42,109 bases of DNA from Candidatus Bathycorpusculum termitum (GTDB lineage Archaea > Thermoproteota > Bathyarchaeia > Bathyarchaeales > Bathycorpusculaceae). The translations under genes were made by a program, and so were the position numbers. A model generated the notes under the pieces. That model was not told the DNA's origin and ran no database searches. It saw nothing but the letters and a program-made list of their open reading frames with translations. The stretch covers positions 1 through 42,109 of the forward strand of contig JAIRTW010000030.1 in the NCBI GenBank assembly GCA_031254875.1. Direction: 5' to 3'. Shown here in pieces: positions 1 to 42,109 of this stretch. Each line of letters begins with the position of its first letter. The stretch's first letter is position 1.

Positions 1-659
1 GTGTTCTAGTATTTTTTGCATTTTACCCAACTTTTAAAATAGTGCATAAAACTTATTGTTATAGACTAGCTATAAATGTATCGCAAACTAGATTATCAAA
101 AAACTATTTTTCAAAAAAACGCAATTACATCTGCAGACTAAAATTCATGCGTACGACGTGCGCGCAGGTGCCAGCTCGGCCTCGGATCGATTTTGAGGGC
201 ACTGAATCTGGGTAGTTATATATCGCAGAGTCAAGGTGGCTTCCCGCTTTTTAGTTGGGGTTTTAGGGTTTTGGGGAAACGGCCTGGGGGTTTGCTGCGC
301 ACCCCTTCTCCCAGATGGGTGCCTTCGGGTGTTAGGCGGTCATGTTTAGCGCGGATAACAAAACTTTGATTGCTGCTTAGGCTATGTTATACAATTGGTA
401 GATATCTCCTTCACGATCAGCTATGGGGGGTTAGTTGGGTGTTTTTTGGGGTGTTTGTTTGGGCGGTTTGCATGGTTTTTAGCCAGCGGGTGCTTCTTTG
501 TCTTGGATGTTGCGTTTTTGTTTTTGGTGGGGGCTGTGTGGGTCACTGTTTGTTTCTCGGGTAGTTGTGTACCCTTAAGTTTTGTGTAGTCTGTTTAACT
601 CATTCAGGTATTAAAGATTTTTAACCTCCCAAGCTATAACAAACTCGAGGATTATTGGG
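1..659. other. Gene-free leader region, no supported gene
   Basis: I see no convincing gene here. The stretch from about 400 to 590 is G/T-rich and gives overlapping hydrophobic reading frames in two frames, which is what low-complexity DNA produces. A TATA-like run lies at 216-223 and is followed by a G-rich segment (240-330) with short complementary runs, so a small RNA is possible. I could not match it to the SRP RNA, RNase P RNA or tRNA consensus. Confidence 0.5.
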
Positions 660-1334
660 ATGCGTATTGTGGTTCGAATAGGCGGCAGTGTCGTAGCAAA
701 CCCCATCAACACGCAATTGTTAGCTAAATATGCCCATATCATCATCACGCTTAAGCAACAGGGACATGGGGTTGTTGTGGTTGTTGGCGGCGGCGCATTG
801 GCAAGGCAGTTTATTGAATTAGCTAAAGAACTCGAGCTGAACATGAATGCACAAGACGAAGTTGCCATCTCTTGCTCAAGGTTGTTTGCGCAACTTTTTC
901 TCAAAAAACTCGGCGGATATGGCGGTAATAACGTCGCAGTTACCATAGATGAAGCCGCCAAATGTCTCAGCAACAACAAAGTTGCAGTTATGGGCGGGTT
1001 AAAACCCGGAATCACAACCGACACCGTTGCCACCTTAGTGGCCGAAACGGTAGATGCGGATATGCTTTTAAAAGGCTCAGATCAGCTGGGGGTCTATAAT
1101 AAAGATCCCCGTAAACACGTTGACGCTGTTAAACTTGATCGCTTAACGTTTGAGGAGCTGTCAGAGGTGTTTGAGCAAAACGAGCACCAAGCAGGCATCC
1201 ATCAAATCATCGACCCTGAAGCTGTGAAAATTCTCAAACATAGGCGTATTAAAACAGTGGTTGTAAGCGGTTTTGACCCCCAAAATATGTTGGCGGCAGT
1301 TCGAGGAGAAAATGTGGGCACCCTCATAACCTAA
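660..1334 (+). CDS. pyrH: UMP kinase, archaeal type
   Basis: Phosphorylates UMP to UDP in cytoplasmic pyrimidine nucleotide synthesis. The 224-residue product has the amino-acid-kinase fold: a phosphate loop with IGGSVV near residues 6-11, a second glycine loop VVGGGALARQ near 40-49, and the nucleotide-binding segment DQLGVYNKDPRK near 140-152. Length and motifs fit the short archaeal UMP kinase family rather than acetylglutamate or aspartate kinases. The ATG at 660 has a weak GAGG about 11 bases upstream. It stands alone, and the SNF2 gene follows after about 107 bases. I am confident of the family, and the substrate follows from it. Confidence 0.92.
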   Translation: MRIVVRIGGSVVANPINTQLLAKYAHIIITLKQQGHGVVVVVGGGALARQFIELAKELELNMNAQDEVAISCSRLFAQLFLKKLGGYGGNNVAVTIDEAAKCLSNNKVAVMGGLKPGITTDTVATLVAETVDADMLLKGSDQLGVYNKDPRKHVDAVKLDRLTFEELSEVFEQNEHQAGIHQIIDPEAVKILKHRRIKTVVVSGFDPQNMLAAVRGENVGTLIT

Positions 1335-1441
1335 GGATAAACTAAGCAGGCATCAGAGTTCAAGATGGCCATTAAATTAAAAACAAAACGCTTTAATTTA
1401 AGAGAAGGCCAATCGTTGACTTAGGCGGGGCAGAAAGGCTG

Positions 1442-4072
1442 GTGGTGGGTATGGATAATAAGAAGCTGATTGCGGTTTTTGAGGAACGGGGGTTCCTATT
1501 GGATTTTGAGGGCCGGGGAGATGTATCGGCTAAAGATTTGGGGTTGCAAAAGAGTTTTTTGGAAAATCCGTACAAGACGCTTTTTTTCTTTGGCTTTAAA
1601 CCTATAGGCGACCTAAGCGATGGCGTGAAGTTTCTTCATGTCCTTTCTGAAAAAATGATAAGTAAAATTTCGTTGCAAAATGACATCGAATTTACCCGTG
1701 AAAACACAGAATTTGTTTTCACCGACGAGGAAATTAAGGATTTACTGTTATCTGTTCCTTTTGTACCCGGGATGGAGAATGCTAATAAACTGTGGTTACT
1801 TGAAATTTTTAGTCAGCTTGAACAAGTATTTAAAAGCATTATCGCAACATATGATGGAACCGTTCAGCGGTTTTTAGCTGAACACCGATCAAATTTAACC
1901 GTAATGGGCCGAGTGTTTTTTCATTTAGTTGAGAGCAAAACCGATGCCCTGCCTTTTGCTTTTTTGGCAACATACTCAACAAAATCCGAGAAGGGAAAAG
2001 TAAATCATGTCCCGCTGAAAAGTGCTTTACTTGAGTATAGAGAACAAACGACTAAACTGCTAGAATTGCTTTCCACAGTTAGTCAAGCGGTTCAAAGAAG
2101 TGAATTGATCTCCCAGCTAGCAGAATCAGGAGAATTATTCAGTCCCCTTAGATTCTCCGCGGACGAAGCTTATACATTTTTGAAGGAAGTGCCACTTTAT
2201 GAGCAATCCGGCATTATTTGTCGAATTCCTGATTGGTGGCGAAAAAAACAAAATCAAATCGGGGTAAATGTAACCATTGGAGAAAAGGGCATATCAAAAG
2301 TGGGAAAAAAAGCGATTTTAAGCTTTAACCCCCAGATCATATTGGGCGAGGATGCCTTAAGTGAGGAAGAAATAACTTTTCTGCTGTCTCAGGCGGAAGG
2401 TTTGATTTTCTTAAAAGGAAAATGGGTCGAAGTTGACCACGATAAATTAAAACAAGCCCTTGAAATCATGGAAAAAGCTAAACAATATGCTGGGGGTGAT
2501 TCCATTGGCATCTTTGAGGCCCTGCGTCTGGAAATGGAAACCGCAAAGCTACTAAACCTATCCGATGTCAGCATGGTTGAAATTTCAAACGGCGAATGGC
2601 TAACCTCTGCTCTTGAGAAAATTAAAAAACCCGAAAAAATTAAAAATATTTCCTCCGGAGACGAATTTAAAGCTGTTCTAAGACACTATCAACAAGCAGG
2701 TCTGAATTGGCTGACTCTGATGATAGAAATGGGCTTTGGCGCATGCCTTGCTGATGATATGGGTTTGGGAAAAACCGTTCAGATCATAGGCTTACTGGAA
2801 TATTTACGAATTTCACAAAAACAAAAAAACCCCTCCCTTATAGTAATCCCTGCCTCGCTTATAGGCAACTGGAAAACTGAACTCGAAAAATTTGCACCCA
2901 ATATCAAATACAAAGTTTTGCACCATAAATCCAATGTTGAAATTGATAATACTTACAATCTATACATCACAACATACACCATGGTTAGTAAGCTTACACC
3001 TGTTTTGAATGCCGAGTGGAATTTATTGATTCTAGACGAGGCGCAAGCTGTCAAAAATCCTGGCACCAAGCAGACCAAGGCAACAAAACGCATAAAGGCA
3101 AATTCGCGGATAGCCATGACTGGAACGCCAATTGAAAATAGGTTAACTGATCTTTGGTCGCTTTTTGATTTTTTGAATGCTGGGCTTTTGGGGAATATGT
3201 CAGAGTTTAAAACTTTTGTTAATAGGCTAAAAGATCATGGAAATGATTATGGCCGGTTGCGTTCGGTTGTATCTCCTTTTATTTTGCGGCGCCTTAAAAC
3301 TGACAAGTCGGTAATTTCTGATTTGCCCGACAAGATTGAGATGAAAACATATACCCATCTCAGTAAGAAGCAGGTTGTTTTGTACCAGGATTTTGTTGAT
3401 GAGTTGGAAGTAAAACTCGGGGATGCAGATGAGGGCATTGCTCGAAAAGGTTTGATTCTTACAAGTATTTTGCGTTTAAAGCAAATATGTAATCATCCGG
3501 ATCATTATCTTGGGCAATCAGAATATGATGAGCAGTATAGTGGGAAATTCATACAACTGAGAAATATATGTGAGACGATTTACGAGAAACGTGAGCGGGT
3601 TTTGGTGTTTACGCAATTTAAAGAAATTATAAATCCGCTTGATGATTTTCTTGAGAATATATTTGAGCGTCGGGGATTGATTCTGCATGGCGGCACACCC
3701 GTTAAAAAACGTCAAGGCATTGTTGAACGCTTTTGCGGCAGAGAATATGTTCCATACATGATTTTGTCCCTAAAAGCCGGGGGTGTGGGGCTTAATCTAA
3801 CCAAAGCAAATCATGTGATACATTTTGACCGTTGGTGGAATCCTGCGGTTGAAAATCAGGCAACTGATCGCGCGTTTCGCATTGGTCAGAAGAATAATGT
3901 TTTGGTTCACAAATTTATCTCCGCCAATACCATTGAGGAAAAAATTGATTTGATGATTGAGGAAAAAGTAAAGCTATCAGGCGATATTATTGGGGCTTCG
4001 GGGGAAAACTGGATTACAGAAATGAGCAATAGCGAATTAATGAAGATATTTCGCATGTCGGGGGATAAATAA
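1442..4072 (+). CDS. SNF2/RapA-family ATP-dependent helicase-like protein
   Basis: A superfamily 2 DNA translocase of the Swi2/Snf2 group, expected to remodel protein-DNA or RNA polymerase complexes. The C-terminal half holds the ATPase: Walker A in ADDMGLGKT near residue 440, the box II motif LDEAQAVKN near 530, MTGTPIENR soon after, ILRLKQICNHP, and the final helicase motif QATDRAFRIGQ near 806. The first 400 residues have no motif I recognise and may hold the helicase-associated domain. Start is either GTG at 1442 or ATG at 1451; the two are in frame. The stop overlaps the SWIM-domain gene's ATG by one base, so the two are surely co-transcribed. Confidence 0.92.
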   Translation: MVGMDNKKLIAVFEERGFLLDFEGRGDVSAKDLGLQKSFLENPYKTLFFFGFKPIGDLSDGVKFLHVLSEKMISKISLQNDIEFTRENTEFVFTDEEIKDLLLSVPFVPGMENANKLWLLEIFSQLEQVFKSIIATYDGTVQRFLAEHRSNLTVMGRVFFHLVESKTDALPFAFLATYSTKSEKGKVNHVPLKSALLEYREQTTKLLELLSTVSQAVQRSELISQLAESGELFSPLRFSADEAYTFLKEVPLYEQSGIICRIPDWWRKKQNQIGVNVTIGEKGISKVGKKAILSFNPQIILGEDALSEEEITFLLSQAEGLIFLKGKWVEVDHDKLKQALEIMEKAKQYAGGDSIGIFEALRLEMETAKLLNLSDVSMVEISNGEWLTSALEKIKKPEKIKNISSGDEFKAVLRHYQQAGLNWLTLMIEMGFGACLADDMGLGKTVQIIGLLEYLRISQKQKNPSLIVIPASLIGNWKTELEKFAPNIKYKVLHHKSNVEIDNTYNLYITTYTMVSKLTPVLNAEWNLLILDEAQAVKNPGTKQTKATKRIKANSRIAMTGTPIENRLTDLWSLFDFLNAGLLGNMSEFKTFVNRLKDHGNDYGRLRSVVSPFILRRLKTDKSVISDLPDKIEMKTYTHLSKKQVVLYQDFVDELEVKLGDADEGIARKGLILTSILRLKQICNHPDHYLGQSEYDEQYSGKFIQLRNICETIYEKRERVLVFTQFKEIINPLDDFLENIFERRGLILHGGTPVKKRQGIVERFCGREYVPYMILSLKAGGVGLNLTKANHVIHFDRWWNPAVENQATDRAFRIGQKNNVLVHKFISANTIEEKIDLMIEEKVKLSGDIIGASGENWITEMSNSELMKIFRMSGDK

Positions 4073-4791
4073 TGGGCTATTGGGGTTACTTTGAATATGA
4101 AACAGTTGCCCAAAAAATCGCAAAGGCAAAAAAACAACTCGAAAAACTAAAAAAAACCAATCCCGATATTTGCCCAGTTATTATTGAGGGCCGCACCATC
4201 GCGAAATCATGGTGGGGAAAAGCTTGGACCGAAAACCTTGAGAGCTATGCAGATTATTCAAACCGCATAGGACGCGGCAGAAGTTATGTGAGAAACGGGT
4301 TTGTAATAGATTTAAAAATCGAAGCAGGACAAGTATGTGCACTAGTTTGCGGCAGCAGCGCTACACCCTACCGAGTGAAAGTATCGATCCAGCCGCTTCT
4401 AAAAGAAAAACTAACCAGCCTGGCAAAACTCTGCAACAATCAGATAAACGGCTTGGAAGAACTCGTAGAGGGTAGATTTCCCAAAGACCTCGAAGAGCTA
4501 TTTACGCAAAAAAACCAGGGCTTATTCCCATCAAATAGAGAAATACAGTTCAGTTGTTCCTGTCCTGACTCAGCATATATGTGTAAACATGTATGCGCGG
4601 TTTTATATGCAATTGGTGCAAAATTTGATTCCGACCCCACCCTATTTTTTAAGCTTCGAAGCATTGAATTTAAAGTATTTTTAGCAAAAACCGTGGAGGA
4701 AAAAATGCACAGTATGTTAAAAAACGCCGGAAAAACCAGCAAACGCGTAATAGCTGATGAAGAAGTAACAACCCTTTTCGGCATACTGTAA
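4072..4791 (+). CDS. SWIM zinc-finger protein paired with the SNF2 helicase
   Basis: A 239-residue protein with a SWIM-type zinc finger near residues 160-175, seen as the C-x-C, C-x-H arrangement CSCPDSAYMCKHVC. SWIM domains bind DNA or proteins. The N-terminal part contains TIAKSWWGKAWTENLESY, a segment typical of SWIM proteins encoded beside SNF2 helicases in bacteria and archaea (family knowledge from memory). The one-base TAATG overlap with the helicase suggests translational coupling and a complex in which this protein supplies target binding. The substrate is unknown. I see no nuclease or methylase in the same operon. Confidence 0.88.
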   Translation: MGYWGYFEYETVAQKIAKAKKQLEKLKKTNPDICPVIIEGRTIAKSWWGKAWTENLESYADYSNRIGRGRSYVRNGFVIDLKIEAGQVCALVCGSSATPYRVKVSIQPLLKEKLTSLAKLCNNQINGLEELVEGRFPKDLEELFTQKNQGLFPSNREIQFSCSCPDSAYMCKHVCAVLYAIGAKFDSDPTLFFKLRSIEFKVFLAKTVEEKMHSMLKNAGKTSKRVIADEEVTTLFGIL

Positions 4792-4838
4792 GATATAAAC
4801 CCCGAAAAAGCCATCTACAGCTAGCGTCGTTTAGCTGA

Positions 4839-5063
4839 TCATTTAAGTTGCTTCTTTATTTTTGCCAAATCGTGGGGATTATCAACCCAATCTTCAATAA
4901 AACCACAACTACAACACACATATTTGGTGACTACGACCTGACTAAATAAAGCAAACCCAACCGAAATATTATTTCCAATTCCATACCCCTGACTTCTCCC
5001 AGGTGCTCTTACAACATCATAAGAACTACATTTTGAACATCGCTTTGAATTTTTCATATACAA
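4839..5063 (-). CDS. Small zinc-ribbon protein
   Basis: A 74-residue basic protein with two zinc-knuckle pairs, CSKC near residues 9-12 and CCSC near 50-53, separated by a glycine-rich loop. That is a one-domain zinc ribbon which could bind nucleic acid or a protein partner. It is convergent with the SNF2-SWIM operon and separated from it by under 50 bases. The start could be the ATG at 5063 or the next in-frame ATG two codons later (5057). I do not recognise a named family. The regular cysteine spacing is the main reason to accept it as real. Confidence 0.7.
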   Translation of the reverse strand: MYMKNSKRCSKCSSYDVVRAPGRSQGYGIGNNISVGFALFSQVVVTKYVCCSCGFIEDWVDNPHDLAKIKKQLK

Positions 5064-5329
5064 ACAACCAACTTCATGTTACTTCATACTCGTTTAATGC
5101 CAAGCGCCAACATCACCTGACAATCCACACTTATGCGGCAGTATGCCAAAAGCACGATTTATCCCTTCCCTTCGCCGTTTAAACTTTTCAACTCCCCCTA
5201 CACTAACAGGTCAATATAAAAACGCACATAGCGGTCCGCACATGTAGAGCGAGTAAACAACCGCCACAACCAAACACGGTTTCACTACATAGTTTTTATT
5301 CCGCTTTGCTATTTACTGTATAACTCAAA

Positions 5330-5335
5330 GGGAGG
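5330..5335 (+). promoter_or_regulatory. Ribosome binding site that selects a TTG start
   Basis: GGGAGG lies eight bases before a TTG at 5344. The nearer ATG at 5339 opens a frame that stops after two codons (ATG GGT TGA), so it cannot start the thiolase. This strong site therefore supports the TTG start. The two-codon frame overlapping the start could tune initiation, but that is speculation. Confidence 0.7.
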
Positions 5336-5343
5336 CATATGGG

Positions 5344-6519
5344 TTGAATGGGAAACCACTCGTCAGCATAATTAGTGCTGGCATGACTAAATTTGGCAAG
5401 CATGAGGGCTTATTAACCCGAGAACTTTTCGCTGAAGCGGCTTTAGAGGCGTTTGGCCGTTGTCCCAAACTTGAACCCAAACAAGACATCAAAGCCATGT
5501 TTATTGGGCATATGGGTGAGGCCTATGAGCATCAAGGACACACCGGTAGCACATTGGCCGATTGGGCGGGACTCACAGGCATCGCCGCCACCCGCACCGA
5601 AGCCGCCTGTGGAAGTTCAGGTGCCGCCCTGCGCTCAGGCATATATGCAGTTCTCTCGGGCTTAGCTGATGTTGTTATTGTGGGTGGAGTAGAAAAAATG
5701 ACCCATCGAACCACCGCGGAGGTCACTGAATACCTTGCAATGGCCTCAGATTACCCCTTTGAACAGTTCCACGGGATCACTTTTCCAGGACTATTTGCAT
5801 TGATGGCAAACGCACACATGCATGCCTATGGCACCACTGAAGAGCAAATCGGTATGGTTGCAGTCAAAAACCACTACCACGGCACCCTCAACCCCAAAGC
5901 ACAAATGCAAAAAGAAGTCGCTCTCCAAAACGTCCTATCTTCCAAATATGTGGCCTGGCCGCTTAAACTCTACGACTGCTCCCTTATAACAGACGGTGCG
6001 AGCTGCATAATTCTAACAAAGCCCGAACTCGCCAAAAAATACACCGACCAACCCGTCCACATAGTAGGCAGTGGACAAGCCAGCGACACCATCGGACTCT
6101 ACGAACGCCAAACCTTTACTTCACTAAACGCCACCAAACTGGCCGCAAAAGAAGCCTACGAAATGGCCAACATTACCCCCAAACAGGTTAACCTTGCCGA
6201 GGTCCATGACTGCTTCACCATAGCAGAAATCCTGCATTATGAAGACCTGGGCTTCTGCAATACCGGCGAAGGCGGCAAACTCGTCGAGACCGGCGCAACC
6301 CGTCTCGGAGGAACCATACCCGTCAACACCAGCGGCGGACTCAAATCCAAAGGGCACCCCGTCGGCGCAACAGGCACCGCACAGGTCTATGAAATGTATC
6401 TACAACTCACCGCACAGGCCGATAAACGCCAAGTCAAAGACGCCGAAGTCGGGTTAACGCAAAACCTTGGCGGTTCAGGTGCAACTGCAACAGTGCACAT
6501 CTACAGGAGAGACAATTAA
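5344..6519 (+). CDS. Thiolase-family protein (acetyl-CoA acetyltransferase type)
   Basis: A 391-residue thiolase-superfamily enzyme that would form or cleave a beta-ketoacyl-CoA, probably acetoacetyl-CoA. The nucleophilic cysteine sits in EAACGSSGAAL (about Cys89). The second active-site region EVHDCFTIAE is near residue 285, and the GHPVGATG histidine loop is near 336. It uses a TTG start preceded by GGGAGG. The stop overlaps the ATG of the DUF35 gene, the usual archaeal partner. In archaea such thiolase-DUF35 pairs often work with HMG-CoA synthase in the mevalonate pathway, but no synthase gene is in this window. A role in lipid precursor synthesis or acyl-CoA degradation is therefore open. 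Confidence 0.9.
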   Translation: MNGKPLVSIISAGMTKFGKHEGLLTRELFAEAALEAFGRCPKLEPKQDIKAMFIGHMGEAYEHQGHTGSTLADWAGLTGIAATRTEAACGSSGAALRSGIYAVLSGLADVVIVGGVEKMTHRTTAEVTEYLAMASDYPFEQFHGITFPGLFALMANAHMHAYGTTEEQIGMVAVKNHYHGTLNPKAQMQKEVALQNVLSSKYVAWPLKLYDCSLITDGASCIILTKPELAKKYTDQPVHIVGSGQASDTIGLYERQTFTSLNATKLAAKEAYEMANITPKQVNLAEVHDCFTIAEILHYEDLGFCNTGEGGKLVETGATRLGGTIPVNTSGGLKSKGHPVGATGTAQVYEMYLQLTAQADKRQVKDAEVGLTQNLGGSGATATVHIYRRDN

Positions 6520-6917
6520 TGAGCACAACAGAACCGTTTACAATTGAGCAATTCTACAAGTTCCTCACAACAAATCAACTGATGGCCGGAAAATGCACAA
6601 AATGCGGAAAAATCCATCTGCCACCCAGACCCCTCTGCAATAACTGCTTCTCCAAAGAATTCATCTGGACACCTATTACAGGAAAAGGCAGACTCCTCAC
6701 ATACACCACGATCCAAGTAGCACCCGAACAGTTCCAAGCATTAACACCCTATGCTGTGGGTATCGTTGAACTCGAAGGTGGCTTGAAAATTCCCGGCATA
6801 ATACAAAATATAACTAAGGAACAACTTAAAATCGGCATGGAACTAACACTGGACTTTGGCACGCATACTTCGTCTCAAAATTGGCCGATATGGCACCGCT
6901 ATCACTTCAAACCCTAA
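6519..6917 (+). CDS. DUF35 OB-fold, zinc-ribbon acyl-CoA-associated protein
   Basis: A 132-residue partner of the thiolase. The N-terminus has a rubredoxin-like zinc ribbon, CTKCG and then CNNC at about residues 27-45, followed by an OB-fold with GKGRLLTYTTIQVAPEQF, typical of the family. In the archaeal acetoacetyl-CoA thiolase/HMG-CoA synthase complex the DUF35 protein bridges the two enzymes and binds CoA (known biology of the family). The ATG overlaps the thiolase stop, so expression is coupled. No further operon member follows. Confidence 0.9.
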   Translation: MSTTEPFTIEQFYKFLTTNQLMAGKCTKCGKIHLPPRPLCNNCFSKEFIWTPITGKGRLLTYTTIQVAPEQFQALTPYAVGIVELEGGLKIPGIIQNITKEQLKIGMELTLDFGTHTSSQNWPIWHRYHFKP

Positions 6918-7273
6918 GTAATTCTTTTGGTCACATACACTTTTCAGTTTTTTAAATCTGACCATTCTCCAAGGTCGTGAACTGTGAATAGAGCACCTGC
7001 AAAGTTACAACAAAGCTTCTTGTGAACATTATTTTGATGTGGAAATTTTCAAAATTAATTTTACTATACCCACACTGGTGGGGGTTCCGTCGATCATTGG
7101 AAAATCTCTAAATTCAGGAAGAGAGAAAAACCTCGATCCCAGAACCCTCACCAACCAAGTTAAGGATTGACTGCTTGATTTAGCTTTTGGTAGCTTTTCA
7201 TTTTGCACACAGAGCCCCTGTCTTTGGGAAAAGGTTTTTTGGTATCGTGTGCTATTGGGAGGAGGCTGAAAGC
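6918..7273 (+). other. Intergenic region with a short hairpin
   Basis: No gene seen. A hairpin CCCAC-ACTG-GTGGG at 7069-7082 directly follows a TATA-like TTTACTATA. It could be part of the promoter or leader of the DUF1638 gene, whose GGAGG lies at 7261-7265. A reading frame upstream of 7274 is in frame with the gene but lacks conserved content. Confidence 0.4.
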
Positions 7274-7882
7274 ATGGCGTCTCAAAGTTCTGTTTGTATT
7301 GTCTCTTGTAGTGTCCTCAAAGGGGAGCTCAGGCAACTCAGAGCCGAAGGCAAATTGGATGCTGAATTGGTGTTTGTAAGCAAAAACTTTCACGTTGACT
7401 ATACCCAACTGGAAAGCAATCTCCGCAGGATGCTTGTACACACCAAAAATCGGTTCAACGGCAAAATTGTGTTGCTCTACGGTGACCTCTGTTTGGGTCA
7501 GGATGGAGAAATGGAAAAGTTAGCCCAAGAGCACGGTGTTGTTAAAGTGGATGCACTGAATTGTATTGACTGTCAACTTGGCGGTAGAGGCAAAAGCTTG
7601 GAACTGAATCCTGAGCATAACTTGATGTTTATGGGGCCGGGTATGATAGAGTTCTTTGCTGATATGAAGCGGAGCCTCAAACAACAAGGCATAGATGAGA
7701 CAGCTATTAGAGGACTGTTTAGCGGTATCAAAGGCATTGTGCTTTTGGATACCTGCGGCGGTAAAGAGAAACTTTTGAATGCCCTAAAAGAGATCGACAT
7801 ATCACTTGAGGTGCTGGAAACCAAAGAGGGCGGCTCTGATAATGTGTTGCGGGTGGTTTTAGATGCAGTCGAGCGCACTTAG
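7274..7882 (+). CDS. DUF1638-family protein
   Basis: A protein of about 202 residues that resembles the DUF1638 family of anaerobic archaea and bacteria. It starts IVSCSVLKGEL, has VLLYGDLCLG in the middle followed by NCIDCQLGGRG, and later has MFMGPGMIEFF. The conserved cysteines suggest metal or corrinoid-related chemistry. In methanogens such proteins occur near methylamine methyltransferase genes (recollection). I chose the ATG at 7274 because GGAGG lies eight bases upstream; the frame is open upstream but without conserved sequence. There is no methyltransferase neighbour here, so no function is assigned. Confidence 0.75.
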   Translation: MASQSSVCIVSCSVLKGELRQLRAEGKLDAELVFVSKNFHVDYTQLESNLRRMLVHTKNRFNGKIVLLYGDLCLGQDGEMEKLAQEHGVVKVDALNCIDCQLGGRGKSLELNPEHNLMFMGPGMIEFFADMKRSLKQQGIDETAIRGLFSGIKGIVLLDTCGGKEKLLNALKEIDISLEVLETKEGGSDNVLRVVLDAVERT

Positions 7883-7995
7883 TGCATCAACTGACTTTTT
7901 TTTATCCCTCAAGTTTACTGCATAATTGTTTGGGTACCTGATGAATTACCGTAAATATTAAAGAATGCGACATGCAATACAAATAACTCAACGTA

Positions 7996-10900
7996 GTGGA
8001 TGTGTGCCTCATGACTCAAACTCTTGAATCGGCTCCTGTGTCCCAGGCTATGAAACGTGTTGAAGACTGGAAATCCCGTCTAATTGATTTATCTCGGAAA
8101 AATAACTTGCTCTATTTCCGTAAAACAAAACGCGGTAATCTCACAATCACTCAGCCTGATGCCCAAAAGATTTTTGATACCCTTGTTGTAAAAACTGGCC
8201 GATTAGAATTCTATATGCCGCCTGCACCTAAACCAACAAAAACTGAGCAAACAGCGACCGATAAGTCCAAGGCAAAAGGTAGCACAAAGACTAAGCCAAA
8301 CAGCAAAACTAAAGGAACCCCCGCCATAGTTGAGCCTGAAGCGGAAGCTAAAACCGCAAAAGCGCCCGTCAAAGCCGCCACCATAGAGGAGACGCCTAAA
8401 CGGCCCAGCGTAAATCAGCTGGTCTTGGATAAACTCACATATATTGAAGTTGATCGAGCCCTCAAAGCCTTGGAGAGACGTTCATTGCTGGATTATCGTG
8501 AAAGGGGCGTTCGTATATTGTATGCAGCGTTTGGAACCTTGAATTGGGTAGATGTAGAAACCAAGGAAAATGTACAATCGCCGCTGATTTTAGTGCCGCT
8601 TGAAATCGGCAAAGAAACCATCCGTGCCCCCTACAGCATCGCTGTTCCCCCGGTAGAAGACGAAGCAGTGCTAAATCCCGCGTTAGCCGCAAAACTCTAC
8701 AATGATTATCGTATAGATCTACCATCCTTGCCCGAAGATTGGGAAGAACAAACGCTCACAGACTACTACCGCCAAGTTGAAGCCGCCGTGTCTAAGATGG
8801 GCTGGAAAACTGAGGCTTCCATCAATTTAGGGTTATTTTCCTTCCAAAAGTTAGTCATCTACAAGGACCTTGAATCCAACACCCAAATGGTAACTCAACA
8901 TCCTATCATCCGTGCCATCGCAGGCATCAAAGAAGAAAGTCTTATCCAAACCGGCTTACCTGAAGAAAAAGACGTTGACAACATTGAGTTACCCGCCAAA
9001 ACTTATCAGGTGCTTGATGCCGACAGCAGTCAGCGGTTAAGTATCGAATACGCGCTACATGGACAAAGTTTTGTCATGAAAGGCCCTCCAGGCACGGGCA
9101 AAAGCCAAACTATCGCCAACATTATCGCAGAATGCATCGCTAATGGCAAAAGTGTACTGTTTGTCAGTGATAAGATGGCTGCGCTTGAAGTTGTGTATAA
9201 GCGTTTAAGCGAGGTGGGATTAGCCCATTTCTGCTTGGAAATGCATAGCAGTAAAGCCAACAAGCAACAGGTTGTGGCAGAACTCAAACGTAGTCTTGAT
9301 GAAAATCTTGTTCCCCGCAAGTTGCCCTCCAATCATGAGTTTGATAGATTAATCGAGTATCGTGAATCCTTAAACGGCTACGTAGCCGCGCTTCATCAAA
9401 AGCGGCCTTATCTGCAACGAAGTGCCCATGAAGTGCTAAGTATCATCTGTAGTCTGGAACGGGTACCTTTCATCCCCGTTGGATTAACTGAGCTCACGAC
9501 GTTGACCCCGCAAAAGATGCGGGAGCTTGAGGAGCTTGTCAGTCACCTCAGTAAGGTCTGGGCAGTGGTTGATGAAGCCGACTTTCCTTGGGTGGGCTAC
9601 AGAGCCGATAAGTATGATCTTGAAATCCGAAGTGAAGTCCTGACCACATTAGAGGCCATTAATCAAACCTTCCGTGAGCTTGAATTGGAAACCGAGGACT
9701 TTTCGGCTAGACTGGGCGTGTTTCCCCCCGAGAGCTTTACACGCATCCAGTGGCTGATAGCTGTCAGCGGTTTTCTCTATGAAAGCCCCAAACCCGAACA
9801 GTCCTGGCTTCTTAGCCCTGCCTTAGATAAACTCTTAGGGGAAGCTCGTGCATATCTTGAAGTCACCACTTGGATAAAGACAACCCGTGCCAGTCTTATG
9901 GAGCGCTATACGCCTTTGCTCTTTGAGTTGGTTTTGACTCGTTCGCAGGAACTCCAGCAGGCTATAACTAATGTGGGTAAGGTGTCTGGGATTGGGGGTT
10001 TGCAGGAGAGTTTGTTGCTGGTTAAGCGTGAAAAGTTTCTTGCTTATCTTAAGAGCATGGGGGTGATGGTGCGGAAATGGCGGGAAACCTCTCAGGCTCT
10101 TGCACCTATGTTGGGGTTGGATAGTGAGGGTTTGACGATAGGTCAGTTAAAGCAGCTTGCTCGTATGGCGCAGTTGTGTTTTGCGGAGGATAAGCCTGAG
10201 CCTCAGTGGTTTAACGCAGATTATCTTGCTGAGGTTTCAGAGATGGTGGGTAAGGCTAAGGGGCTCTATGAGGAGCACGGGCTGCTTAGGGGCAGGTTGG
10301 GTGAAACCTATAGTGAGGGTATCTATAAGCTTAATCTGGATGATTTAATCACCAAGTACAGTGGACCCTATCAGGGTGGTATTAAACTCTTTAACAGTGA
10401 ATATCGTAACGATCAAAAACGTATTGCTCAGGTCACACATGAGGGTAGAGTTCCCAAAACAGTGTTAGAGGATTTAGTGGATGCACGTAAGGTTAACAAG
10501 TTGGCTAAAAGAATTGCGGATTCTGCGGATATGGTTCAAACTCTGCTGGGTCGCTACTATCATAAGAGCCGTACAAATTTTAAGGGAGCCGAAAAAGCCA
10601 TAGCGCTCACCGATGAGATCAGAAAACTAAATTGGGCCACAACCATACCTGAACCGTTACTTAAAATCCTCACCACCCCTACAACCCCTGCGCCGATGAT
10701 TAAAAACTTGGGTGAGGATCTTCAGAATTCTGTGGCTAAGTGGGAACAGCATACCAAAGACTTTGAATCGTTAATGCCAAAGACCATACCTAAGGCTGAA
10801 AAGAGCCTCACAGAAACGTCGTTGCTTCAGTTAGAGGAGTGGGTTATTGAAACCGAAAAGCAACTGGGGGTTCTTTGTAGCCTGACTAATCAGACTTTAA

Positions 10901-13728
10901 CTGTTGCTAGGGTGGAGCCTCAAAGTTACAAGCATCTTGTTGAGGATCTCAAAAATGCTGAGTCTATTCGTAAAAAAGAGGCCCAGATCATAGGTGAAAA
11001 GGCCCAGTTGCAGGAGAAATTTGGTGTGCGTTTCCAAGAAATGCAAACTGATTGGCAAGCAATTGTGTCTGTGTTGGAGTGGGTGCAAAGGGTTCAGGGG
11101 GCGTTTGGCGATTTACCGGTGCCGGAGGCGTTTGCCGAGTTTGCTGCTCAAGGAGTTGCAGCGGCACCTTCCAATGCAGAGTTGATTGCGCGGCGGGATG
11201 CTTCGCTTGGGGTGCTTGCAGACTTTGAGAAGCGCTTTGAATCTGAGATGCGCTATCATGACCAAAAGTTAGTTGACTGTGATATGCAAGTTATAGCGGA
11301 ACGCATAGCTGTGCTTCGTGATCGGGTAGATGATTTGCAGGTCTGGATAGACTACAAAGACACCAAAACCCGCTTCATCCTGCGCGGTCTTGATGGCTTC
11401 TTTGAGCGTCTTGTTGAACAAAAGCCTCCTGCAGCAGATTTGGTGGCTATTTTCCGCAAAAGCACCTATCAGGAGTGGATAAACAACCTCTACACCGAAG
11501 ATGCCCAACTCGGCAAATTCCGCCGCGAAAATCATGAACAGCTCATTGCCGATTTCAAAAAACTCGACCAAGACCTCATAGGCTTAACCTCAGCTATGGT
11601 TATCGATGCGGCTAATAGCCGCAAACCCCAAGACATACTTATCCAAGCTGCTGATGCTGAAGCTGGTGTTCTCTCCAAAGAAGCCGCAAAGAAACGCCGC
11701 CTTATGCCTCTGCGTATGCTTTTCCAAAAAATCCCAAACCTCCTTGTTAAACTCAAACCCTGCCTGCTGATGAGTCCCATCTCAGTAAGCCAATTTCTGC
11801 CCCCGGACCTAAAATTCGACTTGGTTCTCTTTGATGAAGCCTCCCAACTGGTTCCCGAAGACGCCATAAGCGCCATCTACCGAAGCCGAACCATCGTGGT
11901 GGCAGGCGACAACAAACAACTCCCCCCCACCTCTTTTTTCCAAAAGAACCTAATAGACGATAAAGACTGGGATGAACTAACCGACGAAAGCATCGAAGTC
12001 TTTGACAGCATCCTTGACGAATGTTTAGGTATCGGCTTACCTGTAAAAACCCTAAAGTGGCACTACCGAAGTCGACACGAAGGCCTCATCGCCTTTAGCA
12101 ATCACCGTTTCTACGATGACACCATGATAACTTTCCCCTCAGCCAAAGCCCAAACCGACGGCTTAGGCGTCAAACTCGTACACGTTCCCGGCGCCACCTA
12201 TGACCGAGGCGGCAACCGCGACAACCCCGCCGAAGCCCAAAAAGTCGCTGACTTGGTCTTTGAACACTTCAAAACCTATCCCAAAAAAACTCTTGGCGTT
12301 GTCACGTTTAGCATTGCCCAAATGGAAGCTGTCGAAGAAGCCATAGAACGCCGCCTAAAAGAGCACCCCGAGTTTGAGCATTTCTTCAAAGAAGACCGTA
12401 TCGATGGTTTCTTTGTTAAAAACCTCGAAAACGTGCAAGGTGACGAGCGCGATGTCATCCTTTTTAGCGTCGGCTATGGCTATGATCAAAACGGACAGAT
12501 AACTATGAATTTTGGTCCGCTCAACAAGCCCGGCGGCGAACGTCGATTAAATGTCGCTGTTACCCGTGCAAGAGAAAAAGTGGTGCTCATCACCTCCATC
12601 AAAGGCGCAGACATCGACTCTGAGGTTCAATCGTTAGGCGTTCAAACTCTGCGTACCTATCTTGACTATGCTGAGCAGGGTATAGATTCGCTCAATCGGG
12701 TTAAGACTAAGGAGGGGGGCTTTGATTCTGCGTTAGATGAAGATGTGGCTAATGAAATCAAAAAGCTGGGGTATGCCTTAGTGCTTGAAGTTGGGTGCAG
12801 TGGTTGTAAAATCGACATAGGGGTCCTTGATCCTGTGAGTAAAGGTCACTACCTCTTAGGGGTTGAATGTGATGGATATACCTATAAATCCAGTAGCAGC
12901 GCCCGGGATCGTGATCGGCTCCGTGAGCAGGTTTTGCGTCAGCTGGGTTGGCGTATTCATCGTATTTGGGCGCCTGCTTGGGTTGCAAGACGGGATAGTG
13001 AAATCCGGAGACTAAAAGAAGCCATAGAGCAAGCACAGGTACAGCAAATAGAGCAAGACTCCCAAAGTTCTCTTAGTGCACCGGTTTTGGATGTTCAGAG
13101 AAATCAGTATGGGGGTATTGAAAAGTTGGGTGTGCCCTACAAGGTTTATCCGCTCAAAGCCACCTATAACCCCTACATCAAAGCGCAAACTGCCAAAGCC
13201 AATGTAGATAGCCGTGTTAAAAACGAATTCCACTTCCCTGAGAACCGTGAAAACCAAACTAAACTCTTAGGGGATCTAATAGCCAATGAGGGGCCGCTTC
13301 ATTTTGACTATGCAGTGGGGCGGCTGGCAGCAACTTGGGGTATAAAGCAAATAACCCCCAAAATTAACCATGCCGTAAAAGAAGCCCTCAATAACTTGTT
13401 GCGCCAGCAAAAAGTCACCATCAAAGGCAGCTTTTTGTGGCCGGCAGGACTCAAAGAAACCCCCCTCAGAGTACCCACACCGGGAGTTCCTGAATCTAAA
13501 CGCAAACCCCAATACATCGCTCCTGAAGAAGTTGAAACTGCTATGAAACAAGTAGCCCAATACGCTTTAGGTATAAGTGATGATTCGTTGGTTGCAGAAA
13601 CTGCCAAGGTATTTGGTATAAGTCATGGAGGCGAAGAAGCCAAAACGGTCTTCTCAGAAGTGCTCAAGCGGCTAATACGGGAGCGCAAACTCGTTTGCCG
13701 GGAGGATGGCGTTGTAACCATCCCTTAA
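7996..13728 (+). CDS. Giant DUF4011-helicase-nuclease-DUF3320 protein, possible defence protein
   Basis: A 1,910-residue multidomain protein. Order: DUF4011 start (WKSRLIDLSRKNNLLYF, residues 25-41); a Lys/Ala/Thr-rich linker (75-130) that looks inserted; superfamily 1 helicase Walker A GPPGTGKSQT near 363; a long helical insertion; DEASQLVPEDA near 1280; VAGDNKQLPP; RRLNVAVTRARE near 1516; a Vsr/DUF559-like PD-(D/E)XK nuclease with KIDIGV near 1605 and ECDGYTY near 1624; and DUF3320 (EGPLHFDYAVGRLAATWG) near 1765. From memory, this architecture has been listed among single-protein antiviral systems in bacteria. Start is GTG 7996 or ATG 8011; neither has a clear ribosome site. A TATA-like AAATATTA near 7953 supports separate transcription. 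Confidence 0.93.
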   Translation: MDVCLMTQTLESAPVSQAMKRVEDWKSRLIDLSRKNNLLYFRKTKRGNLTITQPDAQKIFDTLVVKTGRLEFYMPPAPKPTKTEQTATDKSKAKGSTKTKPNSKTKGTPAIVEPEAEAKTAKAPVKAATIEETPKRPSVNQLVLDKLTYIEVDRALKALERRSLLDYRERGVRILYAAFGTLNWVDVETKENVQSPLILVPLEIGKETIRAPYSIAVPPVEDEAVLNPALAAKLYNDYRIDLPSLPEDWEEQTLTDYYRQVEAAVSKMGWKTEASINLGLFSFQKLVIYKDLESNTQMVTQHPIIRAIAGIKEESLIQTGLPEEKDVDNIELPAKTYQVLDADSSQRLSIEYALHGQSFVMKGPPGTGKSQTIANIIAECIANGKSVLFVSDKMAALEVVYKRLSEVGLAHFCLEMHSSKANKQQVVAELKRSLDENLVPRKLPSNHEFDRLIEYRESLNGYVAALHQKRPYLQRSAHEVLSIICSLERVPFIPVGLTELTTLTPQKMRELEELVSHLSKVWAVVDEADFPWVGYRADKYDLEIRSEVLTTLEAINQTFRELELETEDFSARLGVFPPESFTRIQWLIAVSGFLYESPKPEQSWLLSPALDKLLGEARAYLEVTTWIKTTRASLMERYTPLLFELVLTRSQELQQAITNVGKVSGIGGLQESLLLVKREKFLAYLKSMGVMVRKWRETSQALAPMLGLDSEGLTIGQLKQLARMAQLCFAEDKPEPQWFNADYLAEVSEMVGKAKGLYEEHGLLRGRLGETYSEGIYKLNLDDLITKYSGPYQGGIKLFNSEYRNDQKRIAQVTHEGRVPKTVLEDLVDARKVNKLAKRIADSADMVQTLLGRYYHKSRTNFKGAEKAIALTDEIRKLNWATTIPEPLLKILTTPTTPAPMIKNLGEDLQNSVAKWEQHTKDFESLMPKTIPKAEKSLTETSLLQLEEWVIETEKQLGVLCSLTNQTLTVARVEPQSYKHLVEDLKNAESIRKKEAQIIGEKAQLQEKFGVRFQEMQTDWQAIVSVLEWVQRVQGAFGDLPVPEAFAEFAAQGVAAAPSNAELIARRDASLGVLADFEKRFESEMRYHDQKLVDCDMQVIAERIAVLRDRVDDLQVWIDYKDTKTRFILRGLDGFFERLVEQKPPAADLVAIFRKSTYQEWINNLYTEDAQLGKFRRENHEQLIADFKKLDQDLIGLTSAMVIDAANSRKPQDILIQAADAEAGVLSKEAAKKRRLMPLRMLFQKIPNLLVKLKPCLLMSPISVSQFLPPDLKFDLVLFDEASQLVPEDAISAIYRSRTIVVAGDNKQLPPTSFFQKNLIDDKDWDELTDESIEVFDSILDECLGIGLPVKTLKWHYRSRHEGLIAFSNHRFYDDTMITFPSAKAQTDGLGVKLVHVPGATYDRGGNRDNPAEAQKVADLVFEHFKTYPKKTLGVVTFSIAQMEAVEEAIERRLKEHPEFEHFFKEDRIDGFFVKNLENVQGDERDVILFSVGYGYDQNGQITMNFGPLNKPGGERRLNVAVTRAREKVVLITSIKGADIDSEVQSLGVQTLRTYLDYAEQGIDSLNRVKTKEGGFDSALDEDVANEIKKLGYALVLEVGCSGCKIDIGVLDPVSKGHYLLGVECDGYTYKSSSSARDRDRLREQVLRQLGWRIHRIWAPAWVARRDSEIRRLKEAIEQAQVQQIEQDSQSSLSAPVLDVQRNQYGGIEKLGVPYKVYPLKATYNPYIKAQTAKANVDSRVKNEFHFPENRENQTKLLGDLIANEGPLHFDYAVGRLAATWGIKQITPKINHAVKEALNNLLRQQKVTIKGSFLWPAGLKETPLRVPTPGVPESKRKPQYIAPEEVETAMKQVAQYALGISDDSLVAETAKVFGISHGGEEAKTVFSEVLKRLIRERKLVCREDGVVTIP

Positions 13729-13730
13729 TT

Positions 13731-14416
13731 TTACGCTATTTTTGTTATTAAACTCGGCAACTCGACTAATGAGGTTAGGATATAGTTGGCGCCATTTTTT
13801 ATCAGCTGTTCTTTAGTTGAGATGCCGGTGGGTAATCCGATTGCGAGGACTTTGAGGTCTTTGGCGCTTTGCATATCTATGATACTATCCCCAACAACCA
13901 CTGCGGCATCAGAGGGGACGGCGAGGGTTTTTAGGGCCAGTTCAAGCTGTTCAGTGTCGGGTTTAACCCGTTTTACTTCGTCGCGTGTAACTATGGCTTG
14001 AAAATATTCTCGGATTTTGAAGCGATTTAGAATATAGTCAGCAGTCATTTTGTTGCTAAGGGTGCATAAGCCCAGTTTTAGATTCATTTTTGTGAGTTCT
14101 TTTAGGGCTTCTAGGGCACCAGGCATTAGACTGGTGACGGCAGCGGCTTCTTTTTCATATTTTTCGGCGATGGCTAGACACTGGGTCTGTACGTCACAAA
14201 AAACTGGGGGTTTAGTGTTGTTTCTAAAGTAGATTTTGACCTTCTGCAACATATCAAAGATGCTTTCGTTAACAGGCAACACTGAGGGGGCATGTCGATT
14301 CTTAGGAGGTACTCTCGGACTTCTCCACGCAGGGCCTTGTAGTCTAAGTTGAAAGCAGTTAGGGTTCCATCCATATCAAATATGACTGCTTCGAGGGGCA
14401 TAAAGGGGCACTCCAT
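13731..14416 (-). pseudogene. HAD-family phosphatase (phosphoglycolate phosphatase-like), frameshifted
   Basis: Two reading frames together encode one HAD hydrolase of about 228 residues. The N-terminal frame (from 14416) carries motif I, FDMDGTLTAFNLDY. The C-terminal frame carries motif II (TLSNK), motif III (KRVKPD) and motif IV (VVGDSIIDMQSA). They join at a run of five G (14286-14290 on the plus strand); one more base there would give a continuous protein reading through MPPSVLPVNES. All catalytic motifs are intact, so this is either a sequencing indel or a very recent mutation. The start may be 14416 or ATG 14401, which has GGAG upstream. Confidence 0.85.
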
Positions 14417-14699
14417 TTCTCTACGGATTTGAGGTGTTACAGCCTTAAGAGAAATATACTTTATGGTAATCGGGTTAGAAGAAAATCTAAAAAATAAGCG
14501 GTTGCTAAATAGCTAAATAAATGCCTGCTTCTCGGGGTTTGTCACGCCCCTAACCCTCAAGAACAAGTTTAGCTATGCAACAGTGCCAAACGGCTTATGC
14601 GTGCCGGCAGGCGGGCTAGAAAGCAACAGATGTTTTGCCTCGTGTAGTTGTGTGTACAAATTAGACCCCAATGACTACTGCTAAGAAGCTATGTGTGTA

Positions 14700-14960
14700 C
14701 TATTTTTTGCGTTCGGCTATGATACCGCGGCATTTGTCGGCGTATTGGCAGTATTGCAGGCATACCGCGTTTTCATCGGGGCGTTTCCATTCGGCACCGC
14801 AACTAGGACAGGTGGTTTTGTCTTCGTCGGTCCAGATTTCGAGTTCGGATCCACAGACATGGCAGTTGATGTAGGCGGGTTTGGGTTGGAGCAGGTCGCG
14901 GAGTCCGGGGCAGGTCTGGGGATTTTTCTCGGGGGTGGTATTGTTTGGGTTAGAGTTCAG
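14700..14960 (-). CDS. Zinc-ribbon protein lacking a standard start codon
   Basis: An open frame of 86 codons encodes two cysteine knuckles (CHVCG and CPSCG) and a Cys-rich tail, CLQYCQYADKCRG. It ends with TAG at 14700-14702. The frame opens after an in-frame TAA at 14961-14963, and no ATG, GTG or TTG occurs before the conserved region. The only candidate start is CTG at 14958-14960, which overlaps the end of the ferredoxin gene by 11 bases. Non-standard initiation, translational coupling or frameshifting from the ferredoxin gene, or a base error near the junction are all possible. The protein itself looks real; the function is unknown. Confidence 0.65.
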   Translation of the reverse strand: MNSNPNNTTPEKNPQTCPGLRDLLQPKPAYINCHVCGSELEIWTDEDKTTCPSCGAEWKRPDENAVCLQYCQYADKCRGIIAERKK

Positions 14961-15591
14961 TTATGTCACCCCCGATTTTGACTTCGAACTCTTTAAGTGG
15001 AATCTGTTTACCCGTGTCCTTTAGGGCTTTGTTGACTGCCCATTTAAGGCCGGTACAGCAGGGCACTTCCATATGTACCACGGTTATGCTTGCAATATTG
15101 TTTTGGGCAATGATGTCTGTGAGTTTAGTGGCGTAGGCCCGGGCATCGTTGAATTTGGGGCAGCCGATGATGACCCGTTTGCCGGTCATGATGTTGTGGA
15201 AGCTTTTAAGTGCCACGGGTGCACAGTCAGCCGCAAGCAGCAGGTTGGCGCCTTCAAAGAAGGCGGCTTTAGGGGGTACCAAATCGAGTTTTAGGGGCCA
15301 CTGAGGCGTTTGGTGGGGGTTCGCGATGGGTGTGGGGGGTGTTTGGGGGTTATTGGTTTTGAGGTGGGTTTGGACTTCTTTTTCATCAAAGGCGTTTGCG
15401 TCTCGTTCTGTTATGGTGATTGCGTTTTGGGGGCATTGGCCTAGGCATGCGCCTAAACCGTCGCAGTAGGTGTCTTTGATGAGTTGGGCTTTGCCGTTTA
15501 TGATTTGGAGGGCGCCTTCGGCGCATTTGGGGATGCAGGCTCCGCATCCGTTGCAGAGCTCTGTGTTTATGTGTACGATTTTTCTTTTCAT
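14950..15591 (-). CDS. 4Fe-4S ferredoxin-domain protein
   Basis: About 213 residues. The N-terminus has a ferredoxin fold: CNGCGACIPKC (residues 13-23) binds one cluster, and YCDGLGACLGQCP has only three of the four cysteines in that motif, a known variant of this archaeal subfamily. The C-terminal part carries APVALKSFHN and EVPCCTGLKWAV, where a CC pair may bind metal. I chose the ATG at 15591, whose ATGA overlap with the ArsR stop couples the two genes. The reading frame continues upstream only as a low-complexity shadow of the ArsR gene. It probably serves a redox or metal-stress role under ArsR control. Confidence 0.88.
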   Translation of the reverse strand: MKRKIVHINTELCNGCGACIPKCAEGALQIINGKAQLIKDTYCDGLGACLGQCPQNAITITERDANAFDEKEVQTHLKTNNPQTPPTPIANPHQTPQWPLKLDLVPPKAAFFEGANLLLAADCAPVALKSFHNIMTGKRVIIGCPKFNDARAYATKLTDIIAQNNIASITVVHMEVPCCTGLKWAVNKALKDTGKQIPLKEFEVKIGGDITEL

Positions 15592-15911
15592 GGTTTTTCC
15601 TCTTTTAGGCATTTTCCGCCTGTGGGGCAGAATTTTTGGGCATGGTTTTCTATGGCGGTGTAGATGGGGGCGAGGGTTTCTTTGTTGGCGGTGTAGATGT
15701 GTCGTTTGCCTTCTTTGTGGATGGTGATGATGTTGCATTGGAGGAGGGGTTTTAGGTTGTGACTTATCATGCTTTGTTCTTGTCCCAGTGTTTCGGCGAG
15801 TTCGCTTACGCTCATGGGTTTAGTCATTAGCCGTTCAAGGGCGGCGAGGCGGGTGGGATTGGAGAGGTTGCTAAAGAAGCGATAGCAAACATTGGTGAGT
15901 CCTTTTTTCAT
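15588..15911 (-). CDS. ArsR-family winged-helix repressor
   Basis: A 107-residue ArsR/SmtB-type regulator. The recognition helix lies in MSVSELAETLGQEQSMISHNL split across residues 33-53, and the beta wing is HKEGKRHIYTA. A C-terminal pair of cysteines (FCPTGGKC) could bind metal or sense redox state. ATG 15911 has GAGG eight bases upstream. The stop overlaps the start of the ferredoxin gene (ATGA), so repressor and ferredoxin form an operon with the zinc-ribbon gene behind. Two tandem inverted repeats just upstream look like its operator, which implies autoregulation. Confidence 0.9.
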   Translation of the reverse strand: MKKGLTNVCYRFFSNLSNPTRLAALERLMTKPMSVSELAETLGQEQSMISHNLKPLLQCNIITIHKEGKRHIYTANKETLAPIYTAIENHAQKFCPTGGKCLKEEKP

Positions 15912-15931
15912 TCATTCTGCCTCATAATCGT

Positions 15932-15963
15932 ATGAATAATAATTCATATGAATATTTATTCAT
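15932..15963 (-). promoter_or_regulatory. Tandem inverted-repeat operator for the ArsR gene
   Basis: Two copies of ATGAAT-N4-ATTCAT lie back to back (15932-15947 and 15948-15963), 21 bases upstream of the ArsR start codon. The spacers are AATA and ATTT. The four half sites are all perfect. On the coding strand a TATA-like CTTATATG overlaps the distal edge, so a bound repressor would block TBP or RNA polymerase. Confidence 0.8.
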
Positions 15964-16184
15964 ATAAGTTTGCCGGTTCAAAATCCCCAAAACATCCGCA
16001 GTCCGAGTCAGTAGTTGACACACATTTTGTTTAAATGATTTGACACTGCATTACGAAACAACACTGTTCACGATTTTCAAAATGCTAAAACCCTTACCCA
16101 GACCAACCGATCGGGTAATTCTGCACAGAAATAACAGCAGCCTGGAGATTGCCATCAGTTAGAGTAAAGGCATGATTCGGCTAT

Positions 16185-16202
16185 GAGAACCATACGGTTC
16201 TC
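16185..16202 (+). other. Perfect 7-bp hairpin upstream of the secreted-protein gene
   Basis: GAGAACC-ATAC-GGTTCTC forms a perfect stem with a four-base loop, 48 bases before the ATG at 16250. It could be a leader hairpin or a regulator site. The rest of the 15964-16249 gap shows nothing else I can support. Confidence 0.4.
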
Positions 16203-16249
16203 CAGGGAGAATTATTAGGGACCTTATTCTGTAATAAAACCGATTTAAC

Positions 16250-16954
16250 ATGAGACCTCAGATTCAATTAGTCATTATAGGACTTGCAGCGCTTATGATC
16301 GGTTTAGCCGTTGCTTATCCATTGTTTAATTCAAACATCAACACAGACCCAAAATATCCAAATGGCCGCGCCCAAATAGACTTAGATGTTGCTTACGCCT
16401 ATTTTTCAACTCAGCCCGTTAGCGAAAACATTGAAAGTCTCTATAGAAACAACAAAGACCCCGCATCAATTCAAGATACTATAGGAAGCTTTTTTGTAGT
16501 CCTCAATATCACAAACTACTCCAACGTCTCAGTAATAATGAACGAGTTTTTCATCAGTGCAGCCAAAGAGATGAACATCACATACACACCCAACCAAGGC
16601 AGTGCACACATAACCTACCCCTTCTTCATCTATCGCCAAATAGAGAATAACCAACAAAACAGGTTTACCTCAGCCGATGACCTGACTTGGAAACCGTATG
16701 AATCAAGACTGGTAGCCTTATCAGGAATCACCCAATTCGCAAATCGCACACTTTTAGAAACTGGAACATTTTACATAGGCGGTCAAGTTGCAGGCGATGT
16801 AATTGATGGTCTTTCATCCCAAGGCGGCGGCTCAAAATTGATCCATATGGAACGGTTTGGCAACGAATACCTCTATAACAACCTGGTTGGCAAAAATGAA
16901 ATGCTCCGCTTATATTATTCTTCAAGTTTAGTGGCGGTTGGTCCAAGGAGTTAA
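16250..16954 (+). CDS. Membrane-anchored extracellular protein of unknown function
   Basis: A 234-residue protein with an N-terminal hydrophobic segment (residues 6-25: a signal anchor) and an otherwise polar body with several N-x-S/T sites, which fits export and glycosylation. The segment FFVVLNITNYSNVSVIMNEF resembles a beta-sandwich strand pair. There is no ribosome site before the ATG, so the transcript may be leaderless. The next gene (wHTH-membrane) starts five bases after this stop and its AAGGAG lies inside this gene's last codons, so the two probably share an operon. I recognise no family. Confidence 0.75.
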   Translation: MRPQIQLVIIGLAALMIGLAVAYPLFNSNINTDPKYPNGRAQIDLDVAYAYFSTQPVSENIESLYRNNKDPASIQDTIGSFFVVLNITNYSNVSVIMNEFFISAAKEMNITYTPNQGSAHITYPFFIYRQIENNQQNRFTSADDLTWKPYESRLVALSGITQFANRTLLETGTFYIGGQVAGDVIDGLSSQGGGSKLIHMERFGNEYLYNNLVGKNEMLRLYYSSSLVAVGPRS

Positions 16955-16959
16955 ACCTG

Positions 16960-17422
16960 TTGACTATGGAAAACAGTGAAGAACTGGAAGGTACAACATT
17001 TCAAGTTTATGTTTTTGCCGTTCGGACAGGCCGACCCATAGGAACCCGTGATGTGGTGCGGGGTTTGAAACTTAGCAGTTCAAGTGTAGCGTATAGGCAT
17101 CTCCAAAAACTGGAAAATAGGGGCTTACTGGAGAAAACCGATTATGGCGAATATGTTGTCAAAGAAAAAGCAAACTCAAAGGTCATCTGTGGATTGGCCG
17201 TAATCTAGTGCCCAGATTTTTAATTTACTGTTTATTTTTTACAGGACTCTTAGGAACTGAAATATCCATTATTCTAATTCGTTTTTTATTAATGGCGAAT
17301 TTCCTGACCTAACCTTTATCTATTTAACAGTTGTAACAAAGATAGGTGTCGCAATTTTTACTTTCGAAAGTTTATTTTCATTATTGCGGAATAGAAAACA
17401 TTCAGGCCGATTGTTAACCTGA
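16960..17422 (+). pseudogene. wHTH protein with two membrane segments, broken by two single-base indels
   Basis: The intact-looking 82-residue frame (16960-17208) is only the DNA-binding half of a longer gene. After a missing base in the A-run at 17178-17180, the frame continues as GHLWIGRNLVPRF and then a hydrophobic helix (LIYCLFFTGLLGTEISIILI). A second missing base in the T6 run at 17282-17287 restores NGEFPDLTFIYLTVVTKIG and a second helix, ending SLLRNRKHSGRLLT before TGA 17420-17422. Corrected length is about 154 residues. The winged helix holds SSSSVAYRHLQKLENRGLL. Start is TTG 16960 with AAGGAG nine bases upstream. Membrane-bound regulator; target unknown. Confidence 0.8.
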
Positions 17423-17464
17423 TTTCTATAAAATACATACCCGCTTCAAAAAACCAAGACTACT

Positions 17465-17602
17465 TCATAGTCGATACCGTTCAAAATCAGCCGAACCCGT
17501 ATCCGGCGTAACAAAATAAAATACCATACCACAAGCTTGACACATAACTTCCTGATTACGCAAACGCTCAACTCGTGGTGAACCACATTTAGGACAACGC
17601 AT
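17465..17602 (-). CDS. 45-residue zinc-ribbon protein
   Basis: A small gene on the minus strand reads MRCPKCGSPRVERL, then MCQACGMVFYFVT. The two CxxCG knuckles are spaced as in a TFIIB- or TFS-type zinc ribbon. ATG 17602 has GGGAG nine bases upstream, a good ribosome site, and the TGA is at 17465-17467. An overlapping longer frame in another register is its shadow. It may bind nucleic acid; the function is unknown. An inverted repeat lies about 50 bases upstream. Confidence 0.75.
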   Translation of the reverse strand: MRCPKCGSPRVERLRNQEVMCQACGMVFYFVTPDTGSADFERYRL

Positions 17603-17650
17603 ATTTGAAAGCTCCCAGGGGTCTGTCGTTTTTCATTCCTCATCTTTCCC

Positions 17651-17707
17651 AATCAGACTGGGACGGCGACATCATCCCCCGCAAATAAACACCACCCCAG
17701 TCCGATT
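17651..17707. repeat. Inverted repeat beside the small zinc-ribbon gene
   Basis: Arms AATCAGACTGGG (17651-17662) and CCCAGTCCGATT (17696-17707) pair except for one mismatch, with a loop of about 33 bases. It sits upstream of the minus-strand zinc-ribbon gene and could be an operator or an RNA hairpin. The rest of the gap, to about 17927, is A/C-rich with no gene. Confidence 0.55.
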
Positions 17708-18048
17708 TAAGGTTATAGAAAAATCAAACAAACCAAGAACATAAATCAACCAATATTTCTCCTCAACCAACCTCAAACAACTCAATAAACCCCCGATAAA
17801 AATCAAACTACAAAACCAAAACCCACTCAAACAGATCAACCAACATGATTCTCGAGATGCCGCTCTTTACAGCACCGATATAGCCGCGGCTTTACGCCCC
17901 TGATGTTGTTGCTCAGCCACACCAACATTGATTAAAAGTTTACAGCTCATCTTTTATGATGAAAACGCCTGGCGCGGAGTCGGTGTTTTGGGAGTAGTGT
18001 TAATCACGTCTATAGATAGAACTGGGCTTTTAACTATCGAGGCGAAAT

Positions 18049-18401
18049 ATGTTTTAGTGATAGATGATGATCAATCCATTCTGAGAACAATGGTCAGGGT
18101 TTTGGAGAAGAATGGTTTTTCTGCCGATACGGCAAAAACTGCCAAAGAAGCCATAGAAAAATCCAAAATGCGACAGTATGATGCGGCGTTAATTGATTTG
18201 CGTCTGCCAGATATGACTGGCCTCGAGGTTCTCGCGCATGCAGATTTGGGGGGTGCCATCAAGATTATGCTCACAGGATTTCCTTCACTGGTAACCGGAA
18301 TTAAGGCTAGAGAGTATGGCGCGGATGCATATTTGCGTAAACCCGTGCACCCCGAGGAACTGCTAAAACTGATTAGGGTAAAACTGACCCAGCGAAAATA
18401 G
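18049..18401 (+). CDS. Single-domain response regulator (CheY-like receiver), start uncertain
   Basis: A receiver domain of about 117 residues: acidic triad in VLVIDDDQS, phospho-acceptor Asp in LIDLRLPDMTG, Thr in MLTGFPS and Lys in YLRKPVHP. There is no output domain, so it probably acts by protein contact. The frame is open upstream to 17928 with unconserved residues. The natural start should be ATG 18049, which has GAGG six bases upstream, but that ATG is out of frame by one base; one extra T in the T4 run at 18052-18055 would give MFLVIDDDQS. So either an indel exists or an upstream start adds about 45 odd residues. No kinase gene is nearby. Confidence 0.8.
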
Positions 18402-18780
18402 GATCCATTAGGCTATTTCGACAGCTGGGTTGAACCCTAACTTCCCAAATTTAAGTAATGTGCTTTGCTTATCAGCTTGTTTTAGCTGTTTTTGTCATTA
18501 GAGCTGTATTGAGGCTTATTCGGGATTGAACTATATTACTTATGTTAAATAATATGGGGTTTTTATAGAACGGCCTTATAACGGCCGCTATAACAAAAAG
18601 AAGCAAAAAATAAGGCGTTACATCTAAAAGTTATTACTTAAATCGGGAATTAGGGGTTGAAATAATTTTCGGAAAAAACATCAGGAGATGATAAGCACTT
18701 TCTGGTCGTTTAGGGCTGTCTTTGGCAAATGAATCTATGGAAACCTGAAGAAAAACCCGGCGCTATAGCAGTTTAACTTT
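18402..18780. other. Intergenic region, no gene
   Basis: About 380 bases without a supported gene. It contains short A/T-rich TATA-like runs (about 18536-18560) and a repeated GGCC pair flanking TTATAAC near 18572-18586. Nothing further is identifiable. Confidence 0.4.
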
Positions 18781-18975
18781 TTATAGTTTGTAGCCGCAGT
18801 GCTTTATCCCGCCTTTAACATCCGCAGCAGTTATAGTGTCTAAAGCTTGTGAAAACATCTCTTCAACTCCTCTGCCGCCCTGCCCGGCGAGCGGTAGATA
18901 TGCTGGATTGCTTTGTAGATCGTATATTTCAATAAATTTAATTAACGTAGGCAGGTACATCTTAGTAAATCTCTT
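18781..18975 (-). mobile_element. IS630-family transposase remnant (C-terminal end)
   Basis: The minus strand reads YLPTLIKFIEIY, then in a shifted frame KAIQHIYRSPGRAAEELK, then MFSQALDTITAADVKGG, and ends IKHCGYKL before a TAA at 18781-18783. This is the ordered C-terminus of IS630/Tc1-type DDE transposases: the YLP..NPIE region, the basic helix, then a [W]xKHCGY end. At least two frame breaks show it is dead. The next surface-protein gene starts 14 bases beyond it in the opposite direction, so the remnant probably supplies that gene's promoter DNA. Family call is by motif order. Confidence 0.65.
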
Positions 18976-18988
18976 TGAGCTTTGGCAG

Positions 18989-20362
18989 ATGAAGGATTCG
19001 CTTAAGAAACTGTTCTCCAAACGCGCCCTTATCATCGTTCTTGTAGCTTTGCTTATCCTCTCGGTTCTCAATACTTATTTGATTTTGGAGGGCACCCGTA
19101 GCGCGATGAGAACCAATGTGGCGAATTATGATTTTGTACTCTCCCAGGAGGGTTCGACTCTTAAATTAAAAAATATGCTTACCGGATATGTGTCTCAGCC
19201 TAAAAGCGCCCAGGAAGCACTCAATTGGGCGTTACAGGAGGGCAATTCAGTTTACATAAACCGGGGCACCTACACTCTAAGCGGTGATGTAACTGTTATA
19301 AATAAGTTGAATGCCCGAATCGTTAGTGACGAGGCGGTAATCAAGGGTAACGGGTACAAAATCATCATTTACGGCACTGACTACACTTTCTCGCAGGATG
19401 CATTAATTTCGGGTTTAACCATCATAAATGGAACCCTACATGTCGAAAACTCGTTTGCCACAACCATAACTAACATAAAATTCATCAATGCATCCACAGG
19501 TATTGAATTTTTAAATACTAACACGTGGAGCGAATATAACAAAATTGAGGGTTGCCGATTTATCAACATCACAGAGGGTATTGTTTTTCGCACGCCCATA
19601 AATGGTACCCAAATTGGCAATGACATTGGAAACGCAACGGGCTCTTATGCCAGTTCCATAATTGAGCGTTGTAGTTTTAATCTCCAAGACTTCTCGGCAG
19701 GTATTAAAGTTGAACAGTATGCGGAATTTTCTGATTGTCTACTGCAGAATCTGCGTTTTTGGATGGGGGAAAATGATCAACGCAGTAACCAAACCGCCTT
19801 GATAGTAGATGGTTCCATGTACCAAACAGTGCTTTTTAATGTTGTGTTTGAATCATTCACAGATGACCCCATTTATATATTTGCTATCGATGTCGGCGAA
19901 AATTGTGATCCAACACCTATTCTTGGCAGTGGCGTCAGCTTCTTAGGTAACTGGACATCAAAAATACACAGCCCTTTTGCAACCTGGCTTTCTGGCACCG
20001 GCACCGTGTTTAAACGCGAAGCCCCCGTTCCCGTTGGAACCAACGAAGAATACGGCGAAACACAAAGTCTTGAATGCCGTCCGCTGACAATTTCAAGCTT
20101 TAAACCCAAAATTGATGTCACAGGAATCAAAACAGATGAAATAATCACCATTAGAGTGCGAATTGAATACATCGACAACACTATATCCAAAAGTGTAACC
20201 CGCGCCTTTATCACAAGCGGCTCAGCATGGCTTAGCGACGATGACATGATGCAACTATTCTCATCGCAGAGTATAATCTGGGCAATCCTTGTGGACGCCA
20301 AATCAAATGTTGCATCCACAAACGCAAAAGTTACAGTGAGCAGCTACGGCACAGCAACATAA
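18989..20362 (+). CDS. Cell-surface protein with right-handed beta-helix fold
   Basis: About 457 residues. After a short basic N-terminus comes one hydrophobic helix (ALIIVLVALLILSVLNTYLI), a membrane anchor or signal. The body shows the pattern of parallel beta-helix proteins: AQEALNWALQEGNSVYINRGTY is the usual opening, followed by rungs rich in GLTIING, NIKFINAS, GCRFINI. It may bind or cut polysaccharide, but I see no catalytic signature. I chose ATG 18989; the frame is open upstream to 18836 but that part is the antisense of an IS630 remnant. A TATA-like tract lies near 18922-18940. No neighbours in an operon. Confidence 0.8.
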   Translation: MKDSLKKLFSKRALIIVLVALLILSVLNTYLILEGTRSAMRTNVANYDFVLSQEGSTLKLKNMLTGYVSQPKSAQEALNWALQEGNSVYINRGTYTLSGDVTVINKLNARIVSDEAVIKGNGYKIIIYGTDYTFSQDALISGLTIINGTLHVENSFATTITNIKFINASTGIEFLNTNTWSEYNKIEGCRFINITEGIVFRTPINGTQIGNDIGNATGSYASSIIERCSFNLQDFSAGIKVEQYAEFSDCLLQNLRFWMGENDQRSNQTALIVDGSMYQTVLFNVVFESFTDDPIYIFAIDVGENCDPTPILGSGVSFLGNWTSKIHSPFATWLSGTGTVFKREAPVPVGTNEEYGETQSLECRPLTISSFKPKIDVTGIKTDEIITIRVRIEYIDNTISKSVTRAFITSGSAWLSDDDMMQLFSSQSIIWAILVDAKSNVASTNAKVTVSSYGTAT

Positions 20363-20425
20363 TCAAAAATATATAGCTACCAGAAAATAATCAAATATGA
20401 GTTTAGAGAACAACAAAGAGAAAGG

Positions 20426-21397
20426 TTAGGGTTGAGATGTCTGGCATTGTCTTAGCAGTTTTTGCCAGCGTTCATCTGTTGCCTGTTGGATTTCGTCAAC
20501 AATATGGTTGTTTTGGGGTGTGAAGAGATGACGGAATCGGCCTTGACCTTCAAGATAATCTTTGAGGGATTTCTTTTTTTGGGGTGCCAATGCGATGACT
20601 TTGCTGGGTGTTGAGAGTTGACGATTACCATTTACTGCCTCCCAAAGTGGGAACACACAAGATTCAACCGCAAGCTTTGAGTACTCCATAGTTTTGGCTG
20701 GTTCACTTCTCCATCCTCGGGGACAGGGAGAAAACACGTGGAGAAATGCCGGGCCGTCAACTTCGAGGCCTTTGCGGACTTTGGAGAGCAGGTCTTTCCA
20801 ATAGTAGGGTGTGGCAGTTGCGACATATTCCATACCGTGGGCGAGCATGATATCGGTTATGGGTTTTTTCTTTTCAAGTTTACCCGGGATAACCGAGCCG
20901 GCTGGTGAGGTGGTTGTAGATGCACCGATGGGGGTTGAGCTACTACGTTGTATGCCGGTGTTCATGTAGCCTTCGTTGTCGTAGAGAACAAAGAGAAAGT
21001 CATGTCCGCGTTCTACTGCACCTGAGAGGGCTTGGAGACCGATGTCGTAGGTTCCACCGTCGCCTGCTAATGCGATGACATCGACGTGTTCGTCTTTGAT
21101 TTTTCCTTTTTTGCGCATGATTTTAAGTGCCGCTTCGATGCCTGAGGCGTTGGCTGCGGCGGTTTCAAAGGCAGTGTGGAGCCAGGGAAGCGCCCAGGAT
21201 GTGTAGGGATAGATGGAGCCAACGATTTCCATGCATCCGGTGGCTTGGGTTACAATGGTTGGTCCACGGGTAGCTTTCATGATTAAGCGCAACACAGTTG
21301 CAGGTCCACAACCTGCGCATGCGCGGTGTCCTGAGAGGAACAAATCGGGTTTTGCCGCGATGTCTTTGGCGGTAAATTTCCATTCTTGAGTTGACAT
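20426..21397 (-). CDS. porB: 2-oxoacid:ferredoxin oxidoreductase, beta subunit
   Basis: The thiamine-diphosphate-binding subunit of pyruvate (or related 2-oxoacid) ferredoxin oxidoreductase. It starts with the cysteine motif CAGCGPATVL, and the TPP motif GDGGTYDIG and NEGYMNTGIQ follows near residues 110-150. A further cysteine lies in GCMEIV. At 323 residues it matches separate archaeal PorB subunits. It is the last gene of a four-gene operon and follows porA after nine bases. The complex converts pyruvate and CoA to acetyl-CoA, CO2 and reduced ferredoxin. Substrate specificity cannot be fixed from sequence alone. Confidence 0.93.
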   Translation of the reverse strand: MSTQEWKFTAKDIAAKPDLFLSGHRACAGCGPATVLRLIMKATRGPTIVTQATGCMEIVGSIYPYTSWALPWLHTAFETAAANASGIEAALKIMRKKGKIKDEHVDVIALAGDGGTYDIGLQALSGAVERGHDFLFVLYDNEGYMNTGIQRSSSTPIGASTTTSPAGSVIPGKLEKKKPITDIMLAHGMEYVATATPYYWKDLLSKVRKGLEVDGPAFLHVFSPCPRGWRSEPAKTMEYSKLAVESCVFPLWEAVNGNRQLSTPSKVIALAPQKKKSLKDYLEGQGRFRHLFTPQNNHIVDEIQQATDERWQKLLRQCQTSQP

Positions 21398-21406
21398 TTG
21401 TTTTCT

Positions 21407-22642
21407 CTACTCCCTTAATCCGAAATAAGTCACTGTTTTTTCTGCCTGCCCGGATTTGGCAATACGTGCTAAGTCATCATAGATTCTGCGAAGATCATTT
21501 GGACTGCTGTCTCTGCCGCCTAAACCAAAGATGTAGCTGACTATTATGGGCCGATGGGCTGCATCGTAGAGGGCATTTCTGACTTCACTAAAGACTGCTG
21601 CACCTAAACCGCCGGGGCTCATGCTTTTATCCATAACAGCAACAGCTTTGAGATTTCTTAGGGCGTTTTTGATTTCGTCAACTGGAAAGGGCCTAAACGT
21701 GCGGATACGCAAAATACCTGCTTTGATACCTTCTGTACGGAGCTGATCAACGATAACTTTGAGTGTTCCAGCAGTTGAGCCAATTACAATGATTGCGATT
21801 TCTGCATCGTCAAGCTTGTATGGATCAATGAGTCCGTTACCATAGCTTCTGCCGCTGAGTTTAGCATATTCACTGTTGACTTCTTGGATCTTTTTGTAGG
21901 CATTTCTCATGCCTTCTTCTTGCTGGCGTTTAAATTCATAATAAAAGTTTTGCAGTGCATTGGGTCCCATGGTCATGGGATTTGCGGGATCCAGCTTGAA
22001 AGGCACTGTTTTGCCTTCGTGAGTCAACACCATTGGAAAACTTCTCGTTCCAATAAATCGTCTCACTACATCTTCGGGAAGGGTGTCGACACGTTCAAGT
22101 GTGTGGCTTATGGTAAAACCATCCACCCCAATAAATATGGGCAAAGAAACATCAACATCTTCGGCAATTTTAAAAGCTTGAATAATAGAGTCGTAGGCTT
22201 CCTGTGCGTTTTCAGCATAGATATGAAGCCATCCGCTGTCCCGCTCAGCCATACTGTCTGAGTGATCGCCATGGATGTTTAACGGTGCCGAAAGAGCACG
22301 GTTAGCAACCGCCAGCACGACCGGCACACGAGCGCCCGAAGTTACAAACAACATTTCATGCATCAACGCCAAACCTGCAGAGGCACTTGCCGTGAAGGTA
22401 CGCGCTCCAGTCGCACCAGCGGCAATACAGGCAGTTATGGCACTATGTTCAGATTCCGTACAAACATATTGCGTTTGAACTTCACCGTTAGCAACGTACT
22501 CGCTAAATTTTTCCACAATGATGGTTTGGGGGGTGATGGGGTAGGCAGCCACAACATCAACATCACATTGTTTAACTGCATACGCAATTGCTTCGTCGCC
22601 ATTCATAGCCAATATGGTCTGTTTAATTTGTTGCTGGGCCAA
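21407..22642 (-). CDS. porA: 2-oxoacid:ferredoxin oxidoreductase, alpha subunit
   Basis: The 411-residue alpha subunit. It holds the substrate and cofactor-contacting region with AAYPITPQTIIVEKFSEY near residue 33, ESEHSAITACIAAGATGART, and the SASAGLALMHEML stretch. The C-terminal VIGSTAGTLK and KAVAVMDKSMSPG segments are typical of this subunit. It directly abuts porD, so the subunits are translated together. It forms the core with the beta subunit. The subunit order gamma, delta, alpha, beta is the standard archaeal arrangement. Confidence 0.93.
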   Translation of the reverse strand: MAQQQIKQTILAMNGDEAIAYAVKQCDVDVVAAYPITPQTIIVEKFSEYVANGEVQTQYVCTESEHSAITACIAAGATGARTFTASASAGLALMHEMLFVTSGARVPVVLAVANRALSAPLNIHGDHSDSMAERDSGWLHIYAENAQEAYDSIIQAFKIAEDVDVSLPIFIGVDGFTISHTLERVDTLPEDVVRRFIGTRSFPMVLTHEGKTVPFKLDPANPMTMGPNALQNFYYEFKRQQEEGMRNAYKKIQEVNSEYAKLSGRSYGNGLIDPYKLDDAEIAIIVIGSTAGTLKVIVDQLRTEGIKAGILRIRTFRPFPVDEIKNALRNLKAVAVMDKSMSPGGLGAAVFSEVRNALYDAAHRPIIVSYIFGLGGRDSSPNDLRRIYDDLARIAKSGQAEKTVTYFGLRE

Positions 22643-22930
22643 TTACTTTTCCTCCTCAGGCATCTTCATCACTATTGCTTTAACGGGACATTCATTAGCG
22701 CATATTCCACAACCCTTACAAAAGTTATCGTTGAATTCAACTTTGTTATGTTCAGGGCGAAAGTGGATTGCTCCTTCAGGACAAAGCATAGCACAGACAA
22801 GGCAGTTAGTGCATTTTTCAGTATCATGTTTGGGCATGTAGGTTTTCCAGTCACCAGTCAAAAAGCCTACACTTGACTTTGAAGCAATAGCGGCTATGGA
22901 TACTTCTTTCCAAGTTTTTTCTTTGCTCAT
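22643..22930 (-). CDS. porD: 2-oxoacid:ferredoxin oxidoreductase, delta subunit (2x4Fe-4S)
   Basis: A 95-residue two-cluster ferredoxin subunit. Both CxxCxxCxxxCP motifs are complete: CTNCLVCAMLCPEGA and CKGCGICANECPVKA. It relays electrons from the TPP site to external ferredoxin. The start overlaps the porG stop (ATGA at 22927-22930), and the stop abuts porA, which supports strict co-translation. The N-terminal GFLTGDWKTYMPKHD region is the usual PorD leader. Confidence 0.95.
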   Translation of the reverse strand: MSKEKTWKEVSIAAIASKSSVGFLTGDWKTYMPKHDTEKCTNCLVCAMLCPEGAIHFRPEHNKVEFNDNFCKGCGICANECPVKAIVMKMPEEEK

Positions 22931-23481
22931 TCCACTTTTGCCTCTTTGTATGCTTCCTGTATGACTGCAAAATTTTTCTCGGCCAATTCCTCTCTGAATC
23001 GCTCTTTGAGGGTTTTCTGTATTCCTTTGAGAGTAACGATTTCGGTGGCTTTAGCAACAACCCCTAAGAGCGCTGTATTTGTGATGGGCGCACCTAGGAT
23101 TTTTAGGGCGATCTCTGTTGCGGGAACCGTCCAGACCTTGCTTTTTAGTATATGAAGGTTTTCTTTTAGTACGGATGGTTCCTCACTTGAGTTTATAATT
23201 ATGCAGGTTTCCTCACGGTTTAATCCAGCGGTAACGGGTACCGTTTTTAGTAGTGTATTGTCTAATACAATCGCTATGTCTGGATCATAAATTGCACAGT
23301 GTAACTTTATCGGTTCAGTGCTAATTCGGGTAAATGCAGTTACGGGAGCGCCCATTCGTTCTGGCCCAAACTCGGGGAAAGACTGGATATATTTGCCTTC
23401 ATCAAGTGCTGTTCGAGCCAAAAGTTCGCTGGCAGTCCAAGCGCCCTGTCCGCCTCTACCGTGCCATCTAAACTCTACCAT
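22927..23481 (-). CDS. porG: 2-oxoacid:ferredoxin oxidoreductase, gamma subunit
   Basis: The gamma subunit opens the operon. It starts MVEFRWHGRGGQGAWTASE, the family's N-terminal signature, and carries SFPEFGPERMGAPV, both typical of PorG. I chose ATG 23481 because the conserved sequence begins right there; an in-frame GTG at 23499 adds six weakly conserved residues. The region upstream has several TATA-like tracts (such as 23560-23575), so transcription of the whole porGDAB operon probably starts there. The subunit is about 184 residues. Confidence 0.92.
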   Translation of the reverse strand: MVEFRWHGRGGQGAWTASELLARTALDEGKYIQSFPEFGPERMGAPVTAFTRISTEPIKLHCAIYDPDIAIVLDNTLLKTVPVTAGLNREETCIIINSSEEPSVLKENLHILKSKVWTVPATEIALKILGAPITNTALLGVVAKATEIVTLKGIQKTLKERFREELAEKNFAVIQEAYKEAKVE

Positions 23482-23689
23482 ACTTTTCAATGCAGTCACT
23501 TCACTAAGGTATTTCTCAGTGAAATCTACATCAGATTACATCACCATTGATATACATTTGCCTATATCTAATAAGTAAACACATGACATCTTAATGTAAA
23601 AAATAATCCTTGTAAGGTTTACATAACTGTTGGTTACATGACGGTTTGGTGCCATTATATCTCCAATATATAGTTGAAAGGCTTGTCTC

Positions 23690-24051
23690 CTTGTTGTCCA
23701 AACGTGCAATCAAAAAAGTTAAATCCCTGTCTACCTAACTGAGGACAACCGTATTGCCATCTTGAGGGATGAAGGGGCTTACCTCATCGACGACCTCAAA
23801 AGCATGCGCAGTCTAATTGTGCCGCTGTTCTTTGTACCGCTGGGGCAACTCAGAAGCGAAGACTGGTTTACTAAATCAAAATTAAGCGAACGCCACAAAC
23901 AACTACTGATACAATGCGCCGAATATGACTTCTACTGGGTAGACGAATTACTGGATATGTCGTTTCAGGGTAAATGGTATCACCTATTCTAAAAGAATTC
24001 TACAAGGGCTTCTCAGCAATCGCCAAACATAAAGTCAGACAAATACAATAG
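23690..24051 (+). pseudogene. Decayed gene, probably the C-terminus of a radical SAM protein
   Basis: A 76-residue frame (23762-23992) reads RDEGAYLIDDLKSM, LFFVPLGQLRSEDWF, CAEYDFYWVDELL and GKWYH, and then stops. Shifting one base lets it continue as ILKEFYKGFSAIAKHKVRQIQ before TAG 24049-24051. Another shift upstream joins SKRAIKKVKSLST to it. The pattern matches, from memory, the C-terminal end of archaeal cobalamin-binding radical SAM proteins, but the catalytic N-terminus is missing. So this is a truncated remnant, perhaps with base errors added. It lies between the por operon promoter and mobA. Family call is uncertain. Confidence 0.45.
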
Positions 24052-24196
24052 AAAACCAAACCAACACACTCCCCAGCACCCTACGACTGCAGAAAATAGT
24101 TATTACGCTACATGCAACATGAAACCATAAAAGAACAATGAACCTTACATAAACCTTAAACAATATTACTCTAAATTGCTGTAGAAATGTGATTAT

Positions 24197-24835
24197 ATGG
24201 ATAGATCCATAGTTATATTGGCAGGCGGCTCTGCAATCCGCTTTAACAACAGCGACAAAGGCCTCTTTGAGTTAAACGGCAAACGTCTACTCAACCATGT
24301 CATCGATGCAGTAAAAGGCCTTGCAGAAGAGATCATCATCGTTACCAGTACACAAGAAAGAGCAGATACCTATGCAAAAATTACGTCAAAAAAAATCTCC
24401 TTTGCCCTCGATGCTACGGAAGCAAAAGGCCCCCTGGTGGGGGCCCTAACAGGATTTGAAGCCGCCCAAGGCGATTATACCCTGCTTCTGCCCATCGACA
24501 GCCCCTTTGTCTCCAAAGAAGTCCTAGCATTACTTTTCGATTTATCCCCCGGAAAAGCCGCAGTTATTCCAAGACATACCAACATGGAAATCGAACCCCT
24601 TCATGCAGTCTATAACACCGAACAAGCCCTAAGAGCAACCAAAGAAACCCTGGCACAAAATCAATTTGATATGCACAGCATGATTGAGCAACTACGCGGC
24701 GTAAGGTATGTATCCACATTGGTCATTGAGCAACTGGATCCTGAATTGAAAACGTTTGTTAACCTCAATACACCTCTGGACCTAAAAAAAGCACTCAATA
24801 CCGCTAAGAGCAAAAAAGGAAAAAAAGAAAACTAG
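24197..24835 (+). CDS. mobA: MobA-like molybdenum cofactor guanylyltransferase
   Basis: A 212-residue nucleotidyltransferase. The N-terminal signature LAGGSAIRFNNSDKGLFEL is that of MobA-type enzymes, which attach GMP to molybdopterin. The metal-binding aspartate lies in LLPIDSPFVS near residue 99. The loop is slightly atypical (GGSAIR rather than GGxSxR), so a related sugar- or CoF-nucleotide transfer is possible. ATG 24197 has no ribosome site, and a TATA-like ACAATATTA lies upstream near 24160. The C-terminus is lysine-rich. The gene stands alone; no other molybdopterin gene is in the window. Confidence 0.85.
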   Translation: MDRSIVILAGGSAIRFNNSDKGLFELNGKRLLNHVIDAVKGLAEEIIIVTSTQERADTYAKITSKKISFALDATEAKGPLVGALTGFEAAQGDYTLLLPIDSPFVSKEVLALLFDLSPGKAAVIPRHTNMEIEPLHAVYNTEQALRATKETLAQNQFDMHSMIEQLRGVRYVSTLVIEQLDPELKTFVNLNTPLDLKKALNTAKSKKGKKEN

Positions 24836-25243
24836 TGCACCCCTGACTATAAAGCAAACCAACTCGCTCCCGTGGAGATACCTTCGGCGTGAGAGAAACA
24901 AGGCGGATATATCAAGCTCGATACCCCATTAGACATACGGTTTCACAGCCGTTTGGTTAGCTTTTGCATTATTCACCCCCGATTAGAAGAAGGCCTGAAA
25001 AATATAGAAAGGTACAGAAGGTAGTTATGTTTAAAAAATGCATCAGCGGTAAAGTTGTTGTGTTTGTACAGTCACACTATTATTTATGATTCAAATCGTA
25101 TCTGGATGTAACCACGTAAAGACATCAGTCTAAAGGGTCTGGGAACCAACGCTAACGATGCATGGATAACAATAGCTCTCTTGCACTTTGAGCTTGCTGA
25201 CCCAAGTTAGCGCAGGTCCACGTGGAAACTTTATGGAGGAAAA
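24836..25243. other. Intergenic region, no gene
   Basis: About 400 bases with no supported gene on either strand. I looked for tRNA and small-RNA features and found only weak complementary runs (for example ACGG near 24939 with CCGT near 24951). The last ten bases carry the GGAGG ribosome site of the TFS gene. Confidence 0.4.
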
Positions 25244-25597
25244 ATGTTGGAATTTTGTGCAGAATGCGGTTCACGCCTAAAACCTATAAAAAGCCACGCG
25301 AGAAATCAAGCAGTTGTTATGCTGGCCTGCACCAAATGTGGGCAAAAAAAACCCGATTTAGAAACCAATCCCAAACTTTACAGCAAAATCATCGAACACA
25401 ACCCCAAACAGCTCGTCGCCATCATTAGCAAAGAAGAGCAAGAACTCACCACACTACCCACGATACGAACAGACTGCCCCCGATGCAGTAACAACCTCGC
25501 AAACATCTGGCAGGTACAAACCCGCGGTTCAGATGAATCCTCCACACAATTTCTACGATGCACCCAATGCAACTTTACCTATAGAGAAAACACCTAA
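25244..25597 (+). CDS. tfs: Transcription factor S (RPB9/TFIIS-like RNA cleavage factor)
   Basis: A 117-residue two-ribbon protein. The N-terminal ribbon has Cys5, Cys8, Cys29 and Cys32. The C-terminal ribbon has Cys78, Cys81, Cys106 and Cys109, and between them lies QTRGSDESST with the acidic pair Asp97-Glu98 that enters the RNA polymerase funnel and drives transcript cleavage. This fits archaeal TFS, which rescues backtracked polymerase. ATG 25244 follows GGAGG by about five bases, a strong ribosome site. The acidic pair is intact, which argues for active cleavage rather than the inhibitory paralogues known in some archaea. Confidence 0.92.
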   Translation: MLEFCAECGSRLKPIKSHARNQAVVMLACTKCGQKKPDLETNPKLYSKIIEHNPKQLVAIISKEEQELTTLPTIRTDCPRCSNNLANIWQVQTRGSDESSTQFLRCTQCNFTYRENT

Positions 25598-25671
25598 CTT
25601 CTTTAAACACACAACCATTGCCATCACAAGTCAACAAATTTTTTTAATGACAACCAACAACCAACCACACC

Positions 25672-26673
25672 TCAGACAGGCGGCTTGCCAATTTTTTTAC
25701 AAGTCAGAGTCTTCATCCACTGCTTAAACTCACCCGATACAGGGTGATCCTGAAAGAGCTGCCGACGCTTGGACTCCAAAAAGACATTTTCTTGTCCTGC
25801 ATACTCCGCGGCAGTCAAGACAGTATGTTCGAATTTTTGGGCTTTAACAAAAACCCGCTCCAGCTTTGAACACCAAAACTCATCCCGCAACACATGATGA
25901 TCCAAAACAACCACCGGCACCGCCTCCACAAGCCGCTCCAGATTTTGCAGTCCCTGCTCTAGTTGCGCTTCCTCCACACGGAACCCTGCAAGGTAGAGCG
26001 GCGGACCCCCAAGCATAAGTAAGGCAGGTTTTGCCGCCAAAATAAGCTCAGTTGTATGAATTGACATTGGCCCCTGCACATCGGGCGCAAACATGAGCCG
26101 CTCATTATCGTGCTCTACCGTTGCCATAATCACCCAGCCTAACATGCCATCCTTTGCGCCATGTACCACCGCCTCTGAGAAACTCAGTTTTGTTTTGCCA
26201 AAAGTAAAGGTTCTGCCGTCTGCTGCTTCCACTGTTTTAGCGTATCTACCGGCGGTTTTTTGGAACATCCAAGCCCGTTGCCGCTGGCTTGCATTAATGT
26301 TTTCTTTGGGATTTTTGGCCAGCACAATTTTGTTTTGGTAGATTTGGCGAGCGGTTTCATCTCCAGCTGTCCAGTTTACAACCCAATCTTCATAGCTTGG
26401 CGTGTGATGGTCGAAGTGGTAGTGGCTGATAGTTGTTACGGCTGCTTTGTCAGCGGCGTCTGCGATAACTTTTCGGAGATGCTGAATGGTTTGGAATTCA
26501 ATGGGGTGCGGCGGCAGATTAAACCGGTAGGGACATAAAGAGACACCTGCGTCCAGCAATACGGCTGTGTCGGGGGTTTCAATAAGTGTGCACATGGAGC
26601 GGACACCCAAACTCTCTGATGCCAAAGGCACAACCTTAATTTTGCTTAGCGGAATACCGGATTTCGGTTCCAT
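25672..26673 (-). CDS. UPF0282-family metallo-beta-lactamase-fold protein
   Basis: A 333-residue archaeal protein of the UPF0282 family. It contains VVPLASESLGVRSMCTLIE near the start and the metal motif SHYHFDHH near residue 82. The later HGAKDGMLGWVI and FAPDVQGPM segments carry further metal ligands. This fold hydrolyses phosphodiester, ester or lactam bonds; the family's substrate is unknown. It is divergently transcribed from the AK6 gene, with about 130 bases between the two starts. No operon partner. Confidence 0.88.
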   Translation of the reverse strand: MEPKSGIPLSKIKVVPLASESLGVRSMCTLIETPDTAVLLDAGVSLCPYRFNLPPHPIEFQTIQHLRKVIADAADKAAVTTISHYHFDHHTPSYEDWVVNWTAGDETARQIYQNKIVLAKNPKENINASQRQRAWMFQKTAGRYAKTVEAADGRTFTFGKTKLSFSEAVVHGAKDGMLGWVIMATVEHDNERLMFAPDVQGPMSIHTTELILAAKPALLMLGGPPLYLAGFRVEEAQLEQGLQNLERLVEAVPVVVLDHHVLRDEFWCSKLERVFVKAQKFEHTVLTAAEYAGQENVFLESKRRQLFQDHPVSGEFKQWMKTLTCKKIGKPPV

Positions 26674-26800
26674 TGAGTAAACCTGCCTATTTGTAGCTGT
26701 TTTAATAGTAAAAACTTTCCCAGAGAATACATCCTGCGGTTTGCGCTATATAGGATTTGGCGCCGCAATCAATAATTACTTGTCTGCTTCAGGGTATTTT

Positions 26801-27379
26801 ATGAAGCGGGTTATCCTCGTTACAGGTACGCCCTGTGTCGGCAAAACCACAACTGCCCGAGCTTTAGCAGAGAACCTTGGTGCCGTCTGTATCAATTTGA
26901 CTGAATTCGCTAAAACTCGCGGGTTAACGCTGGGTGAAGATCGAGTGCGTCAAACCATCATAGTGGACGAGGAAGCCATGTACAAAAGTCTCGGCGAATC
27001 TATAAGCGCCGCCAACACAGATATCATTATTGATGGGCACTATGCCGCTGCGGTCACCCCCTCGGAGCTTGTTACACATGTTTTTGTTCTGCGTCGAAAT
27101 CCAATTGAACTCAAAAAAGAGATGCAATGCTGTGGTTTTAGTGCAACAAAAATTGATGAAAACCTCTCTGCTGAGATTCTTGATAGTTGTTTAATTGAAG
27201 CATTGCAAAATCATCCGGATAAAGTTTGTGAACTCGACGTTTCGGGACAGGCAACGGAGGATATAGTTGATGTTATACTGAAGGTTTTAAATAAGGATAG
27301 AAACTGCTCCAGCGGTTTTGTCGATTGGCTGGACATGCTGGAACGTGAGGGCTTAACGGATAGATATCTTAGGGTTTAG
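26801..27379 (+). CDS. Putative adenylate kinase, Fap7/AK6 type
   Basis: About 192 residues. Starts MKRVILVTGTPCVGKTTTAR, with the P-loop at residues 9-17. The NMP-binding segment IVDEEAMYKSL and the FVLRRNPIEL region match the archaeal AK6/Fap7 family, which helps final maturation of the small ribosomal subunit. I chose ATG 26801; upstream in-frame codons back to 26741 have no homology-like content. The C-terminal CSSGFVDWLDMLEREGL is an extension typical of some archaeal members. The next gene is convergent, abutting it by its stop. Confidence 0.88.
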   Translation: MKRVILVTGTPCVGKTTTARALAENLGAVCINLTEFAKTRGLTLGEDRVRQTIIVDEEAMYKSLGESISAANTDIIIDGHYAAAVTPSELVTHVFVLRRNPIELKKEMQCCGFSATKIDENLSAEILDSCLIEALQNHPDKVCELDVSGQATEDIVDVILKVLNKDRNCSSGFVDWLDMLEREGLTDRYLRV

Positions 27380-27739
27380 TTAGCGTAAACTGCCGATTTT
27401 CTGCTTGGTAAGCAGACTGATTTTACGGCGGTTGCTATAGGATTTGGCATGGTCACTGAATTTTTCGCCTATCATGATAGGCGCACCGAGTTCGACATCC
27501 TCAGAAGCAGTATCGAGGCTGATGATGACGTTGACACCGATGGTGCGGTTCCAATCGCGAATCCACACGCCCTGCTCATAGCGACCTTTTTGCACAATAA
27601 GGTCGAAGTGACGGCTGACTCCGCTGTGACCTTCCAGTTTTACATTTTCACTGTTAATTTTATAGCCTTCTTTTTTAAAGTACCCAATCGCCAAATCAAT
27701 CAGAGGCGACCGCGGCTTGGCTTGCTCCTCTGCACTCAT
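27380..27739 (-). CDS. Restriction-endonuclease-like protein, archaeal
   Basis: About 119 residues. The core reads HFDLIVQKGRYEQGVWIRDW, then GVNVIISLDTASEDVELGAP, consistent with a PD-(D/E)XK fold in which the asparagine- and aspartate-rich strands hold the metal. The basic tail SYSNRRKISLLTKQK could bind nucleic acid. Catalytic residues are not clear enough to call it active. I chose the internal ATG at 27739 over the upstream TTG at 27766. It is convergent with the AK6 gene and divergent from the small zinc-ribbon gene, about 72 bases apart. Function is unknown; a housekeeping DNA- or RNA-processing role is guessed. Confidence 0.6.
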   Translation of the reverse strand: MSAEEQAKPRSPLIDLAIGYFKKEGYKINSENVKLEGHSGVSRHFDLIVQKGRYEQGVWIRDWNRTIGVNVIISLDTASEDVELGAPIMIGEKFSDHAKSYSNRRKISLLTKQKIGSLR

Positions 27740-27811
27740 ACTAATCCATAATCTCTCTACCAACACTTAACTATTTGTGTGCGAAAAAATCTTTCGGAAG
27801 TAAATCTCAAA

Positions 27812-28018
27812 ATGGCGCCAACAATCATAGTGAAATGCACCAAATGCGGCGGCTATATGCTTAGCGCTAAAAAACAAAAAACAAAAATCTGCCCGTACTG
27901 CGGCACAAATGTAACCCTCCAGCGGGCCCAACACATCGCTACAGCAGACAGCGCACCGGAAGCCTCAGAAATACTGCGTAAACTCAAAAGCGAACGAGGA
28001 TTCGACCGCAAATCCTAA
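27812..28018 (+). CDS. Small zinc-ribbon protein (DUF1922-like)
   Basis: About 68 residues. It begins MAPTIIVKCTKCGGYML, with CTKCG and CPYCG knuckles 20 residues apart, a basic KKQKTK hinge between, and a helical tail (SEILRKLKSERGF). This resembles the DUF1922/MTH1184 zinc-ribbon family. The upstream open frame (from 27779) lacks conserved residues, so I chose ATG 27812. Its stop overlaps the stop of the tRNA thiolation gene by four bases on the other strand (convergent). Partner and role unknown. Confidence 0.75.
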   Translation: MAPTIIVKCTKCGGYMLSAKKQKTKICPYCGTNVTLQRAQHIATADSAPEASEILRKLKSERGFDRKS

Positions 28019-28953
28019 CGCACATGGCGCAACAACTCGCAGGTTTTACATAAATCCAGCGCAGATGGTTCACCGCATTCAACACAGAGTTTAAAGGCTT
28101 CTTTCTTTATGGTGGCCTCAACTGCTGGACGCAACTTTTCCATGGCACGAAAAACGGTGAATTTGGTTCCGGCATGCTTCTCTTCCATGCGGTTAAGCAT
28201 ACCCCGGATATCATTGCGCAGAGCTTGCGAGGCGTATGGACAGGGAGTGTCTTGGAATGATATTTTTTTGATGTAGGCATAGAGGGCGCTTTCTTTTTCG
28301 GGGATTTCACAGAAGGGTTTAATTTTCTGTACAAATAACGGATGAACTTCATCGCTCACCTGCTTCTCTTTGGCAAGCCGTGCAATGTCGCCCCGTAGAA
28401 TGTTCATCAAAACGGTTTGGACTTCATCATCAAGTGTGTGGGCAGTTGCAACTTTGTCAGCTTTAACCGCTCGGGCACCAGCGTTTATGGCTCTGCGCCG
28501 CAGTACACCGCAGTAAGCACATGCGGTAAGTTCAGTTTGGCCTCTCTGACGGGCGCGCTCCACGATTTCATCAAGACTGAAACCGTAGAGTTCTTTAAAC
28601 GAGACGATATGGTGAGAAACATCGAGTTTTTTGCAGATACTAACAGCTATATCCAGCGCTTCGTCACGATATCCTTTGATACCCTCATCTACGGTGATAG
28701 CTGTTAGAACTGTTTTGGGTCGAAATTTGCGCAGTTTCGCCAAAATATAGAGGAGCGCTAAGCTATCTTTGCCGCCGCTAACTGCAACCGCCAGATGATC
28801 ATCGAATTGGAGCATGTGACAACGGGTTAGGGTAGCTCGGACTTTTGTTTCGATGGATTTTGCAAAGCATTTTCTGCATAAGCGCTCACCGGAGTATTGT
28901 CTAAAATAGAATGCTTCACTGCGCTTACAGCCTGTACAAACTAACGACCCCAT
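28015..28953 (-). CDS. tRNA 2-thiolation enzyme, TtuA/Ncs6/CTU1 family
   Basis: A 312-residue ATP-pyrophosphatase. Zinc knuckles at both ends (CTGCKR and CRKC; CVECG and CKTC) flank a PP-loop AVSGGKDSLAL near residue 57. The cysteine motif CAYCGVLRRR near 144 is expected to hold a 4Fe-4S cluster, as in TtuA. ATHTLDDEVQTVLMN is the conserved second ATP-binding segment. It would thiolate tRNA uridine or a related position with a sulfur carrier. A TATA-like ATATTTAGC lies about 30-45 bases upstream of the ATG at 28953. Which nucleoside is modified cannot be fixed from this. Confidence 0.9.
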   Translation of the reverse strand: MGSLVCTGCKRSEAFYFRQYSGERLCRKCFAKSIETKVRATLTRCHMLQFDDHLAVAVSGGKDSLALLYILAKLRKFRPKTVLTAITVDEGIKGYRDEALDIAVSICKKLDVSHHIVSFKELYGFSLDEIVERARQRGQTELTACAYCGVLRRRAINAGARAVKADKVATAHTLDDEVQTVLMNILRGDIARLAKEKQVSDEVHPLFVQKIKPFCEIPEKESALYAYIKKISFQDTPCPYASQALRNDIRGMLNRMEEKHAGTKFTVFRAMEKLRPAVEATIKKEAFKLCVECGEPSALDLCKTCELLRHVR

Positions 28954-29176
28954 CCGATCTCAACAGCTACAGTTTGACTTATGCTAAATATAAGTTATTT
29001 CAACTACGCGTCATACACGCGTCTTTTTGCAGATTGTTCGGTACTATTTCACTGCATCAATAAGAAACTATAAAATTTTTTCATGCCACAGGGTTGGTTT
29101 TGCCTGGTCGAATGGTTGTTATTTATCTTAAGGTATATTAGACGCGTTTTTTTAATATTTTAGAAATTTGTTGCTG

Positions 29177-29205
29177 GACCTGTAATTGTATGGTTGCGAA
29201 TGCTA
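29177..29205 (+). repeat. 29-bp sequence repeated inside an IS630 remnant at 34.3 kb
   Basis: The 29 bases from GACCTG to GAATGCTA occur exactly again at 34300-34328 on the opposite strand. Seven more bases to the left also match after a one-base gap. The start codon of the surface-protein gene at 29190 lies inside this repeat, so its first five residues, MVANA, come from it. See the finding. Confidence 0.75.
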
Positions 29206-30821
29206 AATCCAAGTGTGGTTTACACGGCGTTTATAACAGAAATTTGTTATTTGTTTCTTTGTTATTATTTGTATTGTTGATTTCTTCGTTGTTTGCTTGC
29301 GTGCTGTTTGTGGGTGCTGAGGATTCTTCTTTGGCAAATGTTGTGCATGTTGGAACCGAGGATGAACTTGGGCTGGCTGTTAGAAACACAGAACCAAAGA
29401 TACACGTGATTATTGCGCTTGATATCGATATTACACTCACAGAGGCACTTACCATTCCCGCTAATAAGAATATTACACTGCTAAGTAAGGGGGCGAGTGA
29501 GCTTTTCAGGCTGGTTGGTGCCTCTGATGAGAATACAGTTATTGTTGAGGATCAGGGCGTGTTGGAACTTGCAGGTATTATTGTAACGCATGCAAAAGAT
29601 GCTGATGGCCGGGGGGTAGTTGTTCAACCCGGCGGGACACTTATCCTGTCGGGGGGTGTGATTTCCGGCAACACAATCAGCGAGGATGGCGGCGGCGTAC
29701 ACAACAGTGGCAACTTTAGTATGTCTGGAGGCGTGATTTCCCAAAACACAGCCGGAGGTTATGGCGGCGGCGTACACAACAGTGGCAACTTTAAGCTATC
29801 GGGGGGTGTAATTTCCGGCAACATAGCTAACGGTTCTTATAGGGGTTATGGTGGTGGCGTACATAATGTCGAGGGGACCTTTAGCATGTCGGGAGGCACC
29901 ATCACCCAAAACACAGCCAACATTGGCGGCGGCATATACAACTACTTTGGAAACGTCAGTTTATCGGAAGGAGAGATTACCCAAAACACAGCCAACTATG
30001 GCGCCGGCGTGTACAACTATGGCAACTTTATATTGAAGGGCACAATTTCCGAAAACACAGCCAACGGTTCGTATAGTGGCGGCGGCGGAGTATACAACTT
30101 TGGCAACTTTACTATACATGAGGGCACAATTTCCGAAAACACAGCCAACTATGGTGGCGGGGTACACAACAGCTACGATGGCAGCTTTATCATGCTTGAC
30201 GGCACAATCCTAAACAATAAAGCCATAGACGGCGGCGGCGTATATATGGAAGAGGGCTTTTTTGATTTACTCGGCGGCAGAATCACAGGCAACATAGCAT
30301 CAAACAACGGCGGCGGAATCTGGATTGACGCTGAAAATCTTGACGAACTCTATGTTGCTGAGGGGGTAATATTTTCAAACAACCACGCTTCAACAGCATA
30401 CGATAGAGACCCAACACATAACGAAGTGTACAACTCACAAATAGAGGATAAGGTCATCTGGACAACCCCATTTACACAGGGTTACAATAATTACGATATC
30501 AGCTATACAAACGGACCCCCATTTTCTGACCCAACCAATCCTAGTCCTAGTCCTAGTCCTAGTCCTAGTCCTAGTCCTAGTCCTAGTCCTAGTCCTAGTC
30601 CTAGTCCTAGTCCCAGTCCTAGCTCAAATCCTACCTCTAGTCCTAGTCCCAGTCCTAGCTCAAATCCTACTTCCAGTGTCCAACCTGACCCGCGTTCCAG
30701 TGTATCCTTAGAGATTGTAGTTGCTGTAGTTCTAACTTTGGGTATAGTTGCGGCTGTTGTTTTGTTTTTTTATTTCAAGAACAAAACCGCTGTTGCCCGT
30801 CGTCTTCGTCATCGTGATTGA
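29190..30821 (+). CDS. Adhesin-like beta-helix surface protein with Pro-Ser stalk and membrane anchor
   Basis: A 543-residue secreted, anchored protein. A signal peptide spans about residues 17-43 (LLFVSLLLFVLLISSLFACV). Residues 135-395 carry about ten polymorphic-outer-membrane-protein-like repeats built from GGGVHNSGNF, SGGVISGNT and ISENTANYGGGV, expected to form a right-handed beta-helix. A Pro-Ser stretch (about 453-490) forms a stalk, encoded by the perfect hexamer array at 30540-30611. A C-terminal helix (IVVAVVLTLGIVAAVVLFFYF) and a positive tail anchor it. Archaeal adhesin-like proteins of this type are common in gut methanogens. Likely attached to cells or polysaccharide. Promoter DNA lies in 28954-29176. 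Confidence 0.88.
   Translation: MVANAKSKCGLHGVYNRNLLFVSLLLFVLLISSLFACVLFVGAEDSSLANVVHVGTEDELGLAVRNTEPKIHVIIALDIDITLTEALTIPANKNITLLSKGASELFRLVGASDENTVIVEDQGVLELAGIIVTHAKDADGRGVVVQPGGTLILSGGVISGNTISEDGGGVHNSGNFSMSGGVISQNTAGGYGGGVHNSGNFKLSGGVISGNIANGSYRGYGGGVHNVEGTFSMSGGTITQNTANIGGGIYNYFGNVSLSEGEITQNTANYGAGVYNYGNFILKGTISENTANGSYSGGGGVYNFGNFTIHEGTISENTANYGGGVHNSYDGSFIMLDGTILNNKAIDGGGVYMEEGFFDLLGGRITGNIASNNGGGIWIDAENLDELYVAEGVIFSNNHASTAYDRDPTHNEVYNSQIEDKVIWTTPFTQGYNNYDISYTNGPPFSDPTNPSPSPSPSPSPSPSPSPSPSPSPSPSPSSNPTSSPSPSPSSNPTSSVQPDPRSSVSLEIVVAVVLTLGIVAAVVLFFYFKNKTAVARRLRHRD
30540..30611 (+). repeat. (CCTAGT)12 hexamer array encoding the Pro-Ser stalk
   Basis: Twelve perfect copies of a six-base unit, followed by imperfect CCCAGT and CCTAGC units. 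Because the unit is six bases, length changes keep the frame and would only shorten or lengthen the Pro-Ser stalk of the surface protein. Slippage here is likely. Confidence 0.9.
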
Positions 30822-30982
30822 CATTTGGGTGTAATTAGATGGGAGAATAATGTTATTTGTTATTTGTTATTTTTAGTCGTTTTTAGTTTTGCAGAATAGG
30901 CCAGTGTTTTGTACGTCAGACACTCCAGTCGGAATGAGTATATACAAATAAATGATGTTGCAGATTATTTTGGTAGGTAAGT

Positions 30983-31687
30983 ATGGCAGTTAAACCCGCG
31001 GGTCGTGGTGACTACAAGGAGGTAATCTATAGTGCGGGGCGCTGGAAGCATTTTAGGGTGCTTCGAGTAAAAGCGGTTCCTGTTATGGCGGCGTTGGAGG
31101 CGTTTCATATGCTTTCAACTGTTCATGGCAGTACTGCTCGGGGTGACGTGAAAGAAAGCAGTGACATTGACATCTTTATCGCTGAGGTTCAAAACAGTTT
31201 TCTGGTGGAGACGGCCCTTGAAAAGGCCCACATAGCTGTCAGTAACCGCTGGATTGTGCAGGCAACCCCTAATTATGCCATGAAAGCCCACATCGAAATC
31301 GACGAGCAAACCACGGTTTCTTTTCCTCTTATGGCGATGCGCCGTGTCCAGCGGGAGTTTTACCGTTTTGGCGGTGAAGCAAATCTTGACCAGCTTAGAA
31401 CAGACATACGTGTCGCGGGTGTGGATAAGCGGCTTATGCTTATCGAGCCCACTGAAGCAGGACATGTGGAGAGCAACATTGTGGATAGAGAAGAAGCTAC
31501 AGCTAATATCCTTGGAATCACACCTCAAACTGTTCTAAACCGTGTGCATACCCTTCTTAGGCGCGACACCATAGGCAGAACAGGCATTTTCATCAAAAAA
31601 GAGCTGGCTCCCCATGAAACCTTTGAGCTGGCAATGAAAAAGCTTGTTGAGGCTAACCCTGCGGTCCGCCGAAGAACTAGAGGATAA
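30983..31687 (+). CDS. Nucleotidyltransferase-domain protein with helical C-terminus
   Basis: A 234-residue protein of the polymerase-beta-like nucleotidyltransferase fold. The active-site motif HGSTARGDVKESSDIDIFI lies near residues 49-67, with the two catalytic aspartates in DID. Later segments (LLRRDTIGRTGIFIKKEL) include a possible nucleic-acid-binding helix-turn-helix (NILGITPQTVLNRVHTLLRR). It could be an archaeal MNT-type enzyme or a DNA-binding transferase. ATG 30983 is preceded by a TATA-like TATACAAATA about 40 bases up. It is convergent with tbp, which ends about nine bases after it. Confidence 0.8.
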   Translation: MAVKPAGRGDYKEVIYSAGRWKHFRVLRVKAVPVMAALEAFHMLSTVHGSTARGDVKESSDIDIFIAEVQNSFLVETALEKAHIAVSNRWIVQATPNYAMKAHIEIDEQTTVSFPLMAMRRVQREFYRFGGEANLDQLRTDIRVAGVDKRLMLIEPTEAGHVESNIVDREEATANILGITPQTVLNRVHTLLRRDTIGRTGIFIKKELAPHETFELAMKKLVEANPAVRRRTRG

Positions 31688-31695
31688 AAAGAAGT

Positions 31696-32259
31696 TTAGG
31701 CGGGGTAGTAGATGAGTTCTTTCTCTTCGAGCAATTGCTGAATTTTATCGACTGCTTCGTAGACCTGTTCTTCTTTTTTGGCACCAACACAGACGAGCTT
31801 GCCTGCGCTAAATATGAGAAAGACAACCTTTGGTTCATCCATGCGGTAGACTGCCCCGGGGAACTGTTCAGGTTCATACATAACACGACTGAGTTTGTAG
31901 ACAAGGCTTTCAAGATCAATTTCACCACCCAGTTCAGCGGAGGCAACGATATTTTGGATATTAACTATGGGTTTCTCAGTAATTTGAATGCCTTCACTGC
32001 GGAGTTCCTTGACAACTTTCTCCACAGCACCACGAGATTCCTTTTCAGATTTAGCGCCGGTGCAGACCATTTTACCGGTTCCGAAAATGAGGGTGGCAGT
32101 TTTGGGTTTTTTGAGGCGAAAAACTAGACCGGGAAAAACAGCGGGGTTATATTCGGTTTGCGGGAATTTTTCCACTATTTTTTGTAAGTCAATTTTCTGG
32201 TTAAGGGAAACTGAAGCGACTATGTTCTGGATGTTGATAATGGGTTTTCGTTTACTCAT
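31696..32259 (-). CDS. tbp: TATA-binding protein
   Basis: The general archaeal transcription factor that binds box A promoter DNA. The 187 residues form two imperfect repeats, starting INIQNIVASVSL and VNIQNIVASAEL, each followed by PAVFPGLVFRL or PEQFPGAVYRM and by IFGTGKMVCTGAK or IFSAGKLVCVGAK, the family hallmarks. The C-terminus is acidic and ends YYPA. ATG 32259 follows a strong box A about 40 bases upstream. Its presence is the best single proof of archaeal origin here. Confidence 0.97.
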   Translation of the reverse strand: MSKRKPIINIQNIVASVSLNQKIDLQKIVEKFPQTEYNPAVFPGLVFRLKKPKTATLIFGTGKMVCTGAKSEKESRGAVEKVVKELRSEGIQITEKPIVNIQNIVASAELGGEIDLESLVYKLSRVMYEPEQFPGAVYRMDEPKVVFLIFSAGKLVCVGAKKEEQVYEAVDKIQQLLEEKELIYYPA

Positions 32260-32298
32260 GCCAACTCACGTGCTTCTTTATTTAAATGACAAAGGGAG

Positions 32299-32307
32299 TA
32301 TATAAAG
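32299..32307 (-). promoter_or_regulatory. Box A promoter for tbp
   Basis: On the minus strand CTTTATATA fits archaeal box A, about 40 bases before the tbp ATG, which leaves a leader of about 15 bases. A second TTTATAAATAG-like element lies at about 32311-32322. TBP might bind its own promoter. Confidence 0.7.
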
Positions 32308-32439
32308 CATCTATTTATAAAGCGCCTCTGAGTGCCAGTGCACCTGTTTTTTAGCCTCTTAACAGGCATGTAGCTTATTTTCAGCATTTGTTAGTTTTAA
32401 AATATTTTAGGAGTTCTATGCACTCTATAGGTATATCAG

Positions 32440-32754
32440 CTACACATCAGAATTAGGGGTAGGCTGAACGTGTTTTATGCCATAATATATTGTAACTACA
32501 AAGAGTGAAACAAACACCACCCCAACGACTAGAACAATAAGCAGTAGTGTGGTGTTATTGTTTGGGGGCACCTGCTTGGGTGGAACTGATGGAAGGCCGC
32601 CGCCGGTTTCTGGAAGCTCATCTCCGGTCTCCATACCGGAGGGGTTTTGGGGGATAATTAGATTAGTTGCCTGTAGAGTAAGCACTACAACAGGTACCAC
32701 TATAGCCACAGCCAAAAACACGCCTGCAAGTGCAAAAATACGTTTTTGCTGCAT
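32440..32754 (-). CDS. Small protein with two membrane segments
   Basis: A 104-residue protein: N-terminal helix (IFALAGVFLAVAIVVPVVVLTL split over residues 6-27), a Pro/Gly-rich loop of about 40 residues that includes PETGGGLPSVPPKQVPP, then a second helix and a short basic-to-polar tail. This suggests an outside-facing loop held by two helices. The C-terminal helix followed by YYGIKH loosely resembles the anchors of the surface proteins in this window. No known family. Confidence 0.6.
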   Translation of the reverse strand: MQQKRIFALAGVFLAVAIVVPVVVLTLQATNLIIPQNPSGMETGDELPETGGGLPSVPPKQVPPNNNTTLLLIVLVVGVVFVSLFVVTIYYGIKHVQPTPNSDV

Positions 32755-33158
32755 AAAAATCTAACAATATTAAGCTTTTTCAAGGTTATAAGCCTTAAAC
32801 AGCGTTCGCCACACAAACAAATAGCCCATCAGCACCATAACCGCCTGCCTGGGGTATTACTTGTTTAGCGTTGCTTGCAGATGTTTCTTGTAAGGTGGTT
32901 CATGGTGAAAATTCTAATACTTGATGCTACAACAACGCTAATACCCAATAGCCGGGTGTTGCAGTTGTTGGAGTAGCCCTGCCTTTTGTTAATCAACACT
33001 ATCTGCCTCACCGTTCCAAAATATGGACCAACAACCCCAAAACCGAAACATAACACATATATAGCGATAAATGTCTTAACATCGTGTACGTTTTAACGCT
33101 ATATCCGCTGACGCATATACGTTAACACATACATTAACACATTTTATGGAGAATTTAT
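32755..33158. other. Intergenic region, probable promoter of the DUF6273 gene
   Basis: About 400 bases without a supported gene. The last 90 bases contain a repeated GTTAACACATACATTAACACA pattern of five-to-eight-base direct repeats (about 33119-33142), and TATA-like ATATAGCG at about 33060, which may form the promoter of the gene at 33159. Confidence 0.4.
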
Positions 33159-34031
33159 ATGCGTAAATTCAAACTGTTCCGTTTCCAAAAAAGTTTGTTA
33201 GCTCTCTCTTTTCTGGTTATATTAGTCCTTTCTACGCTACCTTTTTGGATGCTAAATGCGGGCACTGAGGGCCCCTTAGCAACGGCTATGTCAGACACGC
33301 CCTATGGTGTGGACGGCAGAATTCTTTCTGCAAACATGACTGGCGATGTATCTGATTGGATCGAGATCGCAAAATGTGACCACTATTCTCTGATTGTGCG
33401 CAAAAATTACATAAACATCTACAGCGGCACAGGTCATTACGACGAACCGACAGAACAATATGCCGCCTACAGCAAAAAGCCAGCTACCAACAATTATCTA
33501 TCCAACATCTGTCTTGTTCGCACCTACATCAACGCTTGGTTTAACGGCCTCGCCTTTGGTACGGAGGTTGATAACCTGCCCGCCGACGCTAAACTACGCA
33601 ACTATACGATGCAAAACAACGCAACAAAGACTCTTGGTACCTCTAATAATGTTGCATCACTAAACGATGGATTTAGCCAACCAACAGCTACGCAAGCAAG
33701 CACAGGTAACAACATCGCTTTTGCACTAAGCTTTAGCGAATCCGCAGAATTCTTATCCATAACACATGAAGTAAAAACCCTAACCCCCACAGACCAGCCA
33801 AGTAATCTCACAGCAATTACAAACTATGGCAAAATTACGATCCCCCAAACACTCACCCATTCTTATGGCATGTGGCTTCGTTCCCCCGGAGACACCCCCA
33901 ACACAGCAGGCGCTTTGAGCTACACCGGCAGAGTTTCCCAATACCCCATAAATCCCACCAACAGTTACAACGAACGCGGATTTATTTACCCGGCTCTATG
34001 GGTGAATTCAGACATATTTGAGCACCTATAA
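33159..34031 (+). CDS. Secreted protein with C-terminal DUF6273 domain
   Basis: A 290-residue secreted protein. A signal peptide covers about residues 11-34 (SLLALSFLVILVLSTLPFWML). The C-terminal part (YGMWLRSPGDTPNTAGAL, then RGFIYPALWVNSDIF) shows the pattern of DUF6273: W-x-L-R-S-P-G, a turn-rich loop and a final PALWV. That domain is otherwise most familiar from gut Firmicutes. There is no membrane anchor, so the protein is probably released or bound to the envelope by other means. It stands next to IS630 debris at its 3' end, consistent with transfer. ATG 33159 follows TATGGAG-like sequence nine bases before. Confidence 0.75.
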   Translation: MRKFKLFRFQKSLLALSFLVILVLSTLPFWMLNAGTEGPLATAMSDTPYGVDGRILSANMTGDVSDWIEIAKCDHYSLIVRKNYINIYSGTGHYDEPTEQYAAYSKKPATNNYLSNICLVRTYINAWFNGLAFGTEVDNLPADAKLRNYTMQNNATKTLGTSNNVASLNDGFSQPTATQASTGNNIAFALSFSESAEFLSITHEVKTLTPTDQPSNLTAITNYGKITIPQTLTHSYGMWLRSPGDTPNTAGALSYTGRVSQYPINPTNSYNERGFIYPALWVNSDIFEHL

Positions 34032-34258
34032 CTCACTTAAGCCTACAACAAACATTCTCTATATTTTTGTGATAACGAGCTGATTGAGGTTTCCATAAAG
34101 CTAATGTTGCATCGAGTTTGTAGAGTTAAATTTGACAATCCCTACAGGTTTGATACCTCAGACGTCCGATAGATATCGGTTCTTCTGCCCGCGTTAGCTT
34201 TTATTCACAGCTAATACCTACCTATAGTAATGTCAATAGTTTACTATAGCACTTGATT

Positions 34259-34800
34259 TTAAATTAATTCACATCCACAATGTTTAAAATAGTTTGCAAT
34301 AGCATTCGCAACCATACAATTACAGGTCAGCAACATCTTGGGTCGAGATCCAACTAAGTGCTTTTAACAAGACTCTTTGCACTTCATCTTCTGCTTTGAT
34401 TTTTAACTTACGAAACATCGTTTTCATTTTTGACCACGCCAACTCTATCGGATAAAATCAGGCGAATACTTGGGCTAATAAACAACAACCACACCCCTAC
34501 TAAGCAACGGCAAAAGCACCCCCTTAACCCTATGCACCGACAAGTTATCCAACACAAAACATCACCCACCCCCAACACAGAGCCAAAACCTCCAACACAT
34601 AACACTCAAAAACCACCCATTCAACGACCCTCAAAAACCATAGAAGCCCTAACCCCCCCCAACCAAGTACAGAAATCAACGACTCCGCTTAACTGCCCAT
34701 CAGGCACATAATCCTCCACCCGAACAGAGTTCTCACCTCAAATGTGCTATCTGATGTGTCTTTGACAAAACATCATCTATGAAACGCAAAAAGCCGTCTT
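34259..34800 (-). mobile_element. IS630-family transposase pseudogene, interrupted by a 34-bp insertion
   Basis: On the minus strand, with frame breaks, the order of an IS630 transposase is seen: FIDDVLSKTH (first acidic region), ENSVRVEDYVPDGQLSGVV, GVRASMVFEG, then LDNLSVHRVKGVLLPLLS, VVVVY with a stop inside, PKYSPDF, PIELAWSKMKTMFRK and LSWISTQDV. At that point a 34-bp segment interrupts the gene; without it the reading would go on as DVANYFKHCGCELI and stop at 34259-34261. The forward shadow frame at 34430-34711 is only its antisense. I found no terminal inverted repeats. Dead for several reasons. Confidence 0.75.
34300..34328 (-). repeat. Second copy of the 29-bp repeat, inside the IS630 pseudogene
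   Basis: Exact match on the minus strand to 29177-29205. It lies within a 34-bp insertion that splits the transposase between DV and ANYFKHCG; the insertion is bounded by a TTGC direct repeat, as if a short sequence had integrated with target duplication. Confidence 0.7.
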
Positions 34801-34854
34801 GTGGCACCAATAATAAAAGGAAGCTAATCGGCAATTCAATTGGCTGGATTATAT

Positions 34855-36117
34855 TTAAATCAACCACGCAGGAACAAACCAGTTCTTGTTATCAACGGGT
34901 AACAAATCGTTAGCCATACAGACTACTGCACCCGTTCCGATTTCAGTTATATATTGCTCAAATTCGCCGAACCGTTCCGGCTCAGTTACGGGATTAAGCA
35001 CTTTAAAATGTTTAATCGCCTCGACGCCAGGAGAAGCTGCCTTTTTCACTTCTATGGGATATAACGTACCGTTTTCATAAATTAAAAGGTCAATTTCCCG
35101 TTTTTCTTTATCGCGATAATAAAAAAGCGGCACTTCTTTTCCATCGTTTAAATAGCTCTTATATATTTCAGAAAACACCCAGCTCTCAAAAAACGCCCCA
35201 GACATCGCACCACGTTCAAGCGTCTCAGAATTCCCCCATTTCAAAAGATAAGCACAAAGTCCTGTGTCTAAAAAATGCATCAGCGGCATTTTTGTCGCCC
35301 GTTTCAAAACATTATTGTAATACGGCTGAACCAACGCAACAAGCCCAGACGAAACCAATAACGACATCCACTTTTTTGCCGTCGGCGAACTGATTCCAGC
35401 ATCTTTAGCCATTTCCTCATAAACAATCGGCCGGGCAGTACGTGCCGCAACCGCTATCATAAAATTATGAAAAGATGTTTCGTCAGCGACTTGGGATAAA
35501 TCCTTAATATCCCGTTGCAAATAGGTATTAATATAGGCGCGATAAAACTCGGACAAATCTGGCGCATCATCGCCGTAAAGCGCCGGAAACGCACCTTTAA
35601 AAATTCGCACATAAATTTCATTTATGCCCATTTTATGCGCATTCTGCAACCGCAACATCAGTCGGCGGGGCTCTGTCGTAAACGGCTCAGACTCAATACC
35701 GTCAATTTCGCTCGAAGACAGCCCCAAAAGATTGACAATGCCAACGCGCCCTGCAAGAGATTCACTAACATTCTTCATCATATGAAACGCTTGGGAACCT
35801 GTCAACCAAAAGTCACCCTTCTTGCCCGAACTATCCACACTCATTTTTACATACGGTAATATTTCAGGGGCGTATTGAATTTCATCAATCAACACCGGCG
35901 GGGTAAACCGTTGCATAAATAAGGCAGGATCAGACTTTGCCATACGACGGATATCTGGATCATCAAGGGTTACATATTTGCGAGAATTATCGGTAAGCAT
36001 AACGAGTTGTTTTAGCATTGTAGTCTTCCCGACCTGACGCGGACCCGTTACTAACAAAACAGGAAAAGTTGCAGATATGCTTAGTATGGATTTTTCAATC
36101 GCTCGTTTAATATACAT
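34855..36117 (-). CDS. AAA ATPase with DUF4143 nuclease-like C-terminus
   Basis: A 420-residue archaeal/bacterial orphan ATPase of the AAA_14-DUF4143 type. The P-loop VTGPRQVGKTTMLKQ lies at about residues 24-38, and VLIDEIQYAPEI (Walker B) near 76. The C-terminal DUF4143 part has REIDLLIYENGTLYPIEVKK, a PD-(D/E)XK-like core. The family is widespread, fast-moving and often near mobile DNA; the biological role is not established. I chose ATG 36117 over 36132 because conserved MYIKRAIEKS begins there. Its stop lies 54 bases from the IS630 pseudogene, which suggests co-arrival on mobile DNA. Confidence 0.88.
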   Translation of the reverse strand: MYIKRAIEKSILSISATFPVLLVTGPRQVGKTTMLKQLVMLTDNSRKYVTLDDPDIRRMAKSDPALFMQRFTPPVLIDEIQYAPEILPYVKMSVDSSGKKGDFWLTGSQAFHMMKNVSESLAGRVGIVNLLGLSSSEIDGIESEPFTTEPRRLMLRLQNAHKMGINEIYVRIFKGAFPALYGDDAPDLSEFYRAYINTYLQRDIKDLSQVADETSFHNFMIAVAARTARPIVYEEMAKDAGISSPTAKKWMSLLVSSGLVALVQPYYNNVLKRATKMPLMHFLDTGLCAYLLKWGNSETLERGAMSGAFFESWVFSEIYKSYLNDGKEVPLFYYRDKEKREIDLLIYENGTLYPIEVKKAASPGVEAIKHFKVLNPVTEPERFGEFEQYITEIGTGAVVCMANDLLPVDNKNWFVPAWLI

Positions 36118-36286
36118 AACACACCACATCATTTGACTATTCTAAACTATATATTCATTATAGCCAGTATTTCGAGAATTATCAAGCCGCCACAGCAATC
36201 CAAAAGCACAGTAACAGAACCAAACTCAAATTAAATCGCCCCAATAACCAAAACCAGCACAAAAACTGCTTTTTTTACCAGGGGTT

Positions 36287-36310
36287 TGGTGCCGAGGGCA
36301 GGGTTTGAAC
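36287..36310 (-). other. Orphan 3' end of a tRNA gene (fragment A)
   Basis: On the minus strand the 24 bases read as the T-loop (GTTCAAA), the 3' T-stem, the 3' acceptor strand CCTCGGC, discriminator A and CCA. The 5' half of the tRNA is absent and the T-stem has no partner, so this is only a fragment. Nearly identical to fragment B at 40137-40160 (22 of 24 bases). Could be a relic attachment site. Confidence 0.5.
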
Positions 36311-36417
36311 ATAAGATTAATGGCCATATCGCCATCATACAGCCTCTTTTTTCCAGTTTTAGCTTATTGAGTGTTTGGCTCTTTGTTTTGTCAATGCTTT
36401 TTAAAATGGCTGTTATA

Positions 36418-37182
36418 TTAGCATTTAAGTCTCTTCTTTAATCTGCTGGCAAACTCTGCAAGACCAACTCCCAAAAATCCAAAAACCATCCCAGTCACTG
36501 CAATTTGAGGCAAACCCACCGCCAACTCGATATAAGATGTGCTTGACCAACTGCCATTACCTTCCCCTCCAGTGATTGTTGGGCCGACCGGGATTTCCAC
36601 TTGGGTTCCTATGTTGACACTGAAAACTAACATAAGCGCAAGCAGAAGGACCAGCAGGGTGAATGTCAGGATTGCGGGTTTGAATAAGTCATAGAAGTCG
36701 TGAGAATGTGACCGCCGAACGGCGAGTCTCCACATAACAGCTCCTGGAACAATGATCCCATAAACCGTTATGCAGGCGCTAATGATGACTAGCACTGAGA
36801 GGGATTTTATTCCTGCAGATGCCGCCCACATAAAACCCCAAAACCCAACGTTCATCAGCGTTAATGCAAACCCGACAAATCCGATAAGCAGAGCGTCAGC
36901 CATGCACAGTGGGGAAGGTTCAGCTTTCTTTTCCTTGAATGTTTGCAGGAACTGCACCGCCAAATGCCCTTTTTCTGTAAGGGTATATTTGCCTGATTCG
37001 TCTTTTTGAATTAGGTCGGCAAGAATTTTGAGGTGATAATTGAATTTGCCTGTGTTGGAGACTTCTACTATGTCCATTAGGTCTGTGTAGGAGAGGTTAG
37101 GCGTTTGGTTTAGTGCTTGGATGATTTTGCGGCGAATAGGGTGTTTAAGAACGTCTTGGAAGGATTCAATGTCTACAGTCAT
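36418..37182 (-). CDS. wHTH regulator with four membrane segments
   Basis: A 254-residue protein. Residues 8-75 form an ArsR-type winged helix (LKHPIRRKIIQALNQ, then LMDIVEVSNTGKFNYHLKIL); the rest shows four hydrophobic helices, at about 93-115, 122-146, 163-187 and 225-247. Such membrane-bound wHTH proteins are frequent in this archaeal group and probably sense the envelope. ATG 37182 is followed upstream by a perfect inverted repeat at 37229-37261, a likely operator. The gene points away from the Kelch gene upstream, which is on the same strand. Target genes unknown. Confidence 0.85.
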   Translation of the reverse strand: MTVDIESFQDVLKHPIRRKIIQALNQTPNLSYTDLMDIVEVSNTGKFNYHLKILADLIQKDESGKYTLTEKGHLAVQFLQTFKEKKAEPSPLCMADALLIGFVGFALTLMNVGFWGFMWAASAGIKSLSVLVIISACITVYGIIVPGAVMWRLAVRRSHSHDFYDLFKPAILTFTLLVLLLALMLVFSVNIGTQVEIPVGPTITGGEGNGSWSSTSYIELAVGLPQIAVTGMVFGFLGVGLAEFASRLKKRLKC

Positions 37183-37228
37183 GGTAAGCCCTTGTTAGGG
37201 TTAGTTTGCGTGGCTTGATTTAACCCTA

Positions 37229-37261
37229 TTTGACTAATCGAGTTATCAAAAGTTAGTCAAA
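37229..37261 (-). promoter_or_regulatory. Perfect 9-bp inverted repeat upstream of the wHTH gene
   Basis: TTTGACTAA and TTAGTCAAA (37229-37237 and 37253-37261) are perfect inverted copies with a 15-base spacer, about 47-79 bases upstream of the regulator's start. Likely an autoregulatory operator. Confidence 0.6.
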
Positions 37262-37445
37262 CAAAAAGCAGCTAGATTAGTAATGCTTGGCTTTTCCCCG
37301 AAAGACGGCTTTTTCAAAAAGGCTAGACAATGTCTGACTTTTTCCATTTTCCAAATTCACGGAGGGCGATATCTGTTGAATTGCGGCATGTAAATTGATA
37401 AAATTGTCGAGCATTTTTCAAACGAATCACCTTAATTAAAATACG

Positions 37446-38697
37446 TCAGGATCTGCCTATTTCGCAGGTATTTTCAAGACACAGGGCATTTTCATGGATT
37501 TCTTTTCGCCTATATAATTCCGCCTGAATTTTAGGTGGTTCAGGGGTAGGAAGGGGCGTCTTAGTAGGCTCAGGTGTAGGATTAGCCGGTTTAGGGGTAA
37601 CAAGCGGTAGCGCGTCTTTGTAACCTTTTGCTATATATCGTTCATTAACCGAGTAGATGTCATATCCAAAAGCGTCTTTTCCGCCTATTACATACAAAAT
37701 GTCGTCAACAACTGCAACTCCAAACTGGTCGCGATAAGTAGGCATATTATTGACAGTTGACCAGGTATCCTTTTCCGGATCATAAATCCAATTAGTCGAA
37801 ATTGGCTGCCCCGGACCAGAGGTTAATCCAAAAATATAGACTCTCGCAGGGGCATAGACACCCGTTGTCATACAAGCACCCGTAACTGAAACTGAAGTAC
37901 CATAAGGGCTCTGTGTAGACTCACCATATATTCCATCGGGGTGTGTTTTTCCTTCACTCCACACATCAGCTTTAGTATCATAAATCATAACTGCCCCTTT
38001 TGACCTCCACCAAACCTCAGCATCATACCCATATGTGAAATAAACCATTATTTTGTTATCCAACACAACCGCCAAATCAAACCCAATAGCTGAATTATAT
38101 GCATCATCGGGTAGGGATATACTGGTTTTTTTGGTCCATTCATCAGCAACTGGGTTATACATAAACAAATCACAACCAACTATAGCAAAAAGTTCCCCAT
38201 CCGCAACATATACGTGAAAGCCCAGACCATCAAATGGAATATCTTTTTTTGCGCTCCAACTATTGGTAACTGGATCATAAACCTCCGTTACCCGATATAT
38301 ACTATAATCCCCTGGCTTATCAAGAACTTCGCCACCCATACAGTAAATCTTACCTTGATAGACCGCTATAACAAAGTTAGCTCTTGGGGTCGGCATAGGT
38401 TCCAAAGTAACCCATTTATCAGTTGCAGGGTCATACCTTTCATTTGTGCCTACAAAACCAGTTTGATAAGGCCCCCACCATTCATGGTTTGTTGCAGTGT
38501 AGCCCCCAATAGCGTAAATTTTACCCTCAACAGCAACAACACCCAAATTAGCCCTCGCCTGAGGCAAGGGGTTTTTTTGTGTTCCAAGAATCCTCAACTA
38601 ACTCTGAAACTAAAACAGAATTAAATGCTATTATAAATATTCCACTTATAAGACAGAAGAGCAACAGGAAGAGCAAAAATTTGTTTCTGCTTGTCAT
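37446..38697 (-). pseudogene. Kelch-repeat secreted protein, frameshifted after the signal peptide
   Basis: The kelch frame (37446-38597) begins inside the gene. Upstream in another frame lies MTSRNKFLLFLLLFC, ISGIFIIAFNSVLVSELVE and DSWNTK, a signal peptide and start of mature protein that match the Kelch paralogue at 40477. An extra A in the A7 run (T7 at 38572-38578 on the plus strand) breaks the frame; six A would restore it. Six kelch blades follow, e.g. VVAVEGKIYAIGGY, YQGKIYCMGGE and DDILYVIGGKD. The C-terminus is Pro/Thr-rich, then ends polar without the membrane anchor seen in the paralogue. Likely a secreted beta-propeller. Indel may be a sequencing error. Confidence 0.85.
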
Positions 38698-38833
38698 CAG
38701 AAGGGTATTTTGGTTGTTTGTTGATAAAGGTTTTTGTAAATACGAGTTTTGAACACGAAAAATGGTTTGAGCTATCTTTCTGATTTACCGTAAGTATGTC
38801 TGGCTAATGCTTTCTAAGAATAAACGCTTCAAA

Positions 38834-39014
38834 ATGAGCATAAAACTCCAAAACCTGCTCGAACGTTTGCCTAAAAAAACAGAACACCTCAGGTGGTGGT
38901 GTAGCTAGTATAGTATCGTTGTTTGCGCTAAATCCGCCTATTGCAATTGGTGTGGTAGGTTTTACAGCACTTTTTGAAGGATTTAAAAAAGTTGTAGAAA
39001 AAAATAAACGTTGA
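38834..39014 (+). pseudogene. Small membrane protein gene, broken at an A7 run
   Basis: The start frame reads MSIKLQNLLERLPKK. With one A fewer in the A7 run at 38873-38879, the frame would continue as QNTSGGGVASIVS, then a hydrophobic FALNPPIAIGVVGFTALF and a basic tail FKKVVEKNKR before TGA 39012-39014. That would be a 59-residue protein with one membrane segment, perhaps a toxin or immunity-like peptide. The gap after it, up to 39311, holds no further supported gene. Confidence 0.4.
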
Positions 39015-39311
39015 TACCTTGGTTCTTTGTTAAAACAGGCGGGTAGGTGTGGTGAGTTTTGTTGTGATTTGATGCTTGTATGAGTTGCAGGGGGAACATT
39101 AGCGGGTTTGGCGAAAGAACAAAAGGGGCCCGTCTGAAATAGCGAAAGACCTTTTTATAGAATTAGGATGCAAAATTTGTATGGCTTAAGTTTTGGGGTT
39201 TTTTGGAATTTATTTTACCCGTCTTTTTCAAGCCGATTCTTTAAAGTTATTTTGGCAAACGTCCGATTCCCCGAAGACTTTTTAAAAAGATAGACATATA
39301 CCCTGATTTGT

Positions 39312-39788
39312 CTAAAAGTGTTCAGTTATTTTTTGGCAGAATTCTTTAGCTGTCATAACTTTATCTTTCAGATTTGGCAGACGTTCAAAGTGTTCTTTGT
39401 TTTCAGTCAATAAGATATCGCAGTCTTCTACGAGAAAGGAGGCTGCGATTGCTACGTCTGGGTATTCTATGGGTTGTCCTTTTGCAATTAAATAGGCGTT
39501 GAGTTCAGCTATGAGTTTAACTGTTTCTCCGTTTAGGGAAACCCAGCGAAATTGGTTGAGCACTTTTTCAGCTTTTTTCACTGCAATATTGTGATCTTTT
39601 CGCAGGTATGAACCTGTTAGAATTTCGGAGACACTTACTGTGCTTATGTATGCATTACTGGTGTGGGTCAACTGTTTGCAAAGTTCAATTGTAGTTTGTT
39701 TTCCCCTATCTATGTCAACGATTATGGAGGTATCAACAAATACTGTTAGGGGATCGGTGGTTGGTGTTGGCTTCTGTTTTTGGGGCAT
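39312..39788 (-). CDS. VapC-like PIN-domain ribonuclease
   Basis: A 158-residue PIN-domain protein, the toxin half of a likely VapBC pair. The acidic active-site residues are visible in FVDTSIIVDID (Asp19), VSEIL and EYPDVAIAA, with the last in DILLTENKEHF. The order VDTS, E, D, T-E/N-KHF is that of VapC. PIN enzymes cut RNA with magnesium. It overlaps by one base the stop of the AbrB-type antitoxin upstream. An N-terminal extension of about 14 residues precedes the domain. Confidence 0.9.
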   Translation of the reverse strand: MPQKQKPTPTTDPLTVFVDTSIIVDIDRGKQTTIELCKQLTHTSNAYISTVSVSEILTGSYLRKDHNIAVKKAEKVLNQFRWVSLNGETVKLIAELNAYLIAKGQPIEYPDVAIAASFLVEDCDILLTENKEHFERLPNLKDKVMTAKEFCQKITEHF

Positions 39789-40039
39789 TAGGGGATCAAA
39801 CCCAGTCGTTTAAACCTGTTCGTGGAATCAGATCGTATGGCAGTGAGTATTTTTTCAAAGTCGTCGGGTAGAAAGTCTGTGCAGTCTTTCCATACTTCGT
39901 CGTCAGTTTTCTCAATTATTATTTTATTGCCTTCCACCACGCTCATCTTTACCCTGTCACCTTCAGCTATTCCCACTACTTCTCGTATCTCTTTAGGTAT
40001 GGTGACCTGTGAATGTCGTGTTACAGTTACTAAAGCCAT
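39788..40039 (-). CDS. AbrB/MazE-like antitoxin (VapB-type)
   Basis: About 83 residues. The N-terminal half is a swapped-hairpin AbrB fold: VTVTRHSQVTIPKEIREVVG, with RVKMSVVEGNKIIIEK completing the beta strands. The C-terminal part (CTDFLPDDFEKILTAIRSD) would neutralise the PIN toxin. I chose ATG 40039; two more start codons, at 40048 and GTG 40051, are in frame. The stop overlaps the PIN gene ATG by one base, so they are translated together, typical of toxin-antitoxin operons that self-regulate. Confidence 0.88.
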   Translation of the reverse strand: MALVTVTRHSQVTIPKEIREVVGIAEGDRVKMSVVEGNKIIIEKTDDEVWKDCTDFLPDDFEKILTAIRSDSTNRFKRLGLIP

Positions 40040-40051
40040 AGTCCTCATCAC

Positions 40052-40476
40052 TACTCATTACTATCATTTTTTACTAATAAAAGAATTACTACAAAAGTGT
40101 AATAATGCAGGTCGATAAATTAAGCTTCGACACAACTGGTGTCGATGGCAGGGTTTGAACGGGGGTAAGTTGGAGACATCCATAATTTTTTTAGGTGACC
40201 AGAACCGCAAATGCCGCGACTTCACTTTAAAACCAAACTAACACACTCCGCGCTTCCCCTTTTTTGAAAAAACCAAAGAAACAGAAATATTATGAAAACT
40301 GAACGAAACACACCCACAACAAAGACAAGAAAACGTCTCTGCTCCAATTTAGACAAAATAATCGCCTTCTCACCCAAAGAACGTGTTTAACCACATTACA
40401 AATGAGCGGGCTATCTCACTAAACAGGGAGTATCCAAATGTAACGCACTCAGAACACTGTTGATATCGTTTGTTGT
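40052..40476. other. Intergenic region with a tRNA fragment and no clear gene
   Basis: Holds the orphan tRNA fragment B (below). A frame of 33 codons, starting at about 40291 with MKTERNTPTTKTRKRLC, is basic but has no supporting signal, so I do not call it. Otherwise nothing seen. Confidence 0.4.
40137..40160 (-). other. Orphan 3' end of a tRNA gene (fragment B)
   Basis: On the minus strand it reads GTTCAAACCCTGC, then acceptor strand CATCGAC, A and CCA. Same structure as fragment A with two different acceptor bases, so it may come from another tRNA. No 5' half is found near it. Confidence 0.5.
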
Positions 40477-41667
40477 TTATGTTGGCCTCTTTTTAAAATA
40501 AAAAAATAGCCCTGCTATAGTAATTCCAACTGTTAACACTAAAGCAACTACAAAAAGATAGATTGAATAGGACTTAGGTTCAGGTTCAACAACAGACACA
40601 TCAGACTGTGTAGGGGTAACAGAGGGAGAAGTAACTGGCAACAGAGTGCTCTGATAACCAATTGGTATGTACTGCTCATTTCTAGAATAAACTTCTGGAA
40701 AACTCGGTTCCCCCAACGTACCATTGTATGTTATTGCGTGTCCTCCAATTACATATAAAATATCATCAACAACAGCAATACCAAACGATATTCGAACCTT
40801 AGGCATATTCTTAGCAGTTGACCAAACATCACTCACCGGATCATAAACCAAATTAATCACTGAATCATCAGAGGACCAGTATCCTATGACATATATTTTT
40901 TTGGGTGCATAACAACCAGTTGTCGCTCCAGCACCGCCAGCACTCACAGGAATACTAGGCCCAAATTTCCCTTTACTCCACACATCAGTCTTTGGATCAT
41001 AAATCCTGACCTCATTCACATATGTATCAATACCACCAGTAACTATTATTTTGTCATCTACAACAACTGAAACAAGACCATAATTCGAGACCGGCAAACT
41101 GGCTTTTTGGATCCATTGATCAGCAACTGGATCATACATATACAATTCGCCAACCATGCCAGCTGCCCCATCTATGACAAAAATGTTTCCATCCACAACA
41201 TGTGCCTGTATATACTGCCAAGTAAACGGCGTTACAGCCTTTGTGCTCCAACTATCAGTAACTATATCATAAACCTCATTCACATCACAAGCAATAGCAA
41301 TATCCCACCACACATTATCATGAATGGTAAAGTCTACTGTACCGCCGATACAGTAAATCTTGCCTTCATAAGCTACAATACCAAAATTTGATCTTGGTGT
41401 AGGCATAGACTTTAGAGTAAGCCAGGTATTAGACACAGGGTCATACTGTTCATTTGTACCTACAAAGGCGTTGCTTATTCGACCTCCAATAGCGTAAATT
41501 TTGCCCTCAACAGCAACAACCCCCAAATCAGACCGCGCATAACTCATGGGCGTTTTGGTATTCCAAGAATTTTCAGCTACCCCTTCTGCTAAAACAGGAT
41601 TAAATGCCATTACAAAGGATCCAGTTACAAAAAAAACAAGCAACGACAAAGGAATAAGTTTGTTCAT
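40477..41667 (-). CDS. Kelch-repeat surface protein with signal peptide and membrane anchor
   Basis: A 396-residue surface protein, paralogue of the broken gene at 37446. It has a signal peptide (LIPLSLLVFFVTGSFVMAF), then kelch blades with YAIGGR, YCIGGT, NIFVIDG, IIVTGGI, YVIGYW and YVIGGHA, forming one six-bladed propeller. A Pro/Thr/Ser stretch follows and a C-terminal anchor (YLFVVALVLTVGITIAGLFF, then YFKKRPT). The anchor shares its last hydrophobic block and FFYFK with the 29190 adhesin-like protein. It likely binds sugars or proteins outside the cell. ATG 41667. Confidence 0.88.
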   Translation of the reverse strand: MNKLIPLSLLVFFVTGSFVMAFNPVLAEGVAENSWNTKTPMSYARSDLGVVAVEGKIYAIGGRISNAFVGTNEQYDPVSNTWLTLKSMPTPRSNFGIVAYEGKIYCIGGTVDFTIHDNVWWDIAIACDVNEVYDIVTDSWSTKAVTPFTWQYIQAHVVDGNIFVIDGAAGMVGELYMYDPVADQWIQKASLPVSNYGLVSVVVDDKIIVTGGIDTYVNEVRIYDPKTDVWSKGKFGPSIPVSAGGAGATTGCYAPKKIYVIGYWSSDDSVINLVYDPVSDVWSTAKNMPKVRISFGIAVVDDILYVIGGHAITYNGTLGEPSFPEVYSRNEQYIPIGYQSTLLPVTSPSVTPTQSDVSVVEPEPKSYSIYLFVVALVLTVGITIAGLFFYFKKRPT

Positions 41668-41755
41668 GCTTAACCCTTAGCTATATCTTGTTTTGAGGTG
41701 TAATTTAGCTTTCCATTCATGTACACATGATTGATCTCGCTGAAACGTGTTTATC

Positions 41756-41845
41756 GATTAGTTTGTGAGCGGGAGGGAAAATACAGTAGAAAGAAAGAAA
41801 GAACCAATGAGCAAACCAAGAAATACGCCCACTCACAAACTAATC
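41756..41845. repeat. Long inverted repeat near the window end
   Basis: Arms of 18 bases: GATTAGTTTGTGAGcGGG (41756-41773) and CCCaCTCACAAACTAATC (41828-41845), with one mismatch and a 54-base loop. It could be a MITE-like element, a hairpin RNA, or a regulatory site upstream of the Kelch gene. The tail from 41846 to 42109 shows no gene I can support. Confidence 0.6.
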
Positions 41846-42109
41846 AGTAAAGACAGCGGTTCTGTTTTTGAAAACCCGAAAGGTATGGGAAACAGTGGAA
41901 ACTCTTAGAACTAAACGGACTTGACCGCTTAGTACGCGGTTGGAGGTTTTAGAGCAGAACACAGAGGTTAGACCATGAGCCTCAAACGCCGCTTATAGCA
42001 AGTTTAAATTACATTGGCATGTGTGTTTCAAGGTGTCGGTCTAAATAAGTCCTGTTTCCCATGTTTTTCACAATTATTGACCTTGCTACAGCGTGGAAAT
42101 AGGACAATG

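Follow-up and report, generated by a model that had tools for sequence, protein, structure and literature searches.

A DUF4011-helicase-nuclease gene of a mobile defence-type family is a core gene of the archaeal genus Bathycorpusculum

Related helicase-nucleases and family membership

Several giant helicase-nucleases have been described that resemble the protein studied here. The MTES_1575-type HEPN-transglutaminase-SF1 helicase-Vsr-wHTH proteins have been proposed to work without a modification enzyme (PMC3710099). In Pseudomonas aeruginosa, a DUF4011 giant gene is a core gene found in every isolate examined, where it marks the right flank of core defence hotspot 1 (cDHS1) (PMC10250203). Curated resources name further relatives, namely PDC-S37 and Hhe in PADLOC and ProA and Hhe in NCBIfam; PDC-S37 (PDLC05009) is a candidate family only, and a literature search found no paper naming it. 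The family is already known in archaea, as methanogens and haloarchaeal plasmids carry members, and its occurrence in an archaeon is thus not new in itself.

We analyzed 42,109 nucleotides of contig JAIRTW010000030.1 of Candidatus Bathycorpusculum termitum (this whole stretch is referred to below as the window). Bathycorpusculum is a genus of Bathyarchaeia from termite guts, peat soils, sediments and digesters (PMC10684969). The initial annotation of the window had proposed that an open reading frame at positions 7996-13728 encodes an intact 1,910-residue DUF4011-helicase-Vsr/DUF559-DUF3320 protein, a possible stand-alone accessory defence system. Its architecture and family assignment proved correct. 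DUF4011, a split SF1 helicase, an MTES_1575 endonuclease and a C-terminal wHTH lie in that order on one chain, the arrangement that defines the DUF4011-helicase-Vsr(MTES_1575)-DUF3320 superfamily, to which the protein belongs. PDC-S37 is the top PADLOC match (1437 bits), and Hhe (PDLC02194) follows with 531 bits. The NCBIfam models ProA (NF058533) and Hhe (NF042953) score 1351.1 and 858.5 bits, below their equivalog cut-offs of 1500 and 2000; by the curators' rule, these profile scores indicate a member of the superfamily that is an equivalog of neither. By its profile matches, the protein adds a further archaeal relative to the virus-defence proteins already known.

The alignment to the 1903-residue ProA model is nearly full length, and the domains follow in the same order to the extent that the profile can tell; however, beyond its score under the cut-off, the Bathycorpusculum protein is core and syntenic in its genus. 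Hhe shares DUF4011, the SF1 helicase and the nuclease, aligned over residues 23-1689, but its cut-off lies far above the score reached. The MTES_1575-type giants have in common with our protein the SF1 helicase, the Vsr-family MTES_1575 endonuclease and a C-terminal wHTH overlapping DUF3320, whereas their HEPN domain has no Pfam match in the window protein. The P. aeruginosa core gene, likened by description and not by sequence, offers a precedent for fixation, although it borders a defence hotspot and none was found at the Bathycorpusculum locus.

Domain layout, catalytic residues and predicted folds

The reading frame, on the forward strand, is open and unbroken over 1910 codons from a GTG. 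Translation probably begins at an in-frame ATG at 8011, which would give 1905 amino acids, because the congener proteins start with MTQ, MTE or LTQ at the matching position and, in two of them, stops precede this point. The apparent premature stops in two congener copies (L042 and L047) both lie upstream of this likely start, and no broken or pseudogene copy was found among the copies of the genus.

Pfam bears out the proposed domain order. DUF4011 (PF13195) covers residues 28-234 (8077-8697) with 92.4 bits against a cut-off of 22. The first part of the SF1 helicase, AAA_11, spans residues 343-412 (9022-9231) and contains the Walker A motif GPPGTGKSQT (9082-9111); the Walker B motif DEAS lies at residues 1280-1283 (11833-11844), and the second part, AAA_12, at residues 1348-1534 (12037-12597), is Upf1/SMUBP2/DNA2-like. 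The REase_MTES_1575 domain, a Vsr-like PD-(D/E)XK nuclease, occupies residues 1582-1677 (12739-13026) with 103.4 bits against a cut-off of 38, and conservation places its acidic core at D1607, E1624 and D1626 (12814-12873). The proposed HMM check of four domains thus returned DUF4011, the helicase and MTES_1575 above their cut-offs and DUF3320 (residues 1744-1791; 13225-13368) just below, at 23.8 bits against 25. Of the earlier label Vsr/DUF559 for the nuclease, the Vsr part is upheld, but DUF559 had no match.

In an alignment of 112 archaeal and bacterial homologues, the Walker A residues Lys369 and Ser370 are present in 110 and 111 sequences, respectively, and D1280 and E1281 of Walker B in all 112; the other SF1 motif residues examined vary little or not at all. 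In the nuclease, D1607, E1624 and D1626 are kept in 108, 101 and 111 of the homologues. A separate alignment of 83 C-terminal parts showed conservation of G1600, D1607, (E)1624-C-D1626-G and RDRDR, and the nuclease core, which had been described as complete-looking, is borne out across both sets. The Walker A and B motifs and the nuclease acidic residues are therefore conserved as expected of a predicted active enzyme.

Structure prediction, which had been suggested as a check of the nuclease site, agrees at the level of the fold. An AlphaFold model of residues 1548-1910 (pLDDT 85) was matched by Foldseek to the catalytic domain of I-Bth0305I (3r3p; TM 0.72-0.81 on the target), the putative endonuclease ngo0050 (3hrl; TM 0.75) and Vsr (1cw0; TM 0.52), and its winged-helix domains at about residues 1741-1910 to the winged helices of SelB; all E-values exceeded 0.01, and these matches are read as fold-level hints. 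The DUF4011 region was also modeled confidently (pLDDT 84) except in the linker described below, and a search with its fold found no relative in the PDB.

Within the DUF4011 region lies a Lys/Ala/Thr/Pro-rich linker (about residues 80-137; 8233-8406), which the initial annotation had taken for a low-complexity insertion. This holds: the linker is disordered in the AlphaFold model (pLDDT about 50), occurs only in the nearest congeners, and is shortened or absent in other genera and in bacteria, leaving gaps in most homologues. Its dN/dS of 0.41 compares with 0.03-0.10 in the rest of the protein. By alignment, it is a clade-restricted insertion.

Distribution, inheritance and selection

The gene was found in 31 of 32 Bathycorpusculum species, each represented by one genome, all of them MAGs or drafts; its named relatives, at 83% and 59% identity, are Nitrososphaerota/Candidatus Bathycorpusculum MAGs. 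The sole genome without it (G030) is 60% complete. In the same 32 genomes the RNA polymerase domain of rpoB (PF00562) was detected in 27 and Cas1 above its cut-off in 13. One genome (G026) has a second family copy from a different clade, and a second copy in G028 (C120), scoring identically to that of G004, is probably contamination.

The locus is mostly conserved as well. Upstream in the window lie a thiolase, its DUF35/OB partner and DUF1638 (5344-7882, forward strand), and downstream a convergent HAD hydrolase (13731-14282, reverse strand) that is present in 20 of the genomes. At least one of these flanks is kept in 28 of the 30 genomes checked: the thiolase and/or DUF35/OB partner lies upstream in 25, and three more share the HAD gene only. 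In one genome (G027) the DUF1638-OB-thiolase block lies on the contig of the gene but about 13 kb from it; another (G003), on a short contig, has no shared flank. According to the initial annotation, conserved presence at one housekeeping locus in all relatives would refute a defence role; this pattern, which does not by itself imply that defence has been lost, is nearly reached within the genus and is not seen outside it.

Within the genus the gene has descended vertically. For 26 species, the protein tree has 13 of 23 splits in common with rpoB, against a maximum of three in 1000 label shuffles. Six of the eight strongly supported rpoB splits recur in it, one is contradicted by a strong split, and pairwise distances correlate with r = 0.87. 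A tree built from two neighbouring genes, thiolase and OB, fits less closely (7 of 20 splits; at most two after shuffling) and shows four well-supported conflicts, for which reason rpoB was taken as the reference; some local exchange is possible. Whole-gene dN/dS of 0.05-0.10 in the closest pairs, beyond which synonymous sites are saturated, indicates strong purifying selection, and no sign of diversifying selection was seen in this analysis. The helicase and nuclease blocks are the most constrained (0.03-0.06), so both predicted activities appear to be in use.

These data bear on a reading in which the gene is a selfish or neutral hitch-hiker kept through its linkage to the thiolase operon. 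The linkage to thiolase, DUF35 and DUF1638 is constant enough to suggest it; however, no copy is interrupted within its roughly 1,900 codons, selection is concentrated in the catalytic parts, and the gene persists where linkage differs (L039, L047 and L049). Hitch-hiking is contradicted by the dN/dS values and motif conservation, and we consider it very improbable.

They also bear on a domesticated genome-maintenance enzyme, a former defence helicase-nuclease that would handle the cell's own DNA, such as stalled forks, R-loops or repair intermediates, as related Upf1/SMUBP2/DNA2-type helicases do. Such a role is suggested by a gene that is as universal as rpoB, single copy, syntenic, co-inherited and under purifying selection, and by the sequence relatives of its helicase in the PDB, which are SMUBP-2 (the best), Upf1 and DNA2. 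Against it stands the distribution in the other genera of the family, where only 11 of 59 genomes have an orthologue (49-59% identity) and one more a C-terminal fragment, so that a housekeeping role specific to the genus must be new; homologues elsewhere are mostly sporadic and many are on plasmids. We hold it to be the main rival to defence, although less likely than not. The sequence of events that it would involve, a mobile defence helicase-nuclease domesticated to a genus-wide core gene that now serves cellular genome surveillance or maintenance, seems to us rather unlikely.

The fragment just mentioned is a 215-residue ORF in the interior of a contig (L073:7958-8602, in G095) that corresponds to the last 142 residues at 54% identity and appears to be a relic of a copy that was lost in this sister genus.

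Outside Bathycorpusculum, the expectation of an accessory gene is borne out: presence is patchy, the locus changes from genus to genus, other clades have contributed independent copies, and plasmids carry relatives. The flanks of the orthologues in the sister genera have nothing in common with the Bathycorpusculum locus, but in the genera examined for this (g24, g39, g47 and g25) species of one genus share theirs; no empty target site was found in sister genera, because the thiolase-DUF1638 block is itself not conserved there. In the tree, every Bathyarchaeal orthologue tested falls into a single clade (support 1.0), with Planctomycetota, Obscuribacterales and Actinomycetota as the closest outgroups. 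Two homologues, L061 and L062, belong to other clades. The latter is the second copy in G026 (L062:4223-8416), a distant DUF4011-helicase-nuclease protein with about 42% identity over the helicase-nuclease part. Across the wider phylum occurrence is sporadic. On plasmids, 339 records match, 207 of them predicted conjugative and three haloarchaeal; among phage records there was only one match. Hence the wider family has the behaviour of mobile defence and the Bathycorpusculum copy that of a core gene.

Neighbourhood and proposed function

No defence island was found around the gene in the genus. The earlier remark that no other defence gene surrounds it holds only approximately, because an accessory pair lies 4 kb upstream (1442-4791), an SNF2 (DUF3670) helicase and a SWIM zinc-finger protein whose orthologues are confined to 5 of 32 congeners. 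The pair is ZorD/DpdE-like by PADLOC and under the NCBIfam ZorD cut-off. Its copy in G019 is 82% identical, compared with 62% for the giant proteins of that genome pair, which suggests recent transfer between congeners. The other PADLOC matches in the window, besides this SNF2 protein, are a DUF4143/AAA_14 protein 21 kb away (34855-36132, reverse strand; candidate PDC-S01, 339 bits) and weak generic ATPase or response-regulator types.

Also in the window are two Kelch-repeat proteins (37446-38597 and 40477-41667) with a PIN-domain gene between them (39312-39788), and long ORFs that lack a Pfam match at 16250-16954, 18836-20362, 25672-26673 and 33159-34031. A 543-residue ORF at 29190-30821 has only weak, repeat-like Pfam matches (Trypan_PARP and Chlam_PMP), suggestive of a repetitive surface-type protein.

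The gene might instead be a core gene that marks one edge of a defence hotspot, as the P. aeruginosa gene does at cDHS1. Beyond that precedent, the SNF2-SWIM pair and the spacing between the OB/thiolase genes and the giant gene, which varies among congeners, are what such an edge might produce. The genes inserted beside the locus in congeners, however, are UbiA, LPG synthase, ABC/MacB, TPR and other non-defence genes; this reading is already largely contradicted, and we regard it as improbable.

The best explanation, which we favour with somewhat better than even confidence, is a fixed, modification-independent anti-invader helicase-nuclease. An ancestor of the Bathycorpusculaceae would have acquired the gene, probably from bacteria, and in Bathycorpusculum it would then have become a fixed part of the core genome that acts against invaders. 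We infer that the winged-helix tail and the DUF4011 region would engage foreign or aberrant DNA, for example replication intermediates, that the ATP-driven SF1 motor would load and translocate, and that the Vsr-like nuclease would cut the engaged DNA. The conserved block contains no methyltransferase or partner gene, which is consistent with a single-gene system; as no methyltransferase lies beside the gene, discrimination would rest on the structure or state of the DNA and not on its modification.

Counted for defence were the domain set, motifs and fold, the matches to anti-phage models, the mobility of the wider family, its patchiness in the phylum, the second copy from another clade, the lack of a methyltransferase or partner gene in the conserved block and the strong constraint on helicase and nuclease. 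Counted against it were the near-universal presence at one inherited locus, unusual for a defence gene when Cas1 reaches only 13 of 32 genomes, the missing island, no sign of diversifying selection and the ProA and Hhe scores under their cut-offs. Fixed immunity was ranked over domestication, by a modest margin, because the catalytic parts are fully kept, curated resources name family members as anti-phage, and the sister genera show no housekeeping need for the gene. The earlier proposal of a stand-alone accessory defence system thus stands in part: defence remains the likeliest function and the pattern beyond the genus fits, but the accessory status is weakened by presence in 31 of 32 species, shared flanks in 28 of 30 genomes, co-inheritance with rpoB and purifying selection.

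Most defence genes are gained and lost among close relatives, and here a giant helicase-nuclease whose family is mobile and of the defence type occurs as universally in its genus as RNA polymerase: a defence gene of mobile type has become part of the core genome of Bathycorpusculum. If it still defends, uncultured archaea would possess in it an innate immune gene that is fixed. If it does not, it would show how an immune nuclease can be tamed to tolerate and serve the host chromosome, and domestication, if true, would provide a natural example of an effector of immunity that has taken on housekeeping work. For telling immunity from domestication, the locus supplies about 30 natural orthologues that share a single line of inheritance.
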